Of a stretch of DNA of 64,000 nucleotides, positions 1-64,000 are shown one piece after another (the first letter of the stretch is position 1; each line of letters opens with the position of its first letter). The DNA lies in assembly GCA_028285595.1 (NCBI GenBank), contig JANQOW010000025.1:1-64000 (forward strand). Direction: 5' to 3'. Position numbers and translations under genes: made by a program. The DNA is from Hyphomicrobiales bacterium (GTDB lineage Bacteria > Pseudomonadota > Alphaproteobacteria > Rhizobiales > CAJQND01). The notes below the pieces were generated by a model that worked only from the letters and a program-made list of their open reading frames with translations, made no database searches and was not told the origin of the DNA.

Positions 1-1989
1 GCTCCGGCCAAGCCCGCGCCTGAATCACGTAAAGAGCGCCAGAAGCGCGAAGAAAAGGCCGAGCAGCAGAAGCCCGGCAGAGGTGGCGGTGCAGAACGCC
101 GCCGCGGCAAGCTGACCATCGCCAACGCGCTGGACGACAATGTGCGCCAACGCTCTCTGGCCGCCATGAAACGGCGTCAGGAGCGGCAGAAGCAAAAGGT
201 CTTAGGCGGCGGGGAAGCGCGCGAAAAGATTGCCCGCGAAGTGACCATTCCAGAGGCCATCACCATCCAGGAGCTGGCCAACCGGATGGCCGAGCGTGGG
301 GTGGATATCATCAAATTCCTGATGAAACAGGGCGACATGCACAAGATCACTGATGTGATCGATGCAGATACCGCCCAGCTGGTGGCAGAAGATTTCGGGC
401 ACTCGGTCAAACGCGTGTCGGAATCCGACGTGGAAATCGGCCTCATGGGCGAAGAGGACGACCAGGGCGATCTGGTGACCCGGGCGCCTGTGGTGACGGT
501 GATGGGCCACGTGGACCATGGTAAAACCTCGCTGCTTGATGCTCTACGCAACGCCAACGTGGTGTCCGGCGAAGCCGGCGGCATCACGCAGCATATCGGC
601 GCATATCAGGTTGAAACGCCTGGCGGTGTTGTGAGCTTTGTAGACACCCCCGGCCACGCAGCCTTCACGGCCATGCGGGCCCGCGGTGCGAAAGTCACCG
701 ATATTGTGATCCTGGTTGTGGCCGCCGATGACGGCGTGATGCCCCAAACCATTGAGGCTCTAAACCACGCCAAAGCGGCCGAAGTGCCGATGATCATCGC
801 CATCAACAAGATGGACAAGCCGGAAGCCGACCCCACACGGGTGCGCAACGAGCTGCTGCAGCATGAAATCGTGGTGGAGAGCTTGGGTGGCGACGTTCAG
901 GAAGTGGAAGTGTCCGCTCTGAAGCATCAGAACCTGGACAAGCTTTTGGAGGCGATCCTGCTTCAGGCTGAAATCCTTGAGCTGAAAGCCAACCCCGATC
1001 GCTCTGCCGATGGCGTCGTGATCGAAGCAAAACTCGACAAGGGCCGGGGCCCTGTGGCCACCGTGCTGGTGCAGCGCGGCACGCTGCGGCTGGGCGACAT
1101 CTTTGTGGCCGGCTCCGCCTGGGGCCGTGTTCGTGCGCTGGTGGATGACCAGGGCGGCAATGTGGATGAAGCCGGCCCGTCGGTCCCGGTTGAGGTTCTC
1201 GGCCTCAACACGGCGCCTGAAGCGGGTGACCAGTTCGTTGTCGTGGAGAGCGATGCCCGGGCCCGGGAGATCACCGATTACCGCGACCGCAAACGCCGCG
1301 AGATGAAGGGTGCGCCTTCGACCGGAGCCATGTCGCTTGAACAGATGATGAGCAAGCTGAAGGAGAACGAGATCTCCGAGATGCCCATCCTGGTCAAGTG
1401 TGACGTGCAGGGGTCCGGTGAAGCCATCACCCAGGCGATCGACAAGCTGGGCACCGATGAAGTGGCCGCGCGCGTGATCCACCAGGCGGTGGGCGGGATT
1501 TCCGAATCCGACGTGACTCTGGCCACGGCCTCCAACGCGCTCATCATGGGCTTCAATGTGCGGGCCAACAACCAGGCCCGCGACGCGGCTGAGGCCGCCG
1601 GCATCGAGATCCGTTATTACAACGTGATCTACGATCTGGTTGATGATGTGAAGGCGGCTCTGTCCGGCATGTTGTCGCCGGAACAGCGCGAAACTTTCCT
1701 CGGCAATGCGGAAATCCTGGAAGTGTTCAACATTTCCAAGGTGGGCAAGGTGGCCGGTTGCCGTGTCACCGAAGGCACCGTGGAACGCGGCGCCAAGGTG
1801 CGCCTGATCCGCGACAATGTGGTGATCCACGAAGGCACCCTTTCCACCCTCAAACGTTTCAAGGATGAGGTGAAAGAGGTCATTTCCGGTCAGGAATGCG
1901 GTATGGCGTTCGAGAACTACCAGGACATGCGCCCTGGGGATGTGATCGAGTGCTTCCGGGTTGAGGAAGTGGCCCGTACGCTGGATTAG
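1..1989 (+). CDS. infB: Translation initiation factor IF-2 (5' end outside the window)
   Basis: IF-2 is the GTPase that brings initiator fMet-tRNA to the 30S subunit and promotes 50S joining. The reading frame is open from the first base, so the gene starts upstream and its variable N-terminal part is only partly present as a Lys/Arg/Glu-rich stretch. Then come an IF2_N module (nt ~235-410) and the G domain with G1 GHVDHGKT (nt ~500), switch GGITQH, G3 DTPGH and G4 NKMD. The elongation-factor-like domain II and the C-terminal fMet-tRNA-binding region follow, ending in a normal C-terminus. rbfA follows 44 bp downstream, as in the conserved nusA-infB-rbfA-truB-rpsO-pnp block. Identity is very secure. 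Confidence 0.98.
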
Positions 1990-2033
1990 CATGCGCACGC
2001 CGCAATGCCGGCGTTGGAAAATCGAAAACTAAA

Positions 2034-2429
2034 ATGAACCGATCTGAGATACACCGGGGGCCGAGCCAACGCCAATTGCGCGTTGGCGAACTGGTGCGCC
2101 ACGCCCTGGCCGACCTCTTCAACCGCGGCGAGATTGCTGATCCTGCGTTAAGCGCCGGCCTAACCGTGCTGGAAGTGGCGATGACGCCGGATTTGAAGAT
2201 TGCTCATGCCTATGTGATGCCGTTGGCGGGCGAGGGGCGCGATGAGGTGGTGAACGCGCTCTACAAGCACAAGAAGTTCATCCGCGGGCAGATTTCAAAG
2301 CAGCTTGCCCTGAAATACATGCCGGATCTGCGCTTCCATCTGGACAAGACGCTGGATTACGCCAGCCACATCGATGACCTTTTGGACGATCCCAAAGTGG
2401 CTCAGGATTTGGAACAGGACGGCACCTAG
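2034..2429 (+). CDS. rbfA: 30S ribosome-binding factor A
   Basis: RbfA is a small cytoplasmic KH-fold protein that binds the 30S subunit and helps mature the 5' end of 16S rRNA. At 131 residues it has the usual family length. The typical start QRQLRVGELVRHALADLF and the central VAMTPDLKIAHAYV strand are visible, as is the conserved region FIRGQISKQLALKYMPDLRF. It sits between infB and truB with only 6 bp before truB, so it is very probably co-transcribed and perhaps translationally coupled. The C-terminal tail is acidic, as is common in the family. Confidence 0.96.
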   Translation: MNRSEIHRGPSQRQLRVGELVRHALADLFNRGEIADPALSAGLTVLEVAMTPDLKIAHAYVMPLAGEGRDEVVNALYKHKKFIRGQISKQLALKYMPDLRFHLDKTLDYASHIDDLLDDPKVAQDLEQDGT

Positions 2430-2435
2430 AGAGCC

Positions 2436-3359
2436 ATGGCCAGACGCAAGAAAGGCGATCGGGTGCATGGCTGGGTCATCCTCGATAAGAGATTGACCAT
2501 GACCTCCACCCAGGCGGTGGGAGCCGTGCGCCGTCTGTTCAACGCCCAGAAGGCAGGTCACGGTGGCACTTTGGACCCGTTGGCGACCGGATTGCTGCCC
2601 ATCGCACTTGGGGAAGCCACCAAGACCGTGCCGTTTATCATGGACAGCACCAAGACCTACCGGTTCACGGTTGAATGGGGGGCTGAAACCACCACGGATG
2701 ATGCAGAAGGCGAAATCACTCAGACTTCAGATCAGCGGCCGGACGAGGCGGCGATCCAGGCCTTGCTCCCTCAGTTCACCGGCTTGATCAGCCAGGTCCC
2801 GCCGCAGTTCTCTGCCCTGAAAGTGGATGGCGCCCGGGCCTATGATCTGGCCCGCGACGGCGAAGAGGTTGAGCTGGCCGCCCGAGAGATCTTGATCGAC
2901 AGCTTCGCGCTGGTTTCCCAACCGGACGACGATCATACCGTCTTTGAAGCGGTCTGCAGCAAGGGCACCTACGTGCGGGCCCTGGCGCGGGATATGGGCC
3001 GCGAGCTCGGATGCTTCGGACACGTCTCGGAACTGCGCCGGACGCAGGTGGGGCCGTTTAACGAAGATGATATGATTTTGCTGGATCAATTGGACGATTT
3101 GCGCCATAAGGGCGCCGGCCAGGAGGCCATGTATGAGTATCTCCTGCCGCTTGAGACCGCGCTGGACGACATCCCGGCGCTGGCCGTGAGCGCAGAAGAT
3201 GCGGCGAGACTGAGAAACGGTCAAGCCGTCATCGTGCGGGGACGCGACGCTCCCATCCTGCAAGGAACCATTTTGGTGGAACACAGGGGTGACCCTGTTG
3301 CCTTGGCAGAAATGGAACAAGGGGCGGTGCATCCCAAGCGCGTTTTTAACCTAACCTAG
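2436..3359 (+). CDS. truB: tRNA pseudouridine(55) synthase
   Basis: TruB isomerises U55 in the T-loop of elongator tRNAs to pseudouridine and also acts as a tRNA folding chaperone. The product is 307 residues, a normal length. The catalytic motif GHGGTLDPLATGLLP places the nucleophilic aspartate at residue 47. The conserved KTYRF segment and the YVRALARDMGRELG motif (from ~res 183) are present, with a short C-terminal PUA-like region after ~res 245. It lies 6 bp after rbfA and 42 bp before rpsO in the classical ribosome-biogenesis operon. No anomalies were seen. Confidence 0.97.
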   Translation: MARRKKGDRVHGWVILDKRLTMTSTQAVGAVRRLFNAQKAGHGGTLDPLATGLLPIALGEATKTVPFIMDSTKTYRFTVEWGAETTTDDAEGEITQTSDQRPDEAAIQALLPQFTGLISQVPPQFSALKVDGARAYDLARDGEEVELAAREILIDSFALVSQPDDDHTVFEAVCSKGTYVRALARDMGRELGCFGHVSELRRTQVGPFNEDDMILLDQLDDLRHKGAGQEAMYEYLLPLETALDDIPALAVSAEDAARLRNGQAVIVRGRDAPILQGTILVEHRGDPVALAEMEQGAVHPKRVFNLT

Positions 3360-3401
3360 AGTGCGCATGGAACGTGCGGCTCTCAACAGATGGAGTACCC
3401 G

Positions 3402-3671
3402 ATGTCGATTTCCCCTGAGCGCAAGCAAGAGCTCATCAAAGAATATGGAACTGTGGACGGCGACACCGGCTCGCCGGAGGTTCAAGTTGCAATCCTCACC
3501 GAGCGCATCAAAAACCTGACCGAACACTTCCAAGATCACAAGAAAGACAACCATTCCCGCCGTGGCCTTCTGAAAATGGTCTCGCAGCGCCGTAAGCTGC
3601 TGGACTATATGAGAGGCAAGCAGGAAGAGCGGTACCAAGATCTGATCAAGAAACTTGGCATTCGCCGCTAG
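3402..3671 (+). CDS. rpsO: 30S ribosomal protein S15
   Basis: S15 is a primary 16S rRNA-binding protein of the small-subunit platform. The 89-residue product starting [12 protein letters not shown] matches the family length exactly. An in-frame ATG four codons upstream (3390) would add MEYP, which is not typical, so the downstream ATG is preferred. Conserved features include [16 protein letters not shown], the loop [12 protein letters not shown] and the ending LIKKLGIRR. It precedes pnp with a 222-bp structured gap, the same arrangement as in Escherichia coli, where rpsO and pnp share transcripts. Confidence 0.98.
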
Positions 3672-3710
3672 GCAAAGATTGTTAGCCTGTCTCAACCAAA
3701 TACCGAATAC

Positions 3711-3821
3711 CCGGCCAAGGCCGGATGTTGCTTCAGTCGCGTTATGTAGAGTGAGCAATGCGCCGTATGCGGAGGTCCGCATGGGGCAAACTATCCCTGG
3801 GCGGCGGCAATGGGGCCGCCC
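3711..3821 (+). promoter_or_regulatory. Structured rpsO-pnp intergenic leader with three hairpins
   Basis: Three inverted repeats lie between rpsO and pnp. The first is CCGGC/GCCGG with a 4-nt loop (3711-3724). The second is ATGCGG/CCGCAT with a 4-nt loop (3767-3782). The third is GGGCGGC/GCCGCCC with a 9-nt loop (3799-3821). None is followed by a T-run, so they look more like mRNA structures than intrinsic terminators. In E. coli the pnp leader folds into an RNase III-cleaved hairpin used for autoregulation by PNPase. The layout here suggests the same, but that is an inference from structure and position only. Confidence 0.5.
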
Positions 3822-3893
3822 GTCCATCGTGCCCGATTGGGATGCTGCAAAGGAAAGTTATCGCAGCGCAGGGCACATATAAGGAAAATCCGA

Positions 3894-6008
3894 ATGTTTG
3901 ATGTTCAAACCGTAGAAATTGAATGGGGCGGAAGGCCGCTCAAAATCGAAACTGGCAAAGTGGCCAGACAAGCCGATGGCGCCGTGATGGTGACCTATGG
4001 CGAAACAACCGTTATGGCGACCGCAGTGGCCGACCGCTCACCGCGCGCCGGGATCGACTTTTTCCCACTGACCGTGAACTACCAGGAAAAGGCCTATGCC
4101 GCCGGCAAGGTGCCGGGCGGCTACTTCAAGCGCGAAGGGCGCCCGTCTGAAAAAGAAACCCTGGTGAGCCGGTTGATTGACCGGCCGATCCGCCCGCTGT
4201 TCGCTAAAGGCTTTAAGTGCGAAACCCAAATCATCGCAACCGTTCTCTCCCACGATCTTGAGAACGACCCGGACGTGGTGGCCATGGTGGCAACCTCGGC
4301 CGCGCTGACCCTTTCCGGCATTCCGTTCATGGGCCCCATTGGTGCGGCCCGCGTCGGTGTCATCGATGGCGCCTATGTTCTGAACCCCACCCTCGACCAG
4401 ATGGAAGACAGTGACCTTGATCTGGTGGTGGCCGGCACCCAAGACGCCGTTCTCATGGTGGAATCGGAAGCCAAGGAACTGTCTGAAGACATGATGCTTG
4501 GCGCCGTGATGTTCGGCCATGCTGAAATGCAGTCCGTCATGGACGCGATCATTGATCTGGCAGAACGCTGCGCGAAAGAGCCGCGTGAGGTAGAAGTCAA
4601 AGACCTCTCCGAACTGCAAGGCAAGGTGGACGGCCTCGCAACAGATGGCCTGACCGCCGCCTACAAAGAAGCCGACAAAATGACCCGTCAGGACATGGTC
4701 GCCGAGACCAAAGACAAGGTCATGGCCGAACTTGCTCCGGAGGATGGCGATGTGGATCCCCTGGAAGTGGGCGCCTGCTTCAAGACCTTGGAGAAGAACA
4801 TCGTGCGTGGCTCGATCATCGAGACCAAGAAGCGCATCGATGGCCGTTCCCTTGATCAGGTCCGTCCGATCGTGGCCGAAGTGGGCATTCTGCCCCGGGC
4901 TCACGGCAGCGCGCTCTTCACCCGCGGGGAAACCCAGGCTCTGGTGGTGACCACTCTGGGCACCGGCGAAGACGAGCAGTTTGTTGATGCTCTGGAAGGG
5001 ACCTACAAAGAGAACTTCCTTTTGCACTACAACTTCCCGCCCTTCTCCGTTGGCGAAACGGGCCGCGTTGGCTTTACCGGCCGCCGCGAAGTGGGTCACG
5101 GCAAGCTGGCCTGGCGGGCCGTTCACCCGGTGATGCCCACCAAGGACGATTTCCCCTACACAATCCGGATCGTCTCGGAGATCACTGAATCCAATGGGTC
5201 GTCCTCCATGGCCTCCGTCTGCGGCGCTTCGCTCGCCATGATGGACGCAGCCATCCCTCTGTCGCGCCCCGTATCGGGCATCGCCATGGGTCTCATCAAG
5301 GAAGGCGATGATTTCGCCGTTCTGTCCGACATTCTGGGTGATGAAGACCATCTCGGCGACATGGACTTTAAGGTGGCCGGCACCGAGGAGGGCATCACCT
5401 CCTTGCAAATGGACATCAAGATCACCGGCATCACCGAAGAGATCATGCGCATTGCTCTGGACCAGGCCAAAGGCGGCCGGGTGCACATTCTGGGTGAGAT
5501 GGCCAAGGCCCTCACTGAGGCGCGCACCGAGATGGGCGCCTATGCTCCGCGCATCGAGCAGATCAAGATCCCCGTGGACAAGATCCGCGACGTGATCGGC
5601 ACCGGCGGTAAGGTGATCCGTCAGATCGTTGAAGAAACCGGCGCCAAGATCAACGTGGAAGACGATGGCACGGTGAAAGTGGCCTCCAACGATGCGGAGT
5701 CCATTGAAGCGGCGATGACGTGGATCAAGTCCCTCACCTCCGAACCGGAAGTGGGCGAGATCTACACCGGTAAGGTGGTGAAGATCATGGACTTCGGTGC
5801 CTTCGTAAACTTCTTCGGCCCGAAAGACGGTCTGGTGCACATCTCCGAGCTGGCCCCGCGCCGGGTGGAGAAGGTGAGCGACATCGTCAATGAAGGCGAC
5901 GAAGTGAAGGTTAAGCTGCTTGGCTTTGACAACCGTGGCAAGGTTCGCCTGTCCATGAAGAACATCGATCAGGAGACCGGCGAAGAGGCCACTCCTGAAG
6001 AGGCTTAA
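3894..6008 (+). CDS. pnp: Polyribonucleotide nucleotidyltransferase (PNPase)
   Basis: PNPase is the phosphorolytic 3'-5' exoribonuclease of the degradosome and also adds 3' tails. The 704-residue product begins [13 protein letters not shown], preceded by an AAGGAAA ribosome-binding site. An upstream in-frame extension to 3810 falls in the hairpin leader and is rejected. Two RNase PH-like halves are seen; the second carries the catalytic aspartate cluster in [16 protein letters not shown]. An alpha-helical linker separates them. A KH domain ([15 protein letters not shown], ~res 563) and an S1 domain (from ~res 622, [18 protein letters not shown]) close the protein. A strong terminator follows about 70 bp downstream. 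Confidence 0.98.
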
Positions 6009-6028
6009 GCGCCTTAGACTTTAGGTGA

Positions 6029-6114
6029 GACGGGGCCAGTTCCCGTCTTGCCATTCCGTCTTTAATGAGACACAGCTAGGTGCGCGCGAGTTCACGCGCG
6101 CACCACATTTTTTT
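6029..6114 (+). terminator. Terminator region after pnp (two hairpins, second one strong)
   Basis: The first hairpin is GACGGG/CCCGTC (6029-6047) followed by TTG. The second is a perfect 10-bp stem GGTGCGCGCG/CGCGCGCACC with a 6-nt loop (6079-6104), followed by ACA and a run of seven T. The second is a textbook intrinsic terminator and should end the infB-pnp transcript. It sits only 25-35 bp before the ribosome-binding site of the next gene, so that gene probably has a promoter overlapping or preceding this hairpin, or depends on readthrough. Confidence 0.85.
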
Positions 6115-6138
6115 GCATTTCCGCAAGGAGATCCCCCA

Positions 6139-7311
6139 ATGGCAACACCCACCGCAAACTGGTCCTATCCCACAGAAGTCCGCTTCGGCGCCGGGCGCAT
6201 CGCAGAGCTGGCAGACGCCTGCAAGGCCGCCGGCATGGAGCGCCCCTTGTTGGTCACCGATCCTGGCATTGTTGACCTGCCGATCACACAGAGCGCCTTA
6301 GACGCTGTGAAAGCGGGCGGCCTTGAAGTTGGGGTCTTTTCCGATGTGAAGCCCAACCCCACAGCCTCAAACGTGGAAGCGGGCGTTGCCGCGTTCAAAG
6401 CCGGCGACCATGACGGTGTGATCGCCTTTGGCGGTGGTTCCGGGCTCGATGCGGGCAAAGTGATTGCGTTCCAGAAGGGTCAAACCCGGCCCATGTGGGA
6501 TTTTGAAGATATTGGCGATTGGTGGACCCGGGCAGACCCGGACGGCATTGCGCCCGTCATTGCTGTGCCCACCACCGCCGGCACTGGTTCAGAAGTGGGC
6601 CGGGCGGGCGTGATCACCAACGAAGAAACGCACACGAAGAAGGTCATCTTTCACCCGAAGATGCTCCCCGTCACCGTGATTTGCGATCCCGAACTCACCG
6701 TTGGCCTGCCGCCGCACATCACCGCAGGCACCGGCATGGATGCGCTCGCGCACTGCCTGGAAGCCTATTGCGCCCCGAGCTATCACCCCATGTCTGAGGG
6801 CATTGCAGTGGAAGGCATGCGCCTGGTGAAGGACAATCTGCCGACGGTTTACAAAGACGGAACAGACCTTGAAGCGCGGGGCCATATGCTCTCTGCTGCT
6901 GCCATGGGCGCAACCGCCTTTCAAAAGGGCCTTGGCGGCATCCATGCACTGTCTCACCCAGTCGGCGCTGTTTATGACACCCATCACGGGCTCACCAATG
7001 CTGTGTTCATGCCCTACGTGCTGGTCTTCAACCGCAGTGTCATTGAAGAAAAGATCGGACGCCTCGCTGCCTGGCTTGGGTTGAATAACGCGTCCTTCAA
7101 CGGCTTCCTCGATTACATCATGCTGCTGCGCGAAGAGGTAGGCATCCCACACTCGATCAAAGACATCGGTATTGAGGATGACAGCAAGTTTGAAACCATG
7201 TCCGACATGGCCGTGGTGGACCCAACCGCTGGCGGCAACCCGATCGCTCTGGAAGTGGCCGGCGCCCGCAAGCTGTATGAGCGCGCCCTTAACGGTGAGC
7301 TGAAGCGCTAA
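6139..7311 (+). CDS. Iron-containing alcohol dehydrogenase
   Basis: This is a group III, metal-dependent NAD(P)-linked alcohol/aldehyde oxidoreductase of the FucO/YqhD superfamily, 390 residues. The start MATPTANWSYP has an AAGGAG site just upstream. The nucleotide-binding motif GGGSGLDAGK lies at ~98-107 and the phosphate-binding segment PTTAGTGSEVG at ~144-154. The expected metal ligands are D201, H205, H269 and H283 (the HHG motif), spaced as in FucO. It faces the amine-catabolism operon and overlaps its last gene by 4 bp. A role on an aldehyde produced by amine oxidation is possible, but it could be independent; the substrate cannot be read from sequence. Confidence 0.9.
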   Translation: MATPTANWSYPTEVRFGAGRIAELADACKAAGMERPLLVTDPGIVDLPITQSALDAVKAGGLEVGVFSDVKPNPTASNVEAGVAAFKAGDHDGVIAFGGGSGLDAGKVIAFQKGQTRPMWDFEDIGDWWTRADPDGIAPVIAVPTTAGTGSEVGRAGVITNEETHTKKVIFHPKMLPVTVICDPELTVGLPPHITAGTGMDALAHCLEAYCAPSYHPMSEGIAVEGMRLVKDNLPTVYKDGTDLEARGHMLSAAAMGATAFQKGLGGIHALSHPVGAVYDTHHGLTNAVFMPYVLVFNRSVIEEKIGRLAAWLGLNNASFNGFLDYIMLLREEVGIPHSIKDIGIEDDSKFETMSDMAVVDPTAGGNPIALEVAGARKLYERALNGELKR

Positions 7312-8183
7312 GCCGCGCTGCCGGACAAGGTTCCAATCGGCCCATAATGTTCCGGACGCCGGTCGCGGAACAGGCCCCAGCCGATGCGCTCCTGGCGCAC
7401 ATGGTCCAGATCAAAGGTGTGGGTCAGCACGGCATCGTCCGTGCGGCCCGCCTCTGCCACCATCTTTCCGGTCCAATCGCAAATGAAAGATGAGCCGTAG
7501 AAGCTCATCTCCGTACCGCCTTCAGGATGCTCCGAACCGATGCGGTTCGCCGCCGCCAGCGGCACCATATTGGCTGCCGCATGTCCGCGCATGGCGGTTT
7601 GCCAGTGGTCCTTTGAATCATAAGAGGGGTTGTTGGGCTCATTGCCGATTGCTGTGGGATAAAGCAGTATTTCGGCGCCTTGCAGCACCATGCAGCGCGC
7701 CGTTTCCGGGAACCATTGGTCCCAGCAGATGCCCACGCCCACCTTGCCAAAGGCGGTGTCCCAGACTTTGAACCCGGTATCGCCCGGGTTGAAGTAGAAC
7801 TTCTCTTCGTAGCCTGGGCCATCGGGAATATGAGTCTTGCGGTAGATGCCGAGGTTGGCGCCGTCCGCATCGATCATGGCGATTGAGTTGTAATGGGCGT
7901 TGTTGCTGCGCTCAAAGAAGCTCACCGGCATGGCGATGCCCAGTTCGCGGGCAAGATCTGAGAAGCGTTGGATGGCCGGATGGTTATCAGGCTCCTCGGC
8001 CCGGGCGAAGTTTGCCGGTGTTTCCACCTGGCAGAAGTAATGGCCCTCAAACAGCTCTTGGACCAGCACAACATTGGCCCCTTGACCCGCCGCCTTGCGC
8101 ACCAGCTCTTCAGCCTTGTCGTGATTGGCCGACCGGTCATCGGAACAGGCCATCTGCGTCACACCAATGGTTACTTCAGCCAT
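7308..8183 (-). CDS. aguB: N-carbamoylputrescine amidase (nitrilase superfamily)
   Basis: The enzyme hydrolyses N-carbamoylputrescine to putrescine, CO2 and ammonia, the last step of the agmatine deiminase route. The 291-residue length fits. The catalytic triad of the carbon-nitrogen hydrolase family is visible: E43 in VQELFEGHYFC, K116 in YRKTHIPDGPG and C153 in GICWDQWFPE. The HIPDGPGYEEKFYF and GICWDQWFPE contexts are characteristic of the AguB/plant CPA branch rather than general omega-amidases. It is the last gene of the leftward amine operon, 18 bp after the flavoprotein gene. No agmatine deiminase (aguA) is in the window, so the source of N-carbamoylputrescine is unknown. Confidence 0.87.
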   Translation of the reverse strand: MAEVTIGVTQMACSDDRSANHDKAEELVRKAAGQGANVVLVQELFEGHYFCQVETPANFARAEEPDNHPAIQRFSDLARELGIAMPVSFFERSNNAHYNSIAMIDADGANLGIYRKTHIPDGPGYEEKFYFNPGDTGFKVWDTAFGKVGVGICWDQWFPETARCMVLQGAEILLYPTAIGNEPNNPSYDSKDHWQTAMRGHAAANMVPLAAANRIGSEHPEGGTEMSFYGSSFICDWTGKMVAEAGRTDDAVLTHTFDLDHVRQERIGWGLFRDRRPEHYGPIGTLSGSAA

Positions 8184-8201
8184 GAGAGCTCTCCCTTATC
8201 T

Positions 8202-10277
8202 TCATTCGGCCGCCAATCCGACCACTTCCCGGCGGAACGGCACTTCACCTGGCGCCAGCTCGGGCGCATCCAGCTCCCGGGCATAGCGATGGCCCGCATA
8301 GGTGGCCCAGGCGATAGGCGCGGGGGCTTCGGCATCGCCGAAGACTTTGATCGATTGAATGCCGGCATCCGCCCAGTCGGCCTTGCGCCCCTTCAACGTC
8401 TGCCAGAGCGCATCGTTGGGATCGCGAGAGGTAACATAGACAACGGCCTCAGCAGCAAGTGAAGACCGCGCGCGTGTGTAGATGCACTCAGTTTCCACAT
8501 GATCGTCATGCACCGCCGCCAGCGCCTTGGCCGTGACAATGTTCACACCCAGCTCCAAAAGGCGCGCCTGGATGAAATGCTGCTCAAGTGTGTTGAGCGT
8601 CCATTCAGAAACATGGACGGACGGGGTCAGCAAGGTCACGGTTGCGCCAATCGCCACCAAGAGTTCCGCCAGGACGCCGCCCATGTAGAAATGATCATCA
8701 TCGTAGAGCAGCACGTTGCCGCCCGGCAGGGTGCCAGCCATGAGATCATCCGGTGTGTAGGCCGCCATCTGTTTAGAGGTCGGGATGGGGCTCAAGTGGT
8801 AGCGCGCGACCGCATCTTTCCGCCAGCTGGCCCCGGTGGCCAGCCCCACATGTTCAAAGCCAAACTCCAGAACTTCATCTGCCGATAAATTGCTGTCGAA
8901 GTAGGTTTGCACGTTGGCCATTTGCGAGATCTGATAGTCTCGGTAATCGCGCACCCGGCCCCAAGCGCTGAGGCCTGGCAGCTTGCACTCAGATGCCACG
9001 CGGCCGCCGAGCTCGGTTCCCGCCTCGGCCAGCGCCACGTCATAGCCTCGCGCGCCCAGGGCGCGGGCGGCTTCAAGGCCGGCCGGTCCCGCCCCGACGA
9101 TAAGGACCCGTTCGCTGGGGCCCTTGGCTTGCATGATCTCCGGATGCCAGCCTTTGCGCCACTCTTCCATGAATGTGGGGTTCTGCGTGCAGCGGCTGAT
9201 GCCGCCGGTCATGTCGCCGGTCACGCAGATGTTGCAGCCGATGCATTCGCGAATGTCTTCAATCCGGCCTTCTTCGATCTTCTTGGGCAAGAACGGATCG
9301 GCAATCGAAGGCCGGGCCGCACCAATGAAGTCCAAGATCCCCGATTTGATTTGGCGCACCATGGTGTCGGCAGAGGTGAAGCGGCCAACGCCAACGACGG
9401 GCTTGGTGGTCAGAGCCTTAAAGCCGCGCACATAGTCTTCCTGCGCGGCCTCATCCTTAAAACGCGAGGTGCCGGAATCGTCCGGCCAGGTGCCGTGGGT
9501 GAAATCCCAGAGATCCGGCAGTTCGGCCAGCATGCCCACCACATCCCGGATCTCTTCGTTGCTGATGCCGGTTTCGCCCAGCATCTCTTCGATCAAGATC
9601 CGCACAGGCACCGCGCAGGTATCGCCAACGGCATCCTTGGTGTCCTCAATTAGCTCCTTCAGCAGCCGGGCCCGGTTCTCCAGGCTGCCGCCATACTCGT
9701 CTGTACGCTGGTTGGTGCGCCTAGACAGGAAGTGCTGAACAGCGCCGAACGTGTGGGCGCCATAAACGTAGATGAGATCAAAACCACATTTCTTGGCCCG
9801 GATGGCCGCATCCCGGTGCCAACGTCTCAGGTTGGCGATATCTTGTTTGTCCATGGCCCGCGCCTGCACCGGATCATAGGTGAACGTGGCAACCGGCATG
9901 TTGATCGGCGCCAGAGGCACTTCGCGCGAGTAGAGATTTGGGCTGTTCAGGCCGTTGTAGCAAAGCTCGATCCCCGCAAGCGCATCCTGTTCATGGATCT
10001 TGTCGGTAATGCGCTGAAGGGCCGGCATGTCCTGGTCGTCCCAAATGCGCATTTCGATGAACGGCGCAATCTCTGAGGACGGATGGATCTCCGCCTGCTC
10101 GGTGTTGATCACCGCCCAGCCGCCCTCGCCTTTGATCTTGCGCATCTCCGCCACGGCCGAAGGGTCCCTATAGCCGCCGCCATTGCAGTGGGGCACTTGA
10201 TAGAACCGGTTCTTGGCGGTGACGGGGCCGATCTTCACCGGCTCAAACAAAATATCGTAGCGTGGATCGCGGGCCAT
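8202..10277 (-). CDS. Trimethylamine/histamine dehydrogenase-family flavoprotein (6-S-cysteinyl FMN, 4Fe-4S)
   Basis: This is a 691-residue complex iron-sulfur flavoprotein. An OYE-like TIM barrel (~1-340) starts like trimethylamine dehydrogenase (ARDPRYDILFEP), with Cys31 in YQVPHC at the position of covalent FMN attachment. The cluster motif CX2CX2CX11C is C345, C348, C351 and C363. An FAD/ADP-binding Rossmann part follows (VLIVGAGPAGLEAARAL, ~391). Residues at the substrate bowl are Q61, W264 and D355. In TMADH these are Tyr, Trp, Trp; in Nocardioides histamine dehydrogenase Gln, Trp, Asp. The ATG at 10277 has GGGAG 8 nt upstream and is preferred to a GTG one codon earlier. A histamine, polyamine or other primary-amine substrate is likely; methylated glycine (DgcA-like) is the alternative. 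Confidence 0.85.
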   Translation of the reverse strand: MARDPRYDILFEPVKIGPVTAKNRFYQVPHCNGGGYRDPSAVAEMRKIKGEGGWAVINTEQAEIHPSSEIAPFIEMRIWDDQDMPALQRITDKIHEQDALAGIELCYNGLNSPNLYSREVPLAPINMPVATFTYDPVQARAMDKQDIANLRRWHRDAAIRAKKCGFDLIYVYGAHTFGAVQHFLSRRTNQRTDEYGGSLENRARLLKELIEDTKDAVGDTCAVPVRILIEEMLGETGISNEEIRDVVGMLAELPDLWDFTHGTWPDDSGTSRFKDEAAQEDYVRGFKALTTKPVVGVGRFTSADTMVRQIKSGILDFIGAARPSIADPFLPKKIEEGRIEDIRECIGCNICVTGDMTGGISRCTQNPTFMEEWRKGWHPEIMQAKGPSERVLIVGAGPAGLEAARALGARGYDVALAEAGTELGGRVASECKLPGLSAWGRVRDYRDYQISQMANVQTYFDSNLSADEVLEFGFEHVGLATGASWRKDAVARYHLSPIPTSKQMAAYTPDDLMAGTLPGGNVLLYDDDHFYMGGVLAELLVAIGATVTLLTPSVHVSEWTLNTLEQHFIQARLLELGVNIVTAKALAAVHDDHVETECIYTRARSSLAAEAVVYVTSRDPNDALWQTLKGRKADWADAGIQSIKVFGDAEAPAPIAWATYAGHRYARELDAPELAPGEVPFRREVVGLAAE

Positions 10278-10280
10278 CAC

Positions 10281-11309
10281 TCACGCTCCCAAATAGCCTT
10301 GCAACACGTTGACCGTGTTGATCCCGATTTCTTCCACCGCATATCCCCCTTCCATGACGAAATGCGTGGGCAGGCCCAACCCTGCGATGCGGGCACCGTA
10401 ATCAGTGAAATCCTCAGACTTCAACTTGAAAAAGCTGATGGGGTCGTTCTCAAAAGTGTCCACGCCCAAGGAGATGATCAGGACGTCTGGGGCATAGTTT
10501 CGGATCCGTTCCAATCCTTGGTTTAAGGCGTCTCCCCACATGGAATAAGGTGTTCCGGGCGGCATTGGGAAGTTGAGGTTGAAGCCCTCTCCTGCTCCGG
10601 CGCCGGTTTCATCTGCAAAGCCCAGGAAATGAGGAAAGGCATCCATCGGATCCCCATGGAGTGACACAAACAGAACGTCAGCACGTTCGTAGAAGATGTC
10701 CTGGGTTCCGTTGCCATGGTGAAAGTCCGGATCAAGAATTGCGACGCGCTCTGCACCTGCATCCAGATAGCCTTGCGCAGCAACCGCGGCGTTGTTGAGG
10801 AAGCAGTAGCCGCCATAAAGATCACTTGCGGCATGGTGGCCCGGCGGACGGCAGAGGGAGAACGCCGTGTTCGCGCCTCCTGAAATCAGCTTCTGGCCTG
10901 TTTGAGCAATGGCGGCGCTGGCTTCCGCGGCTTCGAACGTCCCTGCCGTGATCGCGGTTTCGATGGCCATGCAGTAATAGCCAAGCTTGCCATCGATATG
11001 GGTGGGCTCGCGCTGCTGCATGCGCCGAGCCGGGATCACCGTGGGCAGCGCTTCGCCTTCAAAGCCTTCAGCATCCCAGAGTGCCCAGGCGTTTCGCAGA
11101 AACTCCAAGTATGGTGCAGTGTGAACTTTGCGCACCGGCGCCCAATCCAGAGGATCCGGTGCAGCAAAGTCATCGAACCCGCAGAGCTTCAAGCGCTCAA
11201 CAATGTGTTCCCAGCGTTCCGGGCATTCGAACGGACGCACCAGCTCGCCGCCATAAAGCTCCCCCTTTGGGAAGTGCTTACGGTGATCTTCGCTGCAGAT
11301 GATTCTCAT
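10281..11309 (-). CDS. Acetylpolyamine amidohydrolase (class II histone-deacetylase family)
   Basis: This zinc amidohydrolase is predicted to remove acetyl groups from acetylputrescine, acetylcadaverine or acetylspermidine. It has 342 residues. The active-site series is H158-H159 in RPPGHH, zinc ligands D195 and H197 in DPDFHHGNGTQ, D284 in LGVDTFENDP, and catalytic Y323 in EGGYAVEE. As I recall it, this is the same residue numbering as the Mycoplana ramosa polyamine deacetylase (341 residues). The gene lies 9 bp after the amidase and ends one to four bases before the flavoprotein start. The context (Pot-type uptake, amine oxidation, AguB) supports a polyamine substrate rather than acetoin or protein deacetylation. 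Confidence 0.88.
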   Translation of the reverse strand: MRIICSEDHRKHFPKGELYGGELVRPFECPERWEHIVERLKLCGFDDFAAPDPLDWAPVRKVHTAPYLEFLRNAWALWDAEGFEGEALPTVIPARRMQQREPTHIDGKLGYYCMAIETAITAGTFEAAEASAAIAQTGQKLISGGANTAFSLCRPPGHHAASDLYGGYCFLNNAAVAAQGYLDAGAERVAILDPDFHHGNGTQDIFYERADVLFVSLHGDPMDAFPHFLGFADETGAGAGEGFNLNFPMPPGTPYSMWGDALNQGLERIRNYAPDVLIISLGVDTFENDPISFFKLKSEDFTDYGARIAGLGLPTHFVMEGGYAVEEIGINTVNVLQGYLGA

Positions 11310-11318
11310 TTTGTCGCC

Positions 11319-12743
11319 TTATAGGGATGGACGCTGAAAGCCGAAGGCCGGCTCAAGGGCAGCCGCCACGTTGAAAACCGCCGGCTCATCGTACGCTGAC
11401 CCTACGATCTGAACGCCGGTGGGGATGTTGTTTTCTGCAGTTCCAGAAGATACAGACATTACCGGACATCGGCTCAACATGTTGAACGGATGGGTCATGA
11501 CCCAACCGTACTCGCCGTCCACCACCACATCATTGATGCGGAAGTCTTTGTTCCAGGAATCATGATCGGCCGCCACCGCAGGCACGGCATTCGTGGGACA
11601 GATCATGGCATCATAGCCTTCCATCTGGGCTCCGAACACGTTGTAAACCTCAACCGCTTTTTCCAAAGACTTCAGGAAATCGTCCATAGTGAACCGCTCG
11701 GCGTCTCTCACGGTTTCCAAGGCATAATCGGTCATCAGATCACCGTGCTCCGGGATCAGCCGTTTGATGTGCTGGCCCCACAGCATGGCCAGATAACACT
11801 GTGCAGCTTCCTGGCAGCTCTCGTCCCAAGGAAACTGGATCTCTTCGGTTTCCGCGCCGAGGTCTCGCAACTGTTCAACCACGCGCATGGTATTCCGGCG
11901 CACTGCATCGTCGAGCTGGAAATACCCCAGATCCACAGACCACGCGATCTTGCGCCCGCGCACCTCGCCCGGCTGTTCTGCAATGCGCATGGCGCCTGGA
12001 AGAGACGCAATATCCCGAGGGCTTTGTCCGGCCGAAACATTGAACATGGCGAGGCAGTCGCTCACGGTCCGTGTCATTGGGCCGGAGTGGGAGTAGAAGT
12101 CGAGGTTCATCACCGGGGTTTCTGGAATGCGCCCATAGGCCGCCTTCAGACCCACGATGCCGCAGCACGCGGCGGGAATGCGCACAGAACCCCCGATATC
12201 CGTCCCTGTACCCAATGTTGTCGTTCCCGCGGCCAGTGCGGCGCCGGTGCCACCGGAAGATCCGCCGGGCGTGTGCGCCAGATTATAAGGGTTGCGGGTA
12301 ATGCCCCACATCTTCGACTGACACGTGCCCAAGAGGCAGAATTCCGGCGTGGTGGTGCGCGCGTGGATGATGACGCCAGCGTCCATGAGGCGCTCGGCAA
12401 AGACATCCGTCTGATCATCGATGTGATCTTTGAAAATCAAGGAACCGCTGGTGGTCCGCCGGCCCTTCAGCCGGATTTCATCCTTGATCACGCAGGTCAA
12501 TCCGTCCAGCGGTCCAACCGGTCCCGCGCTTGACCTGTAGCGCGCTTCAGATGCGCGGGCCGCATCAAGCGCCTCTTCATAATAGGTATCTGCGAAGGCA
12601 TTGATTTGAGGCTCGACAGCCTCAGCCCGCGCGATCTGGGCTTGGAGAATCTCTACAGGGGAAAGCTTACCGGATCGGAACAGTTCTAACGCCAGGCTCG
12701 CCGGCATGTAGCATAAATCTAGATCGGCCATGGCCACCCGCAT
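11319..12743 (-). CDS. Amidase-signature hydrolase
   Basis: This is a 474-residue amidase of the amidase-signature (GatA-like) family. The Ser-cisSer-Lys triad is K87 in CVIKDEI, S162 in PGGSSGG and S186 in GTDIGGSVRIPA. The Gly/Ser-rich signature spans ~158-190. It is a stand-alone enzyme; there are no gatB or gatC neighbours. It lies between the periplasmic polyamine-binding protein and the acetylpolyamine deacetylase in one leftward operon. A role in cleaving an amide-conjugated amine (for example an acyl- or glutamyl-amine) is plausible but the substrate is unknown. An alternative ATG four codons in (12731) gives MADLDLCYM, which is equally reasonable. Confidence 0.85.
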   Translation of the reverse strand: MRVAMADLDLCYMPASLALELFRSGKLSPVEILQAQIARAEAVEPQINAFADTYYEEALDAARASEARYRSSAGPVGPLDGLTCVIKDEIRLKGRRTTSGSLIFKDHIDDQTDVFAERLMDAGVIIHARTTTPEFCLLGTCQSKMWGITRNPYNLAHTPGGSSGGTGAALAAGTTTLGTGTDIGGSVRIPAACCGIVGLKAAYGRIPETPVMNLDFYSHSGPMTRTVSDCLAMFNVSAGQSPRDIASLPGAMRIAEQPGEVRGRKIAWSVDLGYFQLDDAVRRNTMRVVEQLRDLGAETEEIQFPWDESCQEAAQCYLAMLWGQHIKRLIPEHGDLMTDYALETVRDAERFTMDDFLKSLEKAVEVYNVFGAQMEGYDAMICPTNAVPAVAADHDSWNKDFRINDVVVDGEYGWVMTHPFNMLSRCPVMSVSSGTAENNIPTGVQIVGSAYDEPAVFNVAAALEPAFGFQRPSL

Positions 12744-12799
12744 CTCTCGCGCAAACGGAAAACGGGCGCACCTTTCGATGCGCCCGCCTCAGGATCAGA

Positions 12800-13825
12800 C
12801 TACTGGAGCAGCTTCGTCCAGATTCTGTCGATGGCCTTCACATATTTTGGCCCACAGCTCTTGCCGAACTTTACCGGCACTGAGGGAACGCTCACTTCCG
12901 GTGAGTTGGCCATGTCTTCGCCCATGTGCTTGTCAGACCCGGCGATAGGGTTCGCATACTTGGCGAAATCAGATTGAATGGCCATGTTTTCCGGCTTCAT
13001 CAACCAGTTCATAAAGATCTTGGCGTTTTCGATGTTCTTGGCGCCCTTGGGGATCACCAGGCTGTCGTACCAGCCCACAACGCCTTCTTTGGGGAAGCAA
13101 TATTTGATCTTGCCACCAGCGAGGCGTTGCTTCATGGCGTCGCCATTCCACGCATTTGAAATGTTGGTCACGCCACTGCCGAGCCGGTCCATGGTGCCTT
13201 CGGAAGAAAAGACCTTCACATGCTCTTTCTGCTTTTGCAGCAGAGCCTGAACCGCTTTCAGGTCTTCAGTTTTTTCCGTGCAGAACTCCTGACCGAGATA
13301 GATGTGCGCCATGTTGGCCACTTCTTCCGGGGTCTTGAACACACCCACACTGCCCGATGCCTTTTCGTTGGGCTCAAAGAACTCTTTCAGGCTAGAGCAG
13401 TCCCCAACGCCTGCGTCAGTGCGGATGGCGTATGAGGTGGTGCCCATTTGATACGGGCTGGAGTATTCCTGCTTGGGGTCCCAAGTTGGATTTTGGAACG
13501 CTTTTGCCACGTGCTTGAAGTTCTCCATCTTCGACACCTCAACCTTCTCCAGAAGGTTCTCAGCGATCATGATGGTCACGAAATTCTGGCTTGGCACAGC
13601 CAGATCATAGCCGGTCGCGCCCGACTTCAGCTTCGCAAGAAGCGTCTCGTTGGAATCGTAGGTATCGACCGTCACCTTGATGCCGGTTTCTTTCTCGAAC
13701 TTGGCGATCATGTCCGGCGCGGTGTAGTCGGTCCAGTTGTAGAAGAACAACTCTCCGGCCGCATGTGCCTGGCTCGCAGCCAGGCCGAACGCACCGGCAA
13801 ATGCCACTCCCAATAGTCTTTTCAT
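12800..13825 (-). CDS. Polyamine ABC transporter substrate-binding protein (PotD/PotF family)
   Basis: This periplasmic binding protein has 341 residues. It starts with a Sec signal peptide (MKRLLGVAFAGAFGLAAS, predicted cleavage after AHA). The mature protein opens with ELFFYNWTDYTAPDMIAKFEKETG, the PotD/PotF hallmark. Asp/Trp/Glu residues typical of polyamine pockets occur throughout, e.g. NAWNGDAM and GWYDSLVIPKGA. The ATG with GGGAG 8 nt upstream is chosen over a GTG one codon earlier. It heads the catabolic operon but is separated from the permease/ATPase genes (potG-H-I-like, 16.0-18.9 kb) by an MFS gene and an AraC gene. It most likely supplies that transporter with putrescine, spermidine or a related amine. 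Confidence 0.88.
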   Translation of the reverse strand: MKRLLGVAFAGAFGLAASQAHAAGELFFYNWTDYTAPDMIAKFEKETGIKVTVDTYDSNETLLAKLKSGATGYDLAVPSQNFVTIMIAENLLEKVEVSKMENFKHVAKAFQNPTWDPKQEYSSPYQMGTTSYAIRTDAGVGDCSSLKEFFEPNEKASGSVGVFKTPEEVANMAHIYLGQEFCTEKTEDLKAVQALLQKQKEHVKVFSSEGTMDRLGSGVTNISNAWNGDAMKQRLAGGKIKYCFPKEGVVGWYDSLVIPKGAKNIENAKIFMNWLMKPENMAIQSDFAKYANPIAGSDKHMGEDMANSPEVSVPSVPVKFGKSCGPKYVKAIDRIWTKLLQ

Positions 13826-14000
13826 CACTCATTCTCCCTCAGAATGCACTCGGCCTGAATGGCCCTCACGTTGACCGTGCCGACCCTGACGGGCTCCTGT
13901 GCGGCACGAAATCAGTCAGAAAGACTAGTGCATCCCGCCAGTGAGGGCTAGTAAGAATCCAACAAACCCATGCGCGATTTGGCTCGTTTTTTTAAAAGCA

Positions 14001-15197
14001 CTAGTTCGAGAGAATTGCGGCATGTCTGCCGTTGGCGCGCCGCTTGGGCAGGATAAGCGCGGCGGCGAGGACAACCGCGGCAAAGCCGGCCCAGATCGCG
14101 AACTGAATGGAAAAACCAAGCCCGTTCAAGTGCAACCACGAAAGCGCAGGAACCACCACGGCCGTGGTTCCGAGCGACAGAGTATACTCCACGGAGAACA
14201 CACGCGAGCGCCATCCCATTGGGACATAGGTGCCCACCAGCCAGCTTGACACCGGTATCCAAGCAAACATGGAGAGCACCAGCCCCATGCTGACCGGAAC
14301 GACGGCAGGTCCCGCCACCCAGGTGGTGATGTAAAGCAACCCTGCCTGGACGCTAAACAGAACGAACAAAAGTGGGCGTACGTCATAGCGGTCCAGAAAC
14401 CAGCCCACCGGAAGCTGGGCGAGCCCGGCTACCGCGAAGATCAGCCCTGCATAGCTGCCCACTTCAGACAAACTGGAGGACGCATCGGCCAGCCGTTCCG
14501 ACAAGAGCTTCGGCAGAGAGAGGCTGACCGCGTTGAAAATGACGCCGCCGAACAACGCTGCCGCAGCGACGAAGATCAACACGCGCCAGAGCACGGTGCG
14601 GCCTGCAATACCTGCGATCTCGGGGGCAGGCTTGTTTTCAGATCTGTTCCGGTCGGCGTGGCGTGCGAGCGCCAGGTGGAACATTCCCACCGTCACGCAA
14701 ACAAGCCCAGGCACGAGGAAGCTCATGCGCCATCCGAAGCGCTCGCACAGGAAGCCTGTGCAAATGGCGGCAACGGCCAATCCCATATTGCCCCACACCC
14801 CATTCACGGCCAGCGTATGACCCCGGCGCGCGCGGCCTTCGGTGACCATGGCGATCCCCACAGGATGGTAGATGGCGGCAAACACACCCAACCCGGCCAA
14901 CGCGGCGCTCAAAGCAAAGGGCCCAGGCGCGCTGGCAGCGGCCAGACAGCAGACGCCGCAGCCAATGAAGAACACGCTCATCATATGGGTGCGCGACCAC
15001 CGGTCCCCCAACCAGCCGGCGGGCAAGGTTGCCAAGGCAAACGCCAGAAACATGGGCGAACTCAAGGCCAGCGCTTCGCCGTAACTCATTTGCCAGTCCC
15101 GCTCGATCAACAACACGGCTGTCGGAAAGATCAAAAGCACATAATGATCCAGAAAATGGCCGAGGTTCAGAAACCGCATCCTTACGGCAGCGCTCAT
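14001..15197 (-). CDS. MFS transporter (fosmidomycin-resistance-like)
   Basis: This is a 398-residue major-facilitator protein with about 12 hydrophobic segments. An MFS motif A-like loop occurs between TM2 and TM3 (GWLGDRWSRTHMM, ~61). The segment AIYHPVGIAMV after TM4 is typical of the Fsr/YfnC fosmidomycin-resistance branch. The second half has a matching loop GWFLDRYDVRPLL. The start has AGGGA 9 nt upstream. It is divergent from an AraC regulator with only 50 bp between starts, the usual layout of a regulator and its target efflux or uptake gene. Substrate unknown; exchange of an amine or its breakdown product is a guess based only on position. Confidence 0.85.
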   Translation of the reverse strand: MSAAVRMRFLNLGHFLDHYVLLIFPTAVLLIERDWQMSYGEALALSSPMFLAFALATLPAGWLGDRWSRTHMMSVFFIGCGVCCLAAASAPGPFALSAALAGLGVFAAIYHPVGIAMVTEGRARRGHTLAVNGVWGNMGLAVAAICTGFLCERFGWRMSFLVPGLVCVTVGMFHLALARHADRNRSENKPAPEIAGIAGRTVLWRVLIFVAAAALFGGVIFNAVSLSLPKLLSERLADASSSLSEVGSYAGLIFAVAGLAQLPVGWFLDRYDVRPLLFVLFSVQAGLLYITTWVAGPAVVPVSMGLVLSMFAWIPVSSWLVGTYVPMGWRSRVFSVEYTLSLGTTAVVVPALSWLHLNGLGFSIQFAIWAGFAAVVLAAALILPKRRANGRHAAILSN

Positions 15198-15247
15198 CTG
15201 GCATCTCCCTGTTGACGATTGCGGCCTGAACGTAGGAGAAAGCGCCT

Positions 15248-16033
15248 GTGTCCATCTTTCGGCATCAGGTCATGAAATATCGCAAAAATGCCAAACCAAT
15301 GGTTCTACCGACCGTCGAGGGCTATTCGAGCGAATATCCGCGTGGGCACATTGTCGAGCAGCATACCCATGGGGCCGCGCAAATCGTGCACGCGGCAGAG
15401 GGGGTTATGCGTGTGGCGGCGGACGGGTCTTACTGGGTCATCCCTCCAGGGCGGGGATTGTGGGTTCCAGCCGGAGTACCGCATGGGTTTGTTTGCGTCA
15501 CGGCGGTGGCCGTCAGAACCGTCTATCTGACCGGTGGGCCTCAAGAGCTGCCCACTGAGAGTGAGGTGTGGCAGATCTCCAACCTGATGCGCGAGGTGAT
15601 CATCCGCCTCGCCGATGGCATGGATGGGCCCGAGAAAGAGCATTTGGTGGCCGTGTTGATGCATGAAATCAACCGCACGGAGACACTGCCTCTACACATA
15701 ACCCATCCAGTTGACCGACGGGCCAGGCGCATCTCCACTGCCATCGTCGCAGACCCGTCCGACACCACGTCCCTGGAAGCATGGTCTCAGCAGGCGGGCG
15801 CATCAGTGCGAACGCTAAAGCGCATTTTCGTGGCCGAGACAGGGCTAACCTTCGGACAGTGGCGGCGCCAAGTGCGCCTGATCGCAGCGCTTGAGCGACT
15901 GGCATTGGGTGAGCCGGTGACGGAAGTTGCCCTCGCGGTGGGCTATGAAAGCACCAGCGCCTTTATCGAGATGTTCCGCGAACAGCTTGGCACCACCCCT
16001 GGACGCTACTTCAGCGGCGATCATCGATCTTAG
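15248..16033 (+). CDS. AraC-family transcriptional regulator with cupin sensor domain
   Basis: This 261-residue regulator has an N-terminal cupin-like ligand domain (HIVEQHTHGAAQIVHAAEGV, ~30-105) and a C-terminal double helix-turn-helix (~res 155-255). The second HTH carries the AraC signature ALAVGYESTSAFIEMFREQLG...PGRYF. The GTG start is supported by AGGAG 9 nt upstream; an ATG eight codons in is the alternative. It is divergent from the MFS gene (50 bp) and probably controls it. It ends in a 4-bp convergent overlap with potI. Effector unknown. Confidence 0.88.
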   Translation: MSIFRHQVMKYRKNAKPMVLPTVEGYSSEYPRGHIVEQHTHGAAQIVHAAEGVMRVAADGSYWVIPPGRGLWVPAGVPHGFVCVTAVAVRTVYLTGGPQELPTESEVWQISNLMREVIIRLADGMDGPEKEHLVAVLMHEINRTETLPLHITHPVDRRARRISTAIVADPSDTTSLEAWSQQAGASVRTLKRIFVAETGLTFGQWRRQVRLIAALERLALGEPVTEVALAVGYESTSAFIEMFREQLGTTPGRYFSGDHRS

Positions 16034-16857
16034 TGTGTGCTGACCTTGTCGCCCTTGGCGGAGATGAACCAGTAGGCGCTGATGAAAGCGATGGATATGG
16101 CGAGCATCACTGTCGAAATCACGTTCACTTCCGGCGTAATGCCCTGACGGATCATGCCGTAGATGTAGAGCGGTAGGGTGGTCGCGCCGGCCCCGGAGAC
16201 CATCAACGTGATGATGAAGTCATCAACCGATATAATGAAGGCCAGCATGGCGCCCGCCACAATGCCCGGCGCCAGTATGGGCAAGGTGACATACCGAAAG
16301 GTTTCCCAGGCATTCGCATAGAGGTCACCCGCGGCCTGCTCCAACGTGGTGTCCATTCCGTCAAGACGTGCGCGGATCGGTAAGAACGCAAACGGGATGC
16401 AGAACACCGTGTGGGCAATGATGATTGAGAGTATGCCGAGCTGGAAACCAATTATTGCAAAGAAGCTCAATGTGGCCACAGCCGTGGCGATCTCCGGGAC
16501 CACCAGCGGCAGAGTGATCAATCCCAACGACGCGCTGCGGCCTTTGAATTGGCCGCCGCGGCTCAGCGCCAGCGCCGCCAAGGTGGCCAGCACGGTCGCC
16601 ATGACGGTGGCACAAACCGCAATGATGAGCGAGTTCAGCGCGGCATTCTGGATATCGTCATTGATGAAGGCCCGGTAGAACCATCGCGTGGAGAAGCCTT
16701 GCCAAATCTGTGCTCGGTTCCCGTCATTGAAGGAATAGGCCACCAGAACCAGCATGGGCAGATAAAGGTAGAAAAAGAAGAACAGGGTCCAGAGGTTCAT
16801 GCCCGGATAATGGCCGAGCACAAAGCCTTTGCGTTTCTTCGGAGCTTGCTTGCTCAT
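16030..16857 (-). CDS. potI: Polyamine-type ABC transporter permease (PotI/PotC family)
   Basis: This is a 275-residue inner-membrane permease. The ATG at 16857 overlaps the stop of the preceding permease gene (ATGA), so translational coupling is likely; longer upstream readings run into that gene and are rejected. After a short basic N-terminus (MSKQAPKKRKGF) there are about six membrane segments. The EAA-type cytoplasmic loop that contacts the ATPase is visible as EQAAGDLYANAWETFRYVTLPILAPG (~180-205). It forms the transporter with the two genes just upstream; its binding protein is likely the PotF-like protein at 12.8-13.8 kb. Confidence 0.88.
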   Translation of the reverse strand: MSKQAPKKRKGFVLGHYPGMNLWTLFFFFYLYLPMLVLVAYSFNDGNRAQIWQGFSTRWFYRAFINDDIQNAALNSLIIAVCATVMATVLATLAALALSRGGQFKGRSASLGLITLPLVVPEIATAVATLSFFAIIGFQLGILSIIIAHTVFCIPFAFLPIRARLDGMDTTLEQAAGDLYANAWETFRYVTLPILAPGIVAGAMLAFIISVDDFIITLMVSGAGATTLPLYIYGMIRQGITPEVNVISTVMLAISIAFISAYWFISAKGDKVSTH

Positions 16858-17753
16858 CGCCCATCCTCCATGGCCCGGCGCTTGGCCGCCGAGCGCGCCT
16901 GTATCATGAGCGCCACCATCACCAGCATCAGAAGGCAGATCGCAATGGCAGACCCGAAGGGCCAATTGCGCGACGAGGCGAACTGCAGGTGAATGAGCGA
17001 ACCAAGCATGAGTTTCTTGCCGCCGCCCAAAAGGTCCGGCGCGATAAACGCCCCAAGGCTCGGCACAAACACCAGAATGCAACCGGCGATGATGCCGGGA
17101 AGCGCCAGCGGCGTGATCACTTCGCGCATAACCCTTAACCGATCGGCATAAAGGTCATGCGCCGCTTCGATCAGCCTGAAGTCGAGCTTCTCGAGGCTCG
17201 CGTAGATGGGCAGTACCATAAGCGGCAGATAGGAGTAGATGAGCCCGACAGCGATGGCGCCGTTGGTGTACATCATGCCGAGCGAGCCATCGAGCAATCC
17301 GACCGCCTTGAGCGGCTGCTCAATCACACCATCTTTGGAAAGGATCAGGATCCAGGAATAGACCCGCACCAACTGGTTCGTCCAGAATGGCAAGGTGATG
17401 AGATAAAGCAAAAGGTTCTGCATCCGCGGGTCTTGCCGCGTGATGAAATAGGCCACTGGAAACCCTAGGATCAGACAGCCAACTGTGGCCACGAGCGCCA
17501 GCAAAATCGAACGCCAGATGATGCCCAGATAGATCGGGTTGAACACCAAGGTGTCGTCAAAGTCGATTTCATACAGCAGTTGAATATAGGCTTCGACAGA
17601 GAACCGCGGTTCCACGCCACCATAAGGGTCGGCTTCCAAGAACGAGAACACCAGCAAGATCAGCATGGGCACGACCATGAAGATGATGATGGTGATGAGC
17701 GCCGGCCCAAGGGCGAGTGCGCGGCGGGCGGCTATGCTGCGGGGAAGGTTCAT
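16854..17753 (-). CDS. potH: Polyamine-type ABC transporter permease (PotH/PotB family)
   Basis: This 299-residue inner-membrane protein has an N-terminal membrane segment (GPALITIIIFMVVPMLILLV) and further helices consistent with the six-helix PotB/PotH fold. The EAA loop is EAAHDLYADRLRVMREVITP (~205-224). The segment TLPFWTNQLVRVYSWILIL is characteristic of the family. Its start lies 4 bp after the ATPase stop and its stop overlaps the next permease start by 4 bp, so G-H-I form a tight operon. The periplasmic loop LEADPYGGVEPRFS matches polyamine permeases rather than iron or sulfate systems. Confidence 0.88.
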   Translation of the reverse strand: MNLPRSIAARRALALGPALITIIIFMVVPMLILLVFSFLEADPYGGVEPRFSVEAYIQLLYEIDFDDTLVFNPIYLGIIWRSILLALVATVGCLILGFPVAYFITRQDPRMQNLLLYLITLPFWTNQLVRVYSWILILSKDGVIEQPLKAVGLLDGSLGMMYTNGAIAVGLIYSYLPLMVLPIYASLEKLDFRLIEAAHDLYADRLRVMREVITPLALPGIIAGCILVFVPSLGAFIAPDLLGGGKKLMLGSLIHLQFASSRNWPFGSAIAICLLMLVMVALMIQARSAAKRRAMEDGR

Positions 17754-17757
17754 CGGG

Positions 17758-18858
17758 TCAGTCCACCAGCATCCGGGCGGCGCCGTCCGAGAAGCTCAGC
17801 TTCACGTTTTCGCCTGCGACAAACCGGCCCATGCCCGCTTGTGCGTTCTGATCGCGCACGGTGATCACAACGCCATCGCCCACATTAATGTCATAGGCGG
17901 TGTCCGTGCCCAGATATGTGGCTTCCTCAATCACCGGCAGATCGTTTGACCGCAACATAGTCTTCTGCAGCGATATGCGCTCCGGGCGGACCGCCAAGGT
18001 GACCGCGTCCCCCACGCCGTGGCCGTCGACGATATCCGTCTCAAATTGCAGAGCACCGCCTGTTATGCAAAGAGCCCGGTCGCCGGAAACCTGATCGATG
18101 CGCGCTTCGAGAAAGTTCGTGTCACCAATGAAGTCGGCCACAAACCGGTTAAGCGGCCGCTCGTAGATCTCCAGGGGTGATCCGATTTGCTGGATAAGAC
18201 CGGCCGACATCACGGCAATCCGGTCGCTCATGGTGAGGGCTTCTTCCTGATCGTGCGTCACAAAGATGAAGGTGATGCCCGTTTCACGTTGCAAGGTTTT
18301 GAGCTCGTGCCGCATGGCCTGGCGCAGCTTCAAATCGAGCGCCGACAAAGGCTCGTCCAGCAGCAGCACCTGCGGCCTTGGCGCCAGGGCCCGGGCGAGC
18401 GCGATGCGTTGCTGCTGACCGCCGGAGAGCTGTGCGGGTTTTCGGCCCGCGAATTCCTCCATCTTCACCAGCGCCAGCGTTTCATTCACACGTGCTCTGA
18501 TCTCCGGCCCACTCCATTTCTGCATGCGCAGGCCGAACCCGATGTTCTCCTCCACCGTCATATGCGGAAACAGAGCATAGTGCTGAAACACGGTGTTGAC
18601 CGGGCGTTCATGAGGCGGCAGATCCTCAATTTCTTGGCCGAACAGAAAAATCTCGCCGTCGGTGGGCTGCTCAAAGCCCGCCGTTAACCGCAGAAGGGTT
18701 GTCTTACCGCACCCCGATGGGCCCAGGAGCGTGAAGAATTCATTGGATTGAATTTCCACCGAAACATTGTTCAAGGCGGTCACCGCGTTTGGCCCGCTGC
18801 CGAACCGCTTGATCACATTGCGCACGCTTAACGCTGTTGCTGCGTCGTCCTCCGACAC
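17758..18858 (-). CDS. potG: Polyamine-type ABC transporter ATP-binding protein (PotG/PotA family)
   Basis: This 366-residue importer ATPase has Walker [10 protein letters not shown] (~46-54), Q-loop [12 protein letters not shown], signature LSGGQQQR (~144), Walker [12 protein letters not shown] (~165) and the switch histidine in [11 protein letters not shown]-terminal TOBE domain occupies ~285-366. The start is GTG with GGAGGG just upstream. The protein energises uptake of putrescine, spermidine or a similar cation through the two permeases encoded immediately after it. Assignment to polyamines rests on the permease/binding-protein types and on the amine-catabolic neighbourhood; the ATPase alone would also fit other MOI-family importers. 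Confidence 0.88.
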
Positions 18859-18957
18859 CTCTCCCTCCCACTACACACCCATCCACGATCAATTGAGCCC
18901 AATGGAGCAGGCAGAGTCAAGAAACCAGATTGCCTGCTTTGGCTGCACTGCACACCC

Positions 18958-19875
18958 TCATTCCATGCCGGGGATCTGCCCATCGGTGATCATCTCCCGG
19001 CAGTGGTCTTCAAACGCTTGAAGCAGGCGCGGTTTACGCTCTTGGACCAAAGTGGCCGTGCCGATCCTCATCGGCCGATGTGTGCCGGCAAGCGGAATCT
19101 GCTTTAAACTCCGGCCGTCCAAGGTCACAAGACTGCGCGGCCGCACATTGGCAAGCGTATAGCCATATCCATTGGCCACCATGGTGCGCACCACTTCTTG
19201 TTGGCGTGAACGGGCATGGATCTTCGGGGTGAGACCTTCCTGATAGAAGATCGACAAGAAATATTCCCGGCTGAAGGGCAGATCCAACAAGATCATCGGC
19301 TCACCATCCAACTCAGCCAGCCGGATCGCAGAGCGCTCGCTTAAAGGGTGATCCGCACTCACGAGAACATGGGGCGGCAAAGTGGCAAGCGGCTCAAACG
19401 CCACGCCGTCCGGCACCTGCAGGTCGTAAGTGAGCACCAGATCCAAATCCACTTTGCGGAGCTGCGCCATCAGGCTTTCATGATCACCTTCAGCCAACTG
19501 CACCTGAACGTCGGGGTGGTTTTCCTGAAAGCGGTGGCACAACTCCGGAACGATCAGAGGAGCCAGTGTGACAAAGCACCCAAGCGCCAGATGGCCACGC
19601 ACCAGGTTGGTGGCCTCGTTCGCCACATCATAGATGCTGTGGGCTTGCTGCAGCAGAGCGCGGGCCTCGCGCTGCAAGCGGTGTCCCGCAGACGTGAGTG
19701 ATAGTCCTTGCGCATGGTGGCGCACAAACAGCTGAACGCCAAGATCACGTTCCAGGTGGGAAATGGCCGACGAGATGGAGGGCTGTGAGATGTTGATGCG
19801 CTCAGAGGCAAGCTTGATGCTGCCGGTTTCCCCGGTGGCCACAAAATATTCCAGCTGCTTCAGGGTGAAGCGCAT
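18958..19875 (-). CDS. LysR-family transcriptional regulator
   Basis: This 305-residue regulator has an N-terminal winged HTH (MRFTLKQLEYFVATGETGSI, SISSAISHLERDLGVQLFVR) and an effector-binding domain from ~res 90. The ATG at 19875 gives the canonical MRFTLKQLEYF start; a GTG two codons earlier is possible. It lies 28-35 bp downstream of the HpaB-type monooxygenase gene in the same direction. It may therefore be the last gene of that degradative operon, or control it, or control the polyamine transporter genes that follow 99 bp further left. No clear operator was identified. Confidence 0.88.
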   Translation of the reverse strand: MRFTLKQLEYFVATGETGSIKLASERINISQPSISSAISHLERDLGVQLFVRHHAQGLSLTSAGHRLQREARALLQQAHSIYDVANEATNLVRGHLALGCFVTLAPLIVPELCHRFQENHPDVQVQLAEGDHESLMAQLRKVDLDLVLTYDLQVPDGVAFEPLATLPPHVLVSADHPLSERSAIRLAELDGEPMILLDLPFSREYFLSIFYQEGLTPKIHARSRQQEVVRTMVANGYGYTLANVRPRSLVTLDGRSLKQIPLAGTHRPMRIGTATLVQERKPRLLQAFEDHCREMITDGQIPGME

Positions 19876-19909
19876 GGCCACATCACTCCCTCACTCGTAT
19901 GAGCCTCGC

Positions 19910-21376
19910 CTATTGCGCCGCATCCTTCGCCTCGCCCCAGACATTCTCTGAAAGACCAGCCGCGTTATGAGCCGCATCCAGGGGGCCTTGCCAGTCAAAG
20001 GTTCGATACACCGCCGCCAGGTGGGCAAAGGGCGGAGACTGGGCGAACAATTGGAAGGTCAGACGGTGACCCGCATAATCAGAGTTCAAAAGATCGCGGG
20101 CAAAGGCCAAAAGCTTACGCCGATCATCAGATACCCAGCGCTCGTTGATGGAATAGAACTTCTCAAGCCAGGGGCCTGTCTCAGCGCCTTCAAAAGACGC
20201 AGCATCGGGGGTCACGCAAATCTGGCCGCCACACAGCTCGCGGGCTAAGTGCATCATGCGCGGCAGGTTGGTCATGGCATGCACCCGGCCCGTGAAAAGC
20301 AGGGACTGGTTCGGCATCAACAATCCGTTGGGGCTCTTCTCTGCCGTTGCAATGGCTGCTGTGAGGTGAGCATTGATGCCCTCACGCCAAACGGCCAGTT
20401 CGGCAAGCTTTTCCTGCACGGCCTGCTGGCGCTCCAGGCCGGTCTGTTTCACATTCCACAGAGCCGCGCCGATGATCATATCAGCAAACGACAGAGTGCG
20501 CTGAACGAACGGGAAAGCCGAGTAGCGATGCAGCGTCGCTCGTATGAATGTGGCGGCACGGGTGTGCTGATAAAACAGAATGTCCTCCCAGGGCACCAGC
20601 ACATCATCGAGCACCATAAGCGTGTCGATCTCGTCGAACTTCGATGACAGAGGGTAATCTGCCGCCGGCGCCCGGCCAGTGAAGCCCGTGCGGCAGATGT
20701 GCTTCACACCCGGCGCGTTCATGCGGACGATGCAGCCCAGCGCATAGTCTGAGAGCTTCGCATCGCCCCAGTTTGCAATGGTGGGTTTCAAGAAGGCCTG
20801 GTTGGAATAGGCCGCCGCCGTCTCATATTTGGCACCTCGAATGATGATGCCCTCATCGGTCTCGCGCACCACATGCACCAGCATGTCCGGATCCTGGTCC
20901 TGGGGGCGCTTGGAGCGGTCGCCCTTGGGGTCCGTGTTTGCGGAAACATGGAACGGATCGGTTTTGATGGCCAGGTGGATGTGACGCTCAATGTTCTCCG
21001 CGAAACGCTCATCGATTTCGTTGAGAATATCGGCGCCATCCCAAAGCGACCACATCTCACCGATGGTTTCGTCCCCCACCCGGGTAACAACACCGCCAAT
21101 GTCATTGCACACCAGATCGACCGCGGCACGCTTATCGGCCCAGTCCTGCGCTTCAAAAGGCAGCTTCAAGCCAATAGCGAACTTTTCACCGTCTTCTTCA
21201 TAGGTCATTTGATCGGAAGTGGCCGCGTCGTGCTGCATGTCGTAGATGCGCGCGCGCACATCCACCAAGGGCTTGAACATCGGATGGCTGGTCACATCTG
21301 CCACGCGCTCGCCGCTCATCCACACCTCGCGCCCGTCGCGCAAAGAGTCTCTGTACTCCTGTCCGGTCCTGATCAT
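19910..21376 (-). CDS. 4-hydroxyphenylacetate 3-monooxygenase-type flavoprotein (HpaB family)
   Basis: This 488-residue protein belongs to the FADH2-dependent HpaB / 4-hydroxybutyryl-CoA dehydratase superfamily. The start MIRTGQEYRDSLRDGREVW is the typical family opening, and GGAGGTGGAGCT lies directly before it. A longer TTG-initiated reading overlapping the upstream stop is less likely. Visible features include WMSGERVADVTSHPMF, an acyl-CoA-dehydrogenase-like helical core and the C-terminal SDDRRKLLAFARDLLNSDYAGHR segment. These enzymes hydroxylate phenols using FADH2 from a separate reductase; no HpaC-like reductase gene is next to it. Final gene of the OYE/hydrolase operon. Exact substrate unknown. 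Confidence 0.83.
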   Translation of the reverse strand: MIRTGQEYRDSLRDGREVWMSGERVADVTSHPMFKPLVDVRARIYDMQHDAATSDQMTYEEDGEKFAIGLKLPFEAQDWADKRAAVDLVCNDIGGVVTRVGDETIGEMWSLWDGADILNEIDERFAENIERHIHLAIKTDPFHVSANTDPKGDRSKRPQDQDPDMLVHVVRETDEGIIIRGAKYETAAAYSNQAFLKPTIANWGDAKLSDYALGCIVRMNAPGVKHICRTGFTGRAPAADYPLSSKFDEIDTLMVLDDVLVPWEDILFYQHTRAATFIRATLHRYSAFPFVQRTLSFADMIIGAALWNVKQTGLERQQAVQEKLAELAVWREGINAHLTAAIATAEKSPNGLLMPNQSLLFTGRVHAMTNLPRMMHLARELCGGQICVTPDAASFEGAETGPWLEKFYSINERWVSDDRRKLLAFARDLLNSDYAGHRLTFQLFAQSPPFAHLAAVYRTFDWQGPLDAAHNAAGLSENVWGEAKDAAQ

Positions 21377-21468
21377 AGCTCCACCTCCATCCTCGCTCTT
21401 GGATTTGAGGATAGGCGGAAGATCCGGTTTTGAAAAATATTTATTGCGTATCCGCTGGATAGGTTTGT

Positions 21469-23478
21469 TCAAACCAACCGGCGCGGCACCGTTTCGTCGA
21501 CCCAGTCTTTCTCAAACACCAGTTCATCACCCTCATAGGCCTCAATGCGGGCGCTGATATGAAAGTGGGTTGCGTCCGCCCACATTTCCTGGAAGGTCTC
21601 CGTGCGCACGGCCCAACCGTCATCGCGCGAAAGCGTTTGGGTCCAATGGGTCTTGGCGCGTGCCGAAAGAGGATCACCCAGCTCAATGGTATAGGTCTCC
21701 CGGCCCACCGAGCCCGTGGTGAGGCCATGGGTGAGGTCTTTGTCTTCGCCGAAATCATCCATGATGGTGAGGGTCAACTCAGAGCCATCCGCTGACCACT
21801 CTCTGGTGTTCTGGCCTGGCCGCTTGGTTTCAAGCGCGAGGGCCTCAGCGCTTTCGGGTGGCTGGAAAGGTGTGACGGCATCATTCAGGTCAGCCCTGAC
21901 CGGCAGATGGAGCGCGCTTCCGGCGGTATGCACGGTCAACGTGGCCGCTTCCGGCGAGGGCCAGATCAATGGCCAGTAGCATGTGGACAGAGCCAGACGC
22001 AGCCGGTGTCCCACCGGAACCCGCCAGGCGATGTCATCAAGCTGCACGCGAACACGATAGGTGCGGCCTGGCTCGAGGGCTTCGGGAGTTTCATGGCTGT
22101 CCCGGTGACACAGGTTAAGCACACCGTAGGTGATCCGAGTGACCTCGCCCGTCGGGGAGACATCGTTCAGCCGCACGATGATCTGCGCCACCGGTTTGTC
22201 CGAGGACAGCTCGAGTTCGGCAACAACAGCTCCGAAGACATCACACGGCGCCTCGGCCGGCGCGGTATCGAAACACAAGGAGCCGGCATCGTCCGCGCTT
22301 TGATCGCCAGGGAAATCCGGCCCCATCCAGATGATGCAAAACTCACCGCCCTCCCGTCCGGTTGAGAGGGGCGAGCAGATCTCCAGCTTCAGATCCTCAC
22401 CCGTTTCTTTCGATAAGACGCCAGCCCCAAGTCGGTAACTACGTATGGAGACGTTGCTCCCAGGCCAGCCATCATCGGCCACCCATCTGCCAGAGCGCTC
22501 CGTGTACATGGGCTTTGGCGGCACGCTGTCCTGCACATAAGTGCGCATGGCCGGATCAGTGTCGACGCCGGTCTCCTCCCCCTTCAGCCAATGGTCCCAC
22601 CAGCGCAAGGCCTCCTGCAAGAAGCCGATACGCGGTTCCGGGATGGCAAAGTGAGGATACTTGTGAACCCATGGGCCTATGATGCCTTTGACGGGCGAGG
22701 ACAGCCCGTTCACCAGACGGGGCACGGCGTTCGAGTATGCATCGCCCCACCCGCCAACGGCGAGCACGGCCGCCTTCACGCGTGAGAAGTCTTCACAGAT
22801 CGAGCCGTGCTTCCAATACTCATCACGCCAGGGGTGTCCGAGCCAAACATGTGCCAACAGGGGGTTGTTGTCCAAACGCTCCAGCCAGTTGTCACGCCAG
22901 TGAGTGCCATAAAGGACGGGATCGGCCGGACGCGATGAATAGGAGAGCATCGTGGCGGCCCAGCCCAGATTTTCGTTTAAGATACAGCCGCCTTTGTAGT
23001 GGATGTCATCGGCAAACCGGTCGTCTGTGGAGCACAGCGTGACCACGGCCTTAAGCGCTTCTGGCTGATGGAACGCCACCTGCAAGCCGTTGAACCCGCC
23101 CCAAGAGATGCCAATCATGCCCACAGCACCGCTACACCAAGGCTGGGCGGCAATCCAATCGATCAACGCGAGACAATCCTCCTGCTCTTGGGCGGAGTAC
23201 TCATCGCTCATCAGACCGTCCGACTCCCCATTGCCCCGCATATCCACGCGCAGGCAGGCGTAGCCGTAGCCCGCAAAATAAGGATGGGTCAGTTGATCGC
23301 GCACGGCCGTGCCGTCGCGCTTGCGGTACGGCAGGTATTCCAAGATGGCCGGTACAGGGCGGTCGTCAGCGTCCTCGGGCATCCAGACGCGCGCCGCCAA
23401 GCGGCAGCCGTCTGGAAGCGTGATCCATAGGTTCTCGGTTTCCTTGACCGGGCGCGGAAAATTTCTAATCACCGCCAT
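21469..23478 (-). CDS. CocE/NonD-family serine hydrolase
   Basis: This 669-residue hydrolase is of the X-Pro dipeptidyl-peptidase S15 / cocaine esterase type. The alpha/beta-hydrolase core has the nucleophile elbow GISWGGFNG (Ser125) with the oxyanion tyrosines upstream in LEYLPYRKRD. A helical insert follows, and the catalytic histidine is probably in GPWVHKYPHF. The C-terminal half (from ~res 360) is the jelly-roll XPDC domain, e.g. RTYRVRVQLDDIAWRVPVGHRLRLALST. The ATG lies inside the 3' end of the upstream esterase gene (14-bp overlap). No signal peptide is seen, so it is probably cytoplasmic. It may cleave an ester or amide in the pathway served by this operon. Confidence 0.86.
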   Translation of the reverse strand: MAVIRNFPRPVKETENLWITLPDGCRLAARVWMPEDADDRPVPAILEYLPYRKRDGTAVRDQLTHPYFAGYGYACLRVDMRGNGESDGLMSDEYSAQEQEDCLALIDWIAAQPWCSGAVGMIGISWGGFNGLQVAFHQPEALKAVVTLCSTDDRFADDIHYKGGCILNENLGWAATMLSYSSRPADPVLYGTHWRDNWLERLDNNPLLAHVWLGHPWRDEYWKHGSICEDFSRVKAAVLAVGGWGDAYSNAVPRLVNGLSSPVKGIIGPWVHKYPHFAIPEPRIGFLQEALRWWDHWLKGEETGVDTDPAMRTYVQDSVPPKPMYTERSGRWVADDGWPGSNVSIRSYRLGAGVLSKETGEDLKLEICSPLSTGREGGEFCIIWMGPDFPGDQSADDAGSLCFDTAPAEAPCDVFGAVVAELELSSDKPVAQIIVRLNDVSPTGEVTRITYGVLNLCHRDSHETPEALEPGRTYRVRVQLDDIAWRVPVGHRLRLALSTCYWPLIWPSPEAATLTVHTAGSALHLPVRADLNDAVTPFQPPESAEALALETKRPGQNTREWSADGSELTLTIMDDFGEDKDLTHGLTTGSVGRETYTIELGDPLSARAKTHWTQTLSRDDGWAVRTETFQEMWADATHFHISARIEAYEGDELVFEKDWVDETVPRRLV

Positions 23479-24385
23479 GACAGAAATCCTTCACGGCCCG
23501 GCAAATGGCCGCGAAACTCTCCCCGGCAGGTTCACTCATATGGCGCGCGCGAAGATAGCCGTGGATCAATTCAGGCTCTGTTCTAACCTGTGCGTTCACT
23601 CCCGCCGCATTGAGCACCTCAGCGTAACGGATCGAGTCATCCAGCAGTGGGTCCAGCTCGGCCGCCACGATGAAGGCCGGCGCCAGTCCTGAAAAGTCCG
23701 TCTCCAACAAGGGGCGCGCCAGCTTGTTGTCCCAATTGGGATTGGGACGTTTGCCAAAGTAGACCTCACTGTAAAACTTTACATCTTCAGTGGTCAGTCC
23801 CGGCGCATTCGCCATCGTGTCATAAGAGCCGCCCTCTGGTTCGCCGCCATATGCGCCGTAAATCAGCACTTGGCCCGCCACGGTCCCAACACCTTCATCA
23901 CGCGCCTTGATGGCAATTGCCGCGGACAGTTTTGCGCCCGCACTGTCACCGGCCAGGACGATCCGGCCGGCGCGTGCCGCCGCCCACTCGTATACAGCCC
24001 AGCAATCATCCACCGCGGCAGGGAACAGATGCTCCGGCGCCAACCGGTAGTCGACGGCCACAAGCTGGCAGCCGGCAAACGCGACGATCTCCGCGCAGAT
24101 ATCGTCGTGGCTGTCTAAGCCGCCCACAACAAAACCGCCGCCATGGGCATAGACGATCATCACATCAGGCAAGGCGTTGCTTGGGGTATAGTGCCGGACG
24201 GGGATCCCGGAGATCTCCAAATCTTCCGCGCTCACGCCTTCCGGATAAGGTTTGAGAAAATGGGCGCACAGCGCATCATAGCAAGAGCGCTGCTCAGCAA
24301 TGGTCATCATGACCGCGTCGGGTGGGTAGAAACGTTCCGTTTCCGCAACAAACGCCTTTAATCCCGGATCCTTCAACTCGCTCAT
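23465..24385 (-). CDS. Alpha/beta hydrolase (HSL-family esterase)
   Basis: This 306-residue esterase is of the hormone-sensitive-lipase / acetyl-esterase type. The oxyanion motif HGGGFVVGG (~res 83) and nucleophile motif GDSAGAKLS (~152) are intact. The Asp and His of the triad are expected in AELDPLLDDS and ELIHGYLR. The ATG at 24385 overlaps the stop of the preceding gene (ATGA) with AAGGGG upstream; a TTG two codons earlier is rejected. The gene is coupled to neighbours on both sides (14 bp with the CocE gene), arguing for a shared pathway. Substrate unknown. Confidence 0.86.
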   Translation of the reverse strand: MSELKDPGLKAFVAETERFYPPDAVMMTIAEQRSCYDALCAHFLKPYPEGVSAEDLEISGIPVRHYTPSNALPDVMIVYAHGGGFVVGGLDSHDDICAEIVAFAGCQLVAVDYRLAPEHLFPAAVDDCWAVYEWAAARAGRIVLAGDSAGAKLSAAIAIKARDEGVGTVAGQVLIYGAYGGEPEGGSYDTMANAPGLTTEDVKFYSEVYFGKRPNPNWDNKLARPLLETDFSGLAPAFIVAAELDPLLDDSIRYAEVLNAAGVNAQVRTEPELIHGYLRARHMSEPAGESFAAICRAVKDFCHGGD

Positions 24386-24840
24386 GAGCAATCCCCTTTA
24401 GAGCCCAGGTTAAGGCTGGCATTTGCAGCGAACCTCCCTGAGGATGGATCAAACACAAAGTACTGGTAGGGAACATTGGCCCCATCCGGCAGACATTCCA
24501 TGACCGCCAGGTCCTGAACCCCGTCAGAATTGAAATCCATAAAAAGGACGCCAACGGTCTCAAGATCAATCACCGGCTTGACTTTGAGCTTGATGGTTTG
24601 GTCAGGCAAGGCACCGTCATCAAAACCCAGCCGGATGTTCGTCACTCGGTTGGGCGCAGTGCCGTGCAGCTCGATTGTTATCGTGCCGCCAGGTCCGCTG
24701 AAGGGGCCGGTGCAGCGTGCAAGCATGCCAGGTGTTGGCGGAGCATAGACCGAGCAGCTCAGATCGTTTGCAGCAAACGCCCCCCAAGCGGCGGACGATG
24801 CGTCCATAAGCACAATGAACGCCAGCAGAAGGCCCCGCAT
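24382..24840 (-). CDS. Small secreted protein of unknown function with a VCBS/FG-GAP-like motif
   Basis: I do not recognise this as a named family. The 152-residue product starts MRGLLLAFIVLMDASSAAWG, a clear export signal; the ATG overlaps the stop of the OYE gene (TAATG) and the gene's own stop overlaps the next start (ATGA). The mature part has three or four cysteines (LSCSVY, LARCTG, MECLPDG, KGDCS). The segment FMDFNSDGVQDLAVM resembles a calcium-binding FG-GAP/VCBS repeat. Tight coupling on both sides shows it belongs to the operon. A periplasmic or lipid-free exported partner of the enzymes is a guess. Confidence 0.65.
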   Translation of the reverse strand: MRGLLLAFIVLMDASSAAWGAFAANDLSCSVYAPPTPGMLARCTGPFSGPGGTITIELHGTAPNRVTNIRLGFDDGALPDQTIKLKVKPVIDLETVGVLFMDFNSDGVQDLAVMECLPDGANVPYQYFVFDPSSGRFAANASLNLGSKGDCS

Positions 24841-25979
24841 TACAGACCCAGTTTTTTCAAGCTGTGGGCTCGGCGCTGCAGCCACCATTGATACTGCACT
24901 GGCCAGTCCGCATAGTTTTCATCAACGCCCATCGCTTGACGCGCATGGAGAGCCCAGAACGGGTTTTGCAGAGCTTCGCGCGCAATGGCGATGAGGTCTG
25001 CTGAACCCGACTGCAGCACCTCTTCTGCCTGTGGGCCATCCAAAATGAGGCCAACAGCTTGGGTCAGCATGTTCGCTTCGCGTTTCACCTGCTCGGCAAA
25101 CGCCACCTGGAAGCCAAGGCCGCGAGCCACATTGGCGTTGGTCGCGCCTTTCGGGCTGTGTCCGCCGGAAGAACAATCGATCACATCCACACCCTCAGCC
25201 TTCAAGCACGTGGCGAGCTCAACCGTATCGCTCATGTCCCAGCCGCCCTCGAACCCATCCACGCTGGAGGTTCTGAAGAACAGAGGCTTATGCGCCGGCC
25301 AAACCGCCCGCACTGCCCGGGCGGTGTCCAGGGCAAATCGCACCCGGTTGTCGAACGATCCGCCATATTCATCCGTCCTGTGGTTTGAAAGGGGGGACAG
25401 GAACTGGTGCAACAAATAGCCATGAGCCCCGTGGATCTCTACAACATCGAAGCCGGCCGCATCGGCACGTGCGGCAGCATCGGCAAAGGCCCGCGTAATA
25501 TCGGCGATCTCGCCCGCTTCCAAGGCATCGGGCATTAACCAGCCTTCGGTCACCGGCTCAGGGGAGGCAGAGACAATGCGCCAAGGCCGCTCTCCGCGGG
25601 CACTATCGGTTTCATCAGGAGGGCCGTTTCCATGCCAGGGCCGCTGCATGGCGGCCTTGCGGCCGGCATGGGCGATCTGAATGCCCGCTTTGGCCCCTTC
25701 GGCGTGCAGGAACCTGACAATCCTCGCCCAGCCCTCAGCCTGCTCACCGCTCCAGATGCCTGTATCCCCATGGGTAATCCGCCCTTCGGGAACCACCGCG
25801 CTGGCTTCAGTGAAGACCAGACCCGCACCGCCCATGGCGAACTTGGCCAGATGCGCGAAATGCCAATCATCGGGCATTCCGTCGCGGGCGGAGTACTGAC
25901 ACATTGGGGAGATTACGACCCGGTTGCGCAGGGTGATCTCGCGCAAACTGATCGGAGAAAAGAGAAGGGGCATCGACAT
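24840..25979 (-). CDS. Old yellow enzyme family NADPH:flavin oxidoreductase (YqjM-like)
   Basis: This 379-residue FMN oxidoreductase reduces activated C=C bonds with NAD(P)H. Features of the YqjM (thermophilic-like) class are the redox cysteine in VVISPMCQYSARDG (~res 27), the active-site pair in QIAHAGRKA, the phosphate-binding C-terminal half (from ~300) and IHGAHGYLLHQFLSPLSNHRTDEYGGS (~185-211). AGGGA precedes the ATG by 6 nt. It is the first gene of the operon ending with the HpaB-type gene, 67 bp after gcrA in the same direction. Function in xenobiotic or aromatic/terpenoid breakdown is plausible. Confidence 0.88.
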   Translation of the reverse strand: MSMPLLFSPISLREITLRNRVVISPMCQYSARDGMPDDWHFAHLAKFAMGGAGLVFTEASAVVPEGRITHGDTGIWSGEQAEGWARIVRFLHAEGAKAGIQIAHAGRKAAMQRPWHGNGPPDETDSARGERPWRIVSASPEPVTEGWLMPDALEAGEIADITRAFADAAARADAAGFDVVEIHGAHGYLLHQFLSPLSNHRTDEYGGSFDNRVRFALDTARAVRAVWPAHKPLFFRTSSVDGFEGGWDMSDTVELATCLKAEGVDVIDCSSGGHSPKGATNANVARGLGFQVAFAEQVKREANMLTQAVGLILDGPQAEEVLQSGSADLIAIAREALQNPFWALHARQAMGVDENYADWPVQYQWWLQRRAHSLKKLGL

Positions 25980-26046
25980 GCCCCTTCCCTAGATCAAGTT
26001 CGACAACTCCCGCAACACTGAAAGTTCAGGAGATCAAAAGGCTGTC

Positions 26047-26568
26047 CTAGCCCCGCCCGCCTGCAACCTGCCGACGCCGGCGGTCTTGCGCCGGTTGATA
26101 AGCCATCTTCACATGATGCTCACAATAGGGGTGGCCAGCCTTTGGCGCAGCTCCGCAAAAGCAAAACCCTTCAGTGCCCGGGTCACCAATGGGCCACCGG
26201 CAAGTCTTGTCTGAAAGCTGCAAGATGTTGCACCGGTCGCCGGTATGCGGAAGCTCAACTTCGCGCAAGGGCGCCGGTTCCGCCTCGATAATTGGATCGA
26301 TATCAATATCTGCATCGACCTTGAGGGCCGTCGCGCCCGAAGAACGGAATGAACTGATCTTCGAGGGGTGGCTCGGCTCGCGCGTGCGGCGCGGCTTCGG
26401 CCTTGGTGTGCGCGAAGGTGTGGCGCGACCGGAGAGTCCGAGCCTGTGCACCTTGCCGATCACCGCATTTCTTGTCACGCCGCCAAGCCGAGCTGCAATT
26501 TGACTTGCGCTCAGCCCTTCGGCCCACAATTTCTTAAGCACTTCAACCCGATCGTCTGTCCAGGCCAT
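26047..26568 (-). CDS. gcrA: GcrA cell-cycle regulator
   Basis: GcrA is an alphaproteobacterial regulator that binds sigma-70 RNA polymerase and activates promoters bearing GANTC sites methylated by CcrM. The 173-residue protein has the diagnostic N-terminus MAWTDDRVEVLKKLWAEGLS and a helix-turn-helix ASQIAARLGGVTRNAVIGKVHRLG. A basic Pro/Arg linker (~50-75) leads to the C-terminal sigma-interaction domain, which holds Cys/His-rich CRWPIGDPGTEGFCFCG and YCEHHVKMAYQP. GGAGGGA lies 7 nt before the ATG. Three GANTC sites sit within 95 bp upstream. Confidence 0.95.
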   Translation of the reverse strand: MAWTDDRVEVLKKLWAEGLSASQIAARLGGVTRNAVIGKVHRLGLSGRATPSRTPRPKPRRTREPSHPSKISSFRSSGATALKVDADIDIDPIIEAEPAPLREVELPHTGDRCNILQLSDKTCRWPIGDPGTEGFCFCGAAPKAGHPYCEHHVKMAYQPAQDRRRRQVAGGRG

Positions 26569-26611
26569 TCTAATCCCTCCATCCGCATCTATATGCGTGC
26601 CCGCTCTTCAA

Positions 26612-26662
26612 GACTCCTTTCTCGACCTCTGAGTCACCCCTGACCAGAGCCGAGTTGGATTC
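26612..26662 (-). promoter_or_regulatory. Cluster of GANTC (CcrM) sites upstream of gcrA
   Basis: GACTC at 26612, GAGTC at 26631 and GATTC at 26658 lie 44-95 bp upstream of the gcrA start. Two more, GACTC at 26837 and GACTC at 26862, lie further into the same 440-bp gap, so five occur within about 255 bp. By chance about one per 256 bp is expected at even base composition. GANTC is methylated by CcrM in alphaproteobacteria, and methylated GANTC near -10/-35 marks GcrA targets. Methylation-sensitive control of gcrA itself, or of argD, is the inferred meaning. Confidence 0.5.
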
Positions 26663-26812
26663 TAAGATACTTGAGAACGCTACATGTCGTAGCCAACTGG
26701 CGGCGACAATACTATATAGGCCACAAAAATCGCAATCATCCGCAAACAGGTTTCTTGCGTTTTCCCCAGGAATGCGGCTGATGCGCTTGGTTTTCCACAC
26801 CCAGGAACGTGG

Positions 26813-26827
26813 TTAACTTTAGGTTAA
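26813..26827. promoter_or_regulatory. Perfect CtrA-type box TTAA-N7-TTAA
   Basis: The sequence TTAACTTTAGGTTAA is a perfect full CtrA consensus (two TTAA half-sites spaced by 7 nt), followed by C as in many Caulobacter sites. It lies between gcrA (245 bp from its start) and argD (182 bp from its start). Cross-regulation of gcrA by CtrA is known in Caulobacter. The distance favours a distal site for gcrA or an upstream promoter on the argD side. The motif is seen directly; binding is inference. Confidence 0.5.
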
Positions 26828-26901
26828 CAGCCCCCTGACTCGAGGGGCCATGTGGCGGTTTGACTCAGGTGTCGATCTGCATATCCCAGAAGCGGCATAC
26901 A

Positions 26902-26931
26902 TTGACCGTGGGGGCAGAAAAGGTGTAGGTT
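26902..26931 (+). promoter_or_regulatory. Candidate sigma-70 promoter for argD
   Basis: TTGACC at 26902 matches the -35 consensus in five of six bases. Seventeen to eighteen bases later GTAGGT/TAGGTT is a weak -10 match. Transcription would start near 26938, just before the GC-rich hairpin at 26945. A GANTC site lies 36-40 bp upstream of the -35. The assignment depends on the -35 match and position only. Confidence 0.35.
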
Positions 26932-26944
26932 CCGCCCTTCGAAC

Positions 26945-26975
26945 GCCGCCTACCAGGCGGCATTTTCATTTGTTT
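26945..26975 (+). promoter_or_regulatory. GC hairpin with T-rich tail in the argD leader (possible attenuator)
   Basis: A perfect 6-bp stem GCCGCC/GGCGGC with the 5-nt loop TACCA is followed by ATTTTCATTTGTTT. This resembles an intrinsic terminator placed 34 bp before the argD start codon and after a possible promoter. It could end transcripts early (attenuation), or terminate a short upstream RNA. No leader peptide rich in arginine codons was found, and no known riboswitch was recognised. Confidence 0.4.
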
Positions 26976-27008
26976 AGAAGGCCCTTAGAGACGAGGAGGG
27001 TGCCCGCC

Positions 27009-28193
27009 ATGACCAGCGCTGTATTACCGACCTATGCCAGGACGGATTTTGCATTTGAGCGCGGGGAGGGCGTGCGATTGTGGACGGATCAAGGCGAAGA
27101 GTATCTGGATTTTGGCGCCGGCATCGCTGTGACCAGCCTTGGTCACTGTCATCCGCGTTTGGTGGATGCGTTGAAGGCGCAAGCTGAAAAGGTTTGGCAT
27201 ACCTCCAACCTCTACCGCATTCCCGGCCAGGAAGAGCTGGCCAAGAAGTTGACCGATGCCACATTCGCCGACTTTGTGTTCTTCGGCAATTCCGGCGCGG
27301 AAGCCATGGAATGCTGTATTAAGACCGCCAGAAAGTATCACTCGCATAAGGGCAATCCGGAGCGTTACCGGATCATCACCTACCAGGGCGCCTTTCATGG
27401 TCGCACGCTTGCGACAATCGCAGCCGGCGGCCAGGAGAAACATTTGGCCGGCTTTGGGCCCGTGGTTGATGGCTTCGATCAGGTCCCCTTTGCCGATGAA
27501 GAGGCCACAAAGGCGGCCATTACCGAGGAAACGGCAGGCATTCTGGTTGAGCCGGTTCAAGGCGAAGGCGGTTTGCAGCCTTTCCCGGCAGAGTTCCTGA
27601 AGTTCCTGCGCCGCCTTTGTGACGAAAAAGGCCTGCTGCTCATTTTCGATGAAGTGCAATGCGGGATGGGCCGTACGGGCCACCTGTTTGCCCATCAGCT
27701 TGCTGGGGTTACTCCAGATATTATGGGAACGGCCAAGGCCATCGGCGGCGGGTTCCCGCTTGGAGCCTGTCTTGCAACCGAAGAGGCCGCTTGTGGCATG
27801 GTTGCCGGCTCGCACGGCTCCACCTACGGGGGCAATCCACTCGCGTGCGCCGTGGGCAACGAGGTGGTGGACATCATGCTGGAGGACGGATTCCTGGAAA
27901 CCGTGCGCGAGCGGGCGAGAACGCTCAATCAAAAGCTCTCCGGACTGGTGGCCAGTCACCCGGACGTCTTTGACAGCGTCCGCGGTGAAGGTCTCATGCT
28001 GGGAATCAAATGCAAGGCGCCCGCGGGCGATGTGGTGAATGCAGCTTATGGCCACAAACTGCTGACCCTGACGGCCGGAGACAATGTCTTGCGCATCGTT
28101 CCTCCTCTGGTGATCTCGGAAGAAGACATCGAACTGGCCATTGACCGGCTGGATGCGGCGGCCTCAGACGTCCGGCCCTCAACCGGGGCTTAA
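27009..28193 (+). CDS. argD: Acetylornithine aminotransferase
   Basis: This PLP-dependent class III aminotransferase makes N2-acetylornithine from the semialdehyde in arginine synthesis and can also act in lysine synthesis. It has 394 residues starting [19 protein letters not shown], with GAGGAGGG 8 nt upstream; an in-frame extension to 26850 runs through the promoter/hairpin and is rejected. Visible motifs are the PLP-phosphate segment [28 protein letters not shown] with the conserved Asp, and the Schiff-base lysine in [14 protein letters not shown]. argF begins 4 bp later, so the two are co-translated. Confidence 0.96.
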
Positions 28194-28197
28194 CGGC

Positions 28198-29139
28198 ATG
28201 ACGGCTCCTAAGCACTTCCTCGATCTTTCGGGCGTGAAATCAGAAGATCTCTTTGAGATCATGCAAAGCTCGCGCGCACTCAAATCCGCACGCGCCGGTC
28301 AGCCCAAAGGGGTACGCGACGAAGGTACACCGCTGGCGGGCCATGTTCTTGTGATGATTTTCGAGAAACCCTCTACGCGCACCAGGGTGTCCTTTGATGT
28401 GGCGATGCGCCAGTTGGGCGGTGAGGCCCTGATGCTGTCCGCGGCTGACTTGCAGCTCGGCCGTGGAGAAACCATCGCGGACACCGCGCAGGTTCTGTCA
28501 CGCTATGCGGATGCAATCATGATCCGGTCGACGAACCACGACAATCTGATGGAACTGGCGAAACACGCTACAGTGCCTGTGATTAACGGCCTGACCGATC
28601 TGTCCCACCCCTGCCAGATCGTAGCCGATCTCCTCACCATGGAAGAGCATAAAGGCGCCATTGAAGATCAAACCGTTGTTTGGTGCGGCGACGGCAATAA
28701 CGTTGCGTCCTCGTGGATTCATGCGGCGGGCCATTACGATTTTGATCTGCGCCTTGCCTGCCCGGAGCAGTTGCCCCCAAACCAACACGCCTTGGACTGG
28801 GCGCGCCAGCACGGGGCCAAGGTTTCGGTGACCACCGATCCTGAAGAGGCGGTGAGCGGGGCCGATGTGGTGGTGACGGACGTTTGGGCCTCGATGGGCG
28901 CCAGCGACAATGAATCTCGGCACAATTTGCTGCGACCCTATCAGGTGGACGCCCGGCTCATGGCCAAGGCCAAGCAGGATGCAGTGTTCATGCACTGCCT
29001 GCCGGCGAGGCGCGGCGAAGAGATGACAGCCGATGTCATTGATGGTCCCCAGTCTGTGGTGTTCGATGAGGCAGAGAACCGTCTTCATGCCCAGAAGGGA
29101 ATTCTCGCCTGGTGCCTAGGGGCGAGCCAGGGGCGCTGA
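28198..29139 (+). CDS. argF: Ornithine carbamoyltransferase
   Basis: The enzyme condenses ornithine and carbamoyl phosphate to citrulline. The 313-residue product begins [13 protein letters not shown] four bases after the argD stop. The carbamoyl-phosphate motif FEKPSTRTR, the central LSHPCQ motif and the ornithine-binding [12 protein letters not shown] motif are all intact. Length and motifs fit the anabolic enzyme. It is part of an argD-argF-hslO operon, a common alphaproteobacterial grouping. Confidence 0.96.
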
Positions 29140-29145
29140 TCCACC

Positions 29146-30135
29146 ATGAGTGATCCGATACTCACAGACCCGGCTGCTTACGCGCACGGGCTGACCGGTG
29201 ATGACATGGTCACACCGTTTGAGGTTAAGCCGCTCGGAACGCGTGGGCGCACCGTTCGCCTGGGCGCGTCGATCACGGAACTCCTGGCCCAACATGACTA
29301 TCCGGACGAAGTGGCGGCGGTTCTGGCCGAGGCGGTTGCGTTGGGTGCGCTGCTCGGGACCACCCTGAAGTTCGACGGCCGCTTCATTCTGCAAACCCAG
29401 ACCAATGGCGCCATCGACATGATGGTTGTGGATTTCGTGACGCCGGGACAAATCCGGGCCTATGCACGGTTTGACGAAGAGGCCGTCAATGAAGTGTCAA
29501 GCGATGGGCCGGTGGACGCCAGTGTCTATCTTGGAAAAGGGCATCTGGCCATGACGGTGGATCAAGGCCCGGATATGGACCGCTATCAAGGGATCGTGGC
29601 CCTGGATGGGGCCTCCTTGTCAGAAGCAGCGCATGCCTATTTTGCCCAGTCAGAGCAAATACCCACGAGTGTGCGCCTGGCAGCCGGGCGAGTGGTTACG
29701 CCAGGCGCGTCCGGCGGCACACAGTGGCGCGCTGGCGGTATTCTGGTTCAGCACCTGCCCTCCGATGGATCATCGAGCCCCATTGAATTGTCAGCGGGAG
29801 ACGCGCCGGAAGGATATGAAGCCAAACAGCTTCCCGAGGATGACAATTGGACCCGGGCCCGTGTGCTTATGGAGACTACGGAAGATCATGAGCTCATTGA
29901 CCCGCAACTGACCACGGACCGGCTCTTGTATCGTCTCTATCATGAAGATGGCGCCACCGCGTATGAGCCGGTGCCCATTGTCTGCAAGTGCCATTGTTCG
30001 CGCGAGAGAATTGCAGACGTGCTGCGCAATTTCAGTGCTGAAGAGATTGCGGACACGGTAGAGCACGGCCAGATCACGGTGAACTGCGAATTCTGCTCGC
30101 GGTCCTACGTGTTCGACCCTTCAGAGTTTTTGTGA
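29146..30135 (+). CDS. hslO: Redox-regulated chaperone Hsp33
   Basis: Hsp33 is a cytoplasmic holdase activated when oxidative stress releases zinc from its C-terminal switch. The 329-residue protein is somewhat longer than E. coli Hsp33 (~292). The zinc ligands appear as CKCHCSRER (~res 283) and NCEFCSRSY (~res 315), i.e. the CXC...CXXC switch. The N-terminal domain includes LGALLGTTLKFDGRFILQTQ. It begins 6 bp after argF, which suggests co-expression. It ends 9 bp from the convergent surface-carbohydrate operon, leaving no room for a classical terminator. Confidence 0.95.
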   Translation: MSDPILTDPAAYAHGLTGDDMVTPFEVKPLGTRGRTVRLGASITELLAQHDYPDEVAAVLAEAVALGALLGTTLKFDGRFILQTQTNGAIDMMVVDFVTPGQIRAYARFDEEAVNEVSSDGPVDASVYLGKGHLAMTVDQGPDMDRYQGIVALDGASLSEAAHAYFAQSEQIPTSVRLAAGRVVTPGASGGTQWRAGGILVQHLPSDGSSSPIELSAGDAPEGYEAKQLPEDDNWTRARVLMETTEDHELIDPQLTTDRLLYRLYHEDGATAYEPVPIVCKCHCSRERIADVLRNFSAEEIADTVEHGQITVNCEFCSRSYVFDPSEFL

Positions 30136-30144
30136 TCGGCAGAG

Positions 30145-30738
30145 TTAGCCGAGCTTAGCCTGCTCGAAAGCCTCAGCGGAGCCATAACGCGCCTCGATCG
30201 CCCGCAAGTCTTCGGCTGTGTGAACGTCCACGTAATTTGCCCGGATGACCGCCATATGGGCGCTTAGAAATGTGTTGTAGAGGCAATGGGTCCGCAAGGC
30301 ACGGATGGCGCCGTTCATGGCGTCGTTCTGATCGATTGAGAACACTTCCCAACACTCCAGGCGTTTCAGGAGCCGAACGGCCTTGTCCAGGTCCCCGGCG
30401 CTCATTTCCGGTGAATTGGCCTGGACGGAGACGATGATCTCCGGCTCCACACCCTCCTCATCGCGCAGCCAGGTGTGAGCATGCCGGATGGCTTCGATTT
30501 TCGGCGTCGCATCATCTGCCAGCGCATCGGGTCGCCGGATGGTGCGTGCGCCGTGTTGGGTCGCCAAGTGCAGCATCTCATCATCATCGGAGGACACATA
30601 GACGGCATCCACCTCACTGGCGTTGAGACAGGCTTCAATGGACCAAACGATCAACGGCTTGCCGAACAGGGGTTGGACGTTCTTGCGCGGCAGGCGCTTC
30701 GAACCGCCCCGCGCTGGTATCACTGCCACTGTCTGCAT
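30145..30738 (-). CDS. Short cytidylyltransferase (CMP-nonulosonate synthetase-like)
   Basis: This is a 197-residue nucleotidyltransferase of the acylneuraminate cytidylyltransferase/PseF family; typical members have about 225-235 residues. The CTP-binding motif IPARGGSKRLPRKN is at ~7-20, followed by KPLIVWSIEACL. The usual QPTSPLR motif is replaced by QANSPEMSAGDLDKAV (~106). The C-terminal metal-binding strand is VDVHTAEDLRAIEARYG. It should activate an acidic sugar as its CMP derivative; the variant motif leaves the identity of the sugar open. Last gene of the seven-gene leftward operon; its ATG overlaps the preceding stop (TGATG). Confidence 0.78.
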   Translation of the reverse strand: MQTVAVIPARGGSKRLPRKNVQPLFGKPLIVWSIEACLNASEVDAVYVSSDDDEMLHLATQHGARTIRRPDALADDATPKIEAIRHAHTWLRDEEGVEPEIIVSVQANSPEMSAGDLDKAVRLLKRLECWEVFSIDQNDAMNGAIRALRTHCLYNTFLSAHMAVIRANYVDVHTAEDLRAIEARYGSAEAFEQAKLG

Positions 30739-31820
30739 CAGCCCAACACCCGGTTCAAAATGTCTTCGGCAACCACCTTGGCGCCATCAGTGCGGAAGTC
30801 ATGGTCGGCCATATGGCGCTTCACCAAATCGTACTCCCCATTCAGAAAGTCCAGCAGGGTCGGCCCGAATTTCTCCGCCAGCTTATTGAGCGAGACAAAA
30901 CTGGCGAGCCCATGCTGCTTCATCAGCAGCATATTGGATTCCATTTCCGGATTAAGCGCCTCGCTCACCAACAGCAAAGGTGTGCGGTGCGCTATGCACT
31001 CCGATATCGTGTTGAACCCCGCACGACAGATCACCAAATCCATCTCCGGCATATAGTCCATCAGCACTTCGTTATTGCCGATAAGCGTGACGTTGTCGGC
31101 TTGGATACCGAAGTACTCCGGCACGAAAAAATGGATATCATCGAGCTTATGCAGTTGCTCCAACGCCTGTTTAATGTTGACCGACAGAAGCCTCGACCCG
31201 CTGTCCAAGATCAGAATCTTGAAGCTGCGCTTGGTTGAAATTGGTGCCGTGTCTGCGCGCATCCTGACAATGAACGGAACCTCCTGACAGTTATCCTTGT
31301 AGGCATTTAGGATGTCAGGAGGGGAGAGAGGCGGAAAGTAGAGCTGTTGGGCTGAGCGGGCCTGCTGGTAGAACCGACGCAGCACGGTTGTCCTGACCGG
31401 CAAGGGATACAGCTTTGAAAAGAACCAATCCCAAGTATGGTGAGCCACACCGAAGGCAGGAAGCCCCTGACTGCTGGCAATCTCAAAGGCCTCGTAGACA
31501 AAATCGGAAACAATGAACGTCTGGTCCGAGAGGTTGTCGTCTGAGAGTATGTGGGCCTCAGAGCGCTCGAGGTAATCTGAATAGTCACGTTTGATCGCCT
31601 CAAGATCAGGTGTGCCAGAAGCGGTCTTGGCCCAGCTGATGTTGTTGAACTTCTCTACGAAGGAGACGTTGTCAAATATCAGCTTAGCCGCATGCAAATG
31701 GTTCTTTGTTTGCAGTGTGGTGGTGAGCTCAGGACACAAAGCACACAGCTGATCATTGATGGCTTTCTGCCGGACCAAATGTCCAAAGCCCTCGTCAGAG
31801 GCATAAATCTTATACTTCAT
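30738..31820 (-). CDS. GT-B fold glycosyltransferase-like protein
   Basis: This 360-residue protein resembles MurG/UGT-like GT-B enzymes. The N-terminus MKYKIYASDEGFGHLVRQKAI has the Gly-rich G-x-GH motif that binds the acceptor side. The C-terminal half has the nucleotide-sugar pocket DLVICRAGFNTISECIAHRTPLLLVSE (~265-291), with a Glu-x-x-x-Asn segment after it. No signal or membrane helix is evident. It lies between the methyltransferase (12 bp) and the cytidylyltransferase (1-bp overlap). It may transfer the CMP-activated sugar, or, like PseG, be a nucleotide-sugar hydrolase in its making; sequence alone does not decide. Confidence 0.7.
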   Translation of the reverse strand: MKYKIYASDEGFGHLVRQKAINDQLCALCPELTTTLQTKNHLHAAKLIFDNVSFVEKFNNISWAKTASGTPDLEAIKRDYSDYLERSEAHILSDDNLSDQTFIVSDFVYEAFEIASSQGLPAFGVAHHTWDWFFSKLYPLPVRTTVLRRFYQQARSAQQLYFPPLSPPDILNAYKDNCQEVPFIVRMRADTAPISTKRSFKILILDSGSRLLSVNIKQALEQLHKLDDIHFFVPEYFGIQADNVTLIGNNEVLMDYMPEMDLVICRAGFNTISECIAHRTPLLLVSEALNPEMESNMLLMKQHGLASFVSLNKLAEKFGPTLLDFLNGEYDLVKRHMADHDFRTDGAKVVAEDILNRVLG

Positions 31821-31832
31821 TGCTGGGAAGGT

Positions 31833-32699
31833 TTACGCCTTCTGAGCGTGAACAATAAAGGTCGAGCACATGAACATGCCACGCCAGTCAGCCGGGTTTG
31901 CCTCAAACTCAGCGCTGAGTTTGCGGAACTCATCGCGATCGGTGTGCTCGAAGATCGGAGGCAAAGCGTGGAAGTGATAGAAGTACAATCCTTTCTGCAT
32001 GAGCCCATGCGCGCTCAAGATATCCTGCTGCACTGTGAGCGGGTTATGATTGTAGGTGTGCACTAAGCGGTCATCGATGGTTTCAAAAACCTTCTCCACA
32101 TCTTCCACTTTGTGACGCTCTTGCATGTGTGCATCGAGCCGGCGGCGCAGATCTTCGCTGAGCTTCTCCTTGGGAAAGAACGTCCTGTACATGTACTCAA
32201 CCGAGTAGTCGTTCATCGAGTACATTGAGAAAAGATCGTTCCGCAAGCTGATGATCATGTGGCCACCGCTCGGCAACAGACCGGCAATATTGCCAATGGT
32301 CTTTTCGAAGTCCCGTGCATAGTAAACCGCACCCAAGGCTATGGCGCAGTCGTAGACCCCGGTTTCCACCTGTGTGATGTCTTCCATGTTGTCCCGGAAG
32401 ATAATGTCCGGCGAATAGCCCGCTTTCTCCACGTTCGACTTAGCAACAGCCACCATCTCCTCGGCAAAGTCGAAGCCATCCACCTCATGGCCGGCCTTAC
32501 GCATGGCCAGTAGCGGATCAGCGGTGCCGCAACCAACGTCGATAACCCGCTTGGGTTTAATCTCGTTCAAGAGGTTTATGAACGTGTTCAAGCGAAACAC
32601 GTTGGCTGGATACTTAGGAAGATCCAAGTCCGGCGTCACATATTGCTGGCCATAGGTTGACGCCATTTCACCGAACTTTACATAGGCATCAGTCTTCAT
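31833..32699 (-). CDS. SAM-dependent methyltransferase (class I)
   Basis: This 288-residue methyltransferase starts MKTDAYVKFGEMASTYGQQYV with GGAG 9 nt upstream; longer in-frame readings lie inside the upstream gene and are rejected. The Rossmann motif I is VIDVGCGTADPLLAMRKAG (~res 58), motif II VDGFDFAEEMV, and motif IV/post-I YDCAIALGAVYY. The C-terminal ~120 residues are less conserved and may bind the acceptor. Placement in the surface-carbohydrate operon (2 bp after the DUF4910 gene) suggests O-methylation of a sugar or capping of a polysaccharide chain. Confidence 0.8.
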   Translation of the reverse strand: MKTDAYVKFGEMASTYGQQYVTPDLDLPKYPANVFRLNTFINLLNEIKPKRVIDVGCGTADPLLAMRKAGHEVDGFDFAEEMVAVAKSNVEKAGYSPDIIFRDNMEDITQVETGVYDCAIALGAVYYARDFEKTIGNIAGLLPSGGHMIISLRNDLFSMYSMNDYSVEYMYRTFFPKEKLSEDLRRRLDAHMQERHKVEDVEKVFETIDDRLVHTYNHNPLTVQQDILSAHGLMQKGLYFYHFHALPPIFEHTDRDEFRKLSAEFEANPADWRGMFMCSTFIVHAQKA

Positions 32700-32701
32700 G
32701 C

Positions 32702-34030
32702 TCAATTCTCCATTGGGGGGCACTCTTCTAACAGGCCCGCGCTTGCTAGTGTGTTGGCCGCCTTCGCCAGTTGCCAAAGCGGTTGCTCGAGCCGGCGGGC
32801 AATTTCCAACAATGATGTTCTTCCATCCGAATAGGCCAGAACGTTTAGCAGATCTTTCGGCTTTGGGTCGCCCTTTTTGCGCGCTGTCGGATAGAGCCCA
32901 TACTTCGACAACTGCGGCTCGCACAAAACAGTGGCTCGGTACGTGCGATTGGCTTCCAGACAAATCAGCGAGAGCTGCAGCAAATCAAATCCGCCTTGAA
33001 GCCCGCCAGGGCTGATCAGGTCGAGATTGTCGTCTGATGTATGGTACTCAGGGTAGGCACCAAACTTGGATCGCATGAGCGATGCAACTGGTAGATCGAC
33101 GCCCGGGGCATTGTATTGACGTTCATCACTGCCGCGATCAAGGAAGGAGTAACACACATAATCCCCAACCTTGTGCTGAAGCACGTGCTGAGCAATTTGA
33201 TCGCTTATGGTATCGCCGTGGCGCGTGGGCAAATAGGAGTATGTCCGCTCATCGCCAACGCAAGACACGTTAAACCCCGCCACAACAGCCTGTTTCAAGT
33301 GATCAAGATTCTGCGACAGATAAACAATTGCGCCAATGGTTTCCGGAATAAAAACAACGCGATAAGTAAACCGACGTTCCGGAAGCTGCTGTAGCCATTT
33401 TGCGAGAGCCACCGTGACCACTGGCCCGGACAATTCGTTATTGGCCATAGAGGGATGGCAGACATAGGTGGACAGGAATATCTCCGGCGCATCGGCGACG
33501 GTTGCCGGGATCACCAGCTCACCATAATCGAGCTGCCCCGCCTCGTCTAACACGCTGTCAATCTTCACCTGGTAATCGCCGCCTGGAAGCGAATTGCGCT
33601 CGCGATCACTCAAACAAAACCCCCACGTGCGCTTATAGTAAGATGTGACGTAAGGGATCGCATCAGGTTGCTCCGGCAACGAATGCAGATGAGCCTGCAA
33701 GTCCGCTAGACTGATACGCCGGTCGACCGGTTCAGAGTAACCAACAACGTGAAGATTGTGGCGCTTGAACTGCGCCAACTTCGCTCCGTCAGGCGCTACG
33801 ATGTAAGCGTCCCGAATTATCCATTCGGGCGGCACCGTCCAATCGAAGCATTTTGTGCCGCTTGGCACCGATTTCAGGGCAAGCTCAGGAACCTCGCGTT
33901 GCAGGATTCTCAGAGTCTGCCGCACGCCCTCCCCAGTGATGCTCCGGGGGATCGGAAAAAGCTCCTCGGCCAGCGCGTACATCCAGTTTCCCGTAGCGGC
34001 TGCGCTGTCTTGCAAAAAATCAATATTCAT
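32702..34030 (-). CDS. DUF4910/DUF2172 aminopeptidase-like protein with C-terminal winged helix
   Basis: This 442-residue protein of the DUF4910 family has a zinc-peptidase (M28-like) fold. The opening LAEELFPIPRSITGEGVRQTL is typical. Likely metal/catalytic residues are H192 and E199 in CHPSMANNELSG, E230 in IPETIG, E303 in RGSDERQYNAPG and H330 in EYHTSDDN. An inserted DUF2172 segment spans ~65-160, and a small winged-helix (HTH_47) occupies ~390-435. Family members recur in bacterial polysaccharide clusters, but a substrate has not been settled as far as I know. Genes on both sides are within 11 bp. A deacylase or peptidase acting on an amino-sugar substituent is an inference. Confidence 0.8.
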   Translation of the reverse strand: MNIDFLQDSAAATGNWMYALAEELFPIPRSITGEGVRQTLRILQREVPELALKSVPSGTKCFDWTVPPEWIIRDAYIVAPDGAKLAQFKRHNLHVVGYSEPVDRRISLADLQAHLHSLPEQPDAIPYVTSYYKRTWGFCLSDRERNSLPGGDYQVKIDSVLDEAGQLDYGELVIPATVADAPEIFLSTYVCHPSMANNELSGPVVTVALAKWLQQLPERRFTYRVVFIPETIGAIVYLSQNLDHLKQAVVAGFNVSCVGDERTYSYLPTRHGDTISDQIAQHVLQHKVGDYVCYSFLDRGSDERQYNAPGVDLPVASLMRSKFGAYPEYHTSDDNLDLISPGGLQGGFDLLQLSLICLEANRTYRATVLCEPQLSKYGLYPTARKKGDPKPKDLLNVLAYSDGRTSLLEIARRLEQPLWQLAKAANTLASAGLLEECPPMEN

Positions 34031-34041
34031 TCTAGAGGGCG

Positions 34042-34974
34042 TCAGATTGAGTTCAGCACCATTTTGCGGGTTTCATCCAGCTCTTCGGGCCGCATGCCAA
34101 GTGCTTTTAAGTCCCAATTTGGAAAGCTGGCTTTAGGAGCCAGAAAACGCGTGAACTGAAGCATCAAGATTAACCGCTCTCTGGTGTTGCCTCTGCTGCC
34201 ATAATGCAAACACCGGGAGGTATCCACAGCGCCAACTGTTCCTTTAGGCCCGATCAAACGATAGATGGCGTCGCGACCCGCTGTGCTTTCCACTGCCTCG
34301 TCATCCAGCCGCGCGGAATGGCGGCGGGTCTTTGCAATTGTTGAAGAGGCTGGCGCAGTGAGGAACGTGAACGGGCCTGTGTTTTCATCCACATCGACCA
34401 CATTCAAGATAACCTTCAGTTGAGATTTGTCCTCACCATCATAGTGATACATTTGACTTTCCGCCTTAGTTTCGTTGGGCGGGGACCACCAAAAATCGAC
34501 ACGCGAGAGCACGGGAACCTGACCAAAGTAATGGCTCGCCAGACCAATCAATTCATCGCTCAGTACGAAATTGCAAACCGGTTTCAGCGCCATCACCTCT
34601 TCATCGCCAGCAAGACGTACGAGGAAGTCTGCCTTGCGGTGACCGTCGGGTTTTGTAACACGGCCCGCCCCTTTGAGTTGCTGGAAGAGATCACCCATGG
34701 CGCCGGCGGCCTCTTGAGCACCCGGCACAAGATCAGAGGCCAGGATCGCAGCACCATCAGATTGGAAGGTATCGATCGGTGTGGATTTTGGCGGAGCTAC
34801 CTCTGAAACTTTGCGCCTCCTTTTTTCTTCCTCGCCTGGGGCCAAAACAGATTTCGTACCCACGACGATGGTGTCGCGCAGCGAGCGCGGAATGCCAAAC
34901 CTTTGCAGAGATTTCTGCATACGGATCGGATCTGCCATCGGCTTGCGGAGCAACGTACGGGTGTCAAACGCCAT
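34042..34974 (-). CDS. Phytanoyl-CoA dioxygenase-like Fe(II)/2-oxoglutarate protein
   Basis: This 310-residue protein shows the double-stranded beta-helix pattern of PhyH-type oxygenases. The iron triad is H177 and D179 in MYHYDGED and H257 in RCLHYGSRGN, with R267 about ten residues later to bind 2-oxoglutarate. The stretch LNVVDVDENTGPFTFL is typical of the family. The N-terminal ~60 residues are basic and poorly conserved. It lies 17 bp after the NeuB-like gene. An oxidation (hydroxylation or demethylation) of the sugar or of its lipid carrier is inferred; PhyH proteins in surface-polysaccharide clusters are mostly uncharacterised. Confidence 0.75.
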   Translation of the reverse strand: MAFDTRTLLRKPMADPIRMQKSLQRFGIPRSLRDTIVVGTKSVLAPGEEEKRRRKVSEVAPPKSTPIDTFQSDGAAILASDLVPGAQEAAGAMGDLFQQLKGAGRVTKPDGHRKADFLVRLAGDEEVMALKPVCNFVLSDELIGLASHYFGQVPVLSRVDFWWSPPNETKAESQMYHYDGEDKSQLKVILNVVDVDENTGPFTFLTAPASSTIAKTRRHSARLDDEAVESTAGRDAIYRLIGPKGTVGAVDTSRCLHYGSRGNTRERLILMLQFTRFLAPKASFPNWDLKALGMRPEELDETRKMVLNSI

Positions 34975-34991
34975 AACTTCAAAATCCGGTT

Positions 34992-35696
34992 TTAGTTTGC
35001 GGCGAGGATGCGTTCCATATCGGAGGTGATACGCTTGATCGCCCTAAGGTCTTCCTGCGTCATCGCACCCAGATGGGCCTTTTCGTTGGATCGCTGCCAA
35101 GCATAGTTGATCGTGTAATGTTTCTCCAGGTACTTGGCGCCGCGGGATGCAGCAATCAGCGCTGCTGCTATCCCAATGGAATGGTCGCTGATCCCGTCAA
35201 AAATAGTGTCTTCAAATGTGGGAACGATTACGTCTTCCAAGAGCGTAGGGTATTGGACAATGCAGTGGAGATAGATACAGCCCTTGCGCACGTCGACCGA
35301 GGCGACGTCATAGTCATGGGGGATGGAAACGAACACGGTCTTCCCCATTGAGGTCACCTTATCGACCAGCTCAGGGTTTTCTTTGTGCTGACGCGCGGCG
35401 ATCTTGTAGTAGGCTTGGTCCACCTCAAGGCACCATTGAAGGCGCTCATCGTCAAATGCCGTGGCGAACACTGGCAACCCCACCCTGTCGCCATAGGTCT
35501 TCAGGCGTTTGAAGTCCTCAAACGAAAGTTCACGCGACTTCACATAGGGGTCGACAGGCTCAGGCGAGAACATTTCCGCCGGATAGAGCTGCAGCTTTGC
35601 CGCATTGGCCCCTGCCATCTTAGACTCAAGGATCATCTGCTCAGCAACGTCAAGATCGTTGCCAAACTGCGGTGAAATCTCAGAAACGATAAACAT
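34992..35696 (-). CDS. NeuB-family sialic-acid-type synthase, short form without SAF domain
   Basis: This 234-residue TIM-barrel protein matches the N-terminal catalytic domain of N-acetylneuraminate/pseudaminate synthases, which condense PEP with a 6-carbon amino sugar. Motifs are EISPQFGNDLDVAEQMILES, GANAAKLQLY (~30-37), LSFEDFKRLK, YYKIAARQ, LHCIVQYPT, ISDHSIG (H172), EKHYT (~191) and KAHLGAMTQEDL (H208). Typical NeuB proteins have ~340-350 residues and end with an antifreeze-like SAF domain that covers the active site of the partner subunit. Here the protein stops after the barrel. No separate SAF-domain gene is adjacent. Product likely a 9-carbon (or other) keto-acid sugar, inferred. 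Confidence 0.78.
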   Translation of the reverse strand: MFIVSEISPQFGNDLDVAEQMILESKMAGANAAKLQLYPAEMFSPEPVDPYVKSRELSFEDFKRLKTYGDRVGLPVFATAFDDERLQWCLEVDQAYYKIAARQHKENPELVDKVTSMGKTVFVSIPHDYDVASVDVRKGCIYLHCIVQYPTLLEDVIVPTFEDTIFDGISDHSIGIAAALIAASRGAKYLEKHYTINYAWQRSNEKAHLGAMTQEDLRAIKRITSDMERILAAN

Positions 35697-35738
35697 TTAG
35701 GTGCGTCCTGGTTCCGTGTTTTAACGCGTACAATGCCG

Positions 35739-37115
35739 TCAGGTTTTCTCAATCAGGAAGATCTTGTCCTGCACTTTCGATGCCCGGACGCCGTCAAACC
35801 TGGAGAGCAGGTGCTGGAAGCGCTCAATACTCGCGCTGACATCAGACAGAGGCAGAACTGGAAACCGGTGCCCATCAAATGCCAGGTTGCTTTTGTGATC
35901 CGGGTTAGCCCAATCCCGCCGTTTCTTGGCCGCACGCACTTTGGCGCTGGCCCAGCCGATGACCTTGCTGTGGACGGCGGAACTTGCACGCAACTGTCCG
36001 CTGGTTTCATACTCATCAATGATGCGCGAGATCTGGTCGCTGGCGAGATGCTCGTCTTGCGAATCTATATATGGGGTGATCAGTGCGTCCAGACCCGCGG
36101 ATTTTTCTAAAGTCCTGGACCCGGCTGCATATTCCTCAACCATCTCAATCAGAGTATCAAAATCGTAGACTTTGTGACTCAGTTTGTTGGGGAGGTTGTC
36201 AGCCGCCTGTTCAGATGTCACCGGCTGATAGGAAATCACCGGACTGTCCAAGAGATAGCTTTCCATGCCCGTGGTGCAGCCACTGTGGATCATCACGTCA
36301 CTGGCTAAGATCCAAGGGTAAACATGACCCTCATAGACCACATGCACGTTGTCATATCCCGCGCCGGCCTCTTTCCATGAGGCATGGCTTTCCGATGGAT
36401 GAGGTCTGATGATGATCTGCTTGTCTGGGAACCTTGCCGCAAGCTCCGAGACCAACTTAAGAAAATGCTTATAGAGTTCGAGCTTGAGTTCGCCCTTCTT
36501 CTCAAACTTTGGCGAATTCGGATTGCCGCGTAACCCAGGATCCACATCTCCCGGGCGGACCACTTCCTGATTTACAAAATGGTTCAGTTTCCCAAAGTTG
36601 GAGTTGATCAAGATAAAGCGCCCAAACCGCTCGCGGAGCGCTTCAACGTCACTGTTGAAGTATCCCCTGACCTCCGGACGCGCCATATCGCGCCGTGGGT
36701 TTCCTGTCATGTAAACCGGCCCAGGCACCGGATAAGGCGCATTTTGGAGCGTTTCCTGGTTGATCGGACCCCAGGCGAAAAAGGCCGAGACGTTGGCAAA
36801 CGCCGATTTGGATATGCGGATGGTGTGATACTCGTCTTGGTCAAACGGTAGGGTCGCCTCTTCGTCCCAGGCCATGATCGTGAAGCCGAGGCGCTTCATG
36901 ATTGAAAACATCAGATCGCTGCTGACCCGAAAGTCCTTGGCAAGATAGAGCCCGGCCGGAAACGAGGTGATGTTGTAGTGAATGGTGTTCTTGCACCCGA
37001 CATACACCGGAAAGCCGCGTTCGGCCAAACAGCAGGCAAGCAGAAGCTTGGCATCGAACTCGCGTGCCCAGGTTTCGCTCGGCAAAATAATTGGCGTCTT
37101 TTCTTTGGTGCTCAT
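35739..37115 (-). CDS. Surface carbohydrate biosynthesis protein (TIGR04396-like, GT-B/CDP-glycerophosphotransferase fold)
   Basis: This 458-residue protein starts MSTKEKTPIILPSETWAREFDAKLLLACCLAERGFPVYVG, a hallmark of the surf_polysacc family (quoted region spans two motifs, res 8-18 and 22-39). The C-terminal half has KQIIIRPHPSESHASWKEAG and SDVMIHSGCTTGMESYLLDSPVISYQP in two separate motifs (~255 and ~290), resembling the nucleotide-binding half of GT-B transferases and capsule CDP-glycerol transferases. In-frame GTG/TTG starts up to 33 bp upstream exist, but the ATG gives the family-typical opening. It is the first gene of the seven-gene operon, 42 bp before neuB-like. Exact reaction unknown. 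Confidence 0.75.
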   Translation of the reverse strand: MSTKEKTPIILPSETWAREFDAKLLLACCLAERGFPVYVGCKNTIHYNITSFPAGLYLAKDFRVSSDLMFSIMKRLGFTIMAWDEEATLPFDQDEYHTIRISKSAFANVSAFFAWGPINQETLQNAPYPVPGPVYMTGNPRRDMARPEVRGYFNSDVEALRERFGRFILINSNFGKLNHFVNQEVVRPGDVDPGLRGNPNSPKFEKKGELKLELYKHFLKLVSELAARFPDKQIIIRPHPSESHASWKEAGAGYDNVHVVYEGHVYPWILASDVMIHSGCTTGMESYLLDSPVISYQPVTSEQAADNLPNKLSHKVYDFDTLIEMVEEYAAGSRTLEKSAGLDALITPYIDSQDEHLASDQISRIIDEYETSGQLRASSAVHSKVIGWASAKVRAAKKRRDWANPDHKSNLAFDGHRFPVLPLSDVSASIERFQHLLSRFDGVRASKVQDKIFLIEKT

Positions 37116-37243
37116 CCTACGTCGCACATGATTTGACAAAGGTCTCAAGCCCTGCTGCTTTGGGAGGCTGCCAGCTTGTGCAAACGCGGTCTCTTATCAG
37201 ACCCTATGCTGCAAGGCCAGCCCGTCGAGGAGCGCTTCAGCCG

Positions 37244-39502
37244 TCAGGCCACCGACAAAGTGCCGCGTACCTTGGACCGGTTTAAGCCGAGGGCATCCAA
37301 GGTTGTTTGAAGCGCTGGATGAGGGCTCTGACCGTGTTGCGTGACCAGCACGATATCGTGAGCCACCGCACCCAAAGCGGAGGTTGATGGGCTTCGGGCA
37401 AGTTCTCCCGCATCAAAGATAATCAGGTCGAAGCCGCTAACTCCACCCACCACATGCTCCCGCACCCCACGCTCGTCCAACGTTGGCGCTGCGTCCTGTC
37501 TGCATTCTGCAGCGGGCACAAAGGCCACGGTAAGGTTTGGATGCTTGATCATCACGTCACCGGGGGAAACAATGCCTGCTGCAATCTCACCCAATCCCAG
37601 CACAGCCGTGTTGGCCAGGGTGGTGGTGAGAGCCCGGCTGGAAAAGTCCGCGTCTACCAGCAAGACCCTATCTCCGCCTGCAGCGGCACTCAGTGCAAGA
37701 TTCATAGCAATTCCCGGCCGTGCCTCAACTGCGGTGCACGCCCCCACAAGCACAGTTTGGGCAAGTCCGCGGCGCCGTGTGGTGTGCAAATGCCGGTTGA
37801 GCTGCCCAATACCCGCACTGGCGAGCGATACGGGGTCGCTGATGACAAATGGGTATAGGCCGCTCGGATCGCTCAGACCCGACACCGTGGCGAGCAGAGG
37901 CACAGATAAGCTCGGCGAGGCCGGGGCCGACGGGGCAACGGTGGGCGCAGACACCACTGGTGGTACAGCAGCGGCTGTCGTGGCCGGAAAATGCGTTGCA
38001 GCATGGGCATTCATCCGCTCGGCAATTCCTCCGCCGACAGGTGCTGTTTGAGGCGGGCCTGCTGAATGTGGCGGCGCCTCCCGAGCGGGACGGGCCCGCA
38101 CAAATGGCATTGAGGGACGCGCCAAAACGTAACCTGCGCCAGCAATCAGTCCGGCGCCAAACCCCAGGAAAGCAAGAGCAGGCACAGGCAGCCCGGTGGA
38201 CTTGGCTGGCGCACTGGCCGCAGAAACGACGCGTATCTTGGTCGGACGGTTGGCATTTTGCTCGCCCAACTGCCGGGTTTTTGCCAGGAACGCCTCATAA
38301 AGTGTCCTTTTGGCCTCGGCGACCCGCTCCAGCGCCTTGAGGCTGGACAGGGACTTTTGAGCGCGCGCATTGTCTCCGGAGCGTTTCTGCAGCTCCCGTT
38401 CCAGTTCCAGCACGTTGGTTTGCAGACGCACCGCCTCGGCTTTCGCAGAACTCGCAATACGCTCCAACTCAACGTTGATCTGCCGTCCCAGCGAAGCGGC
38501 CTGATCACGCATCTGCTTTAGCTCAGGATTGTCGGGATGCAGGATCGCCTGGCGCGCAACCATCTGGGCCCGCAGAGAGGCAAGCCTGACCCGCAATTGC
38601 GTAATGATCTCCGATTGGATTGCATCCGCCAGTGTATCAAGGCTTGTGCCTGCGCGTTGGAACCGTTCAATCTGCTCAAACTTGGTGCGGGACTGGGCGG
38701 CCCGCGAACGTGCCGCAATCAACTCGGCGCTCAGCTGAGACAGTTGCTGATCATTGAGCAGACTGCCGGTTGGGTCGCTCAAACGGTTTTCAGATTTGTA
38801 CGTCTCCACCGCGTCCTCAGCGGCTTTCAAATCATCTCGCAACGCATCTAAGCGCTCGCTCAATTTGGCAGCAGCATTGCCCGCTTCAGAGGCCTGGGCT
38901 TCTCGTTCGGTGCGCACATAAGTGTCCGCAACGGCCTGGGCAATCCGCGCTGATTTTTGAGGATTTCGCGTCGTTACGTTCACCTCAACCACAAAACTGC
39001 CAGGCACGCGGGTCACGCTCAATGCCTCTGCCAACGCCTCCAGCGCCCGTTGTTTGGGGGAAGATGACGGGTCTGAGTTTGCGCCGAGCGCGGCGGCGAC
39101 GGGGCCCGCATTGATGCCAAACTCAGGATCCAAGGCCAGTTTTTCAGCCTCCACCACGTTTGTCAGAACACCGTCTGACATGATGACTTGGATTTGGCTT
39201 TCTACGATTGAGGCGCCTGCTGCACTGCTGGCCTGCTCAGCATCGCCTGAAGCGGATTGGCCCGCGCGTGGGTCGATCAGAATGCGAGCTGAAGCCTGAT
39301 AGCTCGGCGGATTGAGCACCCCATAGAGCGCAGCCAGCAGCCCGCACAGGCAAGCGATGGCTAGAATTTTCGTCTTTGCCGCCCAGAGCTTCACGCCGAC
39401 CATTGCAAAATTCAGAGCCTGAGACCGGGCCGGCGGGGCGGCAGATGGGTCAAACGCCGGATGGCCGTCACCAGCAACGGCAGATGCGTTGAAACTGTTC
39501 AC
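37244..39502 (-). CDS. Wzz/Wzc-type polysaccharide co-polymerase with a degenerate kinase-like domain
   Basis: This 752-residue inner-membrane protein has the Wzz domain: TM1 (~45-63), a periplasmic region with long coiled coils (~205-410) and TM2 (~438-461). A Pro/Ala-rich cytoplasmic linker (~463-533) follows, and then a BY-kinase/ParA-like fold (~580-752). In that domain Walker A' is present (VLLVDADF, ~613) and a Walker B-like FDLIIFDAGE (~691). The P-loop position reads VGACTAVEARPGIAMNLA, without the Gly-Lys-Ser/Thr. There is no C-terminal tyrosine cluster. It likely sets chain length or export of an exopolysaccharide without kinase activity. The start is GTG. It lies 128 bp before the surface-carbohydrate operon. 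Confidence 0.85.
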   Translation of the reverse strand: MNSFNASAVAGDGHPAFDPSAAPPARSQALNFAMVGVKLWAAKTKILAIACLCGLLAALYGVLNPPSYQASARILIDPRAGQSASGDAEQASSAAGASIVESQIQVIMSDGVLTNVVEAEKLALDPEFGINAGPVAAALGANSDPSSSPKQRALEALAEALSVTRVPGSFVVEVNVTTRNPQKSARIAQAVADTYVRTEREAQASEAGNAAAKLSERLDALRDDLKAAEDAVETYKSENRLSDPTGSLLNDQQLSQLSAELIAARSRAAQSRTKFEQIERFQRAGTSLDTLADAIQSEIITQLRVRLASLRAQMVARQAILHPDNPELKQMRDQAASLGRQINVELERIASSAKAEAVRLQTNVLELERELQKRSGDNARAQKSLSSLKALERVAEAKRTLYEAFLAKTRQLGEQNANRPTKIRVVSAASAPAKSTGLPVPALAFLGFGAGLIAGAGYVLARPSMPFVRARPAREAPPHSAGPPQTAPVGGGIAERMNAHAATHFPATTAAAVPPVVSAPTVAPSAPASPSLSVPLLATVSGLSDPSGLYPFVISDPVSLASAGIGQLNRHLHTTRRRGLAQTVLVGACTAVEARPGIAMNLALSAAAGGDRVLLVDADFSSRALTTTLANTAVLGLGEIAAGIVSPGDVMIKHPNLTVAFVPAAECRQDAAPTLDERGVREHVVGGVSGFDLIIFDAGELARSPSTSALGAVAHDIVLVTQHGQSPHPALQTTLDALGLNRSKVRGTLSVA

Positions 39503-39573
39503 GGAATTACTCTTTCACCACTTGGCATCCAAAAGCTGCCGTAAAGAGTAGTGCCGCTTGACCTAATGTTTGG

Positions 39574-39588
39574 TTAAATCTTGCTTAC
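39574..39588. promoter_or_regulatory. Near-consensus CtrA-type box upstream of the co-polymerase gene
   Basis: TTAAATCTTGCTTAC has two half-sites spaced by 7 nt, TTAA and TTAC, one base from the full CtrA consensus. It lies 72-86 bp upstream of the co-polymerase start and between it and the end of the response-regulator gene. Such one-mismatch matches occur by chance, so this is only suggestive; it would fit cell-cycle control of polysaccharide synthesis. Confidence 0.25.
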
Positions 39589-39614
39589 CAAACTGTTCCA
39601 ACGTGGGGCCGCCG

Positions 39615-40337
39615 TTAAGACGGGGAGAAAATATACCCTACGCCCCTCACCGTCTTAATCACTTGAGGTTTGGCGGGGTCCTGCTCAATTTTCTTGCGCA
39701 ATCTGGATATCCGGATATCGATGCTGCGGTCAAACGGATCCCAGTCCCGGTCGTGGGCCATTTCCAAGAGCTGGTCACGGTTGAGAACGCGCCCGGAATG
39801 ATCCGCAAAGACCTTCAGCAGATTGAATTCCATGGCCGTGATGGCAATCTCTTCACCATCGGCGCCAAACAGTTTGTGTTGGTCGATATCCAACAGGCAT
39901 GAGCCGAAATGCACTGCGCTTTCAGATGATTTCGCCGGGCCACCACCCGAAACGGCGGCCTGGGCGGTGGTGCGGCGGAGCACAGCTTTGATCCTGGCCA
40001 GAAGTTCGCGCAAATCCACCGGCTTTGCCAGATAGTCATCGGCGCCCATTTCCAAGCCGATGATGCGGTCAACCGTCTCCCCCGATGCAGTGAGCATAAT
40101 GATGGCGGTATCGCCCCGTTCTCGCAGGAACCGGGCGAGCGACAATCCGTCTTCCCCCGGCATCATGATGTCCAGAACGACGATGTCGACCTTTTCTTTA
40201 TCCACAAGTTCGCGCAAGGCCGGACCGCCATCAACGGCACTGACGCGGTATCCCTGAAGCTCCAGATATTCCCCAACCGTGTCGCGAATGTCTGGTTCAT
40301 CATCGCAAACCACAATGTGTTCAGCGGTTTCCGCCAT
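39615..40337 (-). CDS. OmpR-family two-component response regulator
   Basis: This 240-residue DNA-binding regulator has a receiver domain (1-~120) with the acidic pair in VVCDDEPDIRD, the phospho-acceptor Asp in VDIVVLDIMMPGEDG (~54) and the conserved lysine in DYLAKPVDLREL. The C-terminal winged helix (~140-238) contains TAMEFNLLKVFADHSGRVLNRDQLL and ISRLRKKIEQDPAKPQVIKTVRGVGYIF, typical of OmpR/PhoB. It starts 64 bp after the PAS-array kinase stop, in the same direction, and is its natural partner. It also lies just upstream of the co-polymerase gene, which it could control. Confidence 0.93.
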   Translation of the reverse strand: MAETAEHIVVCDDEPDIRDTVGEYLELQGYRVSAVDGGPALRELVDKEKVDIVVLDIMMPGEDGLSLARFLRERGDTAIIMLTASGETVDRIIGLEMGADDYLAKPVDLRELLARIKAVLRRTTAQAAVSGGGPAKSSESAVHFGSCLLDIDQHKLFGADGEEIAITAMEFNLLKVFADHSGRVLNRDQLLEMAHDRDWDPFDRSIDIRISRLRKKIEQDPAKPQVIKTVRGVGYIFSPS

Positions 40338-40401
40338 GGCTCACTCCGTTTCGCGCAATCCTTCAACCCGCACGCCTATATACCAATTTGCGGGAAGATC
40401 A

Positions 40402-43400
40402 TCATCCTTTATCGGTTTCCCGCAGCGCGCTGAACAGATCGCGCAGCTCGCTGGGGCGGATCGGCTTTTCCAGGAAAGGTCGCTGGGAGGCGTCCAGAAA
40501 GGCGCGGGCCTTGGGGCTCATGGTGTCGCCGGTGATGAACCCTACCCGCTGCGTGAGTTGCGGATAGTGCTCCTTAAGCTTGGCAAACAAGCTTGGGCCA
40601 TCCAGGTTCGCCATTTTCAGATCACTGAGGATCACCGCGAAACTCTCACGCTGTATCTTGCGCAAGGCATCTGCGCCTGAGTTGGCCACAGTCACGTCGT
40701 GGCCGTCTGAGCGCAGGATTTCAGCGATAAGATCGGCCACGTCGGCTTCATCATCAATCACCAGAACCTGGGTTTTCTTCTCCCGGCCAGGCTCATCCAA
40801 CGCTTCATCTGCGTTCTCATCCAAGCGCGAAGACGCCGGCAATCTGACGAAGAACGCGCTGCCCTGGCCAGGTTTACACTCCACCCGAATGGAGCCGCCA
40901 TGGGTTTCGACAATGCGGTGACAGAAGGCCAGACCAATACCGGTGCCCTCACCGACCTCCTTAGTGGTGAAGAAGGGTTCGAATATGCGCGAACGCACGT
41001 TCTCCGGAATACCGGGGCCTGAATCATGGATTTTCACCACCACGTCATTGCGGACCGCGTCGTAGCGGCTGACGATCTTAACCCGCTTGGGTCCATCCCA
41101 CCCCCGCAGCGCCTGCTCTGCGTTCACGATCAGGTTGATAAAGATCTGATTGAGCTGATCTGGATCGCCCCATATGGCGGGCAGATCCGGACTAAGCCGC
41201 AAGGCCAACGAAACACCCGACGTCCGCAGAGCATAACCGGCAACCTCCAGAGAACTCTCAACAACGTCATTGACGTTCACGTTGGTTGTCTGAGCGGGCT
41301 GCTGGCGCGCCATCGCCAGGAAGGTCTTCACAATGCGGGCGCACCGGTCTGCGGCGTTGCCGATCTTTTCAGCCCTGGCCTTGGTCTTTTCGTCCTGGGC
41401 GGTTTCAGTCAACATGAGCGACTGGCCCACCACCACCGAAAGCGGGTTATTGAGCTCGTGGGCAACGCCGGCTAGCAGTTCTCCGAGCGCGCTGAGTTTC
41501 TCTGACTGATGCAAAATCTCGCGCTGCCGGTTGAGCTCTTCTTGCATCGTGATGCGGTCGGTGAGGTCATAGGCGTTCGATACCACCACATCCTCACCTT
41601 GGAACTCGATCAGACGGCCGGATACAGAGACCCAGCAGGTCTCGCCATTGGTGCGTTTCATCTGGACCTCAAAATCGTCCACAACACCGCTGTTTCTGAT
41701 CTCTTCAGCGAAGCGTTCGCGGTCGGCCGGGTACAGATAGTGCTCGTGCGAGGTGTCCGCCTTGCCGAACAATTCCACGGTCGCGGGGCTTTGGTAGAGC
41801 ACCTTGCCATCTCGGGCCCGGGTCATCTGGATGGTTGCTGTGCAAGCCTCCAAAACCCGGCGCACCATTTCATCGGCCTCGCGCTTCATCTCCTGCATCT
41901 TCTTCTGTTCGGTGATGTCGGTTCGTGTCGCCACGAATCCACCTTCGCGCGTGGGGCTGATCGCGGCCGAGTACCAACGGCCATCTGACTGTTGGAACTC
42001 AAACCCTTGGATGCGTGTGTCCTTCCATGGATTGCCATCCGGCAAACCCCAGTTGGCCGCCTCCGTTGTGAACTGGCCCGCTTCGATCGCCGCCTCAAGA
42101 AGATCGTCCAGCTTCGCGCCCGGCTTGTGAAGATGGCCGTTCAAGGGGTTCATCTGCCGGAACAACGAGTTGCACATCACCAAGCGGTGTTCGGCGTCGT
42201 ACAGGATGAACCCTTCCTGCAATGATTCAATGGCATCGCGGAGCAATTGGTGGGCGCGGCGAGACTCCTCCTCAACCGCCACCCGCTCCGTTAAGTCTGA
42301 GATGGTGGAGACCACCACTTTATGGCCGCGGAAATCAGCGTATGCGGCAGAAACCGATGCCCAGAACGGATCGCCGTTTCCATTACACAACTGAATGCGC
42401 CGATCGATCACCTCGCCGGAGGTTTCCAAATCCCGATGCAAATCAACCTGATCCTGCGGGCTCACATAGGTGGCGGCCAGGTCTTCGCGAACGCCCAACA
42501 TCTCGACAGCCGCCGGGCTGCGGAACAGGAATTCTCCATCCTCGATGCGCCGCATCTCCAACGCGGTGGGACAGGCATTGACGAGCTGATGCACGACCGC
42601 ATCTGCTTCGCGCTGCGCCTCCTCCATGGCCTTGCGTTCGGTGATGTCCACGCGCGTGATCACGAAACCACCGTCGCGGGTCGGCCGACGGGCGCCGGAG
42701 TACCAATGACCATCGGAAGTTTGGAAGTCGTAACGCCGCTCGGTAATCACGGCACCGCGCCTGCGTTCGGCCAGCCAATCCTCAACGCGCCCAATGGCAT
42801 CGGTGTACTGGCCGCGCTGTCCACCAGTGCTCAGGAGGTCGAAATACTCCGTGCCCGGGACAATCTTGTCCCGAAGCAGCGGGTTCATCTCCACGTAGCG
42901 CTCGTTGCACATGACCAGCTTGTGATCTCTGTCAAACAGCGCAAAACCCTCTGAGAGAGAATCAATGGCGTCTGTCAGACGTTCCTTGGCGTGGCGGGTT
43001 TCTTCCTCCGCTTTCACGCGATCGGTGAGATCCAGAGAGTTGGAGACCACAACCGTTTCGCCCTGGAACTCAATCAGGCGCGCGGAGATGGACACCCAAA
43101 CCGGCTCCTTGGACGCGTTGTAGAGCTCGACCTCAAAGTCATCCACCATGCCAACCGTATTGAGCAAGCGGATGTACTCCAGCCGATCATCGGGATTGAT
43201 GTAATAGTCGCGGCCATCCTCCACTTCGCCAAACAAGGCATAGTGCGCCGGGCTACGGTAGAGCAGCTCTGCAGTTTCCACGGTGGACATCTGAATTGGG
43301 ATCGGACATGCATCCAACACTTGCCGGACCACCGCGTCACTCTGACGTTGGGCCTCCTCCATCAGTTTGCGCTCGGTGATGTCTGAACGGGTAACAACAA

Positions 43401-46293
43401 ATCCGCCCTGGCGGGTCGGGTTGCTGGAGACGGCAAACCAACGGCCATCTGAGCGCTGGAGCTCGTGATTGCTGAGCCGCTCACGGTCGCCGGTCGTACG
43501 CTCTTCGATCCACTCGTCCGCACGCTGGGGCGCGTCGAAGAATTCGCCATCCTCGGCGAAATGGTGCATCAGCGCCTTCCATTGCATGCCTGGCTCAAGA
43601 AGGTCGGCCGCGCTTTTGTTCATCTCACGGTAGTTCTGGTTGCACATGACCAACCGCTCTTGGTCATCATAGAGCGCAAAGCCTTCGGTGAGAGACTCAA
43701 TCGCATCGTGCATCAGCTCGTTGCTGAGCCGCACCTTCTCCTGCGCGGCCATACGCTCGGTTTCATCCCGGATCGCGCTCACAATCACTTGCTCGCCTTC
43801 AAACTCCAGCACCCTTGCCGAGTACGTGGCCGGGAAAGCTTGACCCGACGCGTTGATCAGATCGCCGTGATACTCCTCAATCTCACCATCGCGCATGAGC
43901 TTGCGGATATAGTCTTCACGCTCTTCTTGATCCTTGAAATAGTCTCGCGCGGTCTCCTTTGTGCCCATCAGATCCCAATGGCTTGGGTTGCGGTAGAGAA
44001 TGGCGCCGCTGCCGATCTTGGACATTTGGATGGGCACAGGACAGGAATCCAGAACCTGACGGACCACCGCGTCCGCCTTGCGCCGCTCCTCTTCCAGGCG
44101 TTTGCGTTCCGTGATGTCGAGACGGGTCACCACAAAGCCGCCAACGTGGGTGGGGTTGGTGGAGACGTGGTACCAGTTCCCGTCCGTGTGCTCGAACTCG
44201 TGCTGGCGGTATTCCGATCGGTCCAAGGCGCGTTCAGCGAGCCAATCGTCGATCTCTTCCGGTGGCACGGGGAATTGCTGTCGTTCGGCAGTGACCCTCA
44301 GGAAGTCAAACCAGTTGACCCCCGGCACCAACTTGTCGGCACATTGTGCATGCATTTCCCGGTAGCGGCTATTGGCCATCACCAGACCGTCGTCCGGGCC
44401 ATAGAGCGCAAATCCCTCAGACAAGGACTCGATCGCATCATGCAACAAGTTGCGGGTCTCGGTAATCTCCTGCTCGCGCTGCTTTTGTTCGGTGATGTCG
44501 GTGCGCGTGACCACAAATCCGCCAATGTCGGTGGGATGGATGGAGATCAGGTGCCATGTGCCATCGGCGTGGGCCAGCTCATAATTCTTGATGAACTCGA
44601 TGCCATTCTCAAGCCGCGCTTCGATCCACTCCTGCTCGCGGCCAATGGCATCTGCGTAGATGCCCCGGCTGGCGCTTGCCCGCATGAGATCTTCCCAGCT
44701 CAAGCCAGGCTGCAACAGATCGGCCACGCCCGCATTCACCTCCCGGTAGCTGGTGTTACACATCACCAGCTTGCCGTCCTCGTCATAAAGCGCGAACCCC
44801 TCTGAGAGAGATTCAATGGCATCGGCCAGCATTCTGCGCGCATCGGCCGTTTCTTTCTCGCGGCGCTTCTGATCGGTGACATCCATGATGCCGCCCAGCA
44901 CCACTTTTCGGCCGTCATATTCCAAGAGAGCGGCATTGCCGGTGACCCAGATTTTGCGGCCATCACCGGTTACGGCCTCAACTTCGTAGCCTTCCAACTG
45001 CCCGTCTGTGGCCAACCGCCGAACGATCTCTTTGTTCGCCTCAGGGTCGCAGAAGAACTCGTTCACATAGTTCGGCGTTCCATCATCCTCGCCTGCGGAG
45101 AACAGACGATCCGCCGCGGCGCTCTTATGAAGCACTTCGCCGGTTTCGGCATCGTTGGCCCATACCGGCATGGGGTGGCTTTCCAGGAGGAACCGGAAAT
45201 GGTCTTCGCGTTGCTTTTGCGAGCTCACGTCCGCAATGCCGGAAATCACCACCTCTTGGCCATTGTACTCGGTGCGCCGGATGTTTCCGATCACCCAGAA
45301 CTCGCGCCCATCTTTGTCTTTGAGAACTGCCTCGTAGTTCTCAATCTCTATTTCATCGCGCAGGCGCCTGCTGAGCACATCATATTGCTCAGGGTCCACG
45401 AAATGCTTACGCATATGCCGGTGTTCTTCGGGATTGTTCACGTCCCAACCGAAGAGCTTGGCGGCCGCCGGGCTTTGAAAAATGACATCGCCCGTATTGC
45501 CGTCGTTCATCCAGACCGGCATCGGGTGATTTTCGACCAGAAACCCGAAAAGATCTTCACGCTCCTTGCGCTCGGTGATGTCTACAATGCCCGAGATCAG
45601 CACAGGGCGGCCATGATAGGTGCCGCAGCGCACATTGGCGGAAATCCAGAACTTCTCGCCATCGCTTCTTTGCATTTGGAGTTCAAAGTCAGTGATCTCG
45701 CCACGTTTGGCCAGCAATCTCTTGACGCGCGCGCGGTCCTTCACATTCACATAGTGATCGGTGATGAATTGCGGCTGATCGGGATCCCACATACGGCCCA
45801 ACAGTTCAGAGGCCGCGACGGTTTCGTAGACGATCTCCGCCGTTTCTTCATCAACCATCCAAACTGGAAGCGGATGCGTGTCGGTTATGCAGCGGTAAAT
45901 CTCTTCGTTTTCCAGCTTCTCCAGCTGGCCCAGCTTAAGCTCCGTGATGTCTGCGCTGATAAAGGCAACACCGCCACCGGGACGCGGGTGGGACGTCATG
46001 AGCTTCCATTGGTTGTCGGCGGTTTCAACCTCAAACGGCAAACCCTCCGGACTGGCCCAACGCTCTACGAGGGATTTCTGGAAAGCTGTACTTTTGCGAA
46101 CAGGCGCACCATCCACCGTCTTGAAGCGCTGGATGACCGGCTTCAACACGGCGGACGCCGACTTTCCGGTGAGCTTTTCGATTTCGTCCTGGCCGAGATC
46201 CAGAAATGCGGGATTGCCCGCTAGGAACTTTTCGTTCGCATCGAACACGGCGAAGCCGGTTGAAGCCCCGGACACCGAAGCATCATGTTTCAT
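40402..46293 (-). CDS. Giant cytoplasmic hybrid histidine kinase with about 13 PAS modules
   Basis: This 1963-residue protein has no signal peptide or membrane segment. PAS modules 1-4 lie at ~10-115, 130-240, 248-355 and 367-474. Two modules of a second type follow at 486-602 and 613-730. From there the types alternate: 745-847, 857-975, 991-1092, 1103-1220, 1238-1337, 1348-1462, 1480-1580. Second-type modules share [14 protein letters not shown]...LVMCN; the other type shares [11 protein letters not shown]...LYRSPA. HisKA has H1612 in GVAHELNNP; HATPase has N-box [11 protein letters not shown]1757 in HDSGPGIP and [11 protein letters not shown] receiver (1842-1960) has D1891. It probably senses several cytosolic cues or oligomerises through the array; cofactors are unknown. 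Confidence 0.92.
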
Positions 46294-46593
46294 AACCTAT
46301 GGTCCCTTCCCACGGGCGGACCCTAAAAGAAGAGGACGCCCGGTACATTGCGGCATTCTAAAGCCCCTTTGTTTCAGCCTGTTTTCTGAAGACCGGGCGT
46401 TTGTTTCAATTGTTTCAGCCAGTCTCGTCCCGGCCCGCACCAAGTGGCTGAAATCCAGGCTCGCCGGCTGCTTTGGCGCGCACGGCTGCCGATACAATCG
46501 AAACATGTTTCGCCCGGCCCAGACATTGGACTGAAACAGCCCGCCCTTAAACCTTACCCCACACAAACCACACCTTTTCAGGGACCAAAGACG
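46294..46593. promoter_or_regulatory. Intergenic control region with TGTTTCAG repeats and a 14-bp palindrome
   Basis: This 300-bp gap separates the divergent PAS-array kinase and DUF1127 genes. TGTTTCAGCC occurs identically at 46370 and 46411. TGTTTCA also occurs at 46402, nine bases before the second copy. The reverse form CTGAAA(CA) occurs at ~46449 and 46531. A perfect 14-bp palindrome CGAAACATGTTTCG lies at 46499-46512. The GTTTC/GAAAC core thus appears at least six times. This looks like an operator array for a dimeric regulator serving both genes; which protein binds is unknown. Confidence 0.45.
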
Positions 46594-46827
46594 ATGACCA
46601 CCTTGACGGCAGGTAAAGTTAGCGGCGCCAAGCGCTGGGCCGTTAAAACTGCATTTCAAAACTGGCGCGAACGCATGCGCGCCCGGCGAGAGCAACGCCA
46701 GACAATCGATGCCCTCAAATCGCTCAATGCCGCCACCCTGCGCGACATTGGGATCGACCGTAGCGAAATCACCTCGCTGGTGAACAGCCAACCTGAAGGA
46801 CGGAGGAAGACTTATGACCGCCGCTAA
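46594..46827 (+). CDS. DUF1127-containing small protein
   Basis: This 77-residue basic protein has an AGGGA site 9 nt before the ATG. After an Arg-rich helix (FQNWRERMRARREQRQ) comes the DUF1127 core LKSLNAATLRDIGIDRSEITSLV (~46-68). Small DUF1127 proteins are common in alphaproteobacteria, and several are known to bind RNA or influence phosphate and carbon metabolism. The longer in-frame extension to 46444 passes through the operator-like region and is rejected. It overlaps the following hydrolase gene by 14 bp, so the two are probably coupled. Confidence 0.85.
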   Translation: MTTLTAGKVSGAKRWAVKTAFQNWRERMRARREQRQTIDALKSLNAATLRDIGIDRSEITSLVNSQPEGRRKTYDRR

Positions 46828-47692
46828 CATCTCCCTGCCAGGCCCGAACCAATGGTCCAAACGCACTGGATCACCGGTCTTGGCGCTCCACAGCTCCGCG
46901 TCCACAGGCCTTCAGTGGAAGAACCTGAGCGACCATCTGCACGGCCGCCATCGCGTCATTGCTCCGGATCTGCCCGGGTACGGCAAGACAGCCCCGTGGC
47001 CCGGAACAGGGCCGGCCAGCGTGGAAAACGAAGCCCGCGCCATCGCCCGGCTGATTAAGGCCGCCGGTGAACCCGTGCACCTTGTGGGGCATTCCTGGGG
47101 CGGCGCTCTGGCGCTCAAGATCGCCATGGCGCTGCCGGAGTGGACGTTGAGCCTGACATTGATTGAACCGGCCATTTTCCACTTGCTGCGGGACGCCGAA
47201 AATGCTGCAGACCGCGCACTCTTCGCCGAGATCGCCGCGGTGGCCGGGATCGTCTCCAGCTCAGCGGCTGAAGGCACTCCCGACGCCGGCATGGGCAGGT
47301 TCGTTGACTTTTGGAACGGCGAAAGCGCGTGGGCAAACACCAGCCCGCGGTTGCGCACAGCCCTCAGAGGTCAGCTCGGCCAAGTGGTGAACAATTTCGC
47401 CGCCGGGTTCAACGAGACCTGGACTTTGAGGCAGGCGGCGGCGGTCACGTGTCCAACGCTTATGGTCATGGGGCTGGACTCTGTCCCACTTGCTCAGCGG
47501 GTCACAGAGCTGCTGGCAGAAACAATTCCGCACAGCCAGTTGGCAATGATCCCAGGCGCCGGGCACATGGCGCCGCTCACCGACCCGCACATTGTTGACC
47601 CTTTGGTCCGCAGCCATCTGGATAAGTCAGAACGCGCATCTCAAGTGCAGACGCCTTCGTCTGAGTTCCATTCATTGGACGAAGCCGCCTGA
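46814..47692 (+). CDS. Alpha/beta-fold hydrolase
   Basis: This 292-residue hydrolase has the lid/oxyanion strand LALHSSASTGLQWKNL and the segment VIAPDLPGYGKTAPWP. The nucleophile elbow is VGHSWGGALAL (Ser ~94). An aspartate in MGLDSVP and the histidine in IPGAGHMAPLTDP probably complete the triad. The HSSASTG oxyanion region is a variant of the usual HGxG. It overlaps the DUF1127 gene and is followed by a strong hairpin. Substrate unknown; haloperoxidase/esterase-type relatives are closest by motif. Confidence 0.85.
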   Translation: MTAANISLPGPNQWSKRTGSPVLALHSSASTGLQWKNLSDHLHGRHRVIAPDLPGYGKTAPWPGTGPASVENEARAIARLIKAAGEPVHLVGHSWGGALALKIAMALPEWTLSLTLIEPAIFHLLRDAENAADRALFAEIAAVAGIVSSSAAEGTPDAGMGRFVDFWNGESAWANTSPRLRTALRGQLGQVVNNFAAGFNETWTLRQAAAVTCPTLMVMGLDSVPLAQRVTELLAETIPHSQLAMIPGAGHMAPLTDPHIVDPLVRSHLDKSERASQVQTPSSEFHSLDEAA

Positions 47693-47701
47693 TTGAGCCA
47701 A

Positions 47702-47736
47702 GGGGAGCCGGCATCAGCCCGAACTGCCGGCTCCCC
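47702..47736 (+). terminator. Strong 12-bp hairpin between the hydrolase gene and metA
   Basis: The stem GGGGAGCCGGCA/TGCCGGCTCCCC is perfect over 12 bp with an 11-nt loop and begins 10 bp after the hydrolase stop. No T-run follows (AGGACAAACC), so efficiency as an intrinsic terminator is uncertain; it may also be a 3'-end stabiliser. It lies 31 bp before the metA start. I looked for a SAM-II riboswitch, common before alphaproteobacterial metA, and the required pseudoknot pattern is not apparent. Confidence 0.6.
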
Positions 47737-47767
47737 AGGACAAACCACCCCATCACAAAGCTGATCC

Positions 47768-48694
47768 ATGTGCCTGTACGTCCCAGACAACCTCCCTGCC
47801 TCAGAAATCCTGCGTTCAGAGGGCTTTAAGGTAAGCGGCATCTCAGAAGGGCCTTTGCCACCGGAGCGGCTCAGGATCGCAGTGCTCAATCTGATGCCCA
47901 ATAAACAGGACACCGAACTTCAGTTTTCCAGGGTTCTGGCGAGAACCGGTTTCTTCGTGGAGCTGGTTTTGGTGAAGCCGGCCACACATGTGTGCAAGAC
48001 TGCCTGCCCCGGCCACATGGACCGCTTCTACAAGACCTGGGACGAGGTGCGCGAGGAGCCGCTGAACGGGCTCATCATTACGGGCGCGCCGATTGAAACC
48101 CTGACATTCTCAGAGGTGCGGTATTGGGACGAGCTCATCTCCATTTTTGACAGCTCGCGCAAAATGAACCTGGAATGCCTTTTCGTCTGCTGGGCAGCTC
48201 AAGCGGCCTTGCATCATTTTCACCAGGTGCCCAAACACACCCTCCCGGAGAAGGCATTTGGGGTGTTTCAGCAGCAGGTGCTTCAGTTCGGCTCCGCCTA
48301 CGTGCATGGCATGGGATCTCAGTTTCCCTGTCCGGTGTCCCGGAACACAGAGGTGCGCTGGTCCGATCTGGTTGGTCTTACCGACCTTCAAGTGCTGGCC
48401 GGAAGTCAGGAAGCCGGACTCTGCCTTGTAGAAGAGCGGTCGGCGGGCGCGCTCTACATGTTCAACCATCTTGAATATGGCGCCGACACCCTTGCGCGCG
48501 AATATGACCGCGACATGGAACACTATGGCTCATGTCCGCTGCCGGTCAATTGCTTTCGCTATGATGATCCCTATCTTGGGCCGGAACATAGTTGGCTTGC
48601 CAGCTCCGACGCCTTCTTCACCAATTGGCTGAGGGTCGGCGCGCGGCGACGCATGGCCGCCTCCTTCGTGAGCCCGGAGATGTTAAGCGCTTAA
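47768..48694 (+). CDS. metA: Homoserine O-acyltransferase (MetA family; acetyl-CoA type predicted)
   Basis: The enzyme acylates homoserine, the first committed step of methionine synthesis. The 308-residue length is typical of MetA. The catalytic cysteine is C141 in LFVCWAAQAAL, and the catalytic His-Glu pair is H234/E236 in MFNHLEYGADTL. The residue after TGAPI is E110. In the MetA family Glu at this site goes with acetyl-CoA use (Bacillus cereus) and Gly with succinyl-CoA (E. coli), so acetyl-homoserine is predicted. It ends in a 4-bp convergent overlap with the HlyD-type gene. Confidence 0.93.
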   Translation: MCLYVPDNLPASEILRSEGFKVSGISEGPLPPERLRIAVLNLMPNKQDTELQFSRVLARTGFFVELVLVKPATHVCKTACPGHMDRFYKTWDEVREEPLNGLIITGAPIETLTFSEVRYWDELISIFDSSRKMNLECLFVCWAAQAALHHFHQVPKHTLPEKAFGVFQQQVLQFGSAYVHGMGSQFPCPVSRNTEVRWSDLVGLTDLQVLAGSQEAGLCLVEERSAGALYMFNHLEYGADTLAREYDRDMEHYGSCPLPVNCFRYDDPYLGPEHSWLASSDAFFTNWLRVGARRRMAASFVSPEMLSA

Positions 48695-50070
48695 CTCTCG
48701 CGGAAGGCCCGCATGATTTGATCGGTGAGCGGCCGCAAGAGATAGCTCAGCACCGTGCGCTCAGGGGTCTGAATGAAGGCTTCCGCCGGCATGCCCGGTT
48801 TCAGCTTTTGGTCTCCGAGTTTGGCGACCTCGCCCTCCATCAGACGCACGCGCACCGCATAGTAAGGCGGCTCTTGGGGATTGCCGCTGGTAATGTCGGC
48901 GGAAACCCCCTCGACCTTAGCTTTCAGTTCGGGCGTGACCCGCGCATTGAAGGCCGGAAACCGCACCACGGTCTCCTGACCAACTTTGATATTGTCGATG
49001 TCCTGAGGATTGACCTTGGCCCGCACCATCAGGCTATCCTTCTCCGGCACAATCATCATCACTTGCTCACCGGCCGAAATCACGCCACCCACCGTGTGCA
49101 CTTGCAGGTCATGCACGTACCCAGCGCGGGGTGCAGTCAACTCAATACGTTTCAGGCGAGAGCGGGCCGCTAGCCGGCGCTCTTGCAGCTCTGAAAGTCT
49201 GGCCTGTCCATCGCGCAGCTCGCTCAAGACCTCCGTGCGGGCATCTTGATCAACCTGCAGAATGGCCAGTTTCGTTTCGCCAATACGCCCTCTGGCTCGT
49301 GCGGCATCGGCGATCAGCTGGCCACGCTCGCCCTCGAGACGGGCAGCCTCGCGCTGCAAGGCCAGAACTCGGGAAACGGGCACCAGCTTCTTCTCCAGCA
49401 GCTTGTTCAAGTCTTCGAGCTCAAGCTTGATCAGCCGAGATTGCTCTTCCTTGGACACGCGCTGGGCTTCAAGGCCCTGGATTTCTTCGGTGAGCTGCTC
49501 AACCCGTTGGCCCAGCTGTTCTTTCTTGCTCTGCTTTGCTTCCCGGCGCGAGCTGAAGAGTTTTTCCTGACCCGCCATGATCCGCGCAATCTTGTCGTCC
49601 GACTTCTGCGCCAAAAGCTCATCGGGGAACAGCAGACCCTCCGCTTCATCCCGTTCGGCCTCAAGACGTGCCATGCGTGCCTGAAGCTCATTCAACTGGG
49701 CATTGATGATGCCAAGACCGGCCCGTGTTTCAGTGTCATCGAGCCGAAGGATAATGTCCCCGGCGGACACGAGATCGCCGTCGCGCACCATGATCTCCGA
49801 GACGATACCGCCTTCAAGGTGCTGCACTTTTTTGGAATTGCTTTCGACCACAACCTGCGCCGTAGCCACCACAGCGCCGGCAACGGAGGCGTAAGCGGCC
49901 CAGCCGCCCATGCCGCCCACCAGCAGCAGAATCACCACGAGCCCAAAGATCTGAAACTTGCGCAACGATCCAGTGGTGCTCATGCGCTTTTTGGGCTCAG
50001 GCTCGGCCACGACGGTTGCTTTTTCCGCAGGCGGCGGTATCCGCTTGGCACTAGCTTGCGGCTGCGACAT
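48691..50070 (-). CDS. Type I secretion membrane-fusion protein (HlyD family)
   Basis: This 459-residue periplasmic adaptor links an inner-membrane ABC exporter to a TolC-like outer-membrane channel. A cytosolic N-terminus is followed by one membrane helix (~35-58, IFGLVVILLLVGGMGGWAAY). Then come a biotinyl-lipoyl strand pair (VQHLEGGIVSEIMVRDGDLV), a long coiled coil (~125-300) and a beta-barrel domain ending MPAEAFIQTPERTVLSYLLRPL in two motifs. It overlaps the upstream ABC gene by 20 bp, so both are made from one transcript. Confidence 0.92.
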   Translation of the reverse strand: MSQPQASAKRIPPPAEKATVVAEPEPKKRMSTTGSLRKFQIFGLVVILLLVGGMGGWAAYASVAGAVVATAQVVVESNSKKVQHLEGGIVSEIMVRDGDLVSAGDIILRLDDTETRAGLGIINAQLNELQARMARLEAERDEAEGLLFPDELLAQKSDDKIARIMAGQEKLFSSRREAKQSKKEQLGQRVEQLTEEIQGLEAQRVSKEEQSRLIKLELEDLNKLLEKKLVPVSRVLALQREAARLEGERGQLIADAARARGRIGETKLAILQVDQDARTEVLSELRDGQARLSELQERRLAARSRLKRIELTAPRAGYVHDLQVHTVGGVISAGEQVMMIVPEKDSLMVRAKVNPQDIDNIKVGQETVVRFPAFNARVTPELKAKVEGVSADITSGNPQEPPYYAVRVRLMEGEVAKLGDQKLKPGMPAEAFIQTPERTVLSYLLRPLTDQIMRAFRES

Positions 50071-51778
50071 TCGCTGTCCCCATTTGCTGTGGCCCCCCAG
50101 CGGGGCTCTTCAGGATCTTAGCCAATATCTCATCGCGGGGTCCAAAGGCAAGCTGGCGGCCTTCCCGGATGAACAATATCTTGTCAACCGCATGAATGGC
50201 GCTTGGCCGGTGAGCGACCACCACAACGGTGGTACCCGCCGCTTTGAGCGCCTGGATCGCATGGATAACCGCGGCCTCGCCGTCGGAATCCAAATTGGCA
50301 TTGGGCTCATCCAGAACCACCACCTTGGGATCGCCGTACAAAGCGCGTGCCAGACCGACACGCTGTCTTTGACCCGCAGAGAGGGCCGAGCCGCCCTCGC
50401 CGATCCGGGTGCTGTACCCTTCCGGCAAGCGCAGGATCATCTCGTGCACATCGGCAAGCTTTGCAGCTTTCACAACGGCCTCAGCGTCCGGATCGGCGGA
50501 GAATCTTGAGATGTTTTCTGCCACCGTGCCGGAGAACAGTTCCACATCCTGCGGCAGATACCCCACCGCCTTGCCCAGCTGTTCCGGGTTCCATTGATCG
50601 AGCGAGGCGCCGTCTAGCCTTACCGTGCCCTTTAGGATCGGCCAAACGCCAACCAGGGCGCGCGATAGGGTGGATTTGCCGGCGCCGGAAGGCCCCAGCA
50701 CGCCCACTGCCTCTCCCGGCTCCAACTGAAAGTTCAGGCCCTGTAACAAGGGCTTGTCGAGACCCGGAGCGGTTACGATCAGGTTTTCCGCAGCAAACCG
50801 GCCCTCCGGCTGGGGCAGATCCATGGGTGGTTCCTCCGCCGGGGCGGCAGCAAGCACCGTCTTTATCCGTCCATTCGCCTTTCTGGCTGCGATAAAGCCG
50901 CGCCACTGCGTGATCGCCTGCTCGATCGGGTTCAGCGCCCGGGACAAGATGATCGATGCGGCAATCATCGTGCCCGGCGTAATCTCCTGCAGCACGGCAA
51001 GATAAGCCCCAAGGCCCAATATGCCCGACTGCATCATCAGACGCGTGGCTTTGGACATGGCCGTAATGGTGCCGGCCCGGTCGCTGGCATGCGTATTGTC
51101 GTCGAGCGCAGCGTTATGCTGCGCCAGCCAGCGGTCGCGCATGGCATTCGTCATGCCCATTGCGCCAATCGATTCCGCATTGCGGCGGCTTTCCTCAGTC
51201 ATCGTATGCGCCGCGATCGCAGACTGGTTGGCCCGCGCCGACGGGGTCCGGGTGAGCATCTCGTTGAGGAGGGCGAAGATGAACAGGATCGTCCCACCCA
51301 CCACGGCAAAGATTCCAAGCCAAGTGTGCAGCAGGAAGATCACCGCAATATAGACCGGCGTCCACGGCGCATCAAAAAAGGCAAAGGGACCTGGCCCGGC
51401 CACGAACTGGCGCAGCGTGTCCAAATCGCGCGCCGGCTGCGAGCCCACATGAGGCGTGCGGCGCAAGGCGTGCGAAATGATGGCCTCAAAGACCCGGCCA
51501 CTCAACTGCTCATCCAGGCGCCGGCCCACACGCACGAGAAGCCGTGAGCGCACAAACTCCAGCAACGCCATGAACAGATAAAGGCAAATCACCAGAACAG
51601 TGAGAGCAATCAGCGTGGGTATCGAGCGGCTGGTGAGAACCCGGTCATAAACCTGCAGCATGAACAGAGGACCGGTGAGCATCAACAAATTAATGAAGAA
51701 GCTGAACAGGCCAGTGAACATAAATGCCGACCGGCACGCATTAAAGGCGTGGGAGAGTTCACCGTGTTTTTCTGTCAT
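50051..51778 (-). CDS. Type I secretion ABC transporter (PrtD/HasD-like)
   Basis: This 575-residue exporter fuses a six-helix membrane domain (~20-300) to an ATPase domain. Walker A is GPSGAGKST (~366), the signature is LSAGQRQRVGLARAL and Walker B is VVVLDEPNANLD. There is no N-terminal C39 peptidase or C39-like domain, as in protease/lipase and S-layer exporters of the PrtD class. It should export an unprocessed protein with a C-terminal secretion signal. No RTX or other candidate substrate gene, and no TolC gene, is in the neighbourhood. Confidence 0.92.
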   Translation of the reverse strand: MTEKHGELSHAFNACRSAFMFTGLFSFFINLLMLTGPLFMLQVYDRVLTSRSIPTLIALTVLVICLYLFMALLEFVRSRLLVRVGRRLDEQLSGRVFEAIISHALRRTPHVGSQPARDLDTLRQFVAGPGPFAFFDAPWTPVYIAVIFLLHTWLGIFAVVGGTILFIFALLNEMLTRTPSARANQSAIAAHTMTEESRRNAESIGAMGMTNAMRDRWLAQHNAALDDNTHASDRAGTITAMSKATRLMMQSGILGLGAYLAVLQEITPGTMIAASIILSRALNPIEQAITQWRGFIAARKANGRIKTVLAAAPAEEPPMDLPQPEGRFAAENLIVTAPGLDKPLLQGLNFQLEPGEAVGVLGPSGAGKSTLSRALVGVWPILKGTVRLDGASLDQWNPEQLGKAVGYLPQDVELFSGTVAENISRFSADPDAEAVVKAAKLADVHEMILRLPEGYSTRIGEGGSALSAGQRQRVGLARALYGDPKVVVLDEPNANLDSDGEAAVIHAIQALKAAGTTVVVVAHRPSAIHAVDKILFIREGRQLAFGPRDEILAKILKSPAGGPQQMGTANVAAAS

Positions 51779-52168
51779 GAGAGTCTAATATCTGCCGCGG
51801 ATCGCTTGGTTGGTGTGGCCACTTGATCAGTATAGCACCGGCACACCGGCACACGAAATATCCAAGAATGGTAACAATCGAACGTAAACAGCCTATTATG
51901 GCAATTTGCCGCCAATGGACATCTGCAACAAAATTCGCTGCGAGCGATGATGCCAGTTGACAGTGCGCATTCGCGGCACTACGTTCCGCCCGCTCTGGCC
52001 GGCGAGCCGGGGTACGAGCCCGCAATGAGCTGCAAGCCCTAAGGGAAAAGGTTTTAGACGCGCGGTTGCGGAGAGTGGCAAAACCGGTGCAAAATGCCCG
52101 GAAAAACTGACTTTATTTCACTATTAGGAGTTGCTCCGGAGCCTTGCTCAGGGTCGACAAATTTGCAC
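51779..52168. promoter_or_regulatory. Divergent 390-bp control region between the type I exporter and hpf
   Basis: Leftward, TATACT (complement at 51829-51834) is a good -10 for the exporter genes. It is preceded by the short tandem repeat GTGCCGGT-GTGCCGGT, but no clear -35. Rightward, TTGACA at 51957 with TACGTT 17 bp later is a possible sigma-70 promoter for hpf with a leader of ~175 nt. A better-placed sigma-54-type element is listed separately. Short open frames here have no coding features, and no RNA gene was recognised. Confidence 0.4.
52076..52091 (+). promoter_or_regulatory. Candidate sigma-54 (-24/-12) promoter for hpf
   Basis: TGGCAAAACCGGTGCA has the invariant GG and GC dinucleotides spaced by exactly ten bases, as in the consensus TGGCAC-N5-TTGCW; the -12 half is GTGCA rather than TTGCA. 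Transcription would start about 65 nt before the hpf ATG. The sigma-54 gene rpoN itself is 10 kb away in this window, and hpf/ptsN are functionally tied to it. No enhancer-binding site was identified. Confidence 0.45.
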
Positions 52169-52753
52169 ATGCAAATCCAAATCACCGGGAAAAACATTGA
52201 TGTGGGCGATGCCTTAAGGAGCCATATCGAACAGAGGCTCGAAGGCGACGTATCCAAGTACTTTGATGGAATCGTCGATGCTCATGTTACTGTTCTAAAA
52301 GAACATTCTGAGTTTCGCAGCGAATGCAACCTGCATCTGCGAACAGGCATGACGCTGCAGAGCGAAGGACGCTCAGGCGATGCTCATGCCGCGTTCGATA
52401 AGGCCGCCGAACGGCTCGAGAAGCGCCTCAGGCGTTATAAGCGGCGTCTTAAGGACCATCATGTGCGCACTTCGGCAAAGGAGGTTGCGGCGCTCAACGC
52501 AGCGGCGTATATCATCGCTCAAGAAGCGGAGACGGCGGATGAGCCGGAAGATTTAAACCCGCCGATTATTGCCGAAAGCGTAGAGCGCATTCCAGACTTA
52601 ACCGTGGGGGAGGCGGTCATGAAGCTCGATATATCCGATGCCCCGGTGGTTGTGTTCCGCAATGCGGGGCACGGGGGCATGAACGTGATCTACCGGAGAG
52701 CGGACGGAAACATAGGCTGGATCGATCCTGGTTCGGCCACTCCGGCGGAATAA
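52169..52753 (+). CDS. hpf: Ribosome hibernation-promoting factor, long form
   Basis: HPF stabilises inactive 70S/100S ribosomes in stationary phase. The 194-residue product starts MQIQITGKNIDVGDALRSHI; an in-frame ATG 25 codons upstream gives an atypical extension and is rejected, although the chosen ATG lacks a strong Shine-Dalgarno. The N-terminal S30AE domain spans ~1-100. A linker leads to the C-terminal dimerisation domain (DAPVVVFRNAGHGGMNVIYRRADGNIGWIDP in two motifs, ~150-190), which marks the long form found outside gammaproteobacteria. ptsN follows after 69 bp. In most proteobacteria both genes follow rpoN directly; here they are separate. Confidence 0.94.
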   Translation: MQIQITGKNIDVGDALRSHIEQRLEGDVSKYFDGIVDAHVTVLKEHSEFRSECNLHLRTGMTLQSEGRSGDAHAAFDKAAERLEKRLRRYKRRLKDHHVRTSAKEVAALNAAAYIIAQEAETADEPEDLNPPIIAESVERIPDLTVGEAVMKLDISDAPVVVFRNAGHGGMNVIYRRADGNIGWIDPGSATPAE

Positions 52754-52822
52754 ACTAAACATTAGGTTCGGGTGGGCAGCGCATGCTCTCATAGGTGCGT
52801 TGCTGGTGAAGGGACAAAGTAC

Positions 52823-53287
52823 ATGCAACTTTCTGATCTTCTTGTGCACGATGCGGTTCTGCCGTCTTTGAAGGCAACGAGCAAGAAGCAGGCTCTGCAG
52901 GAGTTATCGCAAGCGGCAGCAAACCTGACAGGCCTGCCGGCCCGCGACATTTTTGAGGTGCTGTTGCAACGCGAACGGTTAGGCTCGACGGGGCTCGGCC
53001 AAGGCATCGCCATCCCACACGGGAAACTTAGCCGGCTGACCTCCCTGCACGGCGTATTTGCGCGTCTGAGCCAACCGATCGAATTCGATGCAGTGGACGG
53101 GCAACCCGTCGACTTGATGTTCCTGCTGCTTGCACCGGAAAGCGCCGGTGCCGATCATTTGAAGGCTCTGGCCCGGATTTCCAGGCTTTTCCGCGATGCA
53201 GAGATCGTTTCCAAGTTGCGCGGTTCCAACAAAGCGGCAGCGCTTTATTCGATATTGACGGAACCGGCCGCGTCTCACGCAGCCTAA
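52823..53287 (+). CDS. ptsN: Nitrogen PTS enzyme IIA
   Basis: EIIA-Ntr is the terminal phosphoacceptor of the nitrogen-related PTS and regulates potassium transport, stringent response and sigma-54 functions by protein contacts. The 154-residue protein starts MQLSDLLVHDAVLPSL. The phosphorylated histidine is in GIAIPHGKL (~66), preceded by the family motif LLQRERLGSTGLG. Linkage to hpf agrees with the usual rpoN-hpf-ptsN group. It converges on the DUF1150 gene with a 13-bp gap. Confidence 0.95.
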   Translation: MQLSDLLVHDAVLPSLKATSKKQALQELSQAAANLTGLPARDIFEVLLQRERLGSTGLGQGIAIPHGKLSRLTSLHGVFARLSQPIEFDAVDGQPVDLMFLLLAPESAGADHLKALARISRLFRDAEIVSKLRGSNKAAALYSILTEPAASHAA

Positions 53288-53300
53288 GCCGGCCGCATTC

Positions 53301-53594
53301 CTAATGCACAGGGACCATGTGAAGGTCTTGCTGAATGGCGTTGGCCAACGCGCCTTCGCGGCTGTCTGCAATCGCGATTGGCGTACCGTCGGCGGCATGT
53401 AGCGCAAACAGCCGAACCGAGGCCGGAATGTTGGCAATTTCCACATCAGCCGGATTGCCGGCTGCATCGGTTGCGCCTTTCAGCATGCGCTTTGCGGTTT
53501 TGGGGGAGATTTCTCGGAGATAAGCTACCTCTCCGCCGCCCAAAACGGCCAGATCCTGGTCAGTCATGATTTTCTCGTGAGAGAATGCAGTCAT
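53301..53594 (-). CDS. DUF1150 family protein
   Basis: This 97-residue protein is of a family nearly confined to alphaproteobacteria. The core reads LAVLGGGEVAYLREISPK, a run typical of DUF1150, and the C-terminus has FALHAADGTPIAIADSREGA. It lies 61 bp downstream of the Hsp20 gene in the same direction, the usual pairing in this class. Function is not established; co-expression with heat-shock genes suggests a stress or regulatory role. Confidence 0.88.
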   Translation of the reverse strand: MTAFSHEKIMTDQDLAVLGGGEVAYLREISPKTAKRMLKGATDAAGNPADVEIANIPASVRLFALHAADGTPIAIADSREGALANAIQQDLHMVPVH

Positions 53595-53655
53595 GAATCG
53601 CCTCCTACGCGCTTAAGTGTGCGCTTGATTTCTTCAATTTCCGTAAATCTGAAAC

Positions 53656-54090
53656 TCAGCTTTTGCCGGTGGAAATTTTCACCTTGCGAACGATTTGTTC
53701 GGGCACCTTGCGGACAAGATCGACAGAGAGCAGGCCATTTTCCAGATTGGCGCTCGTCACTTCAACACCATCTGCGAGTACGAAACTGCGGTGAAACTGG
53801 CGCGCAGCGATGCCGCGGTGCAAATACTGGCTGTCATTGCCGTCATCCACTTGCTTGCCGCGGATCGAGAGCTGATTGTCCTCTACCGAGATATCGAGCT
53901 CATCTTCTGAAAATCCGGCCACAGCCAGTGTGATACGCAGTTGTTCGGAACCGCTATCGCCTTGAATACGCTCAATATTGTAGGGAGGGTAACCATCGCC
54001 TGCCGACTTGGTGGCGCGGTCAAGAAGACGCTCAACCTCGTCGAATCCAAGCAAATAGGGACTGGAGAAAATCGAAACACGAGAAGACAT
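53656..54090 (-). CDS. Small heat-shock protein (Hsp20/alpha-crystallin, IbpA-like)
   Basis: This 144-residue ATP-independent holdase has the alpha-crystallin domain (~35-125) with YNIERIQGDSGSEQLRITLA and VEDNQLSIRGKQ. The conserved A-x3-n-G-h-L motif appears as ANLENGLLSVDL, and a short C-terminal tail lacks an obvious IxI. The N-terminus SIFSSPYLLGFDEVERLLDR is typical of class A alphaproteobacterial sHSPs. A candidate RpoH promoter and a ~72-nt leader lie upstream, and a DUF1150 gene follows. Confidence 0.93.
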   Translation of the reverse strand: MSSRVSIFSSPYLLGFDEVERLLDRATKSAGDGYPPYNIERIQGDSGSEQLRITLAVAGFSEDELDISVEDNQLSIRGKQVDDGNDSQYLHRGIAARQFHRSFVLADGVEVTSANLENGLLSVDLVRKVPEQIVRKVKISTGKS

Positions 54091-54168
54091 CTGATCTACC
54101 TTGTAAAACGCCCTTCACACGAAGCGGCCATTACGAACAGCCCCTAAACGGGCACTGCGCTTGATCAT

Positions 54169-54197
54169 ATTTGGTGTCTGGGCGCTTCGTCTTCAAG
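54169..54197 (-). promoter_or_regulatory. Candidate RpoH (heat-shock) promoter for the Hsp20 gene
   Basis: On the minus strand CTTGAA (54192-54197) is followed after 17 bp by CCAAAT (54169-54174), close to the alphaproteobacterial sigma-32 pattern CTTGAA-N17-CCATAT. Transcription would begin near 54162, giving a ~72-nt leader with a GCCC/GGGC stem-loop (loop GTTTAG) before the AAGG ribosome-binding site. The leader length would suit a ROSE-type RNA thermometer, but the conserved UUGCU element was not found. Confidence 0.4.
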
Positions 54198-54205
54198 GTC
54201 GGCAC

Positions 54206-56626
54206 CTATCCGCGCATGCGCGCACCATCGGCATCAAACAGGGGCTTGGTCACCAGAGTTGCCTCACACATACGGCCCAGAATCTCGATTTTCACCTTCA
54301 GCCCTTCGGCTATGAGCTCAGAGGGAAGAAAACCAAGTGCAACACTTTTTTGGCTATAGTGAGCATAGCCGCCGGAGGTCACGAAGCCTTTCACCTCACC
54401 GTCGATCCAAATGGGCTCATCGGCATGCACGTCCGCCTCATCGGTCTCAACCACAAACGCACAGAGCCGGCGCTCAGGACCCTTGGCTTTTTCGGCCATC
54501 ACCGCTGATTTTCCAATAAAATCAACAGGTTTATTGTAGGCAACAAAACGGTCCAGGCCGGCTTCGGCGGGCATGAAGTCGGGCCGGTATTCACGCAACC
54601 AGGCACCGAAAAACTTCTCCAATCGAAGGCTCATCATGGCGCGCATGCCAAACGGCCTTAGCCCTAGGTCGGCTCCCGCCGCGGTGAGGATTTCATAAAG
54701 CGCGATCTGATCTTCTGCCGGCACGAAGATTTCGTAGCCGAGATCGCCCGTGAACGAGACCCTCTGCACCAGAGCCCGGCAAATGCCGATATCCATCCAA
54801 CGCGCCGCCATGAAGGGAAAAGCTGCATTGGAGACGTCCGCCTTGGTCGTCCGCGCTAGGAGCTCGCGCGCATTCGCACCGGCAATCTGAAAACCGATTT
54901 GGCGAGTGGAGATATTGATCACCCGCACACTGCCGTCATCGGGCAAGTGCTCGGCAAACCAGCGCATGTGATTGGCCTGCGCTCCAAAAGAGGCAGTCAG
55001 GCGGAACTCTGATGCGCCCAGCTTGGTGATCGTGAAATCCCCAATGATCCGCCCCTTGGGGCTCAACATTGGGCTGAGCGTGAGGCGCCCCTCCCCCGGC
55101 ATCCGCCCAGCCATAATCCGGTCCAGCCAGTCCGCAGCGCCTGGCCCGGTGACCTCATACTTGCCGAAATTGTGGATCTCATTGATGCCAACCGCCTCGC
55201 GGACGGCCCGGCATTCAGCGGCGGTGGGCGCAAAAGCGTTTGAACGGCGGAACGTCGGCTCCTCGTAAAGCGCCTCGCCTTCAGGGGCAAAATAGTTGAC
55301 AGCTTCCATGCCGTAAGCCGAGCCGAATACAGCGCCCCCAGCTTTCCAGATGCCGTAGGCCGGAGTGGTTTGGAACGGGCGTGCGGCCGGCAATTCTTCG
55401 TTAGGATAGCCAATGGAAAAGCGCCGCTGATAGTTCTCGCGCACCTTGTCGCGGGTGTAGCCGGGGGTCACCCAGTCTCCAAAACGGGCTACATCCATGG
55501 CAAATACATCGCGCGAAGGCTCGCCCTCCACCATCCATTCCGCCAAGGTGAGCCCCACTCCGCCCCCTTGCGAGAACCCTGCCATCACCCCGTTCGCCGC
55601 CCAATAGTTGCGCAAACCCGGCACAGGCCCCACCAGCGGGTTGCCGTCCGGAGCAAAGCTGAACGGGCCGTTGATGATGCGTTTTATGCCTGCGCGCTCC
55701 AGCACGGGATAGCGCTTGAAGGCGAAGTTCAGAGCATCGCCGATCCTGTCCAGCTTGTCGGGCAAGAGCTCGTGTCCAAACTCAAGCGGCGTGCCCTCCA
55801 CGGCCCAGTGCTCACACGCCTGCTCGTAGAAGCCGATTACCAGGCCCCGGCCTTCTTGCCGCAGGTAGCTCTCGCCCTCCGGATCCATCACATGGGGCAA
55901 CTCTTCTTCGCGCTCGTAGACTTCAGGCGTCTCTTCGGTGACCAGATATTGATGCTCCATGGGGTGGAGCGGCAGGTAGACGCCAGCCAAGGCCCCCACC
56001 TCGCGCCCCCAAAGGCCCGCCGCATTGACCACGTGCTCCGCAACGATCGTGCCTTGTTCGGTGACCACATCCCACCCGCCATCCGTCCGCTGGTTGGTTT
56101 CCAGCACAGGATTGCGCAGGACAATCTCTGCCCCCGCCATGCGCGCGGCCTTTGCATAGGCGTGGGTGGTCCCTGATGGGTCCAAATGGCCGTCCAGCGG
56201 GTCGTAGAGGGCGCCTAGCACGCCCTCTGTGTTGGTGATGGGGGAGATTTTCGCGATCTCATCAGGGCCCACGATTTCCGTCTCCAGGCCCATGTAGCGA
56301 TGCTTGGCCCGCTCGGCTTTGAGGAAATCCATCCGATCTTCAGAGGTTGCGAGCGTAAGTCCGCCCACATGGTGGAGCCCGCAGGACTGACCGGAGATCT
56401 CTTCCAACTCGCGGTATAGCTGAATGGTGTAACCCTGGAGCGCCGCCATGTTTGTATCGGCGTTCAAGGTGTGAAATCCGCCGGCTGCGTGCCAGGTGGA
56501 GCCGGAGGTGAGCTCCGAACGCTCTATCAGCACAACATCGTTCCAGCCCAGCTTGGTGAGATGGTAGAGCACCGAGCACCCCACAACGCCGCCCCCGATG
56601 ACGACGACGCGGGTGTGCGATTTCAT
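54206..56626 (-). CDS. Dimethylglycine/sarcosine dehydrogenase-like FAD protein with folate-binding GcvT domains
   Basis: This 806-residue protein demethylates N-methylated glycine derivatives, passing the one-carbon unit to tetrahydrofolate. The FAD-binding Rossmann motif VVVIGGGVVGCSVLYHL opens the protein, and H46 in SGSTWHAAGG is the covalent-FAD histidine of DMGDH and sarcosine dehydrogenase. The oxidase domain runs to ~430, and GcvT/aminomethyltransferase domains (EIHNFGKYEVTGPGA; SFTGDLGYEIFVP; RPFGMRAMMSLRLEK) occupy ~440-800. Full length and undamaged. It stands apart from the amine operon at 7-14 kb. Dimethylglycine is the default substrate; other N-methyl amino acids are possible. 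Confidence 0.86.
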   Translation of the reverse strand: MKSHTRVVVIGGGVVGCSVLYHLTKLGWNDVVLIERSELTSGSTWHAAGGFHTLNADTNMAALQGYTIQLYRELEEISGQSCGLHHVGGLTLATSEDRMDFLKAERAKHRYMGLETEIVGPDEIAKISPITNTEGVLGALYDPLDGHLDPSGTTHAYAKAARMAGAEIVLRNPVLETNQRTDGGWDVVTEQGTIVAEHVVNAAGLWGREVGALAGVYLPLHPMEHQYLVTEETPEVYEREEELPHVMDPEGESYLRQEGRGLVIGFYEQACEHWAVEGTPLEFGHELLPDKLDRIGDALNFAFKRYPVLERAGIKRIINGPFSFAPDGNPLVGPVPGLRNYWAANGVMAGFSQGGGVGLTLAEWMVEGEPSRDVFAMDVARFGDWVTPGYTRDKVRENYQRRFSIGYPNEELPAARPFQTTPAYGIWKAGGAVFGSAYGMEAVNYFAPEGEALYEEPTFRRSNAFAPTAAECRAVREAVGINEIHNFGKYEVTGPGAADWLDRIMAGRMPGEGRLTLSPMLSPKGRIIGDFTITKLGASEFRLTASFGAQANHMRWFAEHLPDDGSVRVINISTRQIGFQIAGANARELLARTTKADVSNAAFPFMAARWMDIGICRALVQRVSFTGDLGYEIFVPAEDQIALYEILTAAGADLGLRPFGMRAMMSLRLEKFFGAWLREYRPDFMPAEAGLDRFVAYNKPVDFIGKSAVMAEKAKGPERRLCAFVVETDEADVHADEPIWIDGEVKGFVTSGGYAHYSQKSVALGFLPSELIAEGLKVKIEILGRMCEATLVTKPLFDADGARMRG

Positions 56627-56644
56627 GGCAAGTGAACCCTAACG

Positions 56645-57619
56645 CTAAACGGCGTTGAGCTGATCGAACTGACCTCTGGGACGGAACCGGCCCAGATAGG
56701 TGGGCACTATGGCCTCAATCCCTTCCGGTGTAATCCCCAGTCCTTCCAGAGTGCGGTTTTCGGCTTTTGCGGCATCGCTCACCACATTGTCGTGCTCAAG
56801 CAGTTTGACCTGATCCACGGTCAGCGGCGCATAGGGCAGCAGTTGCAGGAACATGGCCTTCAGCTTGGCCAAGGGGAAGGGTACAGGAACCAGCAAACGG
56901 GACCGATGGATGGTTTCCAATGTGAACTCCATCAACTGCTTGAAGGACAACACTTCAGGACCACCCAACTCGTAGATCTGACCAGGCTCGCCCTTGCCGC
57001 CCAGAATGGCCGCGACCGCGCTGGCCACGTCGCCGGCGAACACAGGCTGGAACTTCGTCTGCCCGCCGCCAATCAGCGGCAGGATGGGGGAGATACGGGC
57101 CATCCCGGCAAACCTGTTGAAGAAGCCATCCTCAGGGCCAAAAATGATGGAGGGGCGCAAAACGACCGCTCCGGGGAACGCGGCCTGAACGGCTTGCTCG
57201 CCTTCGGCCTTGGTGCGGGCGTAATTGGCTTCTGCCTCCAAATCAGCACCGATGGCCGAAATCTGGATAAACGTCTCCGCGCCCGCTGCTTTGGCGGCCT
57301 TGGCGCAGGCTTCGGCGCCCTCTACATGGCAGGCTTGAAACGTTTGCTGCCCGGCCTTGGCCAGCAGTCCCACCAGATTGATCACCGCATCGGAATCCCG
57401 GCAGGCCGCGTCAAGCGATTGCGGGAACCGCACGTTGGCCTGCATCATCTGGATCTGCCCCAAATTGCCGAGGGGCTGCAGGTGACCGGCCAGATCGGGC
57501 CGGCGGCAGGCAACACGCACCCGGTAGCCTTCCTTGGCCAGCGCCCTCACGATATTGCGGCCGACAAAGCCGGATCCGCCGATGAGCGTTACAAGTCTGT
57601 TTGAATTTGCGTTTGCCAC
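56645..57619 (-). CDS. NDUFA9-like NAD(P)-binding protein (complex I-associated, atypical SDR)
   Basis: This 324-residue extended/atypical short-chain dehydrogenase has the nucleotide-binding motif TLIGGSGFVGRNIVRALA at the N-terminus. The region INLVGLLAKAGQQTFQACHVEGA and the lack of a full YxxxK (YARTKAEGE is present at ~145) fit the NDUFA9 group, a complex I accessory subunit in mitochondria with homologues in most alphaproteobacteria. The C-terminal part ends with TLEGLGITPEGIEAIVPTYL, typical of the group. The start is GTG with GGAGC upstream. It begins the leftward pair with the DMGDH-like gene (18 bp gap). Confidence 0.88.
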   Translation of the reverse strand: MANANSNRLVTLIGGSGFVGRNIVRALAKEGYRVRVACRRPDLAGHLQPLGNLGQIQMMQANVRFPQSLDAACRDSDAVINLVGLLAKAGQQTFQACHVEGAEACAKAAKAAGAETFIQISAIGADLEAEANYARTKAEGEQAVQAAFPGAVVLRPSIIFGPEDGFFNRFAGMARISPILPLIGGGQTKFQPVFAGDVASAVAAILGGKGEPGQIYELGGPEVLSFKQLMEFTLETIHRSRLLVPVPFPLAKLKAMFLQLLPYAPLTVDQVKLLEHDNVVSDAAKAENRTLEGLGITPEGIEAIVPTYLGRFRPRGQFDQLNAV

Positions 57620-57732
57620 GGCTGTGCTCCGATACGCTTGGCGATCGCGCCCGAATGTCCCCGGAACGCGTTTGATACGGTTTTACAGTTTCCCGCTCAG
57701 CTTTCAACGATGTTTTGTTTGGCATAAGTCTG

Positions 57733-57761
57733 TTGACAAGGCATGCCTTCCAACCCTATGT
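57733..57761 (+). promoter_or_regulatory. Candidate sigma-70 promoter for tRNA-Leu
   Basis: A perfect -35 TTGACA at 57733 is followed after 17 bp by CTATGT at 57756, a form of -10 often seen in alphaproteobacteria. Transcription would start about 5-7 bases before the tRNA. The position and the perfect -35 make it convincing. Confidence 0.55.
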
Positions 57762-57773
57762 GCTGCGCCACAT

Positions 57774-57860
57774 GCCCAGGTGGCGGAATTGGTAGACGCG
57801 CTAGCTTCAGGTGCTAGTGACCGTATGGTCGTGGAAGTTCGAGTCTTCTCCTGGGCACCA
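57774..57860 (+). tRNA. tRNA-Leu (anticodon CAG)
   Basis: The 87-nt gene has the acceptor stem GCCCAGG/CCTGGGC, discriminator A and an encoded CCA. The D-arm region is GGCGGAATTGGTAGACGC. The anticodon stem CTAGC/GCTAG encloses TTCAGGT, so the anticodon is CAG (57808-57810) and reads CUG. A long variable arm as expected for tRNA-Leu precedes the T-arm GTTCGAGTC. No duplicated 3' end was found downstream, so there is no sign of an integrated element. Confidence 0.95.
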
Positions 57861-58149
57861 ACCTTCTCAAAAACTCCATGAAAGCATCGCTCCGAGCGGC
57901 CGTTGTTGGTGTTTAGCAGAACACCATTGTTCACCATAAGACTCTGTAGCCGCATGCCCTTTTTGGTATCATCACGTATTTTTTAATCTTTTTCGATACC
58001 GTCCAGCGCTACAAAATCGCTGGCGATGAGCCGTCAGTTTGATTTGCGCGGTTCGGAATGCGATACGCCGCGGACAAGAGAGCTCTGAGCACACTGTCGC
58101 CCGATAGAGCGAAATGTGCTCTGATAGATGCGCTGAAGGACACCAGTCT
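57861..58149. other. Gap between tRNA-Leu and the AraC gene
   Basis: A 6-bp hairpin GGTGTT/AACACC (57908-57925) could end the tRNA transcript, though no T-run follows immediately. Further on, T-rich stretches lie between the distant inverted repeats GGTATC and GATACC (~57965-58001). No open frame with coding character is seen. The AraC promoter should lie in the last ~100 bp but no confident -35/-10 was found. Confidence 0.35.
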
Positions 58150-59157
58150 ATGGCCCATACGGCGGACATTGAGCACCTGCTTTCGCAGTTTGAAAAACGG
58201 CACGAGTCGTTCGCCGCGCGCACGTGGACAGAGGCTGATCGGCGCATATCCGACATTTACGGCTACAAGATCAAAAACCGCTCCGATGGCGAGCCCGCGC
58301 ACGCGCTGTTCGGCGGGGCGACACTTGTGGTCGATGACGTGAGGTTCACCGCGCACCGTTCATCATGTGCCTATGAGGGCGTGTTGAGCGGCAATGAGAA
58401 CCATTACGGGACCGGTTTGTTGATCGAGGGCGTCACAGACATTGAGGACCCCCATTTCGGATCGCTGCGTCCTCAAAACGAGCACGAAGCTAGGGTCTAT
58501 CACATGACCCCGGGGACCAAGGTCAGCGCGGATAGCACGAACATTTCTGCCTTCGGGGTGTTCATCCCAGCCGAAATTGTGGAACGCAAAGCACGCGTTT
58601 ACTACGACGATGCGGTCGCCACCAAGATTCAGTTTAAGCCCTTTTTTGATACCAGGTCGTCCAAGGGGAGTGGCTTTCATCATCTGCTGGTGCATTTGCT
58701 GGCTGTGTTGAGCAACCAGTCCACGAGCTTTTTGCATCCTATGATGAATGGCGCGCTATCGGATTTAATCGCCTCGACCATGCTCTCAAGCTTGGACAAT
58801 ACGCTGAGCGCAGCCAAGGCAAAGACCGCGTTTGCCCCTGTGCCCAGAAACGTCAAGCGCGCCGAAGATTACATGATGGCGCATGCAGATCAGCCGATAA
58901 CCCTTGAGATTCTTGCCCAGCAAGTTGGGTGCAGTGGCCGCGCCCTTCAGAGTGCGTTCAAGGCTTTTCGCGACAAGACCCCCTTATCGGCGCTTCGTGA
59001 AATCCGGCTCGATAAGGCGCGTCTTGATCTGATTGCTCAAAGCGACACCATCACCGGTGTCGCCTATCGCTGGGGCTTCAGTAACCCTGGCCGCTTCGCC
59101 CAGCTCTACAAAGACCGGTTTGGAGAGCTGCCGTCCGAAACGTTGGGAATGAACTGA
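58150..59157 (+). CDS. AraC-family transcriptional regulator
   Basis: This 335-residue regulator begins MAHTADIEHLLSQFEKRH with AAGGA 9 nt upstream; an ATG 12 codons earlier has no such site. The N-terminal ~200 residues resemble the AraC_binding_2-type sensor. The DNA-binding part (~235-330) has the two helix-turn-helix units ITLEILAQQVGCSGRALQSAFKAF and ITGVAYRWGFSNPGRFAQLYKDRFGELPSE (in separate motifs). It stands alone after a tRNA gene, and its target is not evident from neighbours. Confidence 0.88.
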   Translation: MAHTADIEHLLSQFEKRHESFAARTWTEADRRISDIYGYKIKNRSDGEPAHALFGGATLVVDDVRFTAHRSSCAYEGVLSGNENHYGTGLLIEGVTDIEDPHFGSLRPQNEHEARVYHMTPGTKVSADSTNISAFGVFIPAEIVERKARVYYDDAVATKIQFKPFFDTRSSKGSGFHHLLVHLLAVLSNQSTSFLHPMMNGALSDLIASTMLSSLDNTLSAAKAKTAFAPVPRNVKRAEDYMMAHADQPITLEILAQQVGCSGRALQSAFKAFRDKTPLSALREIRLDKARLDLIAQSDTITGVAYRWGFSNPGRFAQLYKDRFGELPSETLGMN

Positions 59158-59355
59158 TTTTCCCCCTTGTTCCGCGCGTGCTTGTTCTCAACCGCCTCAA
59201 GATTGCCGGCTTGAATCCTTAGGGAAAAACTGTTAGGAATGCGCGGCTTAGGATAGTCAAGAAATTCAATTAGAATCAGTAGCTTAAGAGATTTCTCGTT
59301 AAAGGACATCCGGCTGTTTGGCCCGGAGCAGCCGGCAGGAGTGTGAGAAAGACAC

Positions 59356-59967
59356 ATGGCCATTAAGGTTCATCAAAACGACCTGCCCGCAGGTCTCGAC
59401 TTCGGCGCTGCTGTGGCTGTTGATTCAGAGACTCTGGGTCTGAACACATTCCGGGACAAGCTCTGCGTTGTGCAATTGTCTGCGGGCGATGGCGATGCGC
59501 ACTTGGTGCAGTTGGACAGATCTTCATATGACTGCCCTAATTTGAAGGCACTCATGGCCAATCCCGACGTGCTCAAGATTTTTCACTTTGCGCGTTTTGA
59601 TGTTGCTGCATTTCGGCACTATCTGGGCGTCGATACGATGCCGCTCTATTGCACAAAGATCGCGTCCAAGCTGACGCGAACCTACACAGACCGCCATGGA
59701 TTGAAGGACCTGTGCCGGGAGTTGTTGGATATCGATATGTCAAAGCAGCAGCAAAGCTCTGATTGGGGGGCAGAAACTCTCTCGGCTGCGCAACAGGAAT
59801 ACGCCGCTTCGGACGTTCTTCATTTACATGCGCTGAAAGCGCGACTGGACAGCATGCTTGCCCGCGAAGAACGGACGGAGATGGCACAAAGATGTTTTGA
59901 CTTTCTGCCCACACGGGTGGCCCTGGATCTGGCGGGCTGGGCTGAGGAAGACATATTTGCTCACTAG
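59356..59967 (+). CDS. Ribonuclease D-like 3'-5' exonuclease (short form)
   Basis: This 203-residue DEDDy exonuclease has motif I VDSETLGL (Asp/Glu), motif II FHFARFDVAAF and motif III YAASDVLHLH with the Tyr and last Asp. It lacks the HRDC domains of full-length RNase D (~375 residues), as is usual for the short alphaproteobacterial homologues found before the lpt genes. A 7-bp hairpin CCGGCTG/CAGCCGG lies 20 bp before the start codon. It likely trims RNA 3' ends; substrate not known. Confidence 0.9.
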   Translation: MAIKVHQNDLPAGLDFGAAVAVDSETLGLNTFRDKLCVVQLSAGDGDAHLVQLDRSSYDCPNLKALMANPDVLKIFHFARFDVAAFRHYLGVDTMPLYCTKIASKLTRTYTDRHGLKDLCRELLDIDMSKQQQSSDWGAETLSAAQQEYAASDVLHLHALKARLDSMLAREERTEMAQRCFDFLPTRVALDLAGWAEEDIFAH

Positions 59968-60081
59968 AGCCGGTGTCTCCTGATCGCGCCGTTTGAGGGT
60001 TTTGAAGCAAACATCTTATTGATTTGCCCTTTTTTAGTGTGAGCGCTTAAATGTGCCATCAAAAGTGAGTGCTAGAGCGAC

Positions 60082-60783
60082 ATGGAAGTTGCCAGAACAC
60101 CAGGTAGTCTGCGCATTCCCTCACCGGCCCACCCGCCGGAGGGCGTTCCTCTGACCGTGCCCACCCGCCGGGCCAACAGCAGTTACCGCAATCTCACCAA
60201 GTTCATCAGCCTTGGCTGCATCGCGTTGGGCGTCGGCCTTGTGACCTGGTTCTTCATTCAAGCCGGGCTTTTTGAAGAGGAAGCCAAGCCGATTCAAACC
60301 ACAAAAGCGGCCAAGGGGGTCGACATCTCGTCGAAAGAAAGCGTGATGCTGGCGCCGGTGTTCACCGGCTTTGACAAGAACAACCAGCCCTATTCGGTTA
60401 GCGCAAAGTCAGCCCGGCGCGACGAAGCCCGCCCCGACACGGTTTATCTGGATGAGGTGAAAGGAGAGCTGAAGCTGCGGAAATCGGGTGATGTGGTGGT
60501 GATGACCGCGGATAAAGGCACCTATACTTCGGACGCCAAGAAACTGGATTTGACCGGAAGCGTGCGGATGATTTCCACCGGAAAGTATTCAGCCAAAACC
60601 GACGCGGCCAAGGTGGATTTGACGGATAAGGGGCTGCGCTCTGAAAGCCCGGTAAATGTGGTATTCTCCGATGGCGTGATTGATGCCAACGGAGTTCAGC
60701 TTTGGGATGCCGGCGAGCGCATCCTGTTCTTCAATGGGGTGAGGCTACACATCCCCGAGCAGAGTAAAAAAGGATCACAGTAG
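60082..60783 (+). CDS. lptC: LPS export protein LptC
   Basis: LptC is the bitopic inner-membrane link that receives LPS from LptBFG and passes it to LptA. The 233-residue protein has an N-terminal cytosolic tail, a membrane helix at ~42-62 (FISLGCIALGVGLVTWFFIQ) and a periplasmic beta-jellyroll with VSAKSARRDEARPDTVYLDEV and YTSDAKKLDLTGSVRM. It precedes lptA by 4 bp. The long N-terminal tail is usual in alphaproteobacteria (about 190 residues in E. coli). Confidence 0.9.
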   Translation: MEVARTPGSLRIPSPAHPPEGVPLTVPTRRANSSYRNLTKFISLGCIALGVGLVTWFFIQAGLFEEEAKPIQTTKAAKGVDISSKESVMLAPVFTGFDKNNQPYSVSAKSARRDEARPDTVYLDEVKGELKLRKSGDVVVMTADKGTYTSDAKKLDLTGSVRMISTGKYSAKTDAAKVDLTDKGLRSESPVNVVFSDGVIDANGVQLWDAGERILFFNGVRLHIPEQSKKGSQ

Positions 60784-60787
60784 GCAA

Positions 60788-61333
60788 ATGAAACTCAAGG
60801 CAATCCCGGCCAAACTTGCGCCGGCAGTGGGCGCGGGACTGTTGGTTCTTGGCATGGCCATAGGACCGGCGGCAGGCCAGTCCGGCAGTGGCATCGGGGC
60901 CAATCTGTCTGATGCAAGTTCACAGTCCAAAGCCGCAGTCGACATTGCGGCAGACACTATGGAGCTGCGGGAAGAGCAAAACACAGCCGTGTTCACGGGA
61001 AATGTGGACGCGGTGCGAGGCAAGATCAAACTCAAATCCAACAAGCTCGTGGTCAAATACAAGGAAGTGACGCGGACGGACGGATCCAAGAAAACTGAGG
61101 TCCGGTTCCTTGACGCGACGGGCCGGGTGACTATCGTATCTGGCAACCAGACCATAACGTCGGACTGGGCAAAAATGGACGTCAAAGCCAATAAGGCGGT
61201 GATTGGAGGCAATGTTACCGTTCTGCAGGGGAAAACACGGCTGAGAGGGAACAAACTCTTCCTCAATCTGACCACCGGGCAAAGCCGGATGCAGGGTGGG
61301 CGGGTGCGCGCTAAGTTCTTCCCGCAGCAATAG
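60788..61333 (+). CDS. lptA: LPS export periplasmic protein LptA (OstA-like)
   Basis: LptA forms the periplasmic bridge that carries LPS to the outer membrane. The 181-residue protein has a signal peptide (KLAPAVGAGLLVLGMAIGPA, cleavage near AAGQ). The OstA repeat core follows: IAADTMELREEQNTAVFTGN, then LKSNKLVVKYKE and a closing LRGNKLFLNLTTGQSRM. It follows lptC by 4 bp and precedes lptB by 35 bp. Confidence 0.92.
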   Translation: MKLKAIPAKLAPAVGAGLLVLGMAIGPAAGQSGSGIGANLSDASSQSKAAVDIAADTMELREEQNTAVFTGNVDAVRGKIKLKSNKLVVKYKEVTRTDGSKKTEVRFLDATGRVTIVSGNQTITSDWAKMDVKANKAVIGGNVTVLQGKTRLRGNKLFLNLTTGQSRMQGGRVRAKFFPQQ

Positions 61334-61368
61334 GAACATGCTGAGGCCCCGGGGCAACGGGCTGATGC

Positions 61369-62262
61369 ATGCTTCACCGAAAATTAATCAAAATGGTTGG
61401 TAATGAAGTGGAACAGAGTGACCAAACGGACATGGTATCGTATCGGCAAGATCGGACGGAATCCGGACCTGCCGAAGGGTCCGCCGGCCAGGGGAGACGG
61501 TTCCCCGCACCAGCACCCAGATCCCGTCCTGAGGTCTCGGATGGCTTGGCCGCGTTTGAGCTCACCAAGAGCTATAAGCGGCGGCCGGTTGTTAGGGGCG
61601 TTAGCCTTTCTGTTCGTAGGGGTGAGGCCGTAGGTCTTCTTGGTCCTAATGGCGCTGGCAAAACGACCGTGTTCTACATGATCACCGGTCTGATTGCCGC
61701 CGACACCGGGGCCATTGAGTTCGACGGGCAGGATATTACCCATTTGCCAATGTACAAACGGGCACGTCTCGGCATTGGCTACCTGCCCCAAGAGCCGTCG
61801 ATCTTTCGTGGCCTGACCGTGGAGGAAAACATACGCGCCGTGCTTGAGGTTGTTGAGCCGGACAAGGATGAGCGCGAAAGTGTGTTGCGTGGTTTGTTAG
61901 ATGAGTTTGCAGTTACGCATCTCCGGAGTTCGCCGGCTGTGGCACTCTCTGGTGGAGAACGGCGGCGGGTTGAGATCGCGAGAGCCCTGGCGGCAAGACC
62001 TACATTCATGCTCTTGGACGAGCCCTTCGCGGGGATTGACCCAATTGCAATCGGCGATATCCGCGCCTTGGTGCACCACCTCACAGATCGGGGAATCGGG
62101 GTGCTTATTACGGATCACAACGTACGAGAAACCTTAGAGCTCATCGATCGGGCCCTTATCATTCATGAGGGCCAGGTTCTGATGGAAGGCTCACCAGAGG
62201 ACATCGTGCACAACAGTGAAGTGCGGCGGCTCTATCTGGGCGACGAGTTTTCGCTCCGATAA
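61369..62262 (+). CDS. lptB: LPS export ABC transporter ATP-binding protein LptB
   Basis: LptB powers LPS extraction with LptF and LptG. Walker A is GPNGAGKTT (~res 93), Q-loop YLPQEPSIFRGLTV, signature LSGGERRRVEIARAL and Walker B FMLLDEPFAGIDP. The switch His is in ITDHNV. With the ATG at 61369 the protein has 297 residues, about 50 more than typical LptB; the extra N-terminus is Arg/Pro/Ser-rich and unconserved. Alternative in-frame starts at 61393 and 61432 shorten it but none has a clear ribosome-binding site. The start is therefore uncertain; the ABC domain is certain. rpoN follows after 42 bp. Confidence 0.92.
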   Translation: MLHRKLIKMVGNEVEQSDQTDMVSYRQDRTESGPAEGSAGQGRRFPAPAPRSRPEVSDGLAAFELTKSYKRRPVVRGVSLSVRRGEAVGLLGPNGAGKTTVFYMITGLIAADTGAIEFDGQDITHLPMYKRARLGIGYLPQEPSIFRGLTVEENIRAVLEVVEPDKDERESVLRGLLDEFAVTHLRSSPAVALSGGERRRVEIARALAARPTFMLLDEPFAGIDPIAIGDIRALVHHLTDRGIGVLITDHNVRETLELIDRALIIHEGQVLMEGSPEDIVHNSEVRRLYLGDEFSLR

Positions 62263-62304
62263 TCAAAAAGCCGGGCGGGGCGACGAGTAACAGGGTGCGT
62301 ATTC

Positions 62305-63864
62305 ATGGCAATGATGCCAAGATTTGAACTCAGACAGGGACAGACCCAGTCTCTGGTGATGACGCCGCAGCTGCAGCAGGCGATCAAGCTGCTGCAAATG
62401 TCCAATCTTGAATTGACCGAGTACGTGGAAGCCGAGCTTGAGCGTAATCCACTCTTGGAGAAATCGGAAAGCTTCGTTGAAAAACGAGCCTCCGACAATG
62501 TGGCGTCGGACCGTGAACCGCAGCAGGCCCAGGACAGTGCGGCGAGCGCTGAAGGCAGTGACGGCCCGGACTTGACCTCCAATCTCTCTGAGGACTCCAA
62601 CGGGCAGTCCAATGTGGATCAGCTCGATACCGGCCTTGAGAATGTCTATGCGGATGAAGCCGCTGCCGATCTGGCCTCACGTCAGCAGGCCTCAACGGAA
62701 GCCGGCTGGTCTTCCATGGGTCAGGGCAATTCGGCGCCTCTGGGTGAAGATCTGAACTTCGAGGCGACTCTGTCTCGTGAGCGCACCTTGTCAGAGCACC
62801 TCACCGAACAGCTCAATATCGCCATTACTGACCCTGTGGGCCGGATGATCGGCGTCCATATGATCGGAGCGCTCAACGAAACCGGTTACCTGACCACCAG
62901 CACCGAGCATATCGCAGAAACTCTAGGCGCTGACCTCGGCGAGGTGGAGAGCGTTCTCGCAACGGTGCAGACCTTCGATCCTGCGGGTATCTTCGCACGC
63001 GATCTGAGCGAATGTCTCGCGGTTCAGCTTAAGGAGAAAGACCGGTTAGATCCGGTCATGCAAACCTTGCTGGACAATCTTGAGCTTTTGGCCAAACACG
63101 ATTTTGCTGAGTTGATGAAACGCTGCGGCGCTGACCGCGACGACCTCACTCAGATGATCGAAGATATTCGCGACTGCAACCCCCGGCCAGGCTCAGCCTA
63201 TGGCAGCGAAGTCGTGCAACCGGTCATTCCAGACGTGTTCGTACGCGAGGCCACGGACGGATCCTGGCACGTGGAGCTCAACAGCGAGACCTTACCTCGG
63301 GTGCTGGTCAATAATCAGTACTATGCGAACGTGGCCAAAGGGACGACCCGTGAGGAAGACAAGACCTATCTGAGTGAGTGCCTGGCAGATGCCAATTGGT
63401 TGGTGAAGAGCTTGGATCAGCGCGCCCGTACCATTCTCAAGGTGGCGCGCGAGATCGTGCGCCAACAGGACAGTTTCCTGGTGCACGGGGTCCAGCACCT
63501 GCGCCCGCTCAACTTGAAAACGGTGGCAGAAGCCATCGACATGCATGAATCCACCGTCAGCCGGGTGACCTCCAACAAGTACATGTCCACCTCGCGCGGG
63601 ATTTTTGAGCTGAAGTACTTCTTCACCTCGGCCATCGCCTCTTCGGCAGGCGGCGAAGCGCATTCTGCAGAAGCAGTGCGCCAGCGCATTCGCGAGATGA
63701 TCGACAATGAGGAACCCAAGAAGATCCTGTCTGACGACAAGATCGTGGAGCTGCTCAACGAGATCGGCATCGACATTGCCCGGCGCACGGTCGCCAAGTA
63801 CCGCGAAGCCCTCGGCATTCCCTCCTCAGTTCAGCGCCGCCGCCAAAAGGCTGCGTTGGGTTAG
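62305..63864 (+). CDS. rpoN: RNA polymerase sigma-54 factor
   Basis: Sigma-54 directs transcription from -24/-12 promoters with AAA+ activators. The 519-residue protein has the Gln-rich region I (LRQGQTQSLVMTPQLQQAIK, start), an acidic region II (~60-130), the core-binding domain (~140-330) and a helix-turn-helix region. The RpoN box ARRTVAKYRE lies near residue 495, followed by LGIPSS. The lptB-rpoN linkage is classical, but hpf and ptsN, which usually follow, are instead at 52-53 kb. It ends in a 4-bp convergent overlap with an Lrp-type gene. Confidence 0.97.
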   Translation: MAMMPRFELRQGQTQSLVMTPQLQQAIKLLQMSNLELTEYVEAELERNPLLEKSESFVEKRASDNVASDREPQQAQDSAASAEGSDGPDLTSNLSEDSNGQSNVDQLDTGLENVYADEAAADLASRQQASTEAGWSSMGQGNSAPLGEDLNFEATLSRERTLSEHLTEQLNIAITDPVGRMIGVHMIGALNETGYLTTSTEHIAETLGADLGEVESVLATVQTFDPAGIFARDLSECLAVQLKEKDRLDPVMQTLLDNLELLAKHDFAELMKRCGADRDDLTQMIEDIRDCNPRPGSAYGSEVVQPVIPDVFVREATDGSWHVELNSETLPRVLVNNQYYANVAKGTTREEDKTYLSECLADANWLVKSLDQRARTILKVAREIVRQQDSFLVHGVQHLRPLNLKTVAEAIDMHESTVSRVTSNKYMSTSRGIFELKYFFTSAIASSAGGEAHSAEAVRQRIREMIDNEEPKKILSDDKIVELLNEIGIDIARRTVAKYREALGIPSSVQRRRQKAALG

Positions 63865-64000
63865 GCTGCCTTGAGGGGCAACCCCCCGTTACGCTTCAGT
63901 GTGTTCAACACGATCGTTGAGTGAACCTGCTGAACCGCATCGTTCGGCAGCAGCACATCATTGATGAGGGCCGACAGGGCATCAAGGCTCGGGACAACAA
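63861..64000 (-). CDS. Lrp/AsnC-family transcriptional regulator (C-terminal fragment, continues outside the window)
   Basis: Only the last 45 codons are in the window. The end STIVLNTLKRNGGLPLKAA resembles the C-terminus of Lrp/AsnC regulators, where a T-S-V-L-x-x-K-x-T-x-x-LP-L pattern closes the RAM ligand domain. The stop TAA shares bases with the rpoN stop. The reading is based on this short stretch, so the family call is moderately secure and the effector is unknown. Confidence 0.65.
   Translation of the reverse strand, partial: VVPSLDALSALINDVLLPNDAVQQVHSTIVLNTLKRNGGLPLKAA

Follow-up and report, generated by a model that had tools for sequence, protein, structure and literature searches.

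A Histamine-Dehydrogenase-Type Flavoprotein Encoded Among Predicted Diamine-Uncapping Genes in a Hyphomicrobiales Bacterium

Introduction

Which amines are deaminated by a flavoprotein of the TMADH family whose gene lies among genes for a polyamine-type binding protein and amide hydrolases? The question is raised by a 64,000-nucleotide stretch of DNA from a Hyphomicrobiales bacterium (contig JANQOW010000025.1), here called the window. A sequence-only reading had placed five such genes at 7308..13825 and proposed oxidative deamination of a primary amine by a gene set for which it knew of no described pathway. Kits for food testing make use of histamine dehydrogenases (PMC8372101); no account of their role in their hosts was found in the literature searched.

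Results

Organization of the Locus

Five leftward open reading frames (ORFs) were recovered from the ORF list at 7308-13828 on the minus strand (Table 1). Pfam and NCBIfam matches agreed with the family that had been proposed for each, the deacetylase being without a match to any NCBIfam model. Intergenic gaps, from AguB to the periplasmic binding protein (SBP), were 18, 0, 9, and 56 bases, and reading of the junction confirmed that the stop of the acetylpolyamine amidohydrolase (APAH) gene abuts the dehydrogenase start. GTG starts were assigned to the flavoprotein (10280) and SBP (13828) genes, with alternative ATGs at 10277 and 13825. Since further genes of the same orientation, for PotG, PotH, and PotI, a LysR-type regulator, and an HpaB-type oxygenase, are located upstream, 7308-13828 represents only part of the unit. 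The five genes originally proposed thus stood, but their extent was too narrow: PotGHI (16030-18858) is very likely to be included. The order PotGHI-PotF was common to two other loci (L163 and L212), in which no gene was called between PotI and PotF. The start of PotI was inferred to be the ATG overlapping PotH, the listed ORF extending to 17082.

The LysR-type protein is a likely regulator, and HpaB-type genes were also found near the dehydrogenase in L010, L066, L082, L177, and L211. In a genome of the same genus (L009, a stretch that also appears as L173 of G001), the five genes occurred in identical order, with 83-92% identity. Scans yielded 2 promoter-like sites, where shuffled sequences gave an expectation of 3.7, and 13 terminator-like sites, where 10.4 were expected; the assignments draw on none of them.

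Table 1. Features assigned in the window and the matches on which each assignment was based.
Feature	Position	Strand	Basis
AguB-type N-carbamoylputrescine amidase (nitrilase superfamily)	7308..8183	-	TIGR03381, 5H8I match, triad
Histamine-dehydrogenase-clade flavoprotein, 692 aa from GTG	8202..10280	-	6DE6/3K30 matches, residues, tree
Acetylpolyamine amidohydrolase (APAH, HDAC fold)	10281..11309	-	PF00850, 3Q9B match
Amidase-signature hydrolase	11319..12743	-	PF01425
PotF/PotD/SpuD-type periplasmic binding protein (SBP)	12800..13828	-	Solved PotD/PotF/SpuD relatives
MFS transporter, between PotI and PotF	14001..15197	-	PF07690; match in same-genus L009
AraC-type regulator, divergent	15248..16033	+	PF12833 and cupin domain
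PotI-type permease	16030..16857	-	ORF list; L163/L212 order
PotH-type permease	16854..17753	-	ORF list; 79% to L163 protein
PotG-type ABC ATPase	17758..18858	-	ORF list; 67% to L163 protein
LysR-type regulator	18958..19881	-	53-62% to LysR genes near dehydrogenase in L010, L011, L058, L066
HpaB-type flavin-dependent monooxygenase	19910..21472	-	PF11794/PF03241

Residues and Phylogenetic Placement of the Flavoprotein

The flavoprotein, which comprises predicted Cys-FMN and 4Fe-4S sites and a Rossmann half, matched the proven histamine dehydrogenase of Rhizobium (6DE6) with 1040 bits and that of Nocardioides (3K30) with 895 bits. Numbered from GTG (692 aa), the cysteine proposed to bind FMN as Cys31 is C32, the proposed CX2CX2CX11C motif for 4Fe-4S is matched exactly by C346-X2-C349-X2-C352-X11-C364, and the substrate-bowl residues are Q62, W265, and D356, the Gln/Trp/Asp of histamine dehydrogenase (EC 1.4.9.1). 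The earlier numbering of the bowl (Q61, W264, D355) follows the ATG start at 10277 and is one lower. Its likeness to the Nocardioides bowl agrees with the literature, in which Gln65, Trp267, and Asp358 are among the proposed histamine-site residues of that enzyme (PMC10180351).

In a phylogeny with TMADH and histamine dehydrogenases, built without proven DMADH, DgcA, and StcD sequences, the flavoprotein and 6DE6 fell in one clade (support 100/100), 3K30 lay on a long branch outside the 50-row clade holding the window enzyme, and TMADH was distant. The aromatic bowl of TMADH is Tyr/Trp/Trp; a TMADH-type enzyme was rejected on the Q/W/D bowl, an identity of 43%, and the distant tree position. 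Membership in a clade with a proven histamine dehydrogenase of 65% identity also makes placement among dimethylglycine or stachydrine enzymes, named beforehand as a refuting outcome, rather unlikely, an indirect check of that outcome. Because the protein falls in the histamine-dehydrogenase clade, far from TMADH, a primary-amine dehydrogenase, as had been suggested, is the best prediction that its sequence allows, and its reaction would be peroxide-free. Other PF00724 genes of the genome were rejected as histamine-type enzymes: 5 of the 15 others were read, and all carried different bowl residues. Searched with the window flavoprotein, the genome gave only three additional hits at the E 1e-180 level.

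Predicted Hydrolases and Binding Protein

Profiles, solved relatives, and catalytic residues all supported the proposed deacetylase and N-carbamoylputrescine amidase as predicted functions. AguB scored 456 bits against TIGR03381 (cut-off 410), shared 61% identity with 5H8I from Medicago across the aligned region, and contained the Glu-Lys-Cys triad. APAH was 60% identical to M. ramosa APAH (3Q9B), with conserved zinc-site residues, Tyr323, Glu117, and Asp106; positions 106 and 117 are presumably the acidic residues that hold the distal ammonium of acetylpolyamines. Among dehydrogenase-linked homologues, Glu117 and Glu/Asp106 were conserved in all 11 APAHs compared and the triad in all 9 AguBs compared, and the 7 AguBs beyond those of the window and L009 all exceeded the TIGR03381 cut-off.

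For the amidase, the best solved relative was a 6-aminohexanoate-cyclic-dimer hydrolase, at only 160 bits. The SBP, read against a SpuD diamine site that we assume to consist of a Trp and acidic residues, conserved the acids of that site (Asp, Glu, Asp, Asp) at an overall identity of only 35%. Its SpuD-type second-amine Asp, present also in L163, is no clean diamine marker, since it occurs in a histamine-type cluster of Shinella (L178) as well.

Gene Neighborhoods of Related Dehydrogenases

Neighboring markers were surveyed within 10 kb of 80 dehydrogenase relatives, 44 of which were Mesorhizobium loci. With longest-ORF gene calling, the dehydrogenases of only 68 of 81 sources fell into one cluster; codon-weighted calling, which replaced it, gave hardly any genes or none in certain loci (e.g., L020, L048, L058); because gene calling was poor there, the counts rest on tblastn markers. 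APAH (at least 50% identity) was found near 8 of the 80 relatives and AguB near 2, and APAH orthologues occurred in many genomes away from any dehydrogenase. Linkage of APAH or AguB to the dehydrogenase recurred in alpha- and gammaproteobacteria and required at least nine changes on a 62-row tree; in the stretch fetched around 13 more distant family members, neither gene was found.

The whole set was present in another family (L212), as PotGHIF-amidase-dehydrogenase-EamA-APAH-AguB with a divergent aldehyde dehydrogenase (ALDH) gene. In L163 the same set occurred without the dehydrogenase (AguB-PotGHIF-amidase-APAH), as did the uncapping module in L167, and in L176 AguB followed the dehydrogenase after a gap of 2 bases. 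No description of a capped-diamine gene set with a dehydrogenase was found in the literature searched, which agrees with the sequence-only reading; the set is, however, not isolated, as its rearranged form in L212 demonstrates. The parts are known, combined in a variant for which no published description was found.

Markers of another type (FMO, HpaB, RidA, or DUF1028) lay within 10 kb of 63 of the 80 relatives and of 22 of the 36 outside Mesorhizobium; at least two histamine-pathway-type markers were near 57 and 16, respectively. FMO, RidA, DUF1028, and M20 were individually near the dehydrogenase in 53, 59, 56, and 55 of all relatives and in 12, 18, 15, and 11 of those outside Mesorhizobium. 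Together they are likely the hinFLHG histamine-to-aspartate operon. No paper combining DUF1028 and RidA was found in the literature, and the 120 matches listed for each of the FMO and amidase homologues contained no informative names. In Shinella WSC3-e, an enzyme 93% identical to the proven Rhizobium dehydrogenase was encoded in a LysR-ALDH-dehydrogenase-ABC-SBP-RidA-DUF1028-argE cluster.

At positions 1-30000 of the window, FMO, RidA, DUF1028, and M20 markers were not found, only HpaB and LysR. Relatives of the four occurred on other contigs of the same genome, with identities to the cluster proteins of 72, 63, 48, and 50%, respectively; the best match to the clusters' ALDH, on another contig, reached only 49%. 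Since histamine-pathway-type genes lie near many relatives, the substrate range proposed from the window alone (histamine, putrescine, agmatine, or acetyl-derived polyamines) can be weighted: histamine and putrescine would be roughly equally likely substrates.

Discussion

The explanation that we tentatively prefer, with confidence just short of even, is an operon for uptake and uncapping of acetyl- and carbamoyl-diamines, in which the histamine-type dehydrogenase would be the deaminating step and histamine a second substrate. PotGHIF would import N-acetylputrescine, N-carbamoylputrescine, agmatine, or putrescine, and APAH and AguB would strip the acetyl and carbamoyl caps to yield putrescine. 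The dehydrogenase would convert the amine to aldehyde and ammonia without hydrogen peroxide, with FMN and 4Fe-4S relaying electrons to a carrier, for instance ETF, and an aldehyde dehydrogenase encoded elsewhere would complete aldehyde oxidation. Histamine would likely be oxidized as well and enter a route encoded by the HinF-like and related genes on other contigs. Given that the dehydrogenase is paired with predicted uncapping enzymes in other families of bacteria too, a single enzyme probably acts on several natural amines. A broader reading, in which PotGHIF-amidase-dehydrogenase-APAH-AguB forms a conserved undescribed system with one peroxide-free deaminating step for histamine and uncapped diamines, its histamine half lying elsewhere in the genome and both halves adjoining in L209 and L211, is possible but rather doubtful.

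Several observations count against a diamine role. Histamine-type genes lie near more relatives than APAH or AguB do (63 versus 8 and 2 of 80), the nearest proven enzyme prefers histamine, and the second-amine Asp is shared with the Shinella cluster. APAH is often away from the dehydrogenase, the amidase substrate is unassigned, and the aldehyde dehydrogenase match is only 49%.

The dehydrogenase might instead serve histamine alone, via imidazole acetaldehyde and imidazoleacetate to aspartate with HinF-like genes elsewhere, and merely be co-expressed with a separate diamine-uncapping module. This account, a serious contender that we nevertheless consider somewhat improbable, is favored by the frequency of FMO, HpaB, RidA, or DUF1028 genes near relatives within and outside Mesorhizobium, by the Shinella enzyme in its histamine-type cluster, by the FMO, RidA, DUF1028, M20, and ALDH relatives in the same genome, and by the LysR and HpaB genes at 18958-21472, of a kind found near other dehydrogenases. 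However, APAH and AguB are repeatedly adjacent to the dehydrogenase, in separate lineages and with at least three different gene orders, for which a passive neighbor would not account, and the amidohydrolase of the Pseudosulfitobacter-type cluster was matched at only 31% in the genome. A chance neighborhood without shared function is barely credible: gene order varies by lineage, and the region also contains MFS and AraC genes, but the complete set in two families, the abutting genes, the repeated linkage, and its absence from all 13 control loci argue otherwise.

Action of the hydrolases on capped histamine (e.g., N-acetylhistamine), which would make the operon one for histamine scavenging, appears very improbable. 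Although APAH lies in or beside hin-type clusters in L048, L058, L081, L087, and L211, and AguB inside such a cluster with the full marker set in L209, the acidic residues presumed to hold the distal ammonium are conserved in every APAH compared, the AguBs exceed the N-carbamoylputrescine model cut-off, and the module is present without the dehydrogenase in L163 and L167. We consider it likewise very improbable that putrescine or agmatine is now the main substrate in AguB-linked lineages. Such a shift was suggested by replacement of Gly175 (Rhizobium numbering) by Thr in the window's genus and by the loop in the first four AguB-linked rows (WPDD in the window and L009, WADC in L081, WEAC in L176, versus WEDC). 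In a wider sample, the loop was WEDC in L209 and L212 and WEEC in L211, and departure from WEDC was dropped as a motif of AguB-linked loci.

In many rhizobia, roseobacters, and gammaproteobacteria, the dehydrogenase likely replaces the HinC aminotransferase or copper oxidase that heads the histamine-to-aspartate route, while in other lineages it appears to serve uncapped diamines. The gene contexts join two amine pathways that are commonly handled apart, and offer new enzymes for distinguishing histamine from agmatine and putrescine.

Comparison with Known Systems

The hin catabolon of Pseudomonas putida U and Brevibacterium has FMO, RidA, DUF1028, and M20 proteins (likely HinF, L, H, and G) in common with the histamine-type clusters, but its first step is catalyzed by an aminotransferase or copper oxidase, genes for which are not beside the window's dehydrogenase. 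At aphA of Pseudomonas aeruginosa, an APAH gene (product 55% identical to that of the window) also adjoins a PotF-type SBP gene; the SBP is only 34% identical, and no such dehydrogenase, amidase, or AguB is annotated within 9 kb. 6-Hydroxypseudooxynicotine oxidase (Pno) of Agrobacterium S33 is likewise a TMADH-family enzyme with FMN and 4Fe-4S and with polyamine-type ABC genes nearby but is 46-48% identical to histamine dehydrogenases and belongs to a nicotine pathway (PMC5500553).

The histamine dehydrogenase of Nocardioides (Pimelobacter) simplex (3K30; 60% identity) shares the Gln/Trp/Asp bowl and, as in the window, an Asp three residues past the Trp, but is placed outside the clade of the window enzyme. 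Within that clade, the structurally solved enzyme of Rhizobium sp. 4-9 (6DE6, Q60I59; 65% identity) shares the FMN cysteine, the Gln/Trp/Asp residues, and 18 of 19 active-site and tunnel residues, Leu567 counted. This nearest proven enzyme prefers histamine, with agmatine and 1,3-diaminopropane at 10 and 13% of the rate, respectively (PMC10180351); since the window tunnel is almost equal to its own, putrescine may be a poor substrate. The window enzyme differs from it by the Thr at Gly175 and by WPDD instead of WEDC after the bowl Trp, and also in setting: the 93% identical relative of the Rhizobium enzyme is encoded in a histamine-type cluster, whereas the window enzyme is encoded in a predicted capped-diamine operon.

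Operon Structure and Genomic Context

All five leftward genes assigned to a tight operon in the sequence-only reading were found to be real, co-directional and closely spaced, and the operon is real. The stop codon of the gene for acetylpolyamine amidohydrolase (APAH, a deacetylase) directly abutted the dehydrogenase start, as read at the junction, and 18 bases separated the dehydrogenase gene from that for N-carbamoylputrescine amidase (AguB). Pfam and NCBIfam families comprised nitrilase/AguB (over cut-off), Oxidored_FMN with a Rossmann half, an amidase signature and a periplasmic binding protein (SBP), while the HDAC fold of the deacetylase was assigned by Pfam only. An iron-containing alcohol dehydrogenase gene, convergent to the AguB gene, whose final 4 bases it shares, had 85–90% matches in loci L009 and L173 from a same-genus genome and matches of only 27–28% in the other loci of the 80-locus survey described below.

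Locations of features in the window and in other contigs of the same genome
Feature	Location	Strand
Five-gene operon (SBP, amidase, APAH, dehydrogenase, AguB)	window 7308-13828	-
PotGHI	window 16030-18858	
Iron-containing alcohol dehydrogenase	window 6025-7311	
HpaB-type monooxygenase	window 19910-21472	
Contig 30 gene group	L096:4150-8606	
Tandem TMADH-family gene pair, contig 55	L097:5875-10111	
Agmatine-deiminase-family protein, contig 15	L098:7469-8587	

Phylogenetic Placement of the Flavoprotein

Among solved relatives, the flavoprotein most closely resembled histamine dehydrogenase of Rhizobium sp. 4-9 (6DE6; 1040 bits, 65% identity), followed by the Nocardioides enzyme (3K30; 895 bits, 60%), 6L6J (665 bits, 48%) and trimethylamine dehydrogenase (TMADH; 532 bits, 43%). 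An engineering study of the Rhizobium enzyme has been published. Of 19 positions that PMC10180351 gives for the active site and tunnel of the Rhizobium enzyme, Leu567 included, the flavoprotein matched 18; the sole mismatch was Gly175 to Thr.

A first, quick tree comprised 58 rows, including 10 of 44 Mesorhizobium rows. A second, careful tree of 62 rows retained five of these 44 and was built without loci L055 and L078, TMADH, one paralogue and two duplicate-sequence rows; neither DMADH, DgcA nor StcD was among the tree sequences. In the 62-row tree, the window row fell within a 50-row clade containing 6DE6 (support 100/100). 3K30 lay outside this clade, on a long branch at an unresolved fork with unproven relatives. 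Two other TMADH-family proteins of the window's genome (59 and 54% identity) also fell outside the clade. The enzyme is a histamine-dehydrogenase-clade protein and, from its conserved positions and its placement with 6DE6, histamine dehydrogenase activity is the simplest prediction of its function. The genome carried 16 PF00724 genes in 16 places. Two of them, both of the TMADH family, lie in tandem on contig 55; proteins resembling, by eye, a Rieske protein and an FAD oxidase were encoded nearby.

Recurrent Linkage of Deacetylase and Amidase Genes to the Dehydrogenase

Where many relatives have probable hin-type genes near the dehydrogenase (after the histamine-to-aspartate genes of Pseudomonas putida U and Brevibacterium), the window has APAH, AguB and amidase genes. 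A neighbour survey covered the best 80 of 551 relatives, with up to 10 kb taken on each side. Within this distance, APAH (at least 50% identity) occurred in 8 of 80 relatives and AguB in two. Related genomes, with that of the window counted among them, numbered 81, and 26 carried an APAH at this identity; assuming approximately 4 Mb per genome, an estimated ca. 0.14 cases of proximity would arise by chance in 80 loci. When 385 genomes were drawn evenly from the class, five besides the window's own fell in the clade, with AguB near the dehydrogenase in three and APAH in two. More distant members of the family were covered by 13 fetched loci, none of which had either gene within ca. 9 kb. On the 62-row tree, minimum numbers of changes were 8 for APAH linkage, 6 for AguB linkage and 9 for either, with contig ends making some absences uncertain. 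Pairing of the dehydrogenase with APAH and AguB is recurrent, beyond one oddity.

Locus L212, from another family of the same class, encoded PotG-H-I-F, amidase (41% identity to the window protein), dehydrogenase (64%), an EamA transporter, APAH (64%) and AguB (57%), with an aldehyde dehydrogenase (ALDH) gene divergent from the operon. A PotGHIF-APAH-AguB run stood next to a dehydrogenase-RidA-HpaB run in L211, AguB followed the dehydrogenase after 2 bases in L176, and in L209 AguB lay within a histamine-type cluster carrying the full marker set. L175 showed the order LysR-dehydrogenase-PotGHIF-amidase-FMO-RidA-DUF1028. The dehydrogenase was absent from L163, of the window's taxonomic order (AguB-PotG-H-I-F-amidase-APAH; 57–79% identity), and from L167, where adjacent APAH and AguB genes stood beside Pot genes; in five further loci with APAH orthologues (L161, L162, L164–L166; 62–73%), both dehydrogenase and AguB were uncalled in the fetched stretch. 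Since the uptake and uncapping set occurs both with and without the dehydrogenase, it is a separate unit that has been joined to the dehydrogenase repeatedly, and these arrangements make it very likely that PotGHI belongs to the window's operon.

Among the matches listed in a search of mainly open-access literature, none appeared, judged by title and abstract opening, to describe this gene set; this negative is weak because subscription papers mostly fell outside the search. The pairing of APAH and AguB with a histamine-type dehydrogenase is apparently an undescribed arrangement.

Conserved Residues and Additional Genes

Across the 11 dehydrogenase-linked APAHs compared, the zinc-site residues and Glu117 were all conserved, and position 106 was either Glu or Asp. 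Residues 106 and 117, which bind the ammonium group in M. ramosa APAH, are uninformative on linkage, as most unlinked APAHs in the same comparison also keep them. Acetylputrescine and acetylcadaverine are substrates of P. aeruginosa PA0321 and PA1409 (PMC4784309). Within the aligned region, the window's AguB showed 61% identity to the plant enzyme; it passed the AguB model cut-off, as did all seven tested of nine AguBs compared, all nine of which kept the catalytic triad. The window's SBP retains all four acidic residues of the SpuD site. At the second-amine Asp position, Tyr was found in histamine-type loci L175 and L048, but the Shinella SBP also has Asp, so that this difference is only a hint.

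Elsewhere in the genome, contig 59 carried a HinF-like FMO and a formamidase-family gene, and contig 30 a group of agmatinase, class-III aminotransferase, RidA, PhyH dioxygenase and DUF1028 genes. Matches to cluster proteins were found on contigs 75 (M20, 50%) and 109 (ALDH, 49%); the best match to the Pseudosulfitobacter cluster amidohydrolase reached only 31%. The agmatine-deiminase-family protein on contig 15 scored 156 bits, under the 382-bit model cut-off, and its N-terminus appeared signal-peptide-like by eye. Were the protein exported and able to act on agmatine, N-carbamoylputrescine would form outside the cytoplasm. Given these hin-like and agmatine-related genes, a histamine route and a diamine route may both be available to the organism.

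Relation to Histamine-Type Gene Clusters

At least one of FMO, HpaB, RidA and DUF1028 was encoded within 10 kb of the dehydrogenase in 63 of the 80 loci, and at least two in 57; leaving out 44 Mesorhizobium loci, these counts were 22 and 16 of 36. A Shinella record, whose dehydrogenase was 93% identical to 6DE6, showed the order LysR-ALDH-dehydrogenase-ABC-SBP-RidA-DUF1028-argE, with an FMO gene ca. 40 kb away, and in Pseudosulfitobacter FMO lay inside the dehydrogenase cluster. In view of such hin-type neighbours in many relatives, the dehydrogenase likely heads a histamine-to-aspartate route in many hosts.

An HpaB-type monooxygenase recurred in the dehydrogenase clusters of the window and of loci L010, L066, L082, L177 and L211. 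Because FMO was not found in the fetched stretch in four of these five other loci (L082 being the exception), HpaB may take its place as imidazoleacetate monooxygenase. A small cupin gene immediately followed the dehydrogenase in L081, L087 and L180, and a GMC-family oxidoreductase occurred within 10 kb in 30 of the 80 loci, 28 of them from Mesorhizobium.

One stretch of an Arthrobacter plasmid encoded ALDH, primary-amine oxidase, TetR, LysR, FMO, RidA, DUF1028, M20 and aspartate ammonia-lyase. PMC6467879 (see also PMC8231116) lists functions in Brevibacterium and P. putida for hinD, an oxidase, hinK and hinF, L, H, G and I. From these listed functions we infer that FMO, RidA, DUF1028 and M20 would represent HinF, L, H and G, and the plasmid gene set corresponds to the Brevibacterium and P. 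putida hin functions as listed in that text.
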